From assembly GCA_947561715.1 (NCBI GenBank), contig OX387203.1, forward strand, positions 15,314,001-15,378,000: a DNA stretch of 64,000 nucleotides. The letters are read 5' to 3'. The notes beneath the pieces are model-generated. The model had not been told where the DNA came from. It did no database searches and worked only from the letters and a program-made list of their open reading frames with translations. This DNA is from Ascidia mentula. Taxonomy: Eukaryota; Chordata; Ascidiacea; Phlebobranchia; Ascidiidae. Both the position numbers and the translations under genes were made by a program. Position 1 is the stretch's first letter; each line of letters begins with the position of its first letter. This document shows positions 1 to 64,000 of this stretch, one piece after another.

Positions 1-39
1 ACCAATAAAAATAAGACTCTGAAAATAGGTAATTTAGTA

Positions 40-1853
40 ATGTCTTGTGCCGAATCCGGATATTGACCAATTTTCAATACCTGGACCCGGCCGGATATCC
101 CCCTTAATTTGACCGGATAGTAGTAGGGTTGTTGCGTATCTGTTATGTCAAATATGAGTCTCGAATTTGGTCTTAACAATATTATTTATGATCGATGGGA
201 ATCCTATTTGATTAGCGCATTTGACATTAGATCGCACGTGAGTTCTAATTGTTGTGTTTTCCTAACCTGACTTTACTTAACTCTCGATGCAAACGCTACA
301 CCAATATTTATTTACCACGAACAGTTTTGGATACGAAATTAACATGCGCAATTATACCAACGCCAAACTGAGTGAATTTACGCCCAAACGTCCAGACAGA
401 ATTGAACAAAACCGAATTACAAAATAGTAACCACTAACTCGCTCACACTGCAAACCACGCACACTCATTATATGAAGCGAGAATACAAAAGACCAACGGT
501 CAGCGGACAGTTTAACAAAGACAGTTCGTTTGAAAGACGATACAGGACAGTCACACAAGAAAAACGTCTAGCGTCTCTAAACGCCTTACGTCTCTTTGCT
601 ACCACACCAACACTTCAAACTGGCCAATCAAATCACTTGACAACGCAACAGTTGCTTTAAAACTACACATGTCTTAAAATTAATATGACACCAAAACAGT
701 TGAGAAACAGTTGGAAAGGACACATAGGATACAAATCACGTGAATACACAACCGTTGCTAACGCTACAGTTTGAAATGAACACGCCTGGCAAGACAACCC
801 TACTTATGACTTTACCCAACCCAATGATGAGAAATTCCGAACAATGACATACTGGCCATGCAACCTACTTCCATAAATGCACATTGTTATGTAACGTAAA
901 ATTACGTTACAAGGGTGTACGTTTACATGTTTACGTACACGCCATTCGAACTCGATGTTCGTTTTGTTTGATTGTGATCTCTTTCACTGACCAGTCTTTG
1001 TTCTCGCACGAGATCTGTACGCGAACTGTCCAGTCATTGTTTGCGGAAGGTTCGCTTCTCACGTAATTGTTGTAATTCATCACTTGTTCTGGTTTGGTGT
1101 TTTAGGTACTTGTTTTGTCAAGAGAATGGGCTGCTGTCCATCAGATAAGATAATAGCTTTTGTCGTGGTAATTTCGAACCAACTTTTTCGTTGTGGTGAC
1201 TTTTATCGTAGTGTATATATATATGTGCATCCTGGACTAACCCAGTCTCAGTCTAACTCGGTCTATGTCTAATTCAACCATGCTCTGCTTGTAATCAGTT
1301 TACTAACCAATATAATCGCGTATCCTTAATCTAATAAATGGTACAGTAAGTTTGTATCAGGTTTGTAATTGAAATCAGGTCAGAAAACACAAAAGTTAGA
1401 AATTATGTGTGGCCTTATGTCAAATGAATTAGTGAAAGGATTTTTTATCAATGGTTAACTAATAGTGTTAATACCCAGCGTTAAGTTAACAACATTTGGC
1501 ATATAGGTCGCAACATTGGGAAACCATTTTTGTCCTGAAAACAGACAAACATTTCGCAAATTACTCGTTTTTGGGACCCAGTCTGTGATACTCGCCGACT
1601 TACGATTTTTCTGTTGTTTGTCATTGAGGTTTTTGGTGACGTGTTATACCGTATTAATAAATGCCCACGTTTATTTGTTCCACTCATGTTAAACTAACCT
1701 TAACATAGCATTCTGTTTGGCATCAAACATTTTTGCCACACAGATAAAATACACGAATTGGTGTTAACAAACTGCCGGATCCAAATTATCCGGCCGGATT
1801 TGATTAATGACTATCCGGATCCGGCCGTATAATTTGGAACTGGGAACATCACT
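40..1853. mobile_element. possible non-autonomous hAT-like element with CCGG-rich ends
   Basis: Both ends carry related inverted sequence: CCGAATCCGGAT near 50 and the reverse complement of a CCGGATCCGGAT block near 1,800, with outer ends resembling TAGTGATGTTCCC. A partial copy of the same end (TTATGTTCCCAGTT then ATCCGG) occurs near 9,465. The interior has only short ORFs and I recognise no coding sequence. The 8-bp target duplication expected of hAT elements is not clean (GTAATT on both sides, not aligned), so family and exact ends are uncertain. Confidence 0.3.
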
Positions 1854-2099
1854 AGTAATTAAGTGATGACTAGGACTGGCCTAGATTTCTGCTTAATCAG
1901 CCAAGCAAGATGTTTTTTTTTAAATATATATATTTCGCCTATGCGGCATCCTCAGTATTATAAAAACAAAAACAGTAATCGTAGTGGCGGTCTGTAGGTT
2001 AAGTGTGTACATGTTAGTCTTGATGTGTGCTGTTGATGCTAGTCACTAGCTAGCGAAGGCGTCAAGAAGATAGGGAGTAACTGTAAAAGAGAAGAAAGG

Positions 2100-2790
2100 A
2101 GTTTCAAAAGTTCAAGTTTAAACAAAATATGAAAATGTTTCGAATTATGACAAGCCGATTTTTTTACAAGGGCAACAATTCCCTTTTCAGTGCTACAAAA
2201 TCTGGAAACCGATTGGTAAACTCAGTCGAAATAGACGATACAGAAACTTGGGCACGCAAGTTGTTGTGCGGGAAAGAATCCAAAATTTATTTTAAAGCTG
2301 GTGTGCGGTGTAAGTGTCCAGTTGTAAAAAACGCCTTTCAAAAATCAGCAGCTTAGTTCGAAGTCTTGAGGTGAGTACAAAGGTGACTCACAGCTTCATC
2401 TTGTTCTTGAAGTTTGACTTTCAGTTTCCACTAAAACGCTAAATCGGTGATACAAGCAGGTTCTCATAGTTCTTTCATTGGTTCCTCTTTTTCACAAAAC
2501 AAATGTGCACCCTCCTTTCTAAGTGAGTAAAGTGCTGAGCCTCGACTAACCCACCTCACATCTCTGTGATAAATGATATCTGCCAAGCAACAACTGTGTC
2601 GCATAGCCCTTATTGCTTTTATGATTGGTTTTATGACGTCATCATATTTAAAAACATAAAAAAAGAGCCTGTTGGTGGATAATGCAGTACAATTTAATAC
2701 AGATGCTCCCTTATCGCTGACTTTGCTAAAGATCCACTTCGTATGCTAGTCATGGCAGGTGTACCATCAGTGACAAGATAGGCGCATTAA
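2100..2790 (-). pseudogene. degenerate hAT transposase-like gene (ZBED5/GTF2IRD2-like family)
   Basis: Read on the minus strand, broken frames give a piece with VTDGTPAM (about 2,700-2,775), then DVRWVSRGSALYSLRK (about 2,490-2,560), then a stretch with LAF, KLQEQDEAVSHL and a tail ending near 2,130. VTDGxPxM followed by VRWLSRG is the hallmark order of the hAT-derived GTF2IRD2/ZBED-like transposases, which act as DDE recombinases with an RNase H-like fold. Several stops and frame changes interrupt it, and the N-terminal BED finger is not visible, so it is a fossil. A plus-strand ORF at 2,129-2,356 is its antisense shadow. Assignment rests on remembered family motifs. Confidence 0.5.
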
Positions 2791-2965
2791 ATTGTTTCGA
2801 CTTTCAGTAAAAAAGTATTATAGCTGGGACTACTTTTCCTGAAAAAGGCGGAATGAGCTACTAACGTCATCTTATGAAAGCACAGAGAATATTTGCGACG
2901 AATGTAATAAAATTCTGGGGCGGGGCCACATTTGTCCCGCGGGCCAGATTTTTGGACACTCCTGT

Positions 2966-3385
2966 ATGAGAAGGTTTAATACAGCGGACCTTTAGTATTA
3001 GAAGGTACAATATAGCGGACCTTTAGTATTAGAAGGTTGAATACAGCGGACCTTTAGTATTAGAAGGTACAATATAGCGGACCTGTAGTATTAGAAGGTT
3101 GAATACAGCGGACCTTTAGTATTAGAAGGTACAATATAGCGGACCTGTAGTATTAGAAGGTTGAATACAGCGGACCTTTAGTATTAGAAGGTACAATATA
3201 GCGGACCTTTAGTATTAGAAGGCATCTAGTGGACCTATAGTATTAGAAGGAACCTAGCGCACCTACCGGACCTGTAGTATTAGGTTGAATTTAGCGAACA
3301 TGTAGTAATTGAAGGTACCTAGCGGACCTATAGTATTAGAAGGCACCTAGCGGACCAAGCGCACCTGTAGTATTAGAAGGTGGCC
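2966..3385. repeat. 31-bp minisatellite with 62-bp alternation
   Basis: About 13 tandem copies of a 31-bp unit containing GCGGACCTTTAGTATTAGAAG. The first half alternates between a TTGAATACAG version and a TACAATATAG version, so the array shows a higher-order period of 62 bp at its left side, then degenerates after about 3,215 with shortened units. No ORF crosses it. Confidence 0.9.
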
Positions 3386-3742
3386 AAAGTTTGAACGCGC
3401 GTTACTCGGCCACCTCACGAGGTAGCAACCCATGGTATTTTTTCATCAGAAAACTGGAATAAGAATGTCGGTAAACTTTCGTCTCACTTTCTGCTCCAGA
3501 CATAATTCACTTTATATATATCGCAGCAATTTTATTCACAGTAATAAACATTTATTTTGAATAAATTACAAAAAACACAAATAGTTCTGGACGTCGCGTG
3601 TTTTGTTCAATCCGGACCACTGGAGTCCTAATCGGATGAATCCAAACCCCAAACTTTCAGCTGAAAAATCACAAAGTTTTAATTTCATCAAAATTAACAA
3701 AACCATGTTCTTATGCAAATATTAATTAAACTAAATTCTTAC
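3386..3742. other. no gene recognised (downstream of NLR copy 1)
   Basis: AT-rich sequence between the minisatellite and the last recognisable LRR exon of the minus-strand NLR copy 1. A similar stretch lies downstream of NLR copy 2 (about 27,660-27,900), so it is part of the duplicated block, probably 3' UTR or intron. Confidence 0.4.
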
Positions 3743-3905
3743 CGGGTTTTCCAGTTTTTCAATCTCTTTTCTCAAGACTCGATTAGATTCGGAATCGAAT
3801 CCGCATCCAATCAGCCCCAACTTCCAATTTAGGGAGAATCCGACAAATATTTCCAACATATTTTCGTTCAAAATTGTTTCCATTCAGGTTGAGACTTACC
3901 AACTA
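3743..3905 (-). pseudogene. NLR copy 1, distal LRR exon (frameshifted)
   Basis: The minus strand has an acceptor near 3,905 (ATAG), an LRR-like stretch with NLNGNNF and NICRILPKL, then GLIGCGFDSESNRVL and a donor at 3,741-3,742 (CCCG before GTAAGA). The two halves are in different frames. The matching exon of copy 2 (27,949-28,118) stays open with NICRILPKV then ALHGCRFDSESIRVL, so about 2 bp have been lost here. Leucine-rich repeats in NLR proteins form the ligand-sensing C-terminal part. Confidence 0.6.
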
Positions 3906-4066
3906 TTTAAAATATAAAGATTGGTCGGAAATCTTTGTTGCTAACTATTTTTTTGAAACCGGATTAAAATTAAATCCATGTTTTCACTTTTAACCAAAAA
4001 AAGTAGTTTTTATAAAATTATTATGGATTTAAACAATTATTTATTCTCAAAGTAAAGAAAACCCAC

Positions 4067-4302
4067 CTTGGGTCCCATCTTCACAATCGCTTCACAGATC
4101 ATGTTTAAAGTTTCGGAATTAAGTCCGCATCCCTGCAACCTCAGCCACACACCGGGTTCTCGAATCCGTGGGAGGAAATCCGCGAGAGCGAAAACATCCG
4201 AAATCTTCAGTGGGATGAAGCTTAAATCCAACACCCGAGGACAAGAGAGGGCGATTTCATCCCTGGATATTCCGTCAACTTCCTGTAAATCTACGAGGAA
4301 AT
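4067..4302 (-). CDS. NLR copy 1, LRR exon
   Basis: Open exon read from a TTTCAG acceptor (exon begins 4,302) to an AAG/GTGGGT donor (exon ends 4,067). It encodes a ribonuclease-inhibitor-type leucine-rich repeat: LDLSFIPLKISDVFALADF followed by RLQGCGLNSETLNMICEAI. Its counterpart in copy 2 lies at 28,225-28,460 and differs at scattered positions. The exon lies downstream of the NACHT exon on the same strand, in the usual NACHT-then-LRR order. The plus-strand ORF over it is antisense. Splice sites are inferred from conservation between the two copies. Confidence 0.7.
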
Positions 4303-4759
4303 CTGAAACAGGGACAAGTTTATTAAAACAAACATGGCGGTTTTTAAGTTTTATTAAATCACTAAAACTTTTTGTTGCAAACTTCAAACAAGATTTCTTC
4401 ACTTTCAACCTGAACTAAACATTTTTATTCCATTCTCTTCTATAAGAACAACAATGGAATTGCAACGTCACAATACTTACAGTGACGTAACAGTTCCGTT
4501 TACAAACACGCATCACACAAACTGGAAATAAATACTAACTTCGTAACTCGTATCCATGTAAATAGAATCCACTGGGCCTTTTTTCGTGCAGGTATTTCGA
4601 AAGTTTCTTCAACAACTTTTTCGCACGTTTGTCTGAAAATAACAAGATCAACATTTACGGCAAAAATAGAAGCCATGTATTTGGATGGGAGAATTATTTA
4701 AACTCCCAATGTGTGTTTTCCACAAATATAACCTGCGTATATTAGATGCGTAATGAGAT

Positions 4760-5660
4760 GCGAGACTTTCTAAACCACGATGCCTGTTTACCCAATATAA
4801 TGTAACTTGCATCGTTGTTCAACAAATTGTAAAAATGGTTTCGCAAATCATTTAGCATTTAGCTAAAAACCGCGTAAGAATAGTAAGGCACATGGAGAGT
4901 TTAAGGGTCACAGTTATTACACTTGCAGTTGAAATTTTGCATCATTTTCAGGCAGGGGCAAATTAGGCGACCGTTTCATAGGGCATATCATTACAATAAT
5001 ATGTTAACTAATAGCTGCATCTTAACTTTGGCATTAATTTTTTTATCCCAGATTTTTACACCTAAATGCCTTGTATTACTTTGCTAAATAAATTGTTACT
5101 GATGCAGTATTAAGCAATTACTTTGCTAGTTACAATTATTACAGCAGAATGATTTTCTTATGTTTAGATCAGAAAAAAAGAAAATATTGTTTTAATGTAA
5201 CGGACTACCATGCTTTTGTTCCTCATTGTTAAGTGTGGAAGATGCTGGATCACTGGAAGCAGTCTTGACTGAGGTTAATGGCAAGGTTTTTGGACTGGAA
5301 CCACTTCCATCACCTGTAAAAAAACATCAAGGTAATAACTGCAATTTAATGGCACTGATGTACACCATAAGGGTTAACCCAATGTGAAGGCCTCACTTGA
5401 TAATTTTGACAATAAATAAATTAGGTTACAGTGGCTTAACAACCAAGCTGGACCTGGGCATTCCAGTCCATTGATCTGTCTGCGGGAGTTTGTCAGTTAG
5501 ACTTTACAGCAGGGATGCACAACACGAATGACATATTAGGCTTTTTGGCAAGCTCTTTTAATATTAGGCAAGCTCTTTTGCAAACAGGATTTAAGACAGG
5601 AACTTTATAAAAATATAAATTTTGTCTTTGAGTTGTACATCCAGCTTTTCTGGGAAAGGG
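4760..5660 (-). repeat. duplicated NLR linker block, copy a
   Basis: This block repeats as 5,870-6,790 and 28,975-29,770. Each copy contains an exon-like GDGSxSxPKT module, the stretch around ACCACGATGCCTGTTTACCC and a CAAATTGTAAA region. The order and orientation are the same in all three, indicating tandem duplication inside the NLR locus before or during the duplication that made copies 1 and 2. Confidence 0.65.
5200..5313 (-). CDS. NLR linker exon, GDGS module (copy a)
   Basis: Begins after a minus-strand acceptor TTTACAG at 5,314-5,315 and encodes GDGSGSSPKTLPLTSVKTAS followed by DPASSTLNNEE. It is Ser/Thr-rich and probably a flexible linker between NACHT and LRR. Three copies exist in the window; differences among them fall often at third codon positions in this frame, which supports coding. 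The 3' end of the exon is not clear. It enters in phase 1 like the other linker exons. Confidence 0.5.
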
Positions 5661-6207
5661 GGATTTAATTGAGATATGCTATATTCTTGGGCTAACCACT
5701 GCTTCAAACCACACCATTTTGAAAGCAAATTAAAAAAAAGAGGCATTAAAATCTATGAATATGGTTTTTACTGAGTGCGTCAAGTAAAGCAAAGGCAAAA
5801 TGTTTACATATGGGAAATGTTGTAATATTCATACCATTTAACAATGAATTTATGTGCCTTAAACCACAGGTTTAACCACGATGCCCGTTTTCCCAATATA
5901 ATGGTAACTTGCAGTGGAAAGTGTGTGAAAGTTTAACAGCAAGCTTTTCGTGTAAAGCAAAGTTGTGTAACAAATTGTAAACATGGTTTTGCAAATCGTT
6001 CATGGCCTGCCAATGCAGACAAGTACAACAAAATAAATATGTTAAATAACAGCAGCATCTTAACTTTGGCAATAGTTTCTTTGTTCAAGCTTTTTATATC
6101 TAAATGCCTTGTATTACTTTGCTGGTTACAATTATTACAGTAGAATGATTTTCTTGTGTTTAGATGAAAAAAAGAAAGAGTTACAGTTCTTACACTTGCA
6201 GTTGATA

Positions 6208-6498
6208 CTAAATTTGTATGATTTTCAGGCAGGGGCAATTAGGCGATCCCTGCTCGCTAGGACATATCATAACAATGATTAAACGCTGCAGTGGCAGAAA
6301 AAATATCGTCCATCGCACTAGCGTGACTTTGTCTGGCGCAAGTTCAACTTCTCGTCCAGCGCATGGAATCGCCATTAATGCATCATAATAAATTTTGGAT
6401 AGTAGCAAACCTTGTCCTGCATGTTTTGGTTGTTTGTGAAAAAGATTTGAAAACAGCTTCATAAATCCTCTGGGTGTTTCTGTGATGGAATTGGAAGC
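6208..6498 (-). CDS. NLR copy 1, uncharacterised linker exon
   Basis: The minus strand has a good acceptor (TTTTCAG, exon from 6,498) followed by an open frame containing ITETPRGFMKLFSNLF, GLLLSKIYYDALMAIPC and REVELAPDKVTLVRW. It lies between the GDGS module exons and downstream of the NACHT exon of the same gene. I do not recognise a domain. The 3' boundary is uncertain, and a GDGS-type module lies 260 bp upstream on the strand. Confidence 0.45.
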   Translation of the reverse strand, partial: ASNSITETPRGFMKLFSNLFHKQPKHAGQGLLLSKIYYDALMAIPCAGREVELAPDKVTLVRWTIFFLPLQRLIIVMICPSEQGSPNCPCLKIIQI

Positions 6499-6639
6499 AA
6501 CTGAAAAGAAGTAAAAATATGTTGTTTAAAATGTTTGTGTTCGTCATCAGTGCAAGACTGACTTGTATTACTTTACTGGTTACAAATTTTACAGCAAAGT
6601 TTTTTTGGGTTTTTAGACAAGTAAAGAGAAAAGATTGCT

Positions 6640-6762
6640 TTTGAAGTAACTGACTACCATGCTTTTTTTCCTCATTGTTAAGTTTGGAGGATGCTGGATC
6701 ACCTGAAGCAGTCTTGACTGAGGTTGATGGCATGGTTTTTGGACTGGAATCACTTCCATCAC
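6640..6762 (-). CDS. NLR linker exon, GDGS module (copy b)
   Basis: Follows an acceptor TTTTTTACAG (exon from 6,762) and encodes GDGSDSSPKTMPSTSVKTAS, DPASSKLNNEEKKHG. It is the best-preserved of three copies. Compared with the copies near 5,313 and 29,429, synonymous third-position differences (Ser, Pro and Lys codons) predominate, so this was under protein-level constraint. The donor is not clear; the open frame runs on through intron sequence to 6,383. Confidence 0.5.
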
Positions 6763-7014
6763 CTGTAAAAAACAATCAAGGTAATAACTGGATGAAGTAG
6801 ATTTTACATTTGTTGAAGCCAAACCTTCTCTGCAAGCTGTAAAACAATAAGTTACAATGTATAGTATAGCATATGTCTTTCTTTATCTGTCAATTATATT
6901 TAAGTTGAATGCTAAGTAATTGGCAAAGTTTTGCCAGCGAAAAAGATAACAGAAACACAAATACCAAATAAATATAGTACTGACGAATTTTATGCATCTT
7001 GTAAATTGTCATAC

Positions 7015-7077
7015 CGCTGGCAGCACTATTGAGAGGATCAGATTCTGAACAGGTTTCACTACGTCCACTTCCAGAGG
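7015..7077 (-). CDS. NLR copy 1, short linker exon
   Basis: A 63-nt exon between a minus-strand AG (7,078-7,079) and a GTATGA donor (7,013-7,014). Joined in phase 1 to the NACHT exon it adds ASGSGRSETCSESDPLNSAA, a polar linker. In copy 2 the equivalent acceptor near 33,075 reads AC instead of AG and the exon has diverged. The same phase at both ends allows the exon to be skipped without changing frame. Confidence 0.6.
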
Positions 7078-7147
7078 CTTTGATTGAAAATTATAAAATC
7101 AAAATAATGGTCATTAAAGCGCAAACTTTCCAATGCGCTGCACATAC

Positions 7148-8479
7148 CTGGTTTGTGTCCGAGCAAAAGGCCACACACAAAACGACGAACCATTGCCCAA
7201 TGGGGTGCATTAATCAAATCGTCCACGATTAGATCAAATTCTTCATCTGACATGAACATAGAAATGTAGTATGCACCAAACATTTCCTGCAGAACTTGAT
7301 GAAGGTAGTAGAAGAGAACATCCCCCCCATCAAAGATTCTACGACTGGGAAACCAGGAGAACTTTGCCAATTTGAACACTACATCTTGTACTTTTACATC
7401 TTCTAAACCTGCTTTTTGAAGGTCATCATGTGTGAACACAACGGTTTTACGAACCATGCCTTCATATGCCATTTGGCTAAGTGGCAATTTGAGGTGATCT
7501 AATTTCTCTCCTTTTGCATGCTCAGAGTGACCAAGTTGTTGCAAAACGGCATCAAATACATCAGTAATAGTGGAAATACTGTGTACCTCACCAAATAACC
7601 CAGCATAAACAATAAATTGTAAAAGCATTGGATTGCGGCATAAATCAAGCAGTTGTGGAGATTTACTTTCAAGTTTGTTCCACAGTTCATTTGCTTTATC
7701 ACCAGAGTAACTATCAAACAGTGTCTTTGCATCCTCAGGAGAAAAATCACTGACATAAATTGTTGGCTTAGGTCGGAGTCCTAATGGTATTGATAGCAAT
7801 GAGTGGGGTCGAGAAGTAAAAATCAATGTAGATTTTGGAAAAAATTGCCTGCTGCAAAGGTTAGCAACAAGTTGCTGTACTGGCAAGGGAGTGTCATACT
7901 TCACATTTACAGGTGCCACGTTTTCTAGTGTCCAGGTTGCCTGATGTAATCCATCAAAAATAAAAGCACACTTTTCAGGGTTCTTTATCATCCACTGGAA
8001 AACCAAACTGAGTGTTTCCTGTGAAGCATGGTTGAACTGGTTTTCCAGCAGAAGCTCCTGCAAAATAAGCTTTCTATCGCCGTAGTTTAGATACATGAAC
8101 CGAAGATGAAGCACCAAGTGATCTTCTGTTCCTAGTTGCCTGCACAATCTCTTTGAAAGAGTGGATTTTCCACATCCTGCAGGTCAAAGAAAAGCTAGAA
8201 ATATGCCTTGCTGGTTGTGTTCTTTGAAGCTTGAAACTAGTTGCTGAAATTTTATGAGTTTACCAACAAATCGATCATTGCCTCGCTTGCTTGTTGATGG
8301 CTGAAACTCATTTTCCTTTTGAGGATCAATTCCTTTGTAAATATCAGTCTCTATTAGTGTTGGTTGAACCTCTGGTATTTCAAACTTTTGAAACTCTTCA
8401 CCGTAAGGAATAACATTTGGATCAAGATTTTCAAGCTGATATTTTTTGATTTCATCAACTGCCTGATGCAACTTTTCTT
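7148..8479 (-). pseudogene. NLR copy 1, NACHT exon with stop in Walker A
   Basis: Large exon from a TTTGCAG acceptor to a CCAG/GTATGT donor. NACHT NTPases are STAND-family switches that oligomerise on activation in innate immune signalling. Copy 2 at 33,148-34,490 has an intact P-loop GPPGCGKST. Here the first Gly codon of the P-loop is TGA (8,184-8,186), leaving PAGCGKST after the stop. Walker B reads FIFDGLHQ where copy 2 has FIFDGLDQ, so an acidic residue is also lost. Downstream signatures persist: IFTSRPHSL (sensor 1-like), LCRNPMLLQF (GxP/winged-helix lead-in), and GDVLFYYLHQVLQEMFGAYY. The rest of the exon is open, so decay looks recent. An assembly error at the stop cannot be excluded. 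Confidence 0.85.
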
Positions 8480-10628
8480 CTGCAAATTTTAGAGTTTTTT
8501 TAGATCAATGTTACGGTGGTTTCTTGAGAAACAGTGAGCTCTAGCATCTATGTTTGGCTGGTTTATTTTTAGTGCAGCATGCTGCATAACCACAACGCAA
8601 ATGGAGGATTAGCGTTTATCAGTAAAATTATATTTTGTCTTCTGTTTAGTGTTTTAGCCATCCGTATTATGTATAATCGTATTGTAATTTCAAATACTTG
8701 TTTACAAAGTTTTAGTCGATCTAAATTTTATTTTACGTCAATTTATGTAACTACAGGAGTAGGAACAAACAGAATTTTAGATGAAATCGATAAACATCAC
8801 AGAGAATATTTAGTTGTAACCGGTATATTTTGATCAAGTTGTGACTCTCTGATGGGTTGTATTTTTACCCACAATGCAGTATACTTGATGGAGGATAAAA
8901 AAAATCTGCTAAAGGACGTCATATTGAAACTTCTATGAAAATAAGTTAGGCGGCGGAAAATGTCCACCTTGTATTTAATCCTTTGTCACAATAGGATGAC
9001 GTCACAAAGCAATCAGTGATGCATGGGGGTCAATTTTACGGTTGAGTAAGCTCATATGCATGTGCCGTTGCTAGGACGAATTTGAGCCAGTTTCGGGCAG
9101 TTTCAAGTAGAGTTTTGGTCGTAAAATGTCAGGTACTTACGTGTAACGGGTGCTGTTTAAAATTGAGCTAAAAAGGCGGTTCAAACTTAATTAAAGACTT
9201 GTGTCTGCGTTGAATTACAAAATTCTGGTCCAAGAACAGACCATCGGTGACGGGACCTGCAGCCAACATGGTGTCTGACGGAAGTCAATGTTCATCACGA
9301 CAGTGATGGTTTCAATCCTGCTATAACTGACAAATCGCATCCAAAAAGCATGAGCAATCAGTCATGTTGTGTTGCAGCCTGCTGTTAATGCCATAGTTCT
9401 AACGCGATTTAAATAGTGTGAGTAATATTGTGTTTCGTTATTGTTGAATTTTGTACTAGTTATGTTCCCAGTTCTAAACTATCCGGTGAAGAAAGTGTGC
9501 AGAAAAAGTGGACGCGAACATATCAGCGGGAAGTGAATCAATCGAAATCATAATCACTCAGCAAAAACATGGGAAACAAGCCAGGTTTTTTAACGAAGTT
9601 GCGTATTTTGTGTTTTTTTCAGAGAAAGAACTTTCAGGGATTATATGAGAGTGTTTCCGTTCCACAGTCAGAAAAAAATGCTTCATCGTGGATAGACGTA
9701 TGTTGTTTCAGCTACAGTGTTTGTTTTACATATTGGCCAAACAAGCCTGAAGAAAATTCCATACTTTCTAAGCCCATGTGATCGGCGTGAAGATGCCCTG
9801 GTAAACTTACTGGCACCGTAGCTTCATTTTACAGTTTGGCCCAACACAAGATACGGTAAACTGGAATCTCCTGTCCACTGTAATGCATATTAGAAATAGC
9901 TGTCCCTGTACTGTCGTATCTACCAACTGATTTAAACGTTTTCACACACTTTTACTTCCCGTATGTTTGCTCAGTTTCGCTTGTCACAGCTACCAAAATA
10001 TTCCAACACATGTCCACAAATTGCTTGTAAAAATGGTTACGTAGGTTATTTGTGATGTCACGAGGTTATGAGTTTTGAGCAAACTATTGAAACATTTCAT
10101 GGCTTGACGCCACATTACTAAAATGTTTGCAGTGGACACACATAAGCGCATGTGTAGCTCCATCATATGGGCGCCTGGCTCGATAACCCTTCTGGTTTAT
10201 CGATATCCGTGCCATTCTATAAACTATTGTTAACTTGTGAGGCTTCGCAAAACACACAATTTGCGACGCCCTTCAACGCCTTATTCCGACAAGCTGTGAA
10301 ATGCACTATTTGTTCAACTAGACATATAAATGATTCAATATAGGTTTACTGTTTGGCCCCTCTCAAAAAATGTAAAGATAGTTATGGTCCAAATTTCCCG
10401 TTATGTATGCTAAAGGCAATTCATCTGATATAATCAAAAGTTATTTTGTTTGCTATTCAAACAGAAACTGCTCCGGCAGTGATATGCCAAAGGAGTTTTT
10501 TTAACAACATGCTTTGGAAATTATAAAACGATTTTTCAGACCGAACCTAAGGTTCCTCGATAATTAGTTGGGGTTCGACTCGAATGCAAGTATTTGTATT
10601 CCAAACTTCCCTAGTAAAACTACTATAC
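8480..10628. other. no gene recognised; probable long intron of NLR copy 1
   Basis: About 2.1 kb between the His-rich exon and the NACHT exon on the minus strand. It holds a partial copy of the 1-1,850 element end near 9,465 and only short ORFs (for example 8,579-8,833 and 9,569-9,781 on the plus strand) with no recognisable domain. The phases of the flanking exons match, so an intron is plausible. Confidence 0.4.
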
Positions 10629-10752
10629 CTCGTTTATCTACTGATTCTGTAATGCTTGTTTCATGATCATGGGCGTGATGGTGATGATGTTCTTCCACAG
10701 TCTGATGCATATGTTCGTGGTGATGTACGTCACCAGTATGTAGGTGTAGGTT
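10629..10752 (-). CDS. His-rich second exon, probable N-terminus of NLR copy 1
   Basis: Bounded by acceptor ATTCCAG (exon from 10,752) and donor CGAG/GTATAG (exon ends 10,629). Length 124 nt, entering in phase 0 and leaving in phase 1. Encodes NLHLHTGDVHHHEHMHQ, then a run HHHHHAHDHE and SVDKR. The same exon recurs at 24,987-25,068 with a shorter His run (DVHHHHHAH). The His density suggests metal binding, but that is inference. The exit phase matches the NACHT exon entry, giving ...DKREEKLHQAV..., which is the reason I link it to the NLR gene 2.1 kb downstream. No transcript evidence is available here. Confidence 0.55.
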
Positions 10753-10946
10753 CTGGAATGGAACCAGCAAAATTACCAAACACACAAATATTAATTGTCC
10801 ATAAAAACATAATGGTCGTGAAAATATTCTGAAATCCAATACTGTTTCTAAACTGCCCACATGCGATTTGTGCAAATATAAAATCTGTCACTCACAAATG
10901 ATTTTCTCCAACCTCTGCCACCAGTACAGCAAATCTTAATATTTAC

Positions 10947-10997
10947 CTCGGCAACAATGTTTTGTGAGTTTTCTCCTTCTCTTTGTTGTTCAGCCAT
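10947..10997 (-). CDS. first coding exon MAEQQ, probable NLR copy 1 start
   Basis: An ATG at 10,997 opens a 51-nt exon encoding MAEQQREGENSQNIVAE and ending at a GAG/GTAAAT donor in phase 0. The copy at 25,615-25,665 has the same length, phase and donor and encodes MAEQQTEEENVQNINVE. A third, dead copy starts at 12,448 (MAED then stop). Retention of length and frame between the two long copies supports it as a real coding exon. It pairs with the His-rich exon about 200 bp downstream. Confidence 0.6.
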
Positions 10998-11009
10998 TCT
11001 TGGATTAGC

Positions 11010-12435
11010 AGGTGTAGCTTTGTATTGCAAGTACAGTATTCAAACACATATATAGCCTACAAACTGTGTGAAATTTTTAAGTTAGGATGTAACAAGGATG
11101 TAAATTGTTTCTACTTTAGTTCATTGTTTGCAAGTAGTTACACGCTGCCAAGGAGGATCGTAGAAATGCTACACTCTGTGTTACATCACCACGTTCATTA
11201 TGCGTAATTGATAGTGGCGTAACAATGATCTTAATGCGTAACACTTCTTTTCGAATGCAATTGTTGCTTGTTATTGATTCTGTTATTTGCAGCGAGTTGG
11301 TAGGGGAAAATACCAGTTTGCGTCAGTTAAATTGTTTATTTACCCCTTTTAGGAGATAAGTTTGGCATAAATATTAATGTTCTTCTGTTCGCTACAAATT
11401 AAGCTGTTATAAGGAAACGTGACCAGCTAAAAAACAGTTGGTAAGTGGTTGCTAGAGTTTATTGTTGGCTGTGTTGTTGATGGTAGAATGTTTTTAGAAA
11501 TCCGTCGTTACTACCTGTGACGTCAATACACCGGGAAAAGGGAAACGGCGTGTTTCACCAAAAGTAGGCTCCACCCTTTATTTAGCTCTCGCAGGCCAGG
11601 CGTTCAGAGTCTACACTCTGTGCAAAATGTCAATGCATGTTTGCTTTGAGCAAACAGTTCCTCTCCATATTATTCCGCAATAGGCATCAAACATCGCTAT
11701 AACCTACACGTGCCAGTAAAGAATATTATTAAAAGCAGACAAGACATTTGTAAACGTTTTCCGAAAAAGCAGTTATGGCCTATGGGAACAAGGTAGTTGT
11801 CTAGCAAATACTTCTGCAAGGCGACCAGTGTGCTTGGAAATTAATATCATATTGGAAACGAAATCGAATCCCGTGAGAAAACAATTGGCAGCACCTGTGT
11901 ACTTTGAAATTAGATACATCAGACGGCCATAAGGGCCTTAACCAAAAAGGGAGAACATGGTTCCGAACGTCAATCACGTGATCTGGCTTTTTCTGCTCCA
12001 AATATGCCATGTCACGTAGGTACGTAACTGATGTGAAGGTTTGTTTTCCAGTATAAAACATTCCTGTCAAATGTTCTCGTGTAGCGCATGGATGCCTTTC
12101 GTGTACTATTGTGGTTCGCGTACCACTGGTGTAGATGAACCGCGAGAATAACAAAAAGAACTTAAATCAGGAAATGTCCTGATGTTTATTTTTTTCACAA
12201 AATTTCCCTCGATATTTTGTTCCTTTTTAAGCAAATTTGGAACAACACTTAAAACCATCTAACTTACAGACTAAAAACCCTGGAACATACTAAAACTGCT
12301 GGAAGGTTGCTTAAAATCGTCTTAGCAACATATCGTACATCTATGCTTATTAAACCTTATAACATTGGCAGCTAAGCATAAGTAATCGCATGAAGTTGAA
12401 GTGCAAAAAGCTTACCTTCGCACCAATATTTTTTT
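11010..12435. other. no convincing gene; one uncharacterised minus-strand ORF
   Basis: The only ORF above 110 codons is on the minus strand at 11,801-12,154. It has stretches such as HVIDVRNHVLPFWLRPLW but no domain I recognise, and no splice or start context that decides coding status. The rest is AT-rich sequence upstream of the MAEQQ exon and may hold its promoter. Confidence 0.25.
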
Positions 12436-12448
12436 AATCTTCGGCCAT
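12436..12448 (-). pseudogene. third MAE-type first exon, dead copy
   Basis: ATGGCCGAAGAT then TAA on the minus strand, followed by a GAAG/GTAAGC donor near 12,413. The flanking sequence (CTTGCTTTACATTGCAAGC) matches that around the MAEQQ exon at 10,997, so this is a decayed tandem copy of the same first exon. Confidence 0.45.
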
Positions 12449-12469
12449 TCTTGCTTTACATTGCAAGCA

Positions 12470-14360
12470 AAAAAACATTAAAGACATACAACATTAAAAG
12501 TAATACAGACTATATGTAGAAATCGGTCACTACTATATGTTTGTCAAAAGAGTAAACATTTCCAACTACAGATTTGCCGTCACAAAAGAACAGATGGAGA
12601 CGTATTCCAAGCCAGTGACCCGTTGCTAGGCAACAGTAATTTACGGAACAAGGGTCTTAGGGAATTTAACACTAATTCGCGGTAAAAGAAATGCTGAAAG
12701 CTTTGCAGCTTGTTTTTAGCTATTGGGTAAACATTTCATTATAATCACTTCACATTTTAATCAGGTTTTGTTGATTTGGTGGAGTAAAAAAAACACCTTT
12801 TGAACATTAATTACAAACCAGACATTAACGTTTTCATCTTAATGCCAGGTTTTTAATAAAAATATCACATGTCATATGCATGCTTTAGTTTTTCAAGCAC
12901 AAACAAAAATCTTAATAATCTGTGGGTAAAATTCAAGTACAAGAATAACAACGCATACGGACACAACCAGTAATGTTGGCAATATTTGTCAAGCACTCGG
13001 AAAGATCAAACGTCACTCATAAACTGTTCATCAGTTGGTCTGAGTCGCATTTTGAAGTAACGCCAACGAACATAATCTGACAACCTCGCGTAAATCCCAG
13101 GTTTGTTTACGTTTCCACAACCCCTACTGTCACCCCGACACGTGTCAGTGCCATATTTCTGGAATAGAAAAGTAGCAATAGTTTTTAAAAAAATGGGATT
13201 TCTATGTTAGAAAATTTTTCTATACGGTTGCCTGAAGTGTTTATATTACACGTGCGAGCCATAAAAACCGAAAATGTAAGTTTGGTTTAATTGCTGAACA
13301 AACAAAACGAAAAATACACAAGTGCTTAATTATTATTTACCTGCAAATGCAAAAGTTAAAACAGACATCGAACAATCTCAACAACAAACAAATTACAAAA
13401 CGTTGCATACCAAACTACATTAGCCCTGTTTACATGAAATGGTTTGCGAACGAGCTTGCGGCATCGAGCCGTGAAGAACTAACAGACCATAACGAGCGAG
13501 CTTCGGGGCTCAATTTACATGAGCGCGCGAAATTTGGTTCTCACAAAATGAATATGACGGCAACAGATAGTTTATTGGAAGTTAGGGCTCTACCTACTTC
13601 GAAGAACGGCTTTGCTGTTTCTCACAATCGAAGACTTGGACGGCCGTGGCGATTACAGAGGTGAGGTATTGGTTCTGTTCAGAGGCCAGGGTTTAAGTTT
13701 ACTGTAATACTGTGCTTTGTTTTTAATTCATAGTTTAGAATCTTGGTTAAGTTAAATTTAGTTTCCATTTTTTTAGGTCAGGGCAATGGTGGAATGTTAT
13801 AGTTCCCGGTTTTAATGATTCCCAGTGGTTGACCCATTTCAGATTGAGTAAAGAATGTTTAGCGTGTTATAGTGTGAAGAAGTGTGGGATGATATAAAAC
13901 CTGGTAGGGACGATTACAGATAAATTGTATGCCTCAAATAGATTGTTTGTTTGCGAAGGAAATAGTGCGCGTTGTAGCGAACATAGTGTACATTAATATG
14001 AAATTTGTAATATTGTACTGTTTGTATTCGTGACCGGGTTCCCACGTAAAAAGGTCAAAACAAACGTGGTACAATAATAATTACAGACCACGACCGCCCT
14101 GGCTCTAAAACAATAAAGGACTATAAAGTGCCGTAACCTGTTGGTCCGCCCTGACATGCCTAGCGGGCACCGGTGACTTGTGTTCATGCTTTATATGGGC
14201 CACACTGGCTTGCATGATTATTCCATTCTACTTATGGTTTCATTTGGACTGCTGCCGTACGTTTCAGCCATCTTAATAAAATATTGTTTACCTGATTGGT
14301 GTTCGATATAAGGAGTCATTAGAAGAACACGCATCAAACGTAACAAGGTCTAATAGTTCT
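12470..14360. other. no gene recognised
   Basis: Contains a plus-strand ORF at 13,347-13,664 whose middle overlaps sequence resembling a MITE end (CCCTGTTTACATG at about 13,427, also seen near 62,003 and 63,083). I see no domain or splice structure that supports a gene. Confidence 0.3.
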
Positions 14361-14363
14361 GAC

Positions 14364-16691
14364 ATGGACCACATGTCCAATTCAAGCAGCAATTTTGACA
14401 GTTCAATATGTGAAACAGTCACCAGTGCAGAGAGTTCAAACACAAACCATGATTTGGAAGTTCTTCCAAATCTAACCAAGACTGTTCCAAAAATATTTCC
14501 CATTAAACTTTGTGATTTTGGTTTTCATGCCAAAGAACTTATCCGAACTGGCATACTGACTGAAAATGGAAAGCGAGAGGTCACATCGGAATTAATACGA
14601 GTGAAAAAGTATGAAAGGTAGAAGATATTTTTCAAACATGACAATGTTAATAACAGTATATGCCAGTCATCTTATTCTCAGAATTATGGGTAAATCCGTG
14701 ATTTGTCTTCCTAAGTTTGTGGGCAACCATTATGGCAAACTAGAAAATATTTGATTTACAATACATTTGTAGTCCTGTAGATTCTCGCCGCCATTAATTT
14801 GTTTACCGGTGCTGTGAGCTTAGTTACGTAATAATGAATGCCATTGTCTTGGTCAGATGGCGGGATTTTTTTTTTGTTCGTTGTGTTGGTTGTCGTTTGG
14901 CTGTGCTGCATGTGTGTTAATCTGCTGCTTTTGTAGATTCTTTTTGATTAAGGCGGTTAAACATAGTTAATGTTGATTGAATTTGTAAGAAGAAGTTAAT
15001 AAGGCTTGCTTTACGCCACAGTTCGGTGAGTTTTGTTGTTTAGCTGTGTGGCGCTGTTTTGTTAGTAAGTCATGTTGGATTTGTGTTACAGAAAACCGCG
15101 TTATTTTTCGTAATGCGCGTATTTCGACTCTGAAAAAAACTGTACGTGGCACTGGCAGTTTAGCAAGCGCTGCCCGAGTGTGCGTCGTAACAAGTCCTGT
15201 TGTAATTATTGTGTGCCTTGTTTTCAGGTATCCTACCAGACCAACAAAGAGATCAGCAATAACTTCCTTTTTGCAACTTGGAAAGGCAACCCTTGGACTT
15301 AGCGAAGAAGATGCCAAGGTAACACTTGACTTTATATATACTATTTAATATATTTATACATAAATATATAAACTTTTTTTGCTTCGGAAATTTTGGTTGC
15401 GAAAAATAACCCAAAAGATAAACACACAACTTAAACAACAAAGGCGTCTGCAGCATTACACTACCCCTTCTATACGAACTAAAAACAACACAACCGGGAC
15501 AGCTTCAACATCTATTATAAAACGTCGAAAAATTATGCATGTGGATCTGATGAATCAAAAAAGCAAGTTTGCTGTGTTTTGATGTTACAACCAGGGCTGC
15601 CAGATGGTCAAAACACTTGACGGCCAATTTTTTTTTCTCTCACGGCCAAAATTCGGCCAAATCACGTTAAAAGTTTGATGATTTCTATAGAAACAACTAT
15701 ATAGCCGGAAATAAATTCGTAAATTGTATGTTTAAAACACTGTTATCTATATGCTCATCAGTGGTTTCAAAACCGGTAATGTTGCTAAAACATTACGATT
15801 GCAACATAATTCTTTACAAACTCAGTCAAGATTAGTTTATGACGTAACAATTTTTGGGAGACATATTTATGACAACACAATCGTCCACAAATCTATTGAT
15901 AACCTGAAACCAGCAATGCCTTTTGTGGATTTATATAGTACCAAGTGAAATTCGGCCAAATATCTGCCTTACGGCCAAACGATTTTTTCGCGGCCATGCC
16001 GATTTTCAAACGGCCAAATTTCTGGAATTTGGCCGTGAAGACGGCCAAATGGCAACCCTGGTTACAACACTGAACTTTTGAGTTATTGTGTGACAGCTTC
16101 ATATAGATTACTCTTTACAGCAGGGAGCACGTCCCAGTTAAAGAATGGCTGCTTCTAAGGTTTTGTATTACTACACAATGTGATATAAGGAATCAACGCA
16201 AAATTTCGGATATGATGGATCAGATATTTTCAGAGAAGAAACTTTTTCTATTCCAATCCAACTCCAAAAAGTGTTTTAAGAATGGCCGGCTTTGTCTATA
16301 TATACTGATGTAATTATCTCTCCCTAATACATATTTTAGTTCATTTAAATTTTTGTGACAGTTATCAGTATTGTGTACTTTTTATATAAAATTATATATA
16401 TACATATGTGATTCTACTTCAGTACGTAAAAGTACATATATTACGTAAAAGTACATACATTATTTTCGTATGGACTACAGCACTATATTGCTTTTGTTTT
16501 TTTGTTTCCAGTTAGTTAAAGAATTTAAAAGGGTACAGCTCTTTGAAAAGGAGAATTATTTGCAGTCAAGGATCTTTATGAACATTATTAATTACGCCAA
16601 ACAACGGACCAAATCTATGCAGGTGAAGCGGATATTACAGAAACTGCCATTAAACAATGAAGAACAAATGCCATTTGGTGAGGAAATGTAA
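14364..16691 (+). pseudogene. SAM-like partner (TnpA-like) gene, copy 3, interrupted
   Basis: Exon-like pieces in order: 14,364-14,620 (LCDFGFHAKELIRTGILTEN), 15,230-15,318 after a TTTTCAG (TRPTKRSAITSF, LGLSEEDAK then GTAACA donor), 15,387-15,582 (FWLRKITQKINTQLKQQRR) and 16,512-16,691 after TTTCCAG (LVKEFKRVQLFEKENYLQS). The same order occurs at 43,769-45,303 with LGLSATDAK, FWYKKISDRLNAHAKKQRK and LLREFKRIQ. The protein is of unknown function; related proteins in animals are often labelled SAMD3-like. The third exon's expected AG acceptor reads CG (15,385-15,386). A hAT MITE sits at 15,592-16,060, and the C-terminal exon is missing. Confidence 0.6.
15592..16060. mobile_element. hAT-type MITE (469 bp), TSD GTTACAAC
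   Basis: Ends are CAGGGCTGCCAGATGG and, inverted, CAGGGTTGCCATTTGG. It is flanked by perfect 8-bp direct repeats GTTACAAC at 15,584-15,591 and 16,061-16,068, the duplication length of hAT elements. The interior has repeated CGGCCAAAT motifs in both orientations near the ends and no transposase, so it is non-autonomous. Confidence 0.88.
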
Positions 16692-17185
16692 AAATACTGT
16701 TATTATTATATTTGACGTCATAGTACCAACACAGGCATTAATCTGAAAATTTCTTTTCAGATCAACAGATTATTTTTGGTCCATGGGTTTTGTGTAATAT
16801 TCTTAGATCTAACACTAAAAAGCAGCACTGTACTGAGCGCTACCTGCTTGATCTATGTCCACTAAGTTGGCAGCAAATTGGCTGTGACAATAAAAAAGTT
16901 GCATTCAATTTTAAGACATGATTTGTAATTTCTTTCTTTTGACTTTTGTGTGTATTTATTGTGTGGTTCAAAACCAGTGGAATTCAGTCACGTGTTAAAC
17001 GCGCTTGAACCAAATTAAACTTAAGCCACCTGGTAATTGCAATCGTGTGTTTCCATTGATAAAGAAGTCTGTTGACGGAGCTTTCAATTCAGTAGTCTAT
17101 ATCAGCAAGAACACGAAAACAGACTTTAGCTTCAGCAAAGCAGTGACATAGGGAATCCTATTGGTACGCTGCAGAACCCTATTTT

Positions 17186-17402
17186 ATTTGGGTAAAGTAT
17201 GTTTCTACCCAACAATGTTGGGGATCCCCACGAATGTACCCAAGATTTTAAATGAGGTACAAATTAGAATTACCCAAAATAACACGTGGGCGAAAAACCA
17301 TGATACCCAAAAATGGAAATAGGTTATGCAATACCGTTACCCAAGTTGGATTGGGTATCCATTACCTAAAAATATAGTTTGGGAATCCCCACGAATGTAC
17401 CC
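17186..17402. repeat. TTTGGGTA/TACCCAA subterminal-type array
   Basis: At least eight GGGTA or TACCC motifs in both orientations, plus a direct repeat of about 24 bp ending CCCCACGAATGTACCC at 17,217-17,241 and 17,378-17,402. Similar arrays mark both ends of the CACTG element at 42,918-45,616. Here the array follows the copy-3 partner gene, so it is probably the 3' end of a related element, cut by the P-like element that starts at 17,409. Confidence 0.6.
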
Positions 17403-19210
17403 TGTGAGATAGTATACTCTTATGGTAGTCCAACTCCCATTGTGACGTTTTGGGTTCGTTACGCTTGAGCACTTCGGTACGCTGGTTTGTTGTCTGCATA
17501 GAAAATAGGACTTAAATTTGTGTCTTTTTTGGTTGTTTTGAAATAGTGCAGCGAGTTTCATTAATTTTGAAACTACCATACCGAGTGACATTTCCGATCG
17601 ATATATAAAGGTCATGTCCTTGAAGTTGCGATGGGTTACCGATTTGTGTACACTTCTGTGCAGTGGTGTATGATGATATGTTTTGACTATGATGCGATTT
17701 TAAATTTAGTTTGTTTCTTTGAATATGCGTACTGCGCAGTTTCCTCACGTGATAATTTTTTGTTGTAGCGTTTACTATTATTTACAAAATAAATATTATT
17801 AAAATAAACATGCCTGCCACCCACTGTTCTGTTCCCAACTGTAACTGGTCGAAAAGAAAGGCAAAATAGGGAGTAAAAAGAAGTTTGTTTACTATATATA
17901 AACCAGCTTTAGCAAAAAATCGTGAGGAAAGAAAACACAGGGAGGCTTTGACCAACTTTATTCTTTCAATGAGGGATGCTTGTGAAGAGGATAATATACA
18001 TGACATGTTGCACAGAGAAATGTAAGTAGTTAAAGATATGTGGCATCTGCAGCTTTGGGATCTGTGAACGATAAACTTATTGTTATCATGTGTCGCAATT
18101 ACTGCACCTTTATGTTCATCTAACCTGTTGCATCCATATCAGGGCAGCTATTTGTGAAAATCTCATTGGTGACACAGACTTGGACAAAAGTGGAAAGTGC
18201 ACAAAATTAAAACAAGGTGCAAAACCATGCAGAAATTTGCCCAAAAGGTGTCAAGTTTATTCTGCACCACGAAAACAACCAGCTCCGAGAGTGCCACACT
18301 CCTTCAGAAGGCATTCCTCATTGTTGGACGTGGACAAATCTGCAAAGAATTTGTCTGATGTCATGAAAAGTTAGTTCTGTTTAGATTTTTTTTACCAACA
18401 GTAAATGTTTACTAACTTGTATAAATAATTTTTGGAGTTTTAACCTCTTGCAGGTAAATGAAATTGCTACTTCAGACAAAACTGTTATCAATTGGATTTT
18501 CATGAAGGTAATGTGCTTTTGTCCAAGTTGAAGTATGTTGTTTAAACATGTGTAATCTGGAAGGTAATGCAAACTTTATTGCTGTGCAGTAAGAACTATA
18601 TGTTAGTTAACTTGGTTTTACTCTTGCAGAATTACTATAAATGCCACATTGGAAATTGAATCTGTTTTAATTTATGGATGGCCTGTCAAGTTTTTGGATC
18701 TAAACCTGGGTAATATAAAGAATGAAACACTCTTTTCTGTGTTAAGTAAGATATTTTGTATATAAAGGCTCCAACTATGTAGTTGGGAGGACTATCACAG
18801 AGATAAACCTTGACTTAAACTGATTTCAATTTGTGTAACTTAAGTGATGTTAAAATTATAAATTTTAGGTTCAGTTGAAAAGATAAGACTTTGTCAAGGA
18901 ACAACTGGTACAGACATAAGTGAAACTATCCTACATCCATCTTTATACTGGGACACCAAAAACAGAAATGTTACCACTAACATTACATGCCACGCTTGTT
19001 GCTGTACTGTTTGAAAGTCATTTTTATCTACTGCTAATATTTTTTAACAAGTAATTCTAAATTATTATGCTTTTGTTTAGATTGCAATTCCAAAGATTCA
19101 AGCTGTTGCACAGAATACAAAAAGATAAACCAACAGCAATTAACAACACAGAACGTAGGAAATCTTTAGTAATTAAAAGCTCTTCTGGCAAAAGAAAAAC
19201 TTGTTTGTTC

Positions 19211-19245
19211 GACGTTTCGGTTGTTCTACAACAAACCTTCATCAG
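19211..19245 (-). ncRNA. hammerhead ribozyme-like core, left end of Penelope element
   Basis: On the minus strand: CTGATGA, a stem-loop GGTT-T-GTT/GTAG/AAC-AACC, then GAAAC and GTC. These are the conserved hammerhead blocks in correct order. The very short stem III around palindromic ACGT suggests the dimeric form described for Penelope-like elements. Cleavage activity is not shown by sequence alone. Confidence 0.7.
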
Positions 19246-19389
19246 GAAATTTAATAAAAAAAAACGCCCACACGGCGATAAATATTCACGCGCGCATAAA
19301 GCAAAAAAAAGGCGAAAGAAACAACACAAGCTAAGAAGCGGGGAGGGGGGAACAAGACTGCAGAGAGATGAAACATTGGAGGCACGTTG

Positions 19390-19909
19390 TTCGTGGCCAC
19401 TACCGGAGACCGTGGAATGCATTCAACTTAGTCTGGACGCCACCTATTTGTCGTTCAAAGGTGAATTTTATAAGCAAATATTTGGTACAGCCATGGGGTC
19501 TCCGCTTTCAGTTGTGGTCGCCAACATAGTCATGGAATCCGTGGAGCAAAGAGCGTTGTCAACGTTTTTGAGTCCCCCACGCTTGTGGCGACGTTACGTG
19601 GACGATACGTTTGTGGTTGTGCATCGCGACTACGTGGAATCGCTGCTTGAGCACTTCAACTCGATCGAAGCGAGCATTAAGTTCACCATGGAGGTTGAGC
19701 ATGGTGGGATTTTATCGTTTTTAGATGCTGCTGTTCAAAGGGAAAACCGTGGGTCGCTCCGCACGAGTGTTTACCGAAAACCGACGCATTCTGACAGGTA
19801 TCTATCCTTCCGGTCAGCGCACCCTATATCCCACAAGCGGGCTGTAGTGCGTGCACTATACACTAAAGCGGGTTACGGAGGAAAAGGCCCGAGAACAAGA
19901 GGTGGGTAG
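19390..19909 (+). pseudogene. Penelope-like reverse transcriptase, C-terminal part
   Basis: Frame contains FGTAMGSPLSVVVANIVME (fingers/palm lead-in), LWRRYVDDTFVVVH with the catalytic YVDD, HGGILSFLDAAV and TSVYRKPTHSDRYL, all in the order of Penelope-type RTs. N-terminal RT motifs are missing. The coding sense shifts frame near 19,868 and a stop occurs near 19,928 before the endonuclease part. The ORF's first 110 codons are the host transposon flank and inverted end, not RT. Confidence 0.8.
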
Positions 19910-19929
19910 TGTGCGGGATGCTCTTTAAA

Positions 19930-20501
19930 GAAATGGTTACCCAAGCTCCTTCCTGCGCCAAAATCCTGCATCCCTGCCTAAGTGCAACAAAAGTCCCACA
20001 GCGGGTGTGGTTGTTCTCCCATATTTTCCAGGACTTTCAGAGACCTTAAAGAGACTGCTGGAGGACTTTTCCTTCCTGGTGTACGAGCGTCGTGCGGTTA
20101 CACTATGCTCCTTAGTATCGCATCCTAAAGATAGCGCTGGTGGTACGCTAGATGCTAGAGGGGTAATATACCGCATTCCATGTGGAGGGTGTGAGAAGGT
20201 GTACATTGGTAAGACGGGTCGCGCCCTACGAACACGTCTAAAGGAACATCAACGGGATGTTGGCAAACCCAATAAGGTGACAGGGACGGCATTGTCGCAA
20301 CATGTTGCAGCAACAGGACACACGGTTAATTTTGAGGACACAGTAATTCTGGACCGGGAAAAGGACAGGTACAAGAGGATGTTCATCGAGTCTGTTCAAA
20401 TAAACGCACATGGGTTTTCACTTAATGATAAGAGGGAAACCTTCTTTCCACCCGTTTATCGCAATTTGATAAACGGTCTGCACGACATGCCCCCTGATTG
20501 A
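19930..20501 (+). CDS. Penelope-like GIY-YIG endonuclease domain
   Basis: Continuous open frame from about 19,931, with PYFPGLSETLKRLL, GVIYRIPCGGCEKVYIGKTG and RALRTRLKEHQRDV, then LSQHVAATGHTVNF. VIYxIPC...CxxVYIGxTGR..xRLxEH is the GIY-YIG signature with the catalytic Tyr and Arg, and the CxxC of Penelope elements precedes it. The domain nicks target DNA for reverse transcription. It ends with a stop at 20,501 about 190 bp before the right hammerhead motif. Confidence 0.8.
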
Positions 20502-20687
20502 ACGTGATGGTCTTGCGCACCTTGAGGCGCTATACTTTAGACCCCGGTATCGTCCTGTTGGCGCGCATTTTCTATTAATGGTGTTCCCCCCCTCCCCGCT
20601 TCTTAGCTTGTGTTGTTTCTTTCGCCTTTTTTTGCTTTATGCGCGCGTGAATATTTATCGCCGTGTGGGCGTTTTTACTTCATTATT

Positions 20688-20722
20688 CTGATGAAGGTTT
20701 GTTGTATAACAACCGAAACGTC
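20688..20722 (+). ncRNA. hammerhead ribozyme-like core, right end of Penelope element
   Basis: CTGATGA at 20,688-20,694, a stem-loop GGTT-T-GTT/GTAT/AAC-AACC, GAAAC at 20,715-20,719 and GTC at 20,720-20,722. The stem is identical to the left, inverted copy and only the loop differs (GTAT versus GTAG). Confidence 0.7.
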
Positions 20723-22910
20723 GAACAAACAAGTTTTTTCTTTTGCCAGAAGAGCTTTTAATTACAAAATAGTATGTCTGGCAGCGTTAGCAACAAACTA
20801 TTTAAAGCAGGAAATCTTTGTATAAAATCCTTTTTTTCAGTATAGAGGTTAAAGTTTGCCAAGTTGAAATATTTGTCCTATGTTATATTCACAGTTGTTG
20901 ACTTCAGAAGAAACTTCTTGTGAAACCAACAATCAAAGAGATGAAATTTTAGTAGATGCTGGTTTTCACATAGCACTTAAGGTAACAAAAACAAAATCTT
21001 TAGGACAGATTCAATAACTTTCATTTATGAAACATTTTATCTTGTGTTAATATTCAGGAAATATTTTCAAGCAAAAAGGGTAAACTTAATCCATGGCAGC
21101 AACTTTTTATACAACACCAGGTAAAAAAATCTAATGGAAACCGGTAAGTAACAATAAATGTTTTATTTTAAATTATATCCAATATACTTGAATGTTGTCT
21201 CCGGTATCACCCAGATGTTGTTCGTTGGGCCATCGAACTGTACAGTAGATCCCCATCAGCTTATGAACAACTGCGCTGTAGTGGAGTTTTAAGCTTGCCA
21301 TCCCGTAGCACAATTGCTTTGTGCAGGTTCTATTTACTATTTCTATTTACGAAGCACAGAACATGATATTTCCATTCCTTTGGCTTGGTACTACACATAG
21401 TCCACACCTTCACATGTTCTGGCTTTGATATTTTGGCAACTTTTGTGGGAATGCGAGTCCAGGAATGTTGGGATTCTTGCAGTCATCTGTGATGGCCATC
21501 CTGCTAATAAGAAATTCTTTAAATTGATTTGTGCACCTTGTAATTTATATACTGAAGTTTATACTGCCCCTAATCCACATGCAACAAACAAGCCTATTTA
21601 TTTGTGTTCAGATACTTCCCATTTGCTTAAGGTATGTACATAGGGTTTTGATGAATATAAATACACTTCATATAACTCATAACCACTATGTGCGTATAAT
21701 TAAGACTGCCAGAAACTCACTATACGCTTCAAAACCAAGTGGCTCCAAGTACATGCATAAAGGTGGGAAAGACATTTTATGGACTCGTGTTTTGGAATTG
21801 TTCAAATTAGAACAACAAAACTTATTACTGAAGCGGTGCAGATTAAGTCCAGCACATATTCAGTTTGACTGTTTCTCAAAGGTGTGTCAGTTGTTTGATG
21901 TAATTCTTAAAATTGATAATCCGTACCCTGAAATATTGTTTTTCAATGGCAGATGAAAGTAAGCCTGGCAAGAGATTTGTTGAGCTGGAATGTTGGACAA
22001 TGCCTGAAATTGATAAAATCAGCTGAGGGAACAGCGGGATTTGTTTTAATGTTTTACAAGTAAACATAAAACAAATAAATTATTAACACTTGCCTTTATT
22101 GTGTAACTTATATGGAAGTTTTAACCTAGGCCTACTCGTTAGGTGGTTTGAAATTATGAACTGCGGGCAAAACAATTCCATAACAGCCAATAATGACCCA
22201 AGGTTGAATTGGCTTGAAATTGATTTTATTAGCTACCTGTTGGATTGGAAGGTTTGTATCGGATAGTTAATGAAAATAAATCTATTAACATGCTTAACAA
22301 TATATGATGTATATTAGGAAGAAGTTAACCAAAAACACAAAGGAGAAAACAAAAGGATAATAGCTTTACCAACTCTTCAAGGTCTTGTGTTTTCCACCAG
22401 AAATTTGATTGCGTTAACAAAGTTTTTACTTTCAATTGCATCAAAAAAAGTTGCATTAAAAACGTTTAGCCAAGACATACTAGAAGCACTTATAGGAAAT
22501 TTAGTAAGTTTTTGGTTAGTACATAGGTTCATAAGTGTTGTCTAACCTAGTTCAATAATTGTTACAGAGATCCCAAAGCTATCGTTCACAAAATCCTGAT
22601 GTTAGTCAGTCAGCATATGGGATCGGTCACATTACAACAAGAAAAATAATTAAAAAAGTAAAAGGTGGTAATACTACGTATGGAAGAACAAATGCTTGGA
22701 CAACAGTGCGTGATCTAACTTTAGCAAAGAAAGAAGCGTTAAATTACACATTTCTGTTATTTTAAACTTGTATAATTTTTTGTTTGTCAGTTGTTTTTAT
22801 CTGAAAAAAACATATTAACAAGGTTTAAAAAACAACTGTTTCAACAAAACATGTGCAAGTTTGCTGAACTTGGGTTAAACATTTTCACGATGAATTCGAA
22901 GCTTAGTGGG

Positions 22911-23765
22911 TCACAATTTTGCATTTGAGGTCACCACGAAGTCCTTTGGATTGCTTGTTTGATTCATGAAAAAGTTTATGAAAGATACGCTTGGCACATG
23001 TGTATGACAGAACCCTACAAACAGATCAACTATATAGTTTATAACAGTATATGCTGAATTTTCTTCAACATTTTCACAAATATTACTAACAAAACTCATA
23101 AAATATGGGTCTTTTGTAACATATGATACTACACTGTTAAAATCAATTGATGTTGGAACTTTGTGGCTTTCCCTGCTACATTTCAAATAAACAGTTTGCA
23201 GAAAATGCAAAAATTCAACAGATGGATATCTACCACATTTTTTCTCCAAAAATACAATAAGCTTGCCCTGTGGAGATTGCTGGCACAATATGTCAAAAAT
23301 ATCACTTAATTTAGCATGTTTTTTGTAAGCTTTAAAATTACATATCCGCCTAAATATTCAACCAATCTCGTTACTTTTATCAGTACACTTTTTGTTAAAA
23401 ACGATTTTAATTACGTCTAGCAAAAACTTCGGGCACATGTTAGGTGTTGGAACATTAATAAAGAAGTCTGATGCTTTACAACAAAATTTAGGATATTCTT
23501 TCACGAGATTATCTATGTTAGAACTTCTTGCATAATCCTTAATCCATTTAGTAACTGTTATTCTGCCAAAATCCGAAAAATCGTATTCACCGAGTCCTGA
23601 CCAAATTTCTTCACATGCCTTTTTCACTAGACCGCCTTTCCTTGCTGTTTCAGTCAAACTACTATTTACGTTTTTTATGAGGTCCTCTCGGTCAAGAGAG
23701 TGGATAGAAGTTAATTCTTTTAAAATTTCGTGTGGAATAATTTCCCAATTTAGTTCAATTTTCAT
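22911..23765 (-). pseudogene. uncharacterised intronless ORF inside the P-like element
   Basis: One reading frame of 285 codons from ATG 23,765 (MKIELNWEIIPHEILKELTS) to a stop at 22,911, broken by a single in-frame TGA near 23,355-23,357 after CTDKSNEIG. Features: an acidic N-terminal helix region, GRITVTKWIKDYARS, clustered Cys in KFCCKASDFF, and YFMSFVSNICENVEE further on. I recognise no domain. It is convergent with the transposase gene (146 bp between stops) and lies within the inverted repeats. Intactness apart from one codon suggests recent function. It could be an accessory transposon gene or captured sequence. Confidence 0.45.
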
Positions 23766-24341
23766 TTTTTAATAACTATGTTGGGTAGTCGAAAAATTAA
23801 CCTGGCTAACAGCAAAGAAACGTACCCGAAAAACAAACGCAAAGATATAATTTGTATATCAATTTTTCTTTTTTAGCACCGAAATATAAATATTTAGGCA
23901 ATTAGATAAGTATTTCATTGTTTTTTTTGCAATTTAATAGCACCAAACCAGCAGTAGTCGTTTTGGCGGTTCTGTGCGAAGTGCTCATGCGTGACGGAGA
24001 CAATGGAAAGTCGGAGTTGGACTACCATAAGAGTATACTATGGTTTAACGGTGTAAGTCACATAGTATGTTCAACGCTGGAGCAAAATAATGCTATTTTT
24101 AATGAGTGGCATAAGGCTTTTTGCCAGGATTTATTCCCAAAAGCCAATTGATGATAAACTATTTGCATTATTTTTCAGTGTTACCTGTGCAGTGTCAGAT
24201 GGAAGAAATATGCAGACTCATGACGCCTACATTAATAGCGCCATTGCTAGTAAGTAAATGATTGATTTAATTCAATGCAGGTTTACGTTTTGGCCCCTCT
24301 TGAAAATTTCATATATGATTATAACCCAATAGCTTATTTAT

Positions 24342-24711
24342 TAGTGATGCACCGAAACAGCATTTTTTTCGGCCGAATAAACCGAAACTAATTTTTGTAT
24401 CAATCTCTTCAAATGAAACAAATAATGTGCTGGATTGGATCTAATGCTATCATACAGCCTTGTATTGGCACTGAAAGAACAACCTTGACTGCTGTACCAA
24501 ATGCTTAAAGTTGATTTTAGTCATTTCGGGGACAATAAACAAATAAAACCAACATATTCGTGCAGTTTTAACAATGATTCTAAACTTTGCGTATTAGAGT
24601 TGGATGCAGTAAAAAAAATTTTGCAAAAATATTCGGCCGAAACCGAATAATTATAAAAACCTTTGTTTCGGCCGAATAAATTCGGCAAACCGAACCTTCG
24701 GTGCATCCCTA
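24342..24711. mobile_element. hAT-type MITE (370 bp), TSD TTATTTAT
   Basis: Ends TAGTGATGCACCGAA and, inverted, TAGGGATGCACCGAA, flanked by perfect 8-bp repeats TTATTTAT (24,334-24,341 and 24,712-24,719). Interior motifs TTCGGCCGAATAA repeat near both ends. No coding capacity. It lies in sequence duplicated from around 10,340-10,560, so it postdates that duplication. Confidence 0.88.
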
Positions 24712-24986
24712 TTATTTATTATGTTTTAGTTTGGAAAACGCTTTTTTTGTATGCTGAAGGTAATCGATCTCATGTAATCAAACGCTATTTCGTTTCATAT
24801 TTTAATAGGAACTGTTCCGGCAGTGCTTTGCCAACGGCGGCTTGTAATTGCATTTCAAGTCTTTACATTTTATATTACAATTTAAAAAACCTCGTGTCAA
24901 CTCACAAAGCAAAACATGTTTAGCGTTTGGTTTCGACTTGAATACAAGTGTTTGTATTCCAACCTTCCGTAGTATAACTCCCATAC

Positions 24987-25068
24987 CTCGTTTATCTTTT
25001 GATTCTGCCATGGTTGATTCATTAAAATGGGCGTGATGGTGATGATGTACGTCACAAATATGTCGGTT
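24987..25068 (-). CDS. orphan copy of the His-rich NLR exon
   Basis: Acceptor ATTTCAG (exon from 25,068) and donor CGAG/GTATGG (exon ends 24,987). It is 82 nt, phase 0 in and phase 1 out, encoding NRHICDVHHHHHAHFNES and SKDKR. It is 42 nt, a whole number of codons, shorter than the 10,629-10,752 copy. The frame and splice phases are kept, but no NACHT exon follows on this strand before the P-like element, so it is an orphan unless a distant exon is used. Confidence 0.5.
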
Positions 25069-25614
25069 CTGAAATGGAACCAGCAAAAGTTACCAAACAC
25101 ACTAATATTATTCGCACAAAAAGACAGCATGGTCATTGAAATATTCTGAAACCAAGAAACTATTTAGAAAATGCCCACATGCGTTTTGTTACGTGTAAAA
25201 TAAATCGTTTTTTTACAAATATTTTTCTGCGACTTAAGCCACCATTTCAACAAACGAAACATCGAAATGGGAGGGATATGAACCAAACATCCTTATTTTT
25301 AAGCAACGAGACCCGACAAAGATGGTTAACCAATGCGTAATTCCATAGCTAAGTGTGGGCGGTAACACAGCAACAACTGCGCTAATAAGAACTTACAGGT
25401 CGAAACAGTGCGTGTACACCCTGTCTGCAGCTCTCCCACATTATGGCTTTTTTGCACATACTTTTTGTACGTAAAGTAGTGTAAGCAACATTACACATAG
25501 TGTCACAAAGAGAACTTGATGGGTCATAATAAACACTTATACCTGATTTAACACGGCAGATCGTGGCAAAATGCATGGCAACAAATCAATGAAAATCTTA
25601 ATGTTTTTTTTTAC

Positions 25615-25665
25615 CTCGACGTTGATATTCTGTACGTTTTCTTCTTCAGTTTGTTGTTCGGCCAT
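25615..25665 (-). CDS. orphan copy of the MAEQQ first exon
   Basis: ATG at 25,665 opens MAEQQTEEENVQNINVE and ends at GAG/GTAAAA. Same 51-nt length and phase as the exon at 10,947-10,997. It is about 550 bp upstream of the second His-rich exon, so the 5' half of the gene was duplicated together. Confidence 0.5.
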
Positions 25666-25904
25666 TCTTGTATCAGCAGGTGTTGGTTTGTGTTGCAGGT
25701 ACAGTTTAGCAATTGATTACATGCACGCAAACCAGCTGTGTAAACAGAAAACATGGAACATTTCATTCTGGAAAGAAACATTTATCAAACCTAAGATCGT
25801 TCCTTTAGTTTTTTAAGAATCTAGCCCTCTGGTTGGCATTGTTTTGTAATCAGCGACACCAATTTTCTATTTTAGTAGATAACGCAACACCTAACCTGTG
25901 CAAG

Positions 25905-26161
25905 TTATGGCATTCACGTTGCAACGTGCCAAATCTGTCATGAGCAGTACCGACAAGACGGCCCTGCGCCACCATTACTTAAGCGCACACCCCTCGTCAG
26001 GTCAACACCAGCCCGTTGACAGCTATTTTACAATGACATTTGTTGAAAAACCGATGGTTAACAGGCTAAATGTTTGCGAAGCCAAATGGTTACACCTTAC
26101 GCAGGCCTCAATAAACATCCAAAAAATGATCATTCCCAGAATTCGTGGAATACTATCTTAA
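25905..26161 (+). pseudogene. possible fragment of a retroelement GIY-YIG-type C-terminus
   Basis: Two frames read together give CQICHEQY followed by STDKTALRHHYLSAHPS and NRLNVCEAKWLHLTQASINI. A CxxC, a TALxxHxxxxHP helix and a late ExxWI..L...IN pattern resemble C-terminal GIY-YIG modules of Penelope-type or related elements. The core GIY motif is not visible, so this is tentative. Confidence 0.3.
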
Positions 26162-26424
26162 CGTTTTAATGATGTGTCCCACGGTTGCAAGGTATTTCTG
26201 TTCATTGGTGTTTATCATCGCCCTTTCAACGTTCTCATGTGTTGTGTTTGCAGCGTGCGTTCGTGCTGCAGATGTTGTTGCGTTGCGTGTCACGTCATTC
26301 GGCTAGTCTTATCTTTGCGCCACAGAAGTCTAAACACGGTTTATTGCAATGTAGTGCGTAAGGAAGGCAGCAGTACAGGATTTTTTGCTTTTTAACTTTA
26401 GTAGTTTTATTTTAATTCATTCTA

Positions 26425-26949
26425 TCAAACTTGGAAATTCGAATGCGCTGAAACTGAGGATGCCGTCCAGGCGAAATCGATTTCCAAGACGATACAAACG
26501 TCGCGTAACGTCGAAGTCAAAGCTGATGAGCCGGAAATTCCGATGACATCAACGAATCAAATGGTCACGAAAAAGGAAAAAGGAGATTCGTCCTTGATCC
26601 ACGAGACCACGACTAAAAACAAGAAGTTCAGTTACCGACACGTGACCATCAACCACGCCCAAACTTGACCGGACCGACACAAGACGAGAATCGCGAAAAA
26701 GGTACTGATATTTTGAAATGTACTGGAACTGTTTGCAATGTACAGAGTAAATCGGGAAAAAAGGACCAATCTACGTCTGACGACAGCAATCTTGACTGTT
26801 CGATGGAGGTGAACGCTACGAATGCATCAGTTAGGAGAAATGAGAGTCAGAGAATACGGTTTGAAAACATGCTATTAGAGTTTCCTGAATTAACACAACC
26901 TATTTCGAACAATAGAAGAGTTAAACATCACGTCGGGGTCACCACTTAA
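26425..26949 (+). other. uncharacterised hydrophilic coding-like region, frameshifted
   Basis: An open stretch 26,430-26,665 (EDAVQAKSISKTIQTSRNVE, then SYRHVTINHAQT and a stop) runs into a +1-frame ORF 26,665-26,949 (TGPTQDENREKGTDILKCTG, FENMLLEFPELTQP). Composition is charged and Ser/Thr-rich with higher GC than its surroundings. No domain is recognised; it could be a gag-like fragment or a host exon with an error. Confidence 0.3.
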
Positions 26950-27900
26950 AGGATTTATGTTATGTTTACTCAGTGATAACACAAAACCTAACTATAACTC
27001 CAAAAAGACTCCAACACGGTGCAATTACTCACAATAAAAGATGCAATTTCAATGATGCAGTTCAAGTAAATCCAATGATGGCGATGAAACAGTACAAATG
27101 TTCAATATTACTTTTCCAAAACTGTCTGGCTTAACAGCCCAAGCGGTCAATTATATCGACTAACTTTCAGGCGTGTTGACCGGGTAAAAATGTCATAAAA
27201 CAAGCGTAGATTACACAAAAATCATAAGGCTTTGGTCAGCGGAAAAGTCCGGTGTAACAAAACTGATCAAGATGAATTTCTCTCACGTGCGAGATCGGGC
27301 TTATCAGATTAGTAGCGTACGAGAATCTTGACATGGCGAATTAAGGAGTGACTTGCGTTAGTGAACGAATGTGGGTTAAACAAACAAAAGCGATAACAAA
27401 CAATTTTCATTATCTCCTACAACATCAAGTTGCACTGATGAGATCTAACAGATTAAAACATTGGCCCAGTCGTCCAGTCTGCAACTCACTTAATATGATT
27501 TCTGTTGATAAAAGTTATCCATTAATTTAGTTTTGGGTTTGCATTTGGGCAGTTGAAGTTTTATTACAAGACCAAGTAGATCCGTGTGTTACCTTCCTAC
27601 ATTATGACAACATTCTATTCTACAAATTCTACAATCACCATCTGGCATTCTTTCTAGTGAAAAGTGGAATAAAAGTGTCGGAAAGCATTTGACTCACTTT
27701 CTGCTCCAGACATATCACTTTACATATTCCATAGCAATTTTTTTTACAGCAAAAAACATATGTTGAATAAATCATAAAAAAACACAAATATTTCTGAAAG
27801 TCTCATGTTTTCTTTCAATCCGGACCACTGGAGTCTCCTCGGATCAGAGGACGGAATGTTTACTGATCATCCAAACCATCAACATGTGGCTGAAAAAAAT
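26950..27900. other. no gene recognised
   Basis: AT-rich sequence; its right part (from about 27,660) matches the sequence downstream of NLR copy 1 near 3,440-3,680, so it is the far 3' side of the duplicated NLR block. Confidence 0.4.
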
Positions 27901-27948
27901 CACGAAACTTTTAATTTCATAAAAATTAACAAAACCATGTTTTCTCAC

Positions 27949-28118
27949 CGGATTTTTCAGTGTTTTAATTTCTTCTCTCAAGACTCTAATAGATTCGGAA
28001 TCGAATCGGCATCCATGCAGCGCCAACACCCCATCCACTTTAGGGAGAATCCGACAAATATTATCAACATCTTTTCGTTTGAAATTGTTGCTGTGACCCA
28101 GGGTGAGATTTCTCAGCT
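27949..28118 (-). CDS. NLR copy 2, distal LRR exon
   Basis: Runs from an AATAG acceptor to a CCG/GTGAGA donor. Contains NICRILPKVDGVLALHGCRF and DSESIRVLREEIKTLKNP, an LRR strand-turn-helix unit. It stays open where the copy 1 exon (3,743-3,905) is frameshifted, and so shows the ancestral frame. Confidence 0.55.
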
Positions 28119-28224
28119 ATTTAAAACAGATATTTTTTCTTCTTAAAACGGATCAAAATTTACTCTATGTTTTAAATATCATGGATTTAAGAAAATATTT
28201 ATTCTCAAAATAATGAAAACCAAC

Positions 28225-28460
28225 CTTGGGTCTCATCTTCATAATCGCTTCACAGATCATGTTGAAAATTTCGGAATTAAGTTCGCATCTCAACAACCCC
28301 AGCCCCAAACCGGGTTCTCGAATCCGTGGCAGGAAATCCGCGAGAGCAAAAACATCCGAAATCTTCAGTGGGATTCCGCTTAAATTCAACCCCTCAGGAC
28401 AAGAGAGGGCGATTTCATCCCTGGAGATTTCGTTAACTTCCTGCAAATCGACGAGAAAAT
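28225..28460 (-). CDS. NLR copy 2, LRR exon
   Basis: Acceptor TTTTTCAG (exon from 28,460), donor CCCAAG/GTTGGT (ends 28,225). Encodes LQEVNEISRDEIALSCPEGL, LSGIPLKISDVFALADFLP and LLRCELNSEIFNMICEAI, an LRR unit paralogous to 4,067-4,302 with the same splice positions. Open throughout. Confidence 0.7.
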
Positions 28461-29279
28461 CTGAAAAAGGGACAAGTTTATTAATACAAACATTGCGGAA
28501 GTTTTATTAAATCACTAAGATTTTTTATTAAAACTTCAAACAAGATTTCTTCACTTTCAATCGGATATAAACAAGAAAAGTTCCAACAAATTAATCAAAT
28601 ACAAATACCTTAATTTACTGGAAGGAAAATGTAAATTTACTCCGACAAAAAAATATGCGACCTTCCTTTAAAACTTTCAACCTGAACTTAGCTTTTTTTG
28701 ACAATGCAATTGCGACGTCACAGTGCTTACTGTGACGTGACAGTTACGTTTACAAACACGCATCACACAGACTGACAATAAATACTTACCACGCAACTCG
28801 TAGTGACGTAAACAAAATCCATCAAGCCTTTTTTCTCGCAGGTATTTGGAAAGTTTCTTCAACAACTTTTTCCCACGTTTTTCTGCAAAAAAGAAGCCAT
28901 GTATTTGGACGAGAGAATTATTTAAACTCCCAATGTGTGTTTCCCACAAACATAACCTGCGTATATTAGATGCGTAATTACATGTAAGACTTTCTAAACC
29001 ACGATGACCGTTTACCCAATATAACGGTTACTGGCAGTGGAAACTGTAGAAGTTTAACAGCAAGTTTTCGCGTAAAGCAACGTTGTGTAACAAATTGTAA
29101 ACAAGGTTTTGCAAATCGTTCAGGGCCTGTCAATGCAGACAAGTGCAACAAAACAAATATGTTAAATACTAGCAGCAACTTAACGTTGGCAATTGTTGAT
29201 TTGTGCAAGCTTTTTACACCTAAATTCTTTGTGTTACTTTGCTGGTTACAATTATTACAGCAGAATGTCTTTCGTATGT

Positions 29280-29429
29280 TTAGATGAGAAAAAAGAAAAT
29301 CTTGTTTTTGATGCAACTGACTACCATGCTTACGTTCCTCATTGTTAATTGTGGGGGATGCAGGATAACTGGAAGCAGTTTTGACCGAGGTGGATGGCAA
29401 GGTTTTTGGACCGGAATCACTTCCATCAC
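29280..29429 (-). CDS. NLR copy 2 linker exon, GDGS module (copy c)
   Basis: After acceptor TATATAG (exon from 29,429) the frame reads GDGSDSGPKTLPSTSVKTAS then PASPTINNEERKHGSQ. It is the third copy of the module. The frame stays open to 28,978, but the 3' part matches non-exonic parts of the other copies, so the exon probably ends near 29,280. The Pro/Ser-rich content suits a linker. Confidence 0.5.
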   Translation of the reverse strand: MMEVIPVQKPCHPPRSKLLPVILHPPQLTMRNVSMVVSCIKNKIFFFLI

Positions 29430-29639
29430 CTATATAAAACAATTAAGGTAATAACTGCAATTTAATGGCACTTATGTACACCATAAGGGTTGACCCAATG
29501 CAAATGCCTAAGGTACTTGATAATTTTGACAATAAATAAATAAGGTCATAGTGGCATAATAACCAAGCTAGACCTGGGCATTCCAGGCCTCTGTCTGTGG
29601 GAGTTCGCCAGTTTGACTTTACAGCAGGGATGCACAACG

Positions 29640-30540
29640 CGAATGTCTTATTTGGTTTGCCAGTGGTTTTGAAGTGGCATTTACGCCGGTTGAAGTTCTT
29701 TTGAATACATCAATGTTTAGTCAAGCTCTTTGCAAACAGGTTTTAACTTTATAAAAAATACATTTCTCTTTTGAGTTGTGCATCCTGCTTTACTGGGATT
29801 TAATTCAGCTACGCTGTATTCATAGGATAACCACAGCTTTAAACCACACCGGGAGTCCATTTCAAAAGCAAATAAAAAAAAGAGGCATTTTTAGAGCCAT
29901 TAAGATCTATGAATATTCTTACTGACTGCTCCTCAAGTGCAGCAACAGCAAAATGCTTTATAAAAGCCATAATAAATGATAACTGCAGACAGAATGTACA
30001 CGCACTGTTTCAACCTATGAGGTCTCATCGGTGCAGCTGTGGCACTGTGCTAGCTTTAACACTAGCGGGCACACTGTTTTCCACTTTGTGGTACCTTGCG
30101 GTGACCGTCTATCCGTTGGGTACCCTATACCGAGTACCAAACAACAGAGACGAAACCACTATCGAGCGCACAATGGCCAAACTGATCTGCTTGGTAATCC
30201 ATAGCCCTAAGGCAAAACCACCAATGTAATATGTGCAAAAAAACATAATATTGCAGAGCTGCAGTCAGAGTGTGTACACGCACAGTTTCGACCTGTAAGG
30301 TCTCTTCAGTGCGGGCACCTTGATTTTCCTAACCACCAATGGTGCGTCTCTGTCTGCAGCTCTCAAAATGTTGTAATATTTATACCATTTGACAATTAAT
30401 TTTAGTGCCCAAAACCACGGGTTTATGTAAAACACTGGATACAATAAATATCAAGAAATATATGTGTTGCAAATATGGTATACTTCAGTACTTGCAATAA
30501 AAAACAGTTAACCAATGTACGTATATAGGGCATAACTTAC
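29640..30540. other. no gene recognised; probable NLR copy 2 intron
   Basis: A plus-strand ORF at 29,909-30,229 has no recognisable domain. Sequence near 29,990 (TGCAGACAGAATGTACACGC) and 30,265 repeats and also resembles 25,395-25,440, indicating old local duplications. Confidence 0.3.
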
Positions 30541-30624
30541 TTTTTACATATCCAAGCTCACCACCATCAACTTGATATATTCTGATTGCCTCAGGTTCAG
30601 CTGCAGCAGTGGAGGTTTTACCAA
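30541..30624 (-). CDS. NLR copy 2, short linker exon
   Basis: An 84-nt exon with acceptor TTTCTGCAG and donor AAAAA/GTAAGT, both strong. Entered in phase 1 it encodes VGKTSTAAAEPEAIRIYQVD and GGELGYVK and leaves in phase 1. Phase symmetry agrees with the other linker exons of this gene. The counterpart in copy 1 was not found. Confidence 0.5.
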
Positions 30625-30894
30625 CTGCAGAAACAGGTGTTAAAAAGCAGAAGCAATATGGACTGGGTTACTGGAACATCTTACCAAATTAACTAAAAAG
30701 CTACATTACCAAAAAAACACAGCAAACAAAAAAAATGTAAGGTTTTCAAAAGTTGTGAGACATTTCTGTTAAAAAAGCATGAAATGTGTACGAATATAAA
30801 TTAGCATATACAATTTTACATTAACAACAGATAATTATTTAGATTGAATAAAAAATCCAAAGCTAGAATACTGTTCATCATAATGCTGGTAAAC

Positions 30895-30924
30895 GTTTCG
30901 AACTCGTACAGGGTTTATCATCAG
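30895..30924 (-). ncRNA. hammerhead-like core, second family, left copy
   Basis: Minus strand: CTGATGA, 18 nt with a possible short stem AAC/GTT, GAAAC. The same order of blocks as in the Penelope ends. The stem is weaker than in the right copy (loss of one pair), so activity is doubtful. Confidence 0.5.
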
Positions 30925-31287
30925 TACTCGAATGAGCAGCTTCAAGGCAAAACGCATCAAGGCGGAGAGGGGAAACAAAAGGCAGAAGGGAAAAAACAAG
31001 CCGGAACAGCAGCGAGGTGATCATTGGCAATGTGTCGAGCTACTGTGCAAACCTATATGTTAAACAGAGAGAGAGGTTTGCAGTTATCATCTATGTCGAG
31101 TGTTGGTTTATGGTGCTGGATGTATAAAGTTTCACGAATAAGCAGTTTAGATTTGATTTTGCAGTTGTGTAGAACTTTGGGCGAATTGAAGTTAAAATGA
31201 TGATCGGAGTTTTCCCACAGGTGGTTGCTGACCTCACTTTCGGCTTTCGGTGAATACTAGGTCCAGCAGCAATTTAATGGTGAAATC

Positions 31288-31760
31288 CATGGGCGTATCC
31301 AGGGGGGAGGGGGTCCGAGGGGTCCGGACCTCCCCCTTTTGTGAAATATTTTGGTCTTTTTTGATAACTAAACAAACGCCACTGTATTTTTTTGTCAAAA
31401 TCCGCGTGAAAACCAGAAATTTTCTTTGACGTTGACCTAAAAACCGTATCGGGCTTGCATTCGCCATTGTTTCCAAACAGGGAGCATCGTTACCGAATAC
31501 TTGACATTGTTACCAAACATGTTGCATTGTTACGAAACAAGTGTCATTTTTCGTCAGTTTACGGACGAAACGTCGTTTTTCAGTGGCCACGTTGTAATGA
31601 CAAGCGGTTTACTTACGTGGAAGTCAATTACCTTAGTTGTTAAACTTTGAAAGTAGTAACTTGCATCGAGTGTTCCATAACGTTACACAATTGCGCAAGC
31701 CAGAAAGCCACCGTTTATGTGACGATTGGCGCGAACACCGGCGTTCGTATTTTTTAACGT
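31288..31760. mobile_element. partial copy of the GGGCGTATCC hAT MITE
   Basis: Starts CATGGGCGTATCCAGGGG and matches the reverse complement of 39,671-40,189 through the G/C-rich end, the CAAAATCCGCGTGAAAACC segment, the ~20-bp CATTGTTACC repeats and the GGCGCGAACACCGGCGTTCG segment, then diverges near 31,755. The far end is not recognisable, so its size is uncertain. Confidence 0.7.
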
Positions 31761-32433
31761 TTTGTAAAATATTGAGGGTGACTTTTGCAGGTTTTAGAAA
31801 AAAACATTTAGTCAGTCGTATCGCCCTAAACATAGGCAAACGACGCAAATTCCGTTTCGTGTCAGTTTGTTATCACACCGAACCACATGTTGTTATGGCT
31901 CTAAGTTTTGAACACTTTAACTACGGAACCCCTGACTGAAACCGGCACACTTTTGTTTCACTGTTTTTTTTTGCAAATTTAGTAATGATGAAGTAATTAA
32001 CATAAAAATCTATTACGCAACAATGCCGATTCTTATCATTATGCCATGATAACGAGACACTTGTGTTTGTCATGATTGTGACGGTGATAATACCGGTTGT
32101 TGGAAACTAGTTTAACGTAGAGTATAATGTATGTGGTTTCTCTGTAAATAACTTAATTTAAAACGAAATCCAGTGGTGACATACCTTGTCACCCCTGTTT
32201 GTTTGCGAAAATCGTCAAATCGACGCATATGTCCAGCACTATAAACCAACACTCAAAATAGATGATAGCTCTAAACCTCTCTCTGTTTAACATCTAGGTT
32301 TGCACAGTAGCTCGACACATTGCTAATGATCACCTCGCTGCTGCCGTGCCGGTGATGTTATCACGTGACATGACCCGGCATGTTGTTTTACGTCATTGTT
32401 GTTTCCCCTCTCCGCCTTGATGCTTTTTGAGTA

Positions 32434-32463
32434 CTGATGATGAACCCTGTAGGAGTTCGAAAC
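32434..32463 (+). ncRNA. hammerhead-like core, second family, right copy
   Basis: CTGATGA at 32,434-32,440, then GAAC-CC-TGTA-GG-A-GTTC which can pair as a 4+2 bp stem with a bulged A, then GAAAC at 32,459-32,463. Inverted relative to the copy at 30,895. Confidence 0.55.
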
Positions 32464-32512
32464 GCTTACCAGCATTATGATGAACAGTATTCTAGCTTTG
32501 GCTTTTTTATTT

Positions 32513-33147
32513 AAACTACGTAACTCCAGATACTTTGCACCCAGTTATTTAGATTACCACACCAAAGGGATTGAGCTACTGTGGCATGCTCACAGCACCA
32601 AAACATATCACACCAAGTAACAGTGGCATCACAGCCAAGCCTGGTAAAGATTCTTTTCCTGACAGCTCGAGATATAAAAAGCACTGGAGTTTAAACTCAT
32701 AACCCTGGTCATTAGGAATCATAGTTCTACCAACTAAGGTATGAGAGTTCCAAAAAAATTGTTGTTATGATATGTTTTCTGCTTTGTAAATATTTATCAC
32801 CATTATCCTGCGACTGTTTTGAATGTTGGGCCTTGGCAGCTGTTGCGCCACCTAATGTTTCGATATTTGTTGAAGGCATACCATACCTGCAAGCTTTAAA
32901 ACAAAGTGTTAAAATATATAGTACACATTCTTTTAAGACTTCAGGGAAATGTTGTAAAATTCACATCATTTAACAATTAACTCATATGCCTTAAACCACA
33001 AGTTTATGTAAAACAACGATTATAAAAGAAAAGAATATATGAATGTAAAGCATGGACGCAACATTATTCTCCAGAGGGTTTGATTGAAAATTATAAAATA
33101 AAAATAATGGTCATTAAAGCACAAACTTTCCAATGCGCTGCACATAC
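32513..33147. other. NLR copy 2 intron region, no exon confirmed
   Basis: Sequence matches the region downstream of the NACHT exon in copy 1, but the short ASGSG linker exon is not usable here: its acceptor reads AC (near 33,075) and the following sequence has diverged. A CTTGCAG piece near 32,890 corresponds to the exon-like ACREGLAS sequence near 6,822. Confidence 0.4.
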
Positions 33148-34490
33148 CTGGTTTGTGTCCGAGCAAAAGGCCACACACAAAACGACGAACCATTGCCCAA
33201 TGGGGTTCATTAATCAAATCGTCAACGATTTGATCAAATTCTTCATCTGACATGAACATAGAAATGTAGTATGCACCAAACATTTCCTGCAGAACTTGTT
33301 GAAGATAGTAGAAGAGGACACCCCCCCCCAACAAAGACTGTACGTCTGGGAAGCCAGGAGAACTTTGCCATTTTGAACACCACATCCTGTACTTTTACAT
33401 CTTCTAAGCCAACATTTTGAAGGTCATCATGTGTGAACACAACGGTTTTACGAACCATGCCTTCATATGCCATTTGGCTAAGTGACAGTTTGAGATTATT
33501 TAATTTCCCGCCTTTTGCATGCTCAGAGTGACCAAGTTGTTGCAAAACGGCATCAAATACATTAGTTATGGTGAAAATACTGTGTACCTCACCAAATAAC
33601 CCAGCATAAACAATAAATTGTAAAAGCATTGGATTGCGGCATAAATCAAGCAATTGTGGAGATTTAGTTTCAAGTTTTTTCCACAGTTCGTTTGCTTTAT
33701 CACCCGAGTAACTATCAAACAGTGTCTTTGCATCCTCAGGAGAAAGATCACCGACATAAATTGTTGGCTTAGGTCGGAGTCCTAATGGTATTAATAGCAA
33801 TGAATGGGGTCGAGAAGTAAAAATCAATGTAGATTTTGGAAAGAATTGCCTGCTGCAAAGGTTAGCAACAAGCTGTTGTACTGGCAAGGGAGTGTGATAG
33901 TTCTCATTTACAGGTGCCATGTTTTCTAGTGTCCATGTTGCCTGGTCTAATCCATCAAAAATGAAAGCACACTTTTCTGGGTTCTTTATCATCCACTGGA
34001 AAACCAAACTGAGTGTTTCCTGTGAAGCATGGTTGAACTGGTTATCCAGCAGAAGCTCCTGCAATGTAAGCTTTCTATTGCCATAGTTTAAATACATGAA
34101 CCGAAGATGAAGCACTAAGTGATCTTCTGTTCCTAGTTGTCTGCACAATCTCTTTGAAAGAGTAGATTTGCCACATCCAGGCGGTCCAAGAAAAGCTAGA
34201 AATATGCCTTGGTTGTTGCATTCTTTGAAGCTTGAAACTAGTTCCTGAAATTTGATGTATTTACCGTCAAATCGATCATTGTCCCTCTTACTTGTTGACG
34301 ACCGAAACTCATTTTCCTTTTGAGGATCAATTCCTTTGTAAATATCAGTATCTATCAGTGTTGGTTGAACCTCTGGTATTTCAACATTTTGCAACACTTC
34401 ACCGTAAGGGACAACATCTGGATCAAGATTTTCCAGCTGATATTCTTTTATTTCATCAACTGCCTGGTGCAACGTTTCTTCTGCAAATTT
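33148..34490 (-). CDS. NLR copy 2, NACHT exon
   Basis: From acceptor TTTGCAG (exon from 34,490) to donor CCAG/GTATGT (ends 33,148). Encodes an N-terminal helical region (HQAVDEIKEYQLENLDPD), Walker A GPPGCGKST, Walker B CAFIFDGLDQ, TLIFTSRPHSLLL and LCRNPMLLQFIVYAG: a NACHT STAND NTPase as in NOD-like receptors. It matches the copy 1 exon over its whole length. A run of nine C at 33,321-33,329 shifts the frame after FVGGG; copy 1 reads GGDVLFYYLHQV through the same site, and the downstream frame EMFGAYYISMFMS resumes at once. Either a one-base indel mutation or a sequencing error in a homopolymer. No N-terminal effector-domain exon is visible upstream. Confidence 0.85.
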
Positions 34491-34829
34491 TTAACAGATT
34501 TTTCAGTTAACACACCTACGTTACTGGATAGTGCGATGAAGATTAAAGAGTTTGGAGAGGAAAGTGGTATCGTGAAGAGGAAAGTTTGATGGGGATAATT
34601 TTGCGTGTGTTGATGAAATGTCGTGCCTCCCGCCGTATATGATCATTTACAGGGCCAAGAAAGGTCAGTCGACAAACCAAATATCGACAAACGAATGAGT
34701 AAAGTAAACGCCGAAAACGCAGCAATTTAGTCATTCAATCACTCAAAACAGTGAGCAAAGTTGTTCGCTCATTTCAAACGAGCTTTCGTTTCACTCGCAG
34801 AATTTTTCGCTCAAATTTCGCTTATTTTT
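34491..34829. other. no gene recognised
   Basis: Upstream of the copy 2 NACHT exon, homology to copy 1 stops at the splice acceptor. No MAEQQ or His-rich exon is found between here and the Gypsy fragment, so copy 2 has lost its 5' end or uses distant exons. Confidence 0.4.
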
Positions 34830-36980
34830 TTTAGAGTGTACATTCCAACTAACGGTCCACCAGTTCACGTTGAAGCACGACGCTTGTCGCCAGAAAAATT
34901 GCAAATAGCAAAACGCGAGTTTTCTAAAATGTTGCAACTGGGTATCATTCGCAGATCTTCGAGTCCATGGGCATCACCATTACATTGGTGCCGAAATCCT
35001 CCGGTGATTGGCGACCGTGTGGTGATTATCGCCGTCTGAATGCTGCCACAATACCAGACAATATACCACACATTCAGGACTTTAGTTGTCGTCTTGATGG
35101 AGCAAAAGTGTTTCAAAAATTGATTTGGTGAGCGGATACCATCAGGTGCCAGTTGCTAAAACCGACATTCCAAAGACAGCCGTCATCACCCCCTTTGGTT
35201 TATTTGAGTTCCTTCGCATGCCTTTTGGATTAAAGAACGCTGCTCAAGCTTTTCAAAGACTTATGGTTTCTGTTTGTCAATCAATGGATTTCACCTTTGT
35301 TTACCTAGATGACATACTGGTTGCGAGTTCCTCGTTAAAGGTTCACCGCACACATCTCAAACAATTATTTCAACGACTTGCAGACAATGGCCTTGTCATT
35401 AACGTGAATTTTCGGAAAAACGCAAATTGATTTTCTGGGACATCGAATTGATTGCAACGGTGCTCAGCCACTTCCTGACAAAGTTTTAGCAATTCAACGT
35501 TTTCCGACCCCAACTACGATTAAGGGCCTACAAGAGTTTGCTGGTATGATTAATTTTTATCGTCGTTTCATTCCTGCGGCTGCTAAAATCATGTCCCCAA
35601 TCTATAAACAATTTTCTGTCAAAAATTTACAGCTGCAGTGGACACCTGAATTAAATGCCTCCTTTGAAAATGCAAAAATGGCTCTGCAACGTGCAACCAT
35701 TTTGTGCCATCCGCAACCACGGGCTCCAACGGCATTAACCATCGATGCGTTGGATAAAGCAATTGGGCAACAAATCAATGGAATTTGGACCCGCAGAAAC
35801 AAGGTACAGCACTTTTGATCGTGAGCTCTTGGCGTTGCACCTTTCTGTTCGCCACTTTCGATATTTTCTTGAAGGTCGAACGTTCACCGAACGTACACTG
35901 ATCACAAGCCTTAACATTCGCTCTGAAGAAGCGGTCGGAACCTCTTTCTGCTCGACAGCAACGCCATTTAACTGCTATATCCGAATTTACAACGGATGTT
36001 AGACACATAGAGGGAAAACAAAATGTTGTTGCAGATTCATTGTCCCGGTCGTTCATTGCCTCTGCAGACCAAGCACATATTGACCTTGATTACAACGTCC
36101 TCGCTCCTGCTCAACAAAGCCAAGAAGTACAAGCATACCGCACAGCGCTTACCAAGTTAAAGCTTCAGGACATAAAGTTTGAACCCGGTTAAACGCTCTT
36201 ATGTCGTGTTTTTGACGTGATTCACGGGTTGGCGCATCCTTCTGTTCGAACCACACAGAAGCTGGTATCAAGTAAATTTGTCTGGCATGGCATGCATAAG
36301 CAAGTTCGCACATGGGCTCAACAGTACAATGCTTGTCAGAAGGCAAAAGTTGGCAAACACACGCGTGCACCATTGAAGCTTTATCCTACAGCAGCAAGCC
36401 GTTTTCAACACATCAACGTTGACATTGTTGGGCCTCTTCCACAATGCCAAGGTAACAAATACTTATTTACAATCGTTGATCGGTTTACTAGGTGACCTGA
36501 GGCTATACCTATGCCCGATGCTACAACAGAAACTTGCGCACGTGCTCTTATTCACCATTAGATAGCCCGATTTGGCGTTCCATCTCAAGTTACCTCCGAT
36601 AGAGGTTTGCAATTTACATCGCATCTGTGGGCGACTGTTACCAGTGTTACTGGTATTAAGCGCAAGTGCACAACAGCTTTCAGCCCTCAGGAAAATGGTC
36701 TTGTGGAACGTTTTCACCGACACTTCAAAAGTTCCTTAATGGCCAGACTCAACTTTTCAAATTGGATAGATGAGGTGCCATGGGTGTTGCTGGGAATCAG
36801 GGCCATGCCGAAAGATGATCTTCAATCCTCCAGCGCCGAGCTGGTATATGGCGAACCGATCGCTGTACCGGGTGATTGCATTCCGCACACCACCACTGCC
36901 GTTGAACCCTCGCAATTTCTTAAAACGCTTCGCAATTCCGTTCCAATCTTATTTAAAGTGTTTCTTCGATAAAGCTTGTA
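34830..36980 (+). pseudogene. Ty3/Gypsy pol remnant (RT to integrase)
   Basis: Starts within the RT N-terminus ([30 protein letters not shown]), continues with GYHQVPV, FGLFEFLRMPFGLKNAAQAF and [11 protein letters not shown] (catalytic YLDD), an RNase H piece (LTIDALDKAIG), an integrase zinc region (IHGLAHPSVRTTQKL, WAQQYNACQKAK), core FQHINVDIVGPLP, VTSDRGLQFTSHLW and TAFSPQENGLVERFHR. It is broken by frameshifts (near 35,000, 35,115, 35,420, 35,800) and stops (36,190, 36,493, 36,560). Gag, protease and a 5' LTR are absent. I could not identify a 3' LTR after 36,980. Confidence 0.85.
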
Positions 36981-38214
36981 TATAACACAGCAGTTATAAT
37001 TATTTTTGTACTATTACTTTCCCCCAAGAAAGTCCGAAGAAGTTCTGATTTGACCCCAAGCAAAAAGAAACCAGGTGGACACACCCTTTTTTATTTTTGT
37101 TCTGTTTTTTGGTGATCACATTTTATTCCGGTTGACTCATTTTTGGTGGAAGATAAAAGAAAACTTGTATTGCCAACATATAGGCTATTTTGTACTATTT
37201 ATTTTAATTTCGGCTTGTGCATTTGCATATTAGCCATGCTTTTTTAAGTTAGAAGTAAGTAACAGAAAGTCCAAAATATAATGTTGACATAACACAATTC
37301 TTGTCACCATATGCATCCCTTTTCCTTTAATTGTCGAAGTTGCATTGATTCTTTTCCCAACTACAATCTTCCACCTACCTATTTTGCTTCACCCTAATAG
37401 TGTAACTCACTATGTATGTTTGACTGTATTAAATAGATAACTTGCTATAAAAATTTCCTTTGAAAGTAATAATAATATTTTGGTTGTTTCATTTTGTTTG
37501 TGTGTTGTTGGCAGTAAAACTAAATATACAAATTGTTGTTGCAGGATCCACGCCCAAACAGAGAAGAAATTCAGATAGTACATACTAAAAGTTTTTGCAA
37601 ACATTCGTTTAGAAATTGTGTTCGTTATTGCCAGAAGTAAAATTTTGACTGTGAAAAGCGTAGCAAAATGTCATCCATAATTTCACAAGCGGGAAAGATC
37701 ATATACAAATATAGGATATAAACTGAAATGCGACCACTTCCGTACGGTAGTAACTTAACGAAGAAGATGGCTTATAACGCTATCAGGAAACCCAAATGCG
37801 CGTATCTCTGTACATTATAACCTAAAAAAGAAGTTGGCGTTTATCGAAAACCCGAAGGCGGTGGATTTTGTATGCAATAACCTAACCAAGAGGTTGATTT
37901 AATACGTTGAATTAATACGTAGCCTACAAGATCTTTATACACCTTCGATTGCAATCTCTCGGCAGTTTTCTTGTTACCACAGCGGCTTGTGGCAAGAACA
38001 GTTTTATTGTTTTAATCGCTTTGGTTTTTTGTCTTGGCAGACTCGAAAGTTGACTTTTTTGTTTTTGTTGTGTTTTTTTTTATTTTTTATTGCTATTGTT
38101 TTTTAGACAGAAACTGAGGATTCCAATAGGCGAAAATAATATTTCTGTAAATAAATCAAGATCTTATACTGGCGCTGATCGTATTTTTGTCATTTTGGAG
38201 TTCTAGGAATATAT
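36981..38214. other. no gene recognised downstream of the Gypsy remnant
   Basis: AT-rich sequence without domain-bearing ORFs. A doubled motif containing AACCTAAnnAAGAnGTTG occurs near 37,820 and 37,880. Could contain the decayed 3' end of the Gypsy element. Confidence 0.3.
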
Positions 38215-39425
38215 CTTGTTGCGATTTTCGAAACGAATTTTGTTTCCAGTAAAAATTTTTGAAACAAATTTATTTTTGGTTTCATTTTTTTCGAAACAAA
38301 TTTTGGAGTGTCATAACTAAAACTTCACAAAGGAATGAAATATGTTACAAGAAACCAATTTCAAACAATTTTCCGAACATTATATGTAACTTGTTACGTT
38401 TCACGAAAGAATAAACGTTTCCAGTAACAGTCTTTAAAAGAAACTTGTTTCTTGTAACGATTTTCGAAACGAAAGTTGTTTCCAGAAACAATTTTCGAAA
38501 CGAAATTTGTTTCCAGAAACAAGTTTCGAAACAAATTTGTTTCTTGTTACGATTTTCGAAACAAATTTTGGAGTATTACAACTAAAAACTTCATAAAGGA
38601 AGTCATGAAAGAAACTTGTTTCTTGTTGCGATTTTTGAAACGAAATTTGTTTCCAGAAACAATTTTCGAAACAAATTTGATTCTTGTTACGATTTTAGAA
38701 ACAAATACGTTTTCTGCAACAATTTTTGTTTCTTGTTACGATTTTCGAAACAAAATTTGTTTCTGGCAACAATTTTTGATGAAATTTGTTACTTATTACG
38801 TTTCACGAAAAAATAAACGTTTCCAGTAACAGTCTTTGAAAGAAACTTGTTTCTTGTAACGACTTTCGAAACGAAAGTTGTTTCCAGAAACAATTTTTGA
38901 AACAAATTTGTTTCTTGTTAAATTTTAGAAACAAAATTTGTTTCCAGTAATAATTTTTGATGAAATTTGTTTCTTGTTGCGATTATCGAAATAAATTTTG
39001 GAGTGTCACAACCAAAACTTCATGAAGGAATGAAATTATGTTACCAAAAACCAATTTTTGAACAATTTTTTCGAAAATTATATGTTACTTGTTGCATCTT
39101 GTTGCGATTTTCGAAACGAAATTTGTTTCCAGAAACAATTTTCGAAACAAATTTGATTCTCGCTACGATTTTCAAAACGAAATTTGTAACAATAAACAAA
39201 TTTAATGAAATGTTTAAGAAATTTTGAGGACGTGACGTCATTTTTTGCGATTTTGACAAAATTTGCTCCTTGTCATCATCAAGTGGTCGAAATTTGTTTC
39301 GAAATTGGTAACGACATTGTAACAACGTTAAAAAATCTGTTTAAAAAAAAAAAAAAAAAAATTTGCTCCGAAACCGATTTAAATTTTTGAAACAAATTGT
39401 TTTTTTTCGAAACGAATTTGGAAGC
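38215..39425. repeat. GAAACAAATTTG minisatellite, about 1.2 kb
   Basis: Imperfect tandem array of interleaved motifs ATTTTCGAAACAAATTTG, TTTCTTGTTACGATTTT and TTTCCAGAAACAA with longer-range repeats of about 380 bp (the TTTTGGAGTGTCA block recurs near 38,300, 38,570 and 39,000). ORFs here give repetitive FETKFVSRNNFRNKF text and are an artefact of the repeat having unit lengths that avoid stops. Confidence 0.85.
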
Positions 39426-39559
39426 GTTTTTTCGTTTCACAGCCAACATTCCTATCCCATCTATTTCAGCAAAAGCTGTGCAAACAAAAACAATTGTAAT
39501 TATAATTCGCAGTAAGTGTAGAATGCCTTTACTGGCAATGATGGGTCTAACAAACTCAG

Positions 39560-41738
39560 CTATACCAACCTCTGAATGAAGTTCCACAGGTTACTTGCCT
39601 TCTTAGGATACTCTATGTTTAAAACAAAGAAGCATGCAAAGCATATTGTCAATGCTTCTTCAGCTGTTGGCAGGGACGTATCCAGGAATTTTTGAAGGGG
39701 GGGTCCAAATTTTTTAGGGAATTCCCCGATTTTCAGGTACAAACTAAGGTTAATTGTGGGCGAGAATCGCAAAATACGAACGCCGGTGTTCGCGCCAATC
39801 GTCACATTAACGGTGGCTTTTTGGCTTACGCAATTACTGCTTTCAAAGTTAAACAACTAAACGAATTGACTTTCTCGCAAGTAAACCGCTTGTCATTACA
39901 ACGTGGCCACTGAAAACAACGTTTCGTCCGTAAAATGACACTTGTTTCGTAACAATGCAACATGTTTGGTAACAATGCCAAGTGTTCGGTAACAATGCTC
40001 CCTGTTTGGAAACAATGGCGAATGCAACACGATGCGGTTTTTAGGTCAACGTCAAAGAAAATTTCTGGTTTTCACGCGGATTTTGACAAAAAAATACAGT
40101 GGCGTTTGTTTAGTTATCAAAAAAGACCAAAGTATTTCACAAAGGGGGGGGGGGGGGGTCCGGACCCCCCCCCTCTGGATACGCCCATTGCTGTTGGTAT
40201 ATCCACCACCAGTATTTGCTGATCCGCAGTGACTTTAAATGCTGAAGTCTGAAGGATGTTGGATCCTGTAATGCACAATACTTTAGCAAAAATATTTAAC
40301 GAACAATGCCTTATTACAGGGCTTCAAGCCCATGTGTAAAAAAATGCTCATTTTCAAAATGAATTTTCTCTGCAATCTCTGGCAAGCAAATAATGTAAAA
40401 CCATCACCACCACAAAATTACATTTTACAATCCCAACTCTGGGCCGCAACCCAAAGTTTAAGAAGGCCGGCCATTACATACCTTGTGCAATTATGCATGG
40501 AAATATAGGAATCATTCCAGTAGTCATGTTTTCTTCCTAAAACATAAAAGTAGTTGCGCTAACACATAATCACCATATAATATTATCATAAAATACTTAC
40601 AGCAATTACTACTTCATTCACTTCTTCACCAAAGTAGTCCATCAGCAGTAGTATCATTCCCATAATCTCCAACTGAATGGTGTTTGATGCCATTCTTGCT
40701 TCTTTGTTTCGCAGCACGGTTTTTTTATTAATGTGCTTTTACTTTGCAATGACTCAATAAATAAAACAATCCCTGGTAAATGTTTTCTTACATTTTGCTG
40801 CATGACCTCAAAACTTTTTTTGTTGCAAGTTTATACAAGACTGCCATGCCCGGTTTTGTAAAGAGCAATGGAAGACATTAAATCCTTTAGTTGTGATTCG
40901 ATACCATGTAGTTTATCTTGAATAAAAACAAAACACTTCTTTACCTCCTTTTTAACTTCATCCTGACTGAATGCCTTAGCTTCATACATTCTTTGTAAGT
41001 TTTCTTTTGGTGAATTTAAGTCTTGCGACAAGTTGCACAACTGCCAATCATTTTTGCTCTTTTTTGAGGGAATATCATCAGTGCTCGTTCCTGGACGACT
41101 AAGGTTGGAAAGTTTGTATTTTATTTGCAATTCCAATGATTCATGTCCATTGCCAATTTTCTTTCCACACAAGTCAAAACCTTGAAATGAATTTGGATAT
41201 TTTTCAATGATGTTTTTAGACACAGTTTTTACAAGTCCTCTTGGAGGTTTGTTAGCACTAAAAAATAGTTCATCAGCAACAATTCTTACAAATGTCCGCC
41301 TTTGCTTTGGCGAAATTCTGTTCTCCTTATGAAAGGCATCCTGTATGTCACTGGGCAGTTTTTGCCAAGGAATGACAACAGTTGAATGACTTGTAGTTGC
41401 TTCCGTAAAGCTTTCACTAGTTCCACTAATTTCACTAAGTTGCTTAATGATGTTCAATGTGATATGTTGGTGGGAAATTCAGTTTCTTTCTGGAGAAACT
41501 TCACAAATTTTCTTGTTTGCAACGAAGGCATGCGTGATTTAAGGTCTTCCTCTAGCAAAAACTTTAGATCATCTGAAGTATTATCACCAATTTTACGTAT
41601 TTCAGCAACAATTTCGTTCTCATTTTGTGTTATTCCAGCTTTGTGTATACGCTGGAGAATAAGTTCATCCAAGTCGTCATCAACAGGAAGGGTGTCATCG
41701 CTTTCATCAGAACTTTGAATATTAAAAGTACTACACAT
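39560..41738 (-). pseudogene. SAM-like partner (TnpA-like) gene, copy 1
   Basis: Minus-strand order: ORF 41,738-41,454 with acidic start and a SAM-like stretch (DDLKFLLEEDLKSRMPSLQ); after a frame change, ORF to 40,831 with TVVIPWQKLPSDIQDAFHKE, FVRIVADELFFSA and KNIIEKYPNSFQGFDLCGKK; exon 40,695-40,602 (MASNTIQLEIMGMILLLMDY, donor GTAAGT); exon 40,536-40,483 (EENMTTGMIPIFPCIIAQ); final exon from 40,261 (SNILQTSAFKVTADQQILVV) to LNIEYPKKASNLWNFIQRL ending at 39,560. PWQK and FxxxxxLNIxYP are marks of a widespread animal family often named SAMD3-like, of unknown function. It lies directly downstream of a CACTA-like transposase on the same strand. A hAT MITE splits the last exon, and the first frame change also disables it. 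Confidence 0.65.
39671..40189. mobile_element. hAT-type MITE (519 bp), TSD GCTGTTGG, in a coding exon
   Basis: Ends CAGGGACGTATCC and, inverted, AATGGGCGTATCC. Perfect 8-bp duplication GCTGTTGG at 39,663-39,670 and 40,190-40,197. The interior has a poly-G/C block and four ~20-bp repeats starting CATTGTT. Taking it out leaves one duplication and rejoins the exon text ILVVDIPTA to EEALTICFACFFVLNIEYP in frame, confirming the ends. Confidence 0.92.
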
Positions 41739-41959
41739 TCTTTACATAAAATCATTCTGCAATATAATAAAAAGTTACACAAAACTAGCCGGTCATATAA
41801 AAAGTATTTTCTAGTTATTACTATAATTAGTTCCACGATAGCTCACACATTTGATTACAAGGGCATTACATTCAGTGAGTGAAAATGGTACAATTTGCCG
41901 GGTAAAGGAAAATCCCCAACATGAAACGTTTCTGAATGGTCATAATGAACAAGGGAATC

Positions 41960-42917
41960 TTTCATTTTACTTGCATGCACTTATGCTTGGTAAAGTTGGT
42001 GCTTCACAGATAAAGTCATCAACACATTTTCTTGCACATCTTTTGAAGTATGCATGCTTGCTTTCTAAACGCATTGTCTATGGTCTAATTAAAGGCCCAA
42101 ACTGTACAATTAAATGCATAAGAAAGTGATGTTTTGGTTTTAACCGGATGTCGGGGAAGTTTTCTTTCCTCATGTCCAAGTAATCCCGAATAATAACATT
42201 TAGATATGATATTTCACCTGTTGATATTTTTGGTGCACAAACTATTTCTACTATTTGTCGAAGTAACAACAGCAAGTTCCACAGTAATATTAAAGGCAAA
42301 CGTCTTAAAAGACACCAATTTTCCAAAGCTTGTCCAATTACCTTTAATCCTTTCTTTGGCACTGTTGGTGGTTTACTTGCTGCATCTGCACCTGTATATG
42401 CAAATCGAACAATTCTTTCATTTAAAACTTTGTAAGAAAACCACTTTAAATTGACAAAATGTTTGACGTACAATGCAACATCATATGCCACAACACCCTC
42501 AAACAAATCATGTCCTAGGCACGATGGAAGAGAAGGGTTACATACATGAAATCCTGACAGGCAGTTAAACAAACAGGTTTTCTGCTTTGATTTTGTTCAA
42601 ATCCAATTTGTATGATTCCACTGAACGAAGCCCACCAAGAAAATATGGACATAAAGCAAACTCCTGCTTTGTACAGTAGCAAAATCGACAAAAATATTCT
42701 GCATTAAAACATTCAATAAATCCCCCACGGTGTGGGAACCTAAATTATCACCAGCAGTATGTTTAACATACACTTGTACTTATGTCCATCAATGTCCAGT
42801 CCAGTACTTTTAAGCTTGTTTAGCTCAGCAATTAATCGACTAAAAGTTTTTTTTTGGTCAAACAATTTAATGTGCCTTTCATAAACAAGCAACACTAACT
42901 GTATATTGTCTAAACTG
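41960..42917 (-). pseudogene. CACTA-like transposase, main part
   Basis: Minus strand from the insertion border: SLDNIQLVLLVYERHIKLFD, then (frame change) HTAGDNLGSHTVGGFIECF with FCRFCYCTKQEF, (frame change) CNPSLPSCLGHDLFEGVVAY, WCLLRRLPLILLWN, EIVCAPKISTGEISYLNVII, LKPKHHFLMHL and, after another shift near 42,065, ESKHAYFKRCARK. This is the core of a widespread animal transposase family with N-terminal C2H2 fingers that I assign, from memory, to EnSpm/CACTA-like elements. At least three frameshifts make it dead. The plus-strand ORF 41,851-42,129 is antisense. The partner gene follows at 41,738 on the same strand. Confidence 0.65.
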
Positions 42918-42929
42918 CACTGTAAACTA

Positions 42930-43135
42930 ATTTGGGTAAAATTACAAAGGCAACTTTGGGTACAATGTTAACATACCCAAAGTTTTTGGGTAAAATGCTG
43001 CTTTACCTTATGATTTATAACCAAAAGAAAGTTACCCAAATAATTATACCCAAAATTATTGGGCTTACTGTTGTTTACCCAAAAGTGTTTGGGTAAAGTG
43101 ATGCTTGTATTGTACCCAAAAAAAACCATACATTA
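42930..43135. repeat. left subterminal TTTGGGTA array
   Basis: About nine copies of TTTGGGTA or TACCCAAA in mixed orientation within 200 bp. The array resembles the clustered TNPA-binding motifs at the ends of plant En/Spm elements in arrangement, though the motif differs. Confidence 0.8.
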
Positions 43136-43768
43136 TCAATTTTGCAAACAAGTCTGAACCTTACATCGTCGGTATGGTTTGCACACATGTCAGTTTAAGG
43201 ACTAGCTAGCTTATAAAGAAAGAATGACAAAAATTTCATTCAGACGGCATAGCTACAAATCGCTTTACGCCGTTAGAACTTTTGTTTGCACGTTTACCGG
43301 GTAATCAACCACTCGCTGCTGCGAAATGTTTTTGACACCGGTTGATTACGTAATGCTGCGATAGAAATAAAAATAGTTTATTTGTATTATACTCTTACTA
43401 TGGTGTATTATCCTCATAATGAGCTCATAATAAATCTCAATCTTGTGAAAATAAACCACTTGAATTATCTGAATTTTATTGAAATCTGCTCGACGAAACA
43501 GATTTACTATTAAAACTATTTTTTTAAAGTTCAAACAATGTGCGCGTCACGCCTGAATACTCACTGAAAAGGGCGCCAAACTAACTTGCCTCCCCAGTCT
43601 TAGTTCTTTGAACTTCTTTGTCTCTACCTGCGCGAACGTGATTATCGAACGTTTGGGCACGCCTTTTTCTTAATTACAGGTAGTGTTGTAAGCTGTTTCG
43701 TGTGTCATTTTATAAGCTAATCAAAAAAAGTGAAAAAGACTTAGTATGGATTTAAGCATTTCAGGGTT

Positions 43769-45303
43769 TAATTGATTTTGTCAATGTCAAGATTACTCTG
43801 GATCTGGAAGACGTCCCACAAGGGGAAGTTCTTCAAATAAATGCTGAAATTGAGAGTAAGTTGTACATATACTTCTTCAAACGTGGAAAAATTGCCAATA
43901 CTTTGATAAATTACACTTAACTTGGAAAAGGTAGGCTATAAGCTATATATATATATATATATTTTGCAGACCAAGCCGACATCTAAAGAACGAGGCGTTT
44001 AGATGCTTTCTTGGAGCAGTACAAATCAGCTCGTCTTGGACTAAGTGCAACAGATGCCAAGGTTAGAGTGAAGTATAACTTACCAAGTAATTCAATAACC
44101 ATGCTTATTTATTTACATTTCACAGGCATTTTGGTACAAAAAAATATCAGACCGACTAAATGCGCATGCTAAAAAACAGCGAAAGTGTCATGGGTACCCC
44201 TAAATCAAAAGAGCATATAACAACCCTTCTTTAAAGCGAAAAAAGGTTTCTCATCAATCAAATGAAGTACATACACGAGGCGAAAACTTGTATGACGAGG
44301 CAAAAGAAGTATGGATTTAAACTTTTTAAAGCTTTGTTTTGATGGATTTTTGACTTGATTATTTTAGATCCTGCTGCATGAATTTAAACAAACAACTTTG
44401 CTGCGCAATAAAAACTTATTGCGGAAAAAATGGAGGAAACATTTTGTGTCTGCAAAAAACTTTGTTTTGGAAAATTGTTACATATACATCAAAGCCACAT
44501 ATTGACAAGTCAGAGCTCCACTGCTGATTCTTTAAATCTTCTTCTGACTTGCCAATTTGTAGCGGCTTTGAACCATAGCTTGACTGCGGTACTGTAAATT
44601 TATGGACTGAATTTAATGTAATTTCTATTTCTTGTAGTTGCTTCGTGAATTTAAAAGAATACAAAATTTTACTGATGAAGCTGCTTTGAACAGCATTGCC
44701 AAAAACTTGTTTCAAACAATTATGAAATATTCTTCGGGAAAACCAAACAAAACATCCTATATGAAAAAAATATTGGACTTTTTGCCATTTGATGAAAATG
44801 ATTGCTTTACTGGTAAGCCTGAAAAAACTATCACTTTGGCCAGGTCATTAGTGTGAGGGCAATTTTTTTATTGACCTAATGTACTCATTTTATATCCACA
44901 AGACTAGCAAGGCTATTTGCTCCCAAAAAGTTATTCTGTGCATAATTATTTAAAATTGGGCATTTAACTAAATTGTTTTACTATTTAGGCCAACACAACA
45001 TTTGAAGATACCAGGGCCGACTTTGGAGATCGGCAACAAACTGTGTTGATTGTATATGGAGACATTTTCTCGCCGCAAAAAATGTATTTTTTTGCGGAGA
45101 AGAACCCTGTGCTCAGTGTGGACAGCATTTCTAAAGACATCATAGCTTTATTTGCTGTGTATTATATTCTCAATTATCAATACTGCCCACATATTACCAA
45201 AACACTGCAATTTCTTCAAACATATCTGCTTAGTATTCCTGAAAACTCAATGTATGATTCAGTGTGGGAGTTAAAACTTCAACTTGACAAAATAAGCCTG
45301 TAG
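43769..45303 (+). pseudogene. SAM-like partner (TnpA-like) gene, copy 2, inside CACTG element
   Basis: Plus-strand pieces: about 43,775-43,857 (ITLDLEDVPQGEVLQINAE), 43,990-44,061 (LDAFLEQYKSARLGLSATDA then GTTAGA donor), 44,127-44,205 after TTTCACAG (FWYKKISDRLNAHAKKQRK), 44,638-44,812 after TTGTAG (LLREFKRIQNFTDEAALNSI, SYMKKILDFLPF) and the last exon 44,990-45,303 (RQQTVLIVYGDIFSPQKMYF, SKDIIALFAVYYILNYQYCP). The final exon aligns in kind with ALTICFACFFVLNIEYP of copy 1. A stop or frame change occurs near 43,985. Function unknown; as the only gene in an element with subterminal motif arrays, a DNA-binding role like plant TNPA is a reasonable guess. Confidence 0.6.
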
Positions 45304-45434
45304 TTGTTTGTGTTGACTGTAGTTATTTCAAATGTTCATGTTCTTTCTACAGAATGACAAGAAACAATAAATGTAATTCTTCGAAAAAACAAGCTGTGCA
45401 ATGTCTATGAATATTGAGCAAAAAATGACACAGA

Positions 45435-45605
45435 TTCTGGGTATAGTGAATTTAAACCCAAAATAGTGACCAGATAAAATTGGGTCGTGTGTGTTTCTAT
45501 ATTGGGTAAATCTACAGGGTAAGAAGATATCTAACCCAAAATTTTTTGGGTATGAATAACCCCAATGAACAGACCCAATTTTTTGGGGCTTTTTTGACCC
45601 AAACT
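45435..45605. repeat. right subterminal GGGTA/ACCCAA array
   Basis: About eight GGGT or ACCCA motifs in both orientations just inside the right CACTG end, mirroring 42,930-43,135. Confidence 0.75.
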
Positions 45606-45616
45606 GGTTGACAGTG

Positions 45617-45650
45617 TGGTTCTTGTAAACACTGGAAGGTTGCCTAAAGG
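45617..45650 (-). pseudogene. CACTA-like transposase, upstream piece
   Basis: On the minus strand this short piece reads LGNLPVFTRT up to the border of the CACTG element and continues in frame at 42,917 (SLDNIQLVLL). Further upstream sequence from about 45,650 matches the GGCTGATxCCCACTG end of another repeat, so the N-terminal part of the transposase is missing here. Confidence 0.6.
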
Positions 45651-45800
45651 CTGATTCCCACTGGCTAACGATACGTCAACGATTGGGAAATACCCGCGCA
45701 TCGCCCGATTTTGCAAACCGTCTCTGATATGCCGCTAAGGTAGCTAATGCCCGCCAATGTAACTTATGCCGCTAATACCTGCTTGTGGACCTAACGCCGC
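45650..45800. mobile_element. possible MITE end GGCTGATTCCCACTG
   Basis: The end GGCTGATTCCCACTGG followed by CGATACGTC is shared, in inverted sense, with the end of the CGTCG-rich repeat at 56,815-57,004. The other border is not recognised. Confidence 0.35.
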
Positions 45801-46029
45801 TAATAGAGTCATCATAGACAATTCAGAAAATATTGCAAGGAAACATCGAAACCTGTCGAAAGTTGTTATTGATGATTGTGGTGCCTGGATGAAAAATAAA
45901 ACAACCACTAGTTATTATTCGATGGACACAAATGGAAGTTTAAAATACATTGTAAAGCACAAAGGGAAGTTTAGTAACGTTTTAAAATCAGGAAAAGACA
46001 GAACGTATGAACATCTGGTAAACCATTGC
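45790..46029 (+). other. uncharacterised ORF cut by the BEL LTR
   Basis: Plus-strand frame with NIARKHRNLSKVVIDDCGAW and NGSLKYIVKHKGKFSNV, ending by running into the LTR at 46,030. Beyond the element (52,985) the frame continues only to a stop at about 53,040. No recognised domain; sequence across this junction is also the minus-strand LINE, so coding status is doubtful. Confidence 0.25.
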
Positions 46030-46485
46030 TGTAACACGACCAGCTAGCCTTGTCACAGGGGTTTGACCGCACCGTCAGGAAAGAACAGTATTCTTTTATT
46101 CTGCGGCACAGTTAACAAACTGTGACACGTTCACTAAACAAACAAACACATATTAGCGAACAGTCACATGCAACATAACAGACAACATTATTGAACTCAC
46201 CAATACAAGATGCACAAGGACCGACTTCGAATAGCATTCGGTTGCACCAGGTGAATTTACGTTATGCAGTCACTATTTTGTTATCAACTTTAAGTCAATT
46301 CACTGCAATTCACAACAGATATTTAATCACCAAAACAGTTTAATGCACGCGGACAAGTTCAACACGTGGCAAACATTAAGACTGCTGGCACTAGCCTTGC
46401 ATCATACAGTTGGTAGGGGCATTATGACGTTTCCATTGTTGTGAAATTTCCTCACATGGAAAGTTACGCGCATAGAAATCTTACA
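46030..46485 (-). repeat. BEL 3' LTR
   Basis: 456 bp, begins TGTAACACGACC on the plus strand and ends ATCTTACA. Differs from the other LTR by C/T at about 46,358 and T/C at about 46,472. It carries the polyadenylation region of the minus-strand element. Confidence 0.97.
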
Positions 46486-46500
46486 CTCCCCCCCAAAATT
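46486..46500 (-). other. polypurine tract
   Basis: Minus strand AATTTTGGGGGGGAG directly before the 3' LTR start TGTAAG: the primer site for plus-strand DNA synthesis. Confidence 0.85.
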
Positions 46501-46565
46501 GATAAGTCGCAGCGACGTTCAATTTTTACAACACAATTTCGACGCGCGTTTGTATCAATCGTTTA

Positions 46566-49500
46566 TCAGTGTTTCTCAGCGACCATTGTCGCCGGGTCAT
46601 CGTGTGGCAGGTGATCGTCTCCTCTCCCATCAACTGGTACGACCATACACAGTTTGTGAATGGGTCTTCGCACAATCGTTCCTCTCGATCGATTTCGAAC
46701 ACTGCGGACCACACCAAAGTCATCAGGATTGGTTGATTCAACGCGACCGATCGACCAAGAACGTCTGGGGGCAGCATCATCAACCAGAAGGACAACATCA
46801 CCGACCTGGACATTTCTCTTCTCATGATGCCACTTCTGGCGAGCGATGATTGTACGCAAGTATTCCCGAGACCATCGTCTCCAAAATTGATCTGCAATAT
46901 ATTGGACCTTGCGCCAACCCCGGCGCGCGTAGCAGTCACGATCACTTGTGACGGTTGGAGGCATCCCTCCGGACGGATTTATCCTTAGCAAGTGATTAGG
47001 TGTCAATGGTGACTCACCAACGTCATCAAGTGTGACCGGAGTCAGGGGTCGCGAGTTGATAATTGATTCCGCTTCAAGCAGAAACGTTTGCAGTTGATCA
47101 TCGTTGAGGATTCGTTCGTTCGTCAGCAAGGAGAGGACGCGTCGAACAGACCGAATCATCCTTTCCCAGGCACCTCCCATGTGACTTGCACCAGGTGGGT
47201 TAAAGTGCCACTGAACTTCTTTCTTTTTGAAGAACTCCTCTATTTGGTTCTGGTTCCATTCACGTACGGCGTCACGAAGAACACGCGCAGCACCCACAAA
47301 ATTCGTGCCGTTATCGGAATAAACTTGCAGCACTTCGCCGCGACGAGCAATAAATCTGCGAAATGCATTTATAAAGGCATCGGTGCTTAGGTCATGTGCC
47401 ACCTCGAGATGAATTGCTCTTGTAGTTAGGCATGTAAAGAGACAACCCCATCTCTTAACTTCGCAGCGCCTTTGCTTGACGACTAGAGGTCCGAAATAAT
47501 CGACTCCTGTAAATGCAAAGGGAAATTCATTCATTTGCAGGCGAGCTGGCGGTAAATTGGACATAATTTGCCCTTCAGGCTTTGCGTTGCGACGCCGGCA
47601 TACCAAACATGCGCGGAGAACACGTCGCACCGCCACTGCACCTTTAACGATCCAATAGCGTTGGTTCATCTGGGACAGAATGTGGTTCACGCCAGAATGT
47701 CCACACTCTGCATGGAAATGGGAAATTAGCAACTCAGTCAGGTACGAGTTGTGAGGCAAAATGGCAGGATGTCGGGCCTCAAAAGGAATAGGCGCCTTTT
47801 CCAAACGACCGCCAACCCTAAGCATTCCATCAATCATCACAGGATCCATACGAAAAACTGCCGATGACTTGCTTGGTTTCTTCAAGTTTCCATCTGGGGT
47901 AATTGCTATCATCCATTGTGAGAAATGACCTCGTTGAACATATTTCACCAACTCGGCTTCAGCCGTCCGTAGCTCATCAACTCTCAGGGCCGAGGAGCCA
48001 AATCTCGCGGTTCTCGCACTTCGCAGAATTGCCTTCAAACGCAAAAACCATGCAGCGGCACGTTTAAGTTGATACAACGAAGAAAATTTCGTTATTAAAA
48101 CATCTGTGGGAGGACATTTCTCTACCACAGTAAACACACCACAAGGTTTCTTATCAAATACATTAACCTCAACCGGATCTGTAGCAGCGTCACCAAACAT
48201 ATTTGGCCAGCAGTCGGGCGTCTTCTTGAGAAACGATGGTCCGTCAAACCACAATTCACTCCTCACCAGGGCATCGGCTGAGACTCCCCTCGAAGCCAAA
48301 TCAGCAGGGTTTTCCGTCGTCGGAACATGTTTCCAGTTCTTCACGCAGGTATTCTTCTCGATCATTGCCAAACGACGAGAGACAAACAACGGAAATCTTC
48401 GTTTATCATTTTTAATGCTTTGCAGCACCACAGACGAATCCGTCCAAAATATAGAGGGACGCAGGTCCAAACACATTTCCTTTCTGACAATCAGTTCCAC
48501 GTCCACAGCCAGAACAGCAGCCATCAATTCCAACCGTGGAATATAATTTTCACCCTGGGGTGTTAGGCGACATTTACTCATAACCAAGGTACAGGTCACT
48601 TCGCTTTCTTTATTCGTTGATCGGAGGTAGCACACAGCTCCGTAGGCTTCTTTGGATGCGTCAGCAAACACATGAAGTTGACTTCTTATCACATTGGCGC
48701 TGACACCAAATCCAAATGATCGTGGAATGCGCCTTTCCTGCAGGCTGTGTAAGCAGACTAACCACTTCTCCCATTTTCGTAAGTCCTTAGCAGGCATCTC
48801 TTCGTCCCATTCAATTTCTTGCTTGCACAAGCTCCTATAAATGAGCCGGGCTCGCAACACGACGGGGGTAACAAAACCCAATGGGTCGAATAGAGAATTC
48901 ATAGTTGACAAGAGGCCTCGGCGAGTGCGCGGCTTCATTGGCAACGAAACAGCAAACAGAAATGCGTCAGCATGAACATTCCACTGTATACCAAGCACAC
49001 GCTCTTGTAATTCAGCATCCAGTGGGCGCACCTGCAAAGCCATTGATAATTCATTTTCCGGTAAGCGATCAAGAATCTCCTTGCAGTTTGACAACCACTT
49101 GGTCAAGCGAAATCCACCCTTCTCAAGCAAGGAGCGCAGACCATCGACAAGCTGCAATCCAGTTTCAACGTCTGCTACCGATGTGAGGCAGTCATCGACG
49201 TAAAAATTACGTTCAACCGTAGAGGCAACAATGGGTTCAAATTCACTCCCAAAATCACTAGCGGTTTGACGTAAACAAAAGGTTGCGCAGCTTGGAGACG
49301 AAGTTGCCCCGAAGAGATGTACATTCATTCTGTGGGGCACAGGCTCACCTGACAGGTTCCCACCAGGCCACCAAAGGAAACGCAAACTGTCACGATCACG
49401 AGGGGCAACTCTCACTTGGTAAAACATGGCCTCAATGTCAGCTACCAAGGCAATTGGCGACTTGCGGAAACGCAACAAGACGCCAAGTAGACTGTTGACA

Positions 49501-50993
49501 AGATCAGGACCTTGCATCAACGTTTGGTTCAAAGACAGTCCACGGTATTGAGCTGCGCAATCATACACAACACGCAACTTACCAGGTTTGTGAGGGTTCA
49601 CAACACCATGATGAGGTATGTACCACGTCCGATGTTTGGTAATCAGTTCCTCCTCCGGTACTTCTTCGGCAAATCCTTTGTCGATTGTTGCTTGCATTTG
49701 CTCAGCGTACTTCTGATGCATTTTCTCGTCGTTGCTCAATCGACGTTTCAGCGATTCCAATCTTTTGTTGGCCATCTTCAGATTGTTAGGCAAAACTTGG
49801 TGATCATGTCTCCACGGCAGTGGCAATTCATAATGTCCATCAATGTATTGAACGGAGTCCTTCATCAATTGGTACGTCCTCCGATCTTCCCTGGAGAAAG
49901 GACTTCCAAACAATTCGTCTTCTTCTTTGGGGATCAGGTCACTCTCGTCGCTTAGAAACATGGTATGGGCGGTGTCCATGACGCAAGTAAAGTTGGCATC
50001 TGCAGCAGATTTGCGGACAGCCTCGAGCGATCGACCTAGCAAAGACCATCCAAGAGGCGTCTTCACAGCATCTGGGCATTCGTCGTTTCCAGGACGACTG
50101 CACTGTACACGATGTGCCACAGGTACATTAGCACCAATCAACAATGTGACAGTTCCACCAGCAATGGAAGACAGTTGTAGACTCCTTATTGATGGGTGCA
50201 TCTTCCGAGTTTTCCAGGTGGGAGACTTCACAGGTATTTGTTCAACAACCACTACTTCTGGCAAGTTTATTTGCTCACCTCCATCAAGTGGTTCGACTGA
50301 CACGGAAATTGCGATTGTGTCCAGTTTTTGCGGTGTCGTCATTGTGTTCAACAAAATTTGTTTGGGTCGTCCAGACGCACCTAATTTGTCTACCAACTTA
50401 CGTTCACAAAACGTTGTGGTTGAACCCTGATCCAGAAAAGCGTACGTGGCAATGGAAGTGGTCCCATGGCGAACAACGACAGGTACAACATTCAGGTACA
50501 CACTAGACGCGTTGACACTTGCACTGTACTCGCGACTTCGGATCGTAGCACAAGCAGGATTGTCATTCTTTACCCCTTCGGATACAGTAGGAGGGGCTGG
50601 GTAATGCAGCAATTTGTGGTGCGATTTACCATCGCATCCGTTGACTAAACAACTTTGACTGGAATCACAGTCTCTAGCACGGTGGCCAGCCTTTAAACAC
50701 TTAAAACACAAACCCATTGAACGCACGAACCTGCGTCGATCATTCCACGACATTTTCCTAAACTGGACACATGCGTCAAGAGAATGGCTCCCGTTGCACA
50801 ACAAACACTTCATTGGCACGTGTTTTTTGTCGTTAATTTTCGGCGCAGAAGTCGCCACAGTGCTGTGCGCAATTGCCTTCGGCCGGCGGCTTCCTTTGTT
50901 GTCTTCCTTTGATGAATACAGCGCCTTACCAAAAATCGAGTTTGCAACCTTGCTTTTTAGTGCTACAAACTCTGTAAGAGTCGCAAAGGTAGC
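46566..50993 (-). CDS. BEL/Pao pol: knuckle, protease, RT, RNase H, integrase
   Basis: Follows the in-frame TGA that ends gag and stays open to 46,566. Counting from codon 50,858: Cys/His knuckles near residues 18-75 (CLLCNGSHSLDAC, CFKCLKAGHRARDC), aspartic protease motif FLDQGSTTTF at about 142-150, RT with IALVADIEAMFYQV and catalytic NFYVDDCLTS, RNase H region LHVFADASKEAYGAVCYL, the BEL-type HHCC zinc region ILSQMNQRYWIV and CLVCRRRNAKPEG, integrase core GVDYFGPL, VYSDNGTNFVGA and HMGGAWERMIRSVRRVL (D,D,E). The C-terminus ends at VAEKH. All enzymatic motifs are intact. Product would be the polyprotein that copies and inserts the element. Confidence 0.95.
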   Translation of the reverse strand, partial: ATFATLTEFVALKSKVANSIFGKALYSSKEDNKGSRRPKAIAHSTVATSAPKINDKKHVPMKCLLCNGSHSLDACVQFRKMSWNDRRRFVRSMGLCFKCLKAGHRARDCDSSQSCLVNGCDGKSHHKLLHYPAPPTVSEGVKNDNPACATIRSREYSASVNASSVYLNVVPVVVRHGTTSIATYAFLDQGSTTTFCERKLVDKLGASGRPKQILLNTMTTPQKLDTIAISVSVEPLDGGEQINLPEVVVVEQIPVKSPTWKTRKMHPSIRSLQLSSIAGGTVTLLIGANVPVAHRVQCSRPGNDECPDAVKTPLGWSLLGRSLEAVRKSAADANFTCVMDTAHTMFLSDESDLIPKEEDELFGSPFSREDRRTYQLMKDSVQYIDGHYELPLPWRHDHQVLPNNLKMANKRLESLKRRLSNDEKMHQKYAEQMQATIDKGFAEEVPEEELITKHRTWYIPHHGVVNPHKPGKLRVVYDCAAQYRGLSLNQTLMQGPDLVNSLLGVLLRFRKSPIALVADIEAMFYQVRVAPRDRDSLRFLWWPGGNLSGEPVPHRMNVHLFGATSSPSCATFCLRQTASDFGSEFEPIVASTVERNFYVDDCLTSVADVETGLQLVDGLRSLLEKGGFRLTKWLSNCKEILDRLPENELSMALQVRPLDAELQERVLGIQWNVHADAFLFAVSLPMKPRTRRGLLSTMNSLFDPLGFVTPVVLRARLIYRSLCKQEIEWDEEMPAKDLRKWEKWLVCLHSLQERRIPRSFGFGVSANVIRSQLHVFADASKEAYGAVCYLRSTNKESEVTCTLVMSKCRLTPQGENYIPRLELMAAVLAVDVELIVRKEMCLDLRPSIFWTDSSVVLQSIKNDKRRFPLFVSRRLAMIEKNTCVKNWKHVPTTENPADLASRGVSADALVRSELWFDGPSFLKKTPDCWPNMFGDAATDPVEVNVFDKKPCGVFTVVEKCPPTDVLITKFSSLYQLKRAAAWFLRLKAILRSARTARFGSSALRVDELRTAEAELVKYVQRGHFSQWMIAITPDGNLKKPSKSSAVFRMDPVMIDGMLRVGGRLEKAPIPFEARHPAILPHNSYLTELLISHFHAECGHSGVNHILSQMNQRYWIVKGAVAVRRVLRACLVCRRRNAKPEGQIMSNLPPARLQMNEFPFAFTGVDYFGPLVVKQRRCEVKRWGCLFTCLTTRAIHLEVAHDLSTDAFINAFRRFIARRGEVLQVYSDNGTNFVGAARVLRDAVREWNQNQIEEFFKKKEVQWHFNPPGASHMGGAWERMIRSVRRVLSLLTNERILNDDQLQTFLLEAESIINSRPLTPVTLDDVGESPLTPNHLLRINPSGGMPPTVTSDRDCYARRGWRKVQYIADQFWRRWSREYLRTIIARQKWHHEKRNVQVGDVVLLVDDAAPRRSWSIGRVESTNPDDFGVVRSVRNRSRGTIVRRPIHKLCMVVPVDGRGDDHLPHDDPATMVAEKH

Positions 50994-52433
50994 TCATTTT
51001 TCAGTGTCATGCTCAATCTGTGCGGACATCGAAACCCAGTCCTTTCGCATGCTAAACGGGAGTTTCCTAATAACAGCCAACATGACATCCATGGAATCAA
51101 CACTAGAAGCATGTCTTATCTCACCATGTAGTGCCGTACAGCATTTGTCCAACAGCACAGATAATTTCATAAGACCGTCGGGGTCGTTGTCCTTGACAAC
51201 AGGAGCTGACATCAGCTGTTCTTCGCATCTTTGTGCGATAATGTGAGGTTGGCCATATTCGTTGTACAAGGTTTGCCAGGCCAGCCTGTACCCTTCGGCT
51301 GGATCTTTCGCGTTAAAGCGTTCAATTTTTTCCCGAATATGGGGCTTACAGTGCTGTACCAAATACAACAGCCGCATCTCATCATTGTGGGCCTTCTTAG
51401 CAATGTAGGTATCAAACTGTCGTACGAATAGCCAGTAATTTAGTGAATCACCATCAAATTTGGTTACTTCAGGACTCGGCAAGTTCACATGGTATGCGTC
51501 CTGATACGTCTTTGGTAGTGGCGAGATATTTTGGGGACTAGGGCAACATCTATTTGCGTCTGCACGAGGGATTTCACCAAACGTACCAGTCCTATGCTTC
51601 TCGATGCGTGGTGCGGGCACGTTCACGGGCGCTTCCATTTGTTGCGCATTTGACCTAATTTGTGGACACGAGCCCCGTACAGCATTTGACGGCAACTGTG
51701 AGCTCGTATGTTGAAAAACATTTGACAGTAATCGTGGGCGAGGGATAGAAATTGAACTACCTTTTGTAACAGACGCCAGGCTTGAATTACCGATAGACTC
51801 TTCCTCCCATGCCTCCACTTCAGCTTCAGCGAGTTGCAAATCGTGGCGCATTTGCGCAGCGTGCTTCTCCGCTTCTTCGCTGATGCGCCGGGCTTCATTC
51901 TCTGCCTCACGTCGAATTCGTTCCGCCTCTAGCTCGGCCGTACGACGTGCACGATCTGCTTCCAGCTCCGCCGCACGACGTAGTCTATCTGCTTCTTCTG
52001 AGGCCCTTCGTACATTTTCGGCTTCTTGAGCACTTGCGAATTTCGCAAGCTTTAGTTTCACCTTACTGCGTCGAATTTCACTTCGTATAGAACTCGAGTG
52101 AACAGACAACGCGTCGGCTGGTGACAATGGTAGGGGAACGGATCTAGGCTGCGGATCATGCAGCTTCGATATCCACGTTGCGACCCTTTTATCAAATTCT
52201 TGTTTGTCTCGGCAATAATCTCGCCCACGCGAGATTATCTCAGGTAGTTTATCACTATCCGACATATTTGAGTGAAGTTCAATTAGCTTATCAAAGTTTG
52301 CATTTACTTGGGGCAGGAACTCACGTAGCGCTGAAAGATCTTGCGGCTTTTTCATAAGACTCTCTGCGCAAGCGTAGCTATCTTGTAGAGCCTTTAAAGC
52401 CTCTACTATTTCGTTTTCTTGATCTTCCGTCAT
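50994..52433 (-). CDS. BEL/Pao gag
   Basis: ATG at 52,433 (MTEDQENEIVEALKALQDSY), an alanine/arginine/glutamate-rich coiled coil at about residues 130-210 (repeated RRAAELEADRARR type units), then the retrotransposon gag region SPEVTKFDGDSLNYWLFVRQ and WQTLYNEYGQPHIIAQ, ending HDTEK then TGA at 50,994. The pol frame is the same frame, so gag and pol form one reading frame split by one UGA. In most BEL elements gag-pol is one polyprotein. Confidence 0.93.
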   Translation of the reverse strand: MTEDQENEIVEALKALQDSYACAESLMKKPQDLSALREFLPQVNANFDKLIELHSNMSDSDKLPEIISRGRDYCRDKQEFDKRVATWISKLHDPQPRSVPLPLSPADALSVHSSSIRSEIRRSKVKLKLAKFASAQEAENVRRASEEADRLRRAAELEADRARRTAELEAERIRREAENEARRISEEAEKHAAQMRHDLQLAEAEVEAWEEESIGNSSLASVTKGSSISIPRPRLLSNVFQHTSSQLPSNAVRGSCPQIRSNAQQMEAPVNVPAPRIEKHRTGTFGEIPRADANRCCPSPQNISPLPKTYQDAYHVNLPSPEVTKFDGDSLNYWLFVRQFDTYIAKKAHNDEMRLLYLVQHCKPHIREKIERFNAKDPAEGYRLAWQTLYNEYGQPHIIAQRCEEQLMSAPVVKDNDPDGLMKLSVLLDKCCTALHGEIRHASSVDSMDVMLAVIRKLPFSMRKDWVSMSAQIEHDTEK

Positions 52434-52528
52434 ACGGTTTACTTGTGATGCAATTTCACGGCAATGTCCGTGGTGACCAAATCAATCGTCGATCCTTCGC
52501 TTGTTGACGATTCCTAGTTTGTTAACGA

Positions 52529-52984
52529 TGTAACACGACCAGCTAGCCTTGTCACAGGGGTTTGACCGCACCGTCAGGAAAGAACAGTATTCTTTTATTC
52601 TGCGGCACAGTTAACAAACTGTGACACGTTCACTAAACAAACAAACACATATTAGCGAACAGTCACATGCAACATAACAGACAACATTATTGAACTCACC
52701 AATACAAGATGCACAAGGACCGACTTCGAATAGCATTCGGTTGCACCAGGTGAATTTACGTTATGCAGTCACTATTTTGTTATCAACTTTAAGTCAATTC
52801 ACTGCAATTCACAACAGATATTTAATCACCAAAACAGTTTAATGCACGCGGACAAGTTTAACACGTGGCAAACATTAAGACTGCTGGCACTAGCCTTGCA
52901 TCATACAGTTGGTAGGGGCATTATGACGTTTCCATTGTTGTGAAATTTCCTCACATGGAAAGTTACGCGCACAGAAATCTTACA
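52529..52984 (-). repeat. BEL 5' LTR
   Basis: 456 bp, same ends as the other LTR, two differences. It holds the promoter of the minus-strand element; transcription would start here and run towards 46 kb. I did not assign a tRNA to the primer-binding site just inside (after TGTTACA the sequence reads TCGTTAACAAAC). Confidence 0.97.
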
Positions 52985-54430
52985 ATTGCTGTGCAATGTC
53001 TTGTGCCGTGGCCACGTTTTTGTCTGATCATACAGCTTGGTAGTATGGCAGCGATAAGGACTGTGTGTTGCTATTTTTAAAGCTCTATTTTGCAGGACTT
53101 GAAGATGATGTAAGTGTGTCTTATTTGCAAAACCCCATGATAATAAACCATATGATAGGTGTGGATGAATAAGAGCATAGTAAACAGCTCGGAGTGTTGT
53201 TTGATTGAAGATGTACTTAAGTCTTGCCAGAACACCAGTATTCCTCGCCACTTTGCTACTAACCGATTCAATGTGATTTTTCCAAGTGAGATGTCTGTCA
53301 ATTGTAATTCCGAGATATTTGGTGGTTACGACTTGTTCTAGCTCTTGGCCTTTGAGATTGAGGTGGAAGGTAGGTAGTGGTCCTTTGTTGTTGCTTCCAA
53401 ATAAGATGTATTTAGTTTTCTGGTAATTATGTGAGAGCCTGTTTGATTCCAGCCAAATACCAACTCTTTTCATTTCTTTGTTTGCCAACTCTTGCAATAT
53501 TTGTAAGTTTTTTCCTGACATCCATAGACATGTGTCATCGGCGAATAGCCTGCTATTAAAGCTTGTGGAGTTTGGCAGATCATTGATGTAAATTAAAAAC
53601 AGCAGTGGGCCGAGAATTGAGCCCTGAGGAACACCACAAGAGATTTTTTGAACGTTTGACGTAGCTTGAGAAATGATAGTGTATTGTTGTCGGCATTGTA
53701 AGTAACTTTTGAAAAATTGGAATGTGTGGCCTCTAAATCCTTAAAACTCTAATTTCTGCAGGAGGATTTGATGATTGACCGTGTCGAAAGCTTTGGCAAG
53801 GTCAAGAAAAATTGTTCATGTTGTGCAATTTTCGTCTTTGGCTGTAACAATGTGCTCATGAATTTCTGCTACGGTCATGCTGGTGGAGTGGGATGCCCGG
53901 AAACCATTTTGACACTTTGATAACAGTTTGAACTTTTCCAAATAATTTATCATTCGTTTATATATAAGCTTTTCAAAAATTTTGGCTAATACTGGCAAAA
54001 TGGAGATTGGCCGGTAGTTATTTTTTAGTTGCACATTGCCTCCTTTATGAAGGGGAATCACCTGTCCCACTTTTAGGATATTTGGAAAGGTGGATGTGGC
54101 AATGCAATTGTTATACAGCTGGCACAAAATTGGTGCAAGCACAGGAGCTGCTAATTTTACAAGTTTAATTGGCAAGTCGTGAGGACCAGTGGCTTTATTT
54201 GAGTTTAATAGTGTTATGGTATTAAATACCTCCAATTCTTCTATATCCAGGAAAACAAACGAATTTGAAATAGGATTTTTCAGGTAGTCTAATGGTGATT
54301 TTGAGGTGGTAGGAATTGTTGATGCCATAATATTTCCAATATGTGAGAAATATTCATTGAATGCATTTGCTATATCGATAAGTTTGCTTATTAAAATATT
54401 GTTGTCAAGAATGGGAGATGTGAACTGTCC
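52985..54430 (-). pseudogene. non-LTR retrotransposon RT (jockey/CR1/L2-like), truncated
   Basis: Minus strand: IANAFNEYFSHIGN (linker typical between endonuclease and RT), LNSNKATGPHDLPIKLVKLA, VGQVIPLHKGG, NNYRPISILPVLAKIFEKL, GFRASHSTS, then after a frame change AKAFDTVNHQILLQKL, SCGVPQGSILGPLLFLIYIN, RLFADDTCLW (catalytic FADD) and KYLGITIDRHLTWKNHI. Broken by a frameshift near 53,815 and a stop near 53,745. The apurinic endonuclease part is missing (5' truncation near 54,430). The BEL element interrupts it at 52,984; the ORF text that continues into the LTR (to 52,901) is not part of the LINE. Confidence 0.88.
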
Positions 54431-54955
54431 AGTCTGCAGAATATGGCAGCTGCACGCACGAGCTATTTTTCAACTTATTTTTTTGCACGCCAATTTTATT
54501 TGAATGTCTGAACATAAAACAATCAACGGAAAACAGTTGAATTACCGCATGCATCCATAAAACAAACAATGAATAAACGCGGAATTTTTCATAATTAAGG
54601 CTAGTTGGGTGTTTCATACGAAATCAGAATGTTTTTCGACTCGTAACTTTTTTTTATTGAAGTGTTTGTTGTCTATTTTTGTGCGCTATTTAACGCAGAG
54701 TGACTTGAACACTAGAAGGCGGCAAAAACCGAACCCTCAGCTAATAACAGTCCGACTCCAAACAATTAAAAGGTATAACAAAATTATGTTCGAAAATATT
54801 GAAACATGTTGGCACTGGCAACACGAGACGTTATACATTATTGGATGCTTGTCTCGGGGTTCAAAGAACGTGTAAATGAATGAATTCGTAAAAACATTAA
54901 CAAAAATAAAAGAAACTTGAATATAAAACAAACAAGTTAACATAGCACATCACTG
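54431..54955. other. no gene recognised
   Basis: AT-rich sequence between the LINE truncation and the hairpin repeat; only short ORFs. Confidence 0.4.
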
Positions 54956-54959
54956 GAGT

Positions 54960-55108
54960 CTTGCATGGAAATGTGGTTCTGGCGCCCTGGCTGGGCGCTT
55001 CTGGCGTCTTGCTCGGCAATGTGGTTGTGGCGCTCTGACAGAGCGCTTCTGGCGTCTTGCTCGGCAATGTAGCTGTGGCGCCCTGGCTGGGCGCTTCTGG
55101 GGTCTTGC
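54960..55108. repeat. three 48-bp repeats, each with a GC hairpin
   Basis: Units contain TGGCGCCCTGGCTGGGCGC, GGCGCTCTGACAGAGCGC and again GGCGCCCTGGCTGGGCGC, followed by TTCTGGCGTCTTGCTCGGCA. The first and third can fold GCGCCC/GGGCGC, the second GCGCTCT/AGAGCGC, so both arms of the stem change together. It starts just downstream of the stop of the minus-strand gene at 55,115. Confidence 0.85.
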
Positions 55109-55114
55109 TAAACG

Positions 55115-56461
55115 TTAACCTTGTTCATTAAGAATAAAACTTGAAACTCTTTGACCCACTCTTGAAAGGACCTTGCCCTCTGTATACCGTGCTCGACCTC
55201 TAGCATCAATAAATATTGGCACCCGGTGACTAGGCAATTTAAATTCTTCACAGCCGTCGAGGTACAGGGCTGCAATCTCTTTCAGTGTATTCCTGCACTG
55301 AATAGGCATTGGGAACACCCAATCGATGTTTGTCCGTCGGACAAGAGTGTCGTTTGACTGACCGCCAGTTTTTAACTGGCTTTTCATTACTGAGTAGTAT
55401 AACTCAACGACTGCCTCAGAACCGCCCATTGCCAAGGCCACATCGAGGGCTATGCAGAACTCTTGGCCTGTTGCCGTAAACAGTTCCTCGTTGGAATAAA
55501 AGCTCTGATAAACAGATACTTCATTGAGAGCTGCGAAACAGATACCATCCTCAAATGTAAATTTATAGGTGTCTTCCATGTCAGTACTCGAATTGAAGGA
55601 GTTTGGAAGATCCAAGGCCGCCCACTTCCAAACCAAACCATTGGTTTCTGCACTGAGCAAAGTTATCCCAAACAACTCTAAAAAATCACTTCTTTAAACG
55701 AGCTCAAAACTCTTTGAGCGTATACAGGATGCAAGTTGAGGCTTGGATTAGTCGCGCATAAATCCTTCACGTGATTTACCGAGCACACGTACCTGAAGAA
55801 CTTGACAAAGCTGTCATTGCCATGATTTTCAAGCATTGCCCTTTCCCCCATTGTAAACTGGTCAACACTCTCAGCAACCAAATTCAAAATGTCGGGCATA
55901 TACAGACAATTGGCCAGAATACTTGCTGCTTCCGGCACGCATTTGGTCATGCGTGCGTCAAGTCGACTGTGCAAGGCATCGCATAAGCTAATCAAATCAT
56001 ACAAACAGGCAATCGTTGGGTTGCCGCATCCTCCATTCGACCACTTTTGTTTTCACAGGCCCGCAGATCACTTCCTTGCCGTTGGGGCATACAACCCAAC
56101 CATCTACCAACTTTATGTTGCAGAACTTGCCGTCGTCGGAACAAATGTCGTTGAAGTGCTTATACAGTTTTGGAAACAATGCCCTTTCGAGACAGAGTAT
56201 ATCTTCTCGAACCTGTTTCGACAAGTTTTCTTTCATTCTTCGAATTATAGCTTTTAACTTTGGCTGACTTTCTTTAATGCTTCCAAGTTCTGTGAGAACT
56301 GTGTTTAACTTTTCTTGAATAAGTTGTTTGTTGCCTAACACTTCAGTTAGCAAATTGTCCACTTTGACGGACAAAGCAGCAACAGATTGAGGTGCCATTG
56401 CATTAATGTCTATGACCTTATTCAAATTCTTATTCAAGAGCTCCGCGTTGACCTTATTCAA
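55115..56461 (-). pseudogene. uncharacterised gene in three frames
   Basis: ORFs 56,461-55,997, 56,004-55,678 and 55,675-55,115 follow one another with frame changes near 56,005 and in a T6 run near 55,680. Part 1 has a coiled coil (NNLLTEVLGNKQ-type heptads around VDNLLTEVLGNKQLIQEKLN). Part 2 has DLISLCDALHSRLDARMTK and FVKFFRYVCSVNHVKDLC. Part 3 has ATGQEFCIALDVALAMGGSE, AVVELYYSVMKSQLKTGGQS and IDWVFPMPIQCRNTLKEIAA. I recall similar proteins in cnidarians and fish where they occur as repeated, unannotated, transposon-associated genes; no function is known to me. Two homopolymer-type shifts could be sequencing errors. Confidence 0.5.
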
Positions 56462-56814
56462 ATAGAATAAATGACTGTAGCAAAAGCACTTTTTGATAAA
56501 CTACTGATGCTGCATGCAAACATCTTGTGCATATTCACTCTTACATAGGCTATATATCAAGTCCTAAAATTGCATTTATTTGTAAGCTATTACAATTGTT
56601 ATTATGATAGTTGTTTTAATATAGCACATGTTCACTAATCACACATGAATCATTACAAGTTTGCTTAAATATCAAAAAAAATAAGGAACAAATTAATTTT
56701 GTATAAACCTAAATCATTATTCACCAGTAGTGAGCATTAAAACAATCCTAAAACACTTGTGAACAGCACAGCGAATCATATTTTCAACTCTACAACACGC
56801 TATTTCGCTATGAT
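56462..56814. other. no gene recognised
   Basis: AT-rich spacer upstream of the minus-strand gene; may contain its promoter. No recognisable motif. Confidence 0.3.
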
Positions 56815-57004
56815 GTGCTTACGACGCACGACGGAGTAGAACTCAATTCTACTTGATCGTAGCGTCGTTAGATCGATTTCTTTCGTCGTAAGCGGCGCCG
56901 CCGAATGCTTCTCCGACGGCGGTCCGATGCAGTGGGCATACAACTGCTTCGACGGTCGTAACCGACGTATCGTAAGGTCCTTACGACGGCAGTGGGCATC
57001 AGCC
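56815..57004. mobile_element. CGTCG-rich MITE-like repeat
   Basis: GC-rich island in AT-rich surroundings with many CGTCG/CGACG motifs, two copies of GCAGTGGGCATMA (near 56,932 and 56,989), and an end CAGTGGGCATCAGCC shared with 45,650. Left border not defined. Confidence 0.45.
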
Positions 57005-57121
57005 TTTACACTAAGTATACTGCCAAGACTTTTGTGTTTTTTTTTCTGCTTGAACCCAATGGATTGACCATTTCAAATGAGTCTTGATACAATTTCGGTA
57101 CTCTGAATTGTTTGAGTTACA

Positions 57122-57499
57122 TTATGCTTTCTTGTTATGTGTGATGTAAAAGATAAAGTTGCAATCTGTGTAGGGACATGTCACAGAAGTGCCCTCACAT
57201 ATGTGACATTTCATGTGTACAATCAGATTTTTTAAATTACGGAATTGTTTTTTGCATGAAGAATCGGTACACAAGTATAATTTTTCTGCAGTCATTTTTC
57301 GCTCACAATGTAAATGCTTTCTGTTGTGGTGGACTTTAAGTAATGTATACTTGTTGTAATGTGAGGTACAGTGGATCACCGGGCATTGGAAAGTACAATT
57401 AACTAAGTTTCGGTGACTTGACAAATGTCTTAGTTTAAAAATACTATCTGTGGCAGATCCATATTTGTAACCACATATATAACACTCTACAACACTCAT
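57122..57499 (-). CDS. C2H2 zinc-finger exon, N-terminus of a transposase-type protein
   Basis: ATG at 57,499 opens MSVVECYICGYKYGS with the pairing H..H of a first finger, FQCPVIHCTSHYNKYTLLKV with HHNRKH, LCTDSSCKKQFRNLKNLIVH with MKCH, and VTCPYTDCNFIF with a final Cys pair. The spacing and the HICEGTSVTCPY link match the N-terminal fingers of the same transposase family whose core is at 41,960-42,917, but it lies 15 kb away and no core follows it here. The last finger lacks its His pair before the stop, so the exon may be truncated or spliced. Confidence 0.55.
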   Translation of the reverse strand: MSVVECYICGYKYGSATDSIFKLRHLSSHRNLVNCTFQCPVIHCTSHYNKYTLLKVHHNRKHLHCERKMTAEKLYLCTDSSCKKQFRNLKNLIVHMKCHICEGTSVTCPYTDCNFIFYITHNKKA

Positions 57500-57691
57500 T
57501 TTGTGTACCTTATCAAGGTTACAACAATATAACTATTTTATATATATATATCTATACACACTATACCAAAGCTTTGTGGATCCAATCCGTAACAAAAAAA
57601 AATCTTCGTCACTAATATGTGAAACACGGCGGCAATCAGAAACAATGTAAAAATACACGTGGCAGTGTAAAATTACATGGAGTTTATTGAA

Positions 57692-59826
57692 AATTTCGAT
57701 TGCTTACCACTTTTATAACACCTGTGGGGAGGTTCTGTTTTAATAGATTACCTTTCGGTATAACATCTGCTCCAGAACATTTTCAAAGACAAATGTCACA
57801 AATATTGGACTCACTTCAGGGAGTTTTGTGCCACATTCTCGTTTTTGGAAACACTCAGACACAGCACGACGATCGTTTGATGGAAGTCTTGTCGCGCCTA
57901 CGACAGGCTGGAGTAACGTTAAATGCAGATAAGTGTATATTTTCTGCAAAACGAATCGGTTTCTTAGGTCATATCATTGATGAAAATGGTATTTATCCAG
58001 ATCCTGCAAAAATAGAAGCAGTAGTGTCCATGAAACCTCCAAACGAGATCGGGATTGCGCAGGGTTTTGGGTTTAGCAAATCAACTCGCTAAATTTGTTC
58101 CCCGTTTGGCAGACATATCTAAACCGTTGTGTGGACTGTTACAGAAGGATGAACCATGGCAATGGCTTCGTCCACATGAAGAATCTTTAAAGGCAGTAAA
58201 AGAACTTCTTACGAGCGTTAACGTACTTCAACATTATGATCCTCAGGATGAAACTGTCGTTTCTGCTGATTCATCATCGTATGGACTCGGGGCTGTTTTG
58301 TTACAGCGAAGAAACGGTAACTTTCGTCCAGTAGCCTACGCATCAGGAGCGCTAACGATAACAGAACAAAGGTACGCTCAAATTGAGAAAGAAGCTTTGG
58401 CAGAAGCTTGGTCGTACGAAAAGTTTCGTGAATATTTGATTGGGCTAAAGTTTATTATGGAGACTGATCATAAGCCCCTTATTAGCCTCTTTGGAAAAAA
58501 TAATATTGATGAGTTGTCCCCTTGATTGCAAAGGTTTAGAATGCGTTTGTTGTGGTATCACTTTGATATAGTTCATGTATCTGGTAAATCTTTGCATGCT
58601 GCTGATGCACTCTCTAGATCGCCTTCTCTAAAGCCGCTCTCTGTTATTGCAACATGAGATTGAAGAAAACGTTGTTGCGGTAATTGCTAACATTCCCGCA
58701 GCTCAAACACGGCTGCAGCAAATCCGTGACGCAACGAAGTGTGACGTAGTAAGTCAAAAAGTTATTCAACTTACTAAAGGTGGTTGGCCTGAACGAGTGT
58801 TTATCAATTCGCTGCAGCCATATTTTCAAGTGCGCCATGATATAACTGTTGTTGACGGATTGCTTCTCAAGGGCTGCAGACTTATCATTCCTGAAGTGTT
58901 GCGCAGTATCCATGATGGACATAAGGGAATGGAAAAGTGTAGACGGAGAGCTCAAGATTCCGTCTGATGGCCAGGTATTCCCAGCTGCATAAAGTGTCAG
59001 CGGAATAGAAATATGCCAGCAGAACTAATGATTCCTTCTCTTCTGCCCAGCAGACCATGGGAAAAAGTAGGAACAGATTTGCTGTATTTCGAAGGTAAAA
59101 TGTATCTATTGGTCGTAGATTACTTCTCGAGGTTCATTGAGATGTCCCTACGAGCTCATCGGACATTATCAGTCACTTGAAGTCTATTTTTTCCCGCCAT
59201 GGGATTCCAGACATAGTGATATCAGATAACGGCCCGCAATACAATTCCTATGTTTTTCAGTGTTTCGTCAACTTCATTCACCAGACTAGCAGCCCACGGT
59301 ATCCACAAAGCAATGGAGAAGCGTAAAGGGCTGTAAAGACGGTAAAAAGTCTACTAAGCAAAGCCGAAGACCCCTATTTGGCGTTACTTTCTTACCGTGC
59401 AACAAAGTTGGCTTCCGGATACAGCCCAGCGTAGTTGTTGATGGGAAGACGTTTGAAGACGATAATTCCGTGTTGGACGTCGTCCCTTGTCCCTAACTGG
59501 TCTTATTTATCGAGTTTCAGAGCTAAAGATCTGGAAATCAAGAAAAATCAAAAGCAAAATTACGACAAGCGACATCGAGTACGGCCTCTTCCTGAACTAT
59601 CCCCGGAAACGTACGCTTAGATCGGTGGAGAGGAAGGCATTGTACGTTCTCAAACCTCACTTCCTCGCTCTTACATCGTCGATACCCCAAACCGGTCATT
59701 GCGACGTATCCGTCGACACATCCGATTCCAGAACAACGTGAACTATGTACGGGTTCCGGTTGGTTGGTAAAACCACCCGTTCGTCTGGACTTGTAATTCC
59801 GATTTCGCATTTTGAGGAAAGGGGGA
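57692..59826 (+). pseudogene. Ty3/Gypsy pol remnant, 5'-truncated
   Basis: Begins inside RT (LTTFITPVGRFCFNRLPFGI, TSAPEHFQRQMSQIL), with a degraded catalytic box (HILVFGN where VYVDDILVFG-type text is expected), IGFLGHIIDENGIYPDPAKI, RNase H (VSADSSSYGLGAVLLQRRNG, TEQRYAQIEKEALA, IMETDHKPLISLF), VHVSGKSLHAADALSRSP, and integrase pieces (DGHKGMEKCRRRA, HGIPDIVISDNGPQYNSYVF, PRYPQSNGEA). Frameshifts near 58,050 and 58,640 and many stops after 58,960. Gag, protease and half of RT are absent. It ends in a PPT-like AGGAAAGGGGGA and an LTR. Confidence 0.85.
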
Positions 59827-60000
59827 TGTAGTGTGTTTCGCTTTGAGTGAATGTACAACGTGGTAGTGTCACGTGACCCCCTCTTATATAAGTGATCACC
59901 GGTGCCGTCAAGGGCATCCTATTTGCAACACACGTTAGTGTGCACCGGTGTTCCGTTCCGTTTATGTTGTGTAATAAACTACAACAATACACAAACCTGT
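59827..60000 (+). repeat. probable Gypsy 3' LTR
   Basis: Starts TGTAGTGTG right after the purine tract; contains CTTATATAAG (TATA-like) near 59,882 and GTAATAAAC (polyadenylation-like) near 59,970. No second copy is in the window, so the right end (about 60,000) is a guess. Confidence 0.55.
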
Positions 60001-60049
60001 TTAAGGGTATTTTGTGATGAGACTGTAGTCGCATTGGAAACTCAGTGCA

Positions 60050-60403
60050 GTTGCTGGTTGTGATAATGCAGGCACCAAAAAGTTTCTAAAAATGTTTGTC
60101 AAATTCTGGAACGTAGTCAATGTGAGAAAGCATGGTGTTAACATCCGGTTCCGAGATCCAAGAAGAGCAGGGATGAGTTCATGTGATGTCAATAGGTTGG
60201 ATGAATTGGCAAATCTTGCGGAATATGTGAGAAGCAGGAGTTCTTTTTGTAAAGTCAGGGTAAAGCAAATATCTGGTGATACTTCATCTGCTTTTTATCA
60301 TACATGTGAAGGTCGTATTTCTATGGCAAAATTTCCTGACCCACTAGAAAAAGCATTTGAAAAGCTTAGACAAGGATGTGGGGGGACGTATTTTTTATGT
60401 TAA
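60050..60403 (+). pseudogene. P-element/THAP9-like transposase C-terminal fragment
   Basis: Open frame DNAGTKKFLKMFVKFWNVVN, VRKHGVNIRFRDPRRAG, DVNRLDELANLAEYV and LRQGCGGTYF. The pattern FxxxWNxVNVK....DP.......R..FL..FAxWL and the late G.YRQLxGGNYF resemble the C-terminal part of THAP9/P-type transposases. It has no obvious link to the element at 17-24 kb. The N-terminal part is replaced by the Gypsy LTR. Confidence 0.45.
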
Positions 60404-60564
60404 ATTTTTTATTTCAGTAGAATTCTTTCGCAACATGCTTGTGAGGAACTGAAATGTTCCGCACAATGAGGGATATATCGTCTATAGAAGTTTACCATTC
60501 CATACTTGTCGTTTGCCGTGGAAAGTTTTTAATTCAACTTTACTCTTTACTAGGCAAAAACCGT

Positions 60565-60965
60565 GACCAAGAAAATTCAGTTCAGGAACTCAAAAATTAC
60601 TCTTTTTCTACCATGATCAGACAATCGTTTCAAAACCTGCCTTAAATGTTCCTTATGCTCTGTTTCAGACTTACTTGAAATCAAGATATCATCCAAATAC
60701 ACGAAAACAAAAGGCAAACCACGTAAGGGCAATCGCAAGTAACCATTGATGTATGTGGAAAGACTACAGATATTTTTGGTATTGATTCCTCATCAAGCAA
60801 TATTTGAAAATAAGCATTACGCAGGTCCAGCTTAGAAAAAAAACAGTAGCACCATCAAGAGCCGTTTGTTTACAAAATCAGCCAACACTGGAATTGGTTA
60901 TCTCAGCCTCCGTAATCAAATTTAGCCTTCCATAGTTCATCAAACTGGTCATGTACAACGTTAAA
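60565..60965 (-). pseudogene. Gypsy RT remnant
   Basis: Minus strand with frame changes: [38 protein letters not shown], then [20 protein letters not shown] (catalytic YLDD) and [12 protein letters not shown]. These are RT motifs of Ty3/Gypsy in order. Only about 400 bp remain; no LTR or other domain nearby. Confidence 0.75.
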
Positions 60966-61377
60966 GACTGCACAACATCAAAACATTTTTGACTGGTTGG
61001 TTTTGTCAACGTTTTTCCAAATTGTTTAAAAAATTCATAATACTAATATGATAAGTACTGATAATAGCATAATTCAAACCGACTTACTAAACAACATTTA
61101 CGTACTTACCATGTTTTCTTTCGTTTTTTTCGATGCAGCAGTATCCTTATTTTAACATAAAATCATTTTTTGATTGAAGGGATTTGCTGAATTTCTAAGA
61201 CTTTTGCAATAACTACTAAGCAGCTTTCCACAGACCCTCATACAAAAATAAATGGCCTTCATACGATACCTCGTGAACTCGAAACTTAATATTCACACAC
61301 AGTTTTTCCACTGGAATCTTTTTCTTTGTTCAAAACTGTAACAAAACTTATTTATTTTTACTGCATGTTATTTAAAA
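60966..61377. other. no gene recognised
   Basis: AT-rich; nothing supported. Confidence 0.4.
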
Positions 61378-62500
61378 AAGGATTATGTGAACAACAATCA
61401 ACCATAAAATACAAAAGCAGGCTTATGTAAACCTTTTGTGTTTGTCAAAATTATAAAAAATATGACAGGAATGCCATGACACAAGTTTATGTTATGTAAC
61501 TATCACATCTTCTGTATATTTGTTTCAAATTAATCAACATTGGCCTACTATGAAACATTCCATTCGGCCTTTTCTGACAGTCAATTGTACATGGGATTAC
61601 GGGATTAAACAGCTTCTGAAAAGGATCATGTGAAGAAGGACAGAGATAATTAATACTACTAAACATGAAATTTTCACTTGAATACTCTTACCATGGTGTT
61701 GTTGTGAAGCATTCCATGAAAATTCAGCCTTTTAGTTTAATCAGAAATTAAAAAAAAATGCAGCAGGCTTTCTAGTTCAATCATCTATTATATAAAGTAA
61801 ACTCACTTTATAATCAAGGACCAATTTGCAGCAAGCCTTTTGAAGGCGTAAACTAACTGCCAATAACTTTTCTCTGCATGCAGCGATACTGAATTTACAG
61901 TAAGCTGACTTAAAAGCCCCATGTAAATTCGTCGTTTTCGCGCGTCGAATTTGAAAATCACGTGACCCGGTCACGAGTTGATGCTCCAAGTCGACTTGGC
62001 CATGTAAACAGGGTTACTGACAAATATGTTCCATAGAATAGTTTTGCAGAGTTTTATTTATTGCCTACTTTCCGTGCCAAAGCCACGTTGTAAACATTCT
62101 TTACCATGGTGAGCATCAAGTCGACTCGTGACCGGGTCACGTGATTTTCAAATTCGACGCGCGAAAACGACGAATTTACATGGGGCTTTTAAGTCAGCTT
62201 AAGTTAAGCTGTCTCGGGCTGACAGGCTGTAAATTCAGACCTTCTTTACAGGATCCTTTCAGAAGCTGTCTAATCCCGTAATCCCATGTACAATTGAGTG
62301 TCAGAAAAGGCTGAATGGAATGTTTCATAGCAGCCCAATGTTGATTAAATTGAAACAAATATACAGAAGATGTGATAGTTACATAACATAAACTTGTGTC
62401 ATGGCATTCTTGTCATATTTGTTTTTTTTTAACAAACAGAAAAGGTTTACATAAGCCTGCTTTTGTATTTTATGGTTGATTGTTGTTCACATAATCCTTG
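61378..62500. mobile_element. 1.1-kb inverted-repeat (foldback) element
   Basis: Arms 61,378-61,640 and 62,240-62,500 are inverted copies (GGATTATGTGAACAACAATC at the left end). An inner pair, 61,885-61,990 and 62,105-62,205, is also inverted and contains GTGACCCGGTCACG and TCGTCGTTTTCGCGCGTCG. The loop is about 120 bp. No coding region. Outer target duplication not found. Confidence 0.8.
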
Positions 62501-63254
62501 CATAAATAAGATGCAGTAGCCTAAATATGAATAAACAACCAGTTTGCATTGACTTGTTATATTATAGAACATCTAGCAGCAAGTGAAAACAGTTAACACA
62601 AGTGCATTCTTCTTTCAAACAAGTGTCAGCATTCCTGCACTGCATTTGTTTTGTAACATACGGTTCCTTCAGGTCTCCAAAATGCAACTTAGATCCTCAA
62701 AACGAATGTTGCTTTTTTGTATCTTGATGCTTGTATAATTCATTTAACACTTGCGCAGTATTTATCAAAATTAACTCGAGTAAGCACACCTTTCTAACCC
62801 CTGCAACATACAGCATACTCACGTAGTTGTACTAGAACTAGTTTATTACTTTTAAGTTTTGTTGTAAACAACAAACCCTCAACGCACAACCTCATAAACA
62901 AATTATCTCTTCGCGCCACTTCTTGCAACTGGGTTTAAGCTGACTTAATCGCTTAAGCTGTCCCGTAAACCACTCCGCGTTAGATCGAAGGCCGAGACGG
63001 CTTAAGACGCTTGCCTTTTTCTCTTCGCCGAAAACGAGAGAGTCGGATCGGCGAGTCAGCTTCGAAGCCGTCTTAAATCGTCATGTAAACGGGGTGAATG
63101 TCCCTCAACCCTTGCATGGTCAGACACTCTTCGTAAATCATTATACTCGTGTTGATTGTGCACAATACATCCATGCCTATGCTTTTCTTTTCTGGTGTGA
63201 GAAGCCTCATGCCTACAAACAAAAATGTTTTGATGTAAAGTTTTGATTTGTTCT
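62501..63254. other. no gene; short GC-rich repeat at about 62,935-63,105
   Basis: The segment 62,935-63,105 shares AGCTGACTTAA and CATGTAAACGGGG with the inner part of the foldback element (near 61,905 and 62,003) and contains internal inverted pieces, so it is probably a related MITE. The remainder is AT-rich with nothing recognised. Confidence 0.4.
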
Positions 63255-63570
63255 TTGCTCAAGGATCCAAATTGCTTTGACGGGGTATTGGCGACTTGTC
63301 TCCTGTGTCGATGATAGCTGTGTCCATGTAGACAGGAGGGGATTCATCAAATCTTTTACAATGTTATGCGTTATGGGCAAGTCGGATGACTGGTCTTCAG
63401 ATTTCCCGATTTAAAGCTTCCAATACAGGCAGTATCCAGATGTGGCATCCGATAAAATAAATGCTTTGTATCCCCACTTGGAAGGTTCCTTGGGATTGTA
63501 CTGCTTTAGTTTTGACCTGCCCTTGAATGCTATCGTCATCCCAACAAGGGAAATAATTATTTAAATTTCG
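63255..63570 (-). pseudogene. piggyBac-type transposase remnant
   Basis: Minus strand: MTIAFKGRSKLKQYNPKEPS then KWGYKAFILSDATSGYCLYW, after a stop SEDQSSDLP and THNIVKDLMNPL. This is the piggyBac core around the second catalytic Asp region (DExMIPFKGR...QYxPxKPxKWGxKxWxLxDxxxGY), a DDE transposase that inserts at TTAA. The catalytic Asp before MTIAFKG is not present in this frame, and only about 100 codons are left. Confidence 0.75.
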
Positions 63571-64000
63571 CAAAAGGGAAAAAGTTATGGCAATTTTAAA
63601 ATAGGCACTAAATGTGTAGAGCGTGAAATTTGAAATAATTTTTGTGGTTTAGGTTTTTGTCTAGCGTCTATAGAAATAAAGTTATAGGCGGTTAAAGTTG
63701 ATGACTGTGCCAAAAAGCTAAGCGGTGTTTTAAGCACCCGACATTCGGCGCTTAATTTATGACGTTTTAAGCTAAGCGAGTGTTACGTTTATAGCAAATT
63801 ATGTCATTAAAGTTCAATAACTCTTAAAGTCGCGAGTTCTACCACCGCTTTTTCCACTAAACAATTATTCAGTGTTTTCTTTTTGAACAGCTCTTGTCAA
63901 TTACATACGACAGAAAAATCACCTACCTTTCTACATTCCGAATGGAAACATCACGCCTAGTTCCTCTCCCACCAAGCCACCCTAGACACTACGAATACAC
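63571..64000. other. no gene recognised
   Basis: AT-rich end of the window; nothing supported. Confidence 0.4.

Follow-up and report, generated by a model that had tools for sequence, protein, structure and literature searches.

The closest described counterparts of the element reported here are the non-autonomous derivatives of maize En/Spm and soybean Tgm, which carry internal deletions, keep their termini and subterminal arrays and are mobile in trans (PMC2613891). A TNPA-type protein binds the arrays of maize and soybean CACTA elements, whose deletion derivatives move in trans, and the array-binding proteins of different elements often have no relation to one another (PMC2613891). TNPA of Spm and the TNPA-like CACTA proteins are second proteins beside the transposase in elements with subterminal motifs at both ends, and in this respect they resemble the second gene, here called the partner, of the ascidian elements described below; any sequence relation, like array binding by the partner, is putative. 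With respect to gene plan, En/Spm and Tgm produce alternative transcripts of one unit (PMC1636069), whereas two divergent genes are found in the present case; moreover the host here is an animal, the ends are CACTG and the duplication is 2 bp, compared with 3 bp for soybean Tgmt*. SmTRC1 and the animal TRC elements are likewise CACTA-related transposons of animals with 2-bp flanking repeats, but their ends start with CCC and their ORF carries a Transposase_21 domain (PMC1636069). Transib, RAG1 and BbRAGL, which enter the comparison through their fold, differ from the present elements in that these have a 2-bp duplication and a predicted C-terminal BAH-like domain, and in that the second gene, judged by eye only, is not recognisably RAG2.

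The element lies at positions 42918 to 45616 of the window, namely the 64,000 nucleotides of the ascidian Ascidia mentula that were analysed, and is a whole non-autonomous CACTG element of 2,699 bp on the plus strand. It is flanked by a target-site duplication TG (42916-42917 and 45617-45618) and bounded by the terminal inverted repeat CACTGT, at 42918-42923 on the plus strand and at 45611-45616 on the minus strand (ACAGTG on the top strand). TTGGGT(A) arrays stand at both ends, the left one consisting of TTTGGGTA / TACCCAAA at 42931-43120 and the right one of TTGGGT / ACCCAA at 45456-45602. In either orientation, 9 TTGGGT motifs lie within the first 250 bp and 7 within the last 250 bp, with 0 between; sequences generated from these ends by a first-order Markov model have means of 0.70 and 0.45, and a maximum of 4 in 2,000. 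The inverted ends, the 2-bp TG repeat and the subterminal motif arrays of the original prediction are thus present at the bases where it had placed them, and its claim that the element is defined to the base agrees with the identical borders of 15 copies in the assembly and with empty sites at two loci, L069 and L070. Its assignment to a class, a CACTA-like (EnSpm) element that has no transposase and sits inside another transposase, was likewise borne out.

Searching the assembly with the two ends, as had been proposed, gave 20 left-end and 21 right-end matches, counts which include partial matches and are both lower bounds. We read 20 loci, two of which are halves of one copy, and both borders are present in 15 copies; weaker end matches lie outside the loci read (e.g. 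C70:2593902, C52:9349939 and C2:17475327). All 15 copies start with CACTG and end with CAGTG, and the dinucleotides flanking them are identical in 14 of the 15 (TG, TA, CT, CA, AT and AA), the exception being L031; at 1/16 per copy, the chance of at least 14 matching pairs in 15 is 2e-16. Neither differing borders nor the lack of a second copy, the two outcomes that had been named as speaking against the prediction, was observed.

The host is another EnSpm-like transposase gene on the minus strand. Its 3' part, degenerate and 90-95% identical to L069, occupies 41535-42917 and may extend below 41535; a further 31 bp of the same gene follow on the other side of the element (45617-45647), and the upstream continuation, which lacks about 0.6 kb of L069, is found past a second insertion at 57008-57503 and may extend above 57503. 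When the 2,699 bp and one TG are removed, the minus strand reads ...LGNLPVFTRTSLDNIQLVLL... across the junction. The proposed search for empty sites gave two uninterrupted copies out of the two read, L069 and L070, each with a single TG inside an open frame, of 869 and 534 aa respectively; of 120 joined flank bases, 88 align and 87 are identical, the remainder being lost to the second insertion. The claim that excision restores the frame of the host is therefore real as far as it goes, yet the restoration is only local, because the second insertion at 45648-57007 cuts the host 31 bp upstream; further stops and gaps are present elsewhere in the gene of the window. That second, larger insertion in the same host transposase has inverted ends AAGGCTGATKCCCACTG, and a BEL/Pao retroelement is nested in it at 46030-52984, with LTRs (46030-46485 and 52529-52984) that are 99.6% identical and an ORF at 46566-50993 on the minus strand, in which Pao peptidase and integrase models score above cut-off and the RT model below cut-off.

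A full-length copy with both a transposase and the partner gene, of the kind that was to be looked for, was found in L042. It is 6,699 bp long, shares the ends of the window element, is flanked by an AA duplication, and has the transposase on one strand and the partner on the other. Its partner has seven exons, delimited by eye, and all exons of both genes are open; the transposase contains C2H2 zinc fingers, Zap1_zf1 scoring above its cut-off. L042 is the sole transposase-bearing copy with both ends found in the element's own family. Both genes are also found, at 98.5-98.9% identity, in a 12.5-kb copy (L044+L045), in which the match ends about 85 bp before the element's end, T5 matches in two pieces and a nested insertion lies inside. 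The nested element (L044 5640-6344, on into L045) has an Ulp1 protease and a PHD finger and, by eye, a SWIM-like and MULE-like look.

With L042 as reference, two stretches are absent from all 14 transposase-less copies. The first spans about 3.0 kb, holds T2-T5 and the greater part of T1 of the transposase exons, and corresponds to L042 252-3221 in 12 of the 14, to 208-3221 in the window copy and to a stretch starting at 241 in L031; its right edge is 3222 in all 14, and its left edge 251 in those 12, 207 in the window copy and 240 in L031. In the window its junction is at 43124-43133, as aligned to L042, with about 10 bp shared at the junction, and a remnant of T1 (zinc-finger region) with stops remains at 43132-43241 on the minus strand (element 215-324). 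Exons T2-T4 were found in none of the 14 copies and T5 was not found in 13, L041 having a 29% match only. The second deletion, L042 4100-4658, removes partner exon 2, which was sought in the 14 copies and found in none; its left edge is 4099 in all 14 and its right edge 4659 in 13, with 4726 in L043, and its junction in the window is at 43940-43961. What is left of the partner lies on the plus strand: exon 1 with a frame broken near its start (43746-43854), exon 3 frameshifted (43971-44061), exon 4 with an in-frame stop (44126-44311), exon 5 truncated and frameshifted (44368-44475), and exons 6 and 7 open (44638-44817, and 44989-45300 with 104 aa). The stop in exon 4 is at an identical codon in 13 of the 14 copies; L031 aligns in pieces and has its stop elsewhere. 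The element is thus a member of a single internal-deletion lineage of a two-gene element, in which the partner is a fossil. In one locus, L039 (C71:11898086-11902419), the 5' part is of the deletion type and the 3' part, about half, is 95% identical to full-length L042; it looks recombinant and suggests gene conversion between defective and full copies.

Since at least 14 copies have been amplified with no large transposase in them, it could be argued that the short elements are an autonomous family and that the so-called partner is the real transposase. We regard this as next to impossible: the partner in the amplified copies lacks one exon and carries stops, and the same-ended L042 encodes a DDE-type transposase, which is again found next to the partner in families B and C.

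Selection on the later partner exons after the deletion was examined in 13 copies, consisting of 11 two-ended copies and the partial L046 and L047, with L029, L039 and L043 left out and with expectations taken from the non-coding mutation spectrum. Exons 5-7 have 16 synonymous changes, 32 nonsynonymous changes and 1 stop, compared with 11.9, 34.4 and 2.8 expected (P = 0.11), and the density of changes is 0.074 in coding and 0.071 in non-coding sequence; on these 49 changes no selection is detectable, although weak selection could have escaped a sample of this size. When the window copy was included, the counts were 18 synonymous, 41 nonsynonymous and 1 stop (P = 0.20), and with 7 of the copies they were 12, 25 and 1 (P = 0.22), in agreement with the first run; the recombinant L039 and the decayed L043 were dropped from all three runs. 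An early pair, L033-L030, had a dN/dS of 0.21 on 9 changes, a candidate signal of selection that was gone on pooling the 13 copies, and the dN/dS of 0.64-0.93 for L029 was not used because its frames in exons 1 and 5 had been misread. Between L042 and L033 the difference amounts to 6.1% in the coding sites of exons 5-7 and to 11.6% in non-coding sites, with a dN/dS of 0.29, a comparison indicating that the partner gene had been constrained before the deletion.

The ends of two sibling families, B and C, are of the same kind and carry the TTGGGT motif, and B also shares the gene plan. Family B is represented by L071, with 7,701 bp, an AA duplication, the divergent gene plan and about 50% protein identity. 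It was found via a partner search, which favours partner-bearing copies, and end searches were done as an offset; these gave four copies with both ends, excluding two partial left-end matches. Two of the four are full-size by end distance, L071, which was read, and one on C2, which is known from its end distance and from matches to both genes. L073 (C52:18052560-18057000; 3,687 bp, TA duplication) and L074 (C70:716450-721000) share one deletion, of L071 element positions 3376-7375, which is the transposase gene, and L072 matches the first 2.0 kb of the element only. In L073 the counterparts of partner exons 1, 2, 4, 5, 6 and 7 are open with no stops, the counterpart of exon 3 being located in neither L071 nor L073; exon 6 and a portion of exon 5 are gone from L074. 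Differences from L071 number 7 of 1404 coding and 16 of 1956 non-coding sites in L073 (P = 0.30, a test with no power), and 3 of 1224 and 15 of 1750 in L074 (P = 0.05). Family C, with 7,148 bp and a TA duplication, is known from its two end pieces only; by end distance, three of its copies are full-size and a fourth is a derivative of about 1.4 kb (C52:4264805-4266178), which can hold little of either gene, and a further transposase-bearing copy (C71:18577404) has no partner-side end that was found. In the window itself, 82 bp at 17328-17409 (C71:15331328-15331409) are 91% identical to a subterminal end of family C. In more distant transposase families (C71:2613563, C2:4690883, C71:3856301, C69:18079891 and similar) a relative of partner exon 7 lies about 2 kb off, on the same strand as the transposase rather than divergent.

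These copies bear on the proposal of the original prediction that the element is cargo- or regulator-only, a reading on which the partner would be functional, be kept by selection and repress or help other copies in trans. Exons 6 and 7 are indeed open in most of the copies aligned, and L073 has lost its transposase gene and keeps six findable partner exons without stops. For the lineage of the window element we nevertheless reject this reading, which is highly improbable, because exon 2 is missing (14 of 14), the stop in exon 4 is shared (13 of 14) and selection after the deletion is undetectable; in the window copy exon 1 is broken as well. The lineage descends instead from a two-gene element by the two shared internal deletions. 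An intact second gene without a transposase is not found in this lineage. L073 comes close, with six exons open and no transposase, and partner-only elements may therefore exist, the window element not being one; still, partner-bearing copies without transposase occur in family B, but the short derivative of family C can hold little of either gene, so retention of the partner is no general rule.

The identity of the two proteins was approached through profiles and predicted structures. D358, D448, C469 and C472 do not vary among 26 homologues of the host-type transposase, and H677, H681 and E701 hardly do; a predicted model places D358, D448 and E701 as in an RNase H-like fold, and C(2)C and H(3)H are both present in this class (C469 and C472, H677 and H681), where they lie between the second D and the E. 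The transposase of L042 keeps YYDGFE, MDNL and RFEAKH at matching places, judged by eye. In the transposases of family A, that of the element, and of family B half of the zinc site has gone, with S in place of the first Cys of C(2)C (L042, L071) and M or L in place of the second His; the positions of the site are 1777-1797 and 945-971 of the L042 element on the minus strand, and it was located also in L071 and in P0001-P0008. Transposase_21 (tnp2) of Pfam matches 16 of the 26 host-type homologues at E <= 1, the best at 3.4e-6, and P0010, a homologue of the window's host transposase, reaches 12.4 bits where the cut-off is 28.6. Of the Pfam transposase models none matches the scanned exons of family A, and Transposase_21 is also without a match in those of family B. 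When the transposase exon of family A and the exons of the partner were compared by sequence with Pfam and PDB, C2H2 fingers were the one useful match.

Structural matches of the transposase model are best with RAG1, BbRAGL and Transib, and its core is predicted to be RAG1/Transib-like. Together with the weak tnp2 matches, this could place the superfamily beside EnSpm, as one of its sisters, for example Chapaev, Mirage or Transib. Such a placement is very unlikely in our judgement, as the 2-bp duplications, the CACTG ends and the subterminal arrays fit EnSpm. Chapaev and Transib make duplications of 4-5 bp (5 bp in Transib), and here the duplication is 2 bp. The PDB is not known to us to contain an EnSpm structure, and therefore RAG1 as the top fold match is expected either way; the lack of one from the fold matches listed is uninformative. 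The host-type transposase class, with its DDE, C(2)C and H(3)H, fits EnSpm/CMC. Two separate models predict a BAH-like C-terminal domain, in residues 744-871 of P0010 and in residues 161-297 of P0002, a homologue of the family A transposase, and such a predicted tail on transposases of this kind is unexpected.

For the partner, no Pfam match above cut-off was obtained with the exons scanned. The best SAM profile, SAM_KIDINS220, matches exons 1 and 2 of L042 at E = 0.16, which is below cut-off, so the partner's earlier description as SAM-like is weak, and its most SAM-like part, exon 2, is missing in the window. A search for relatives of the partner returned 1 protein, and no publication was found that joins EnSpm and a SAM domain; neither the partner nor a BAH domain in such a transposase is described in the titles and abstract beginnings of the matches listed.

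Taken as a whole, the element is very probably an internally deleted, non-autonomous CACTG transposon (EnSpm/CACTA, CMC) from a two-gene ancestor, which was mobilised in trans, amplified and landed in an EnSpm-like transposase. The ancestor had two divergently transcribed genes, for a DDE transposase and the partner, and in one copy of it the transposase gene went missing together with exon 2 of the partner, while both termini and the TTGGGT arrays were kept. This deleted copy was then most likely mobilised in trans by the proteins of full-length relatives such as L042 and multiplied; such relatives would supply the transposase, and perhaps the partner, to any copy that keeps ends and arrays, the arrays being probably read by the partner or by the zinc fingers of the transposase. 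One descendant landed in a transposase gene that belongs to a different EnSpm-like family, and its insertion produced a 2-bp duplication.

A wider reading, which is tentative and in our view rather doubtful, concerns the full-length relatives. Maize En-102 is a partner-only (suppressor-only) CACTA element, RAG2 brings a PHD reader to RAG1, and the RAG recombinase chooses its targets by chromatin state through RAG2. By analogy, the ascidian elements might form an animal two-gene CACTG lineage whose RAG1-fold transposase has its own histone-reading BAH domain, as a counterpart of the PHD of RAG2, and copies of the L073 type might be array-bound regulators in trans, equivalent to a suppressor-only Spm.

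The locus itself is mostly ordinary: a clean and base-exact animal example of a non-autonomous CACTA-type element, for which empty sites are known and the origin by deletion can be traced, and fuller relatives in the genome would account for the spread of such copies. Less ordinary are the full-length relatives, with a divergent second gene that was formerly under selection, a RAG1-like predicted core and a predicted BAH-like domain, and the most interesting leads lie outside the window, in the open partner exons of L073 and in the BAH-like tail of the transposases. If the BAH-like domain reads histone marks, target choice by chromatin state would become testable in these transposons.
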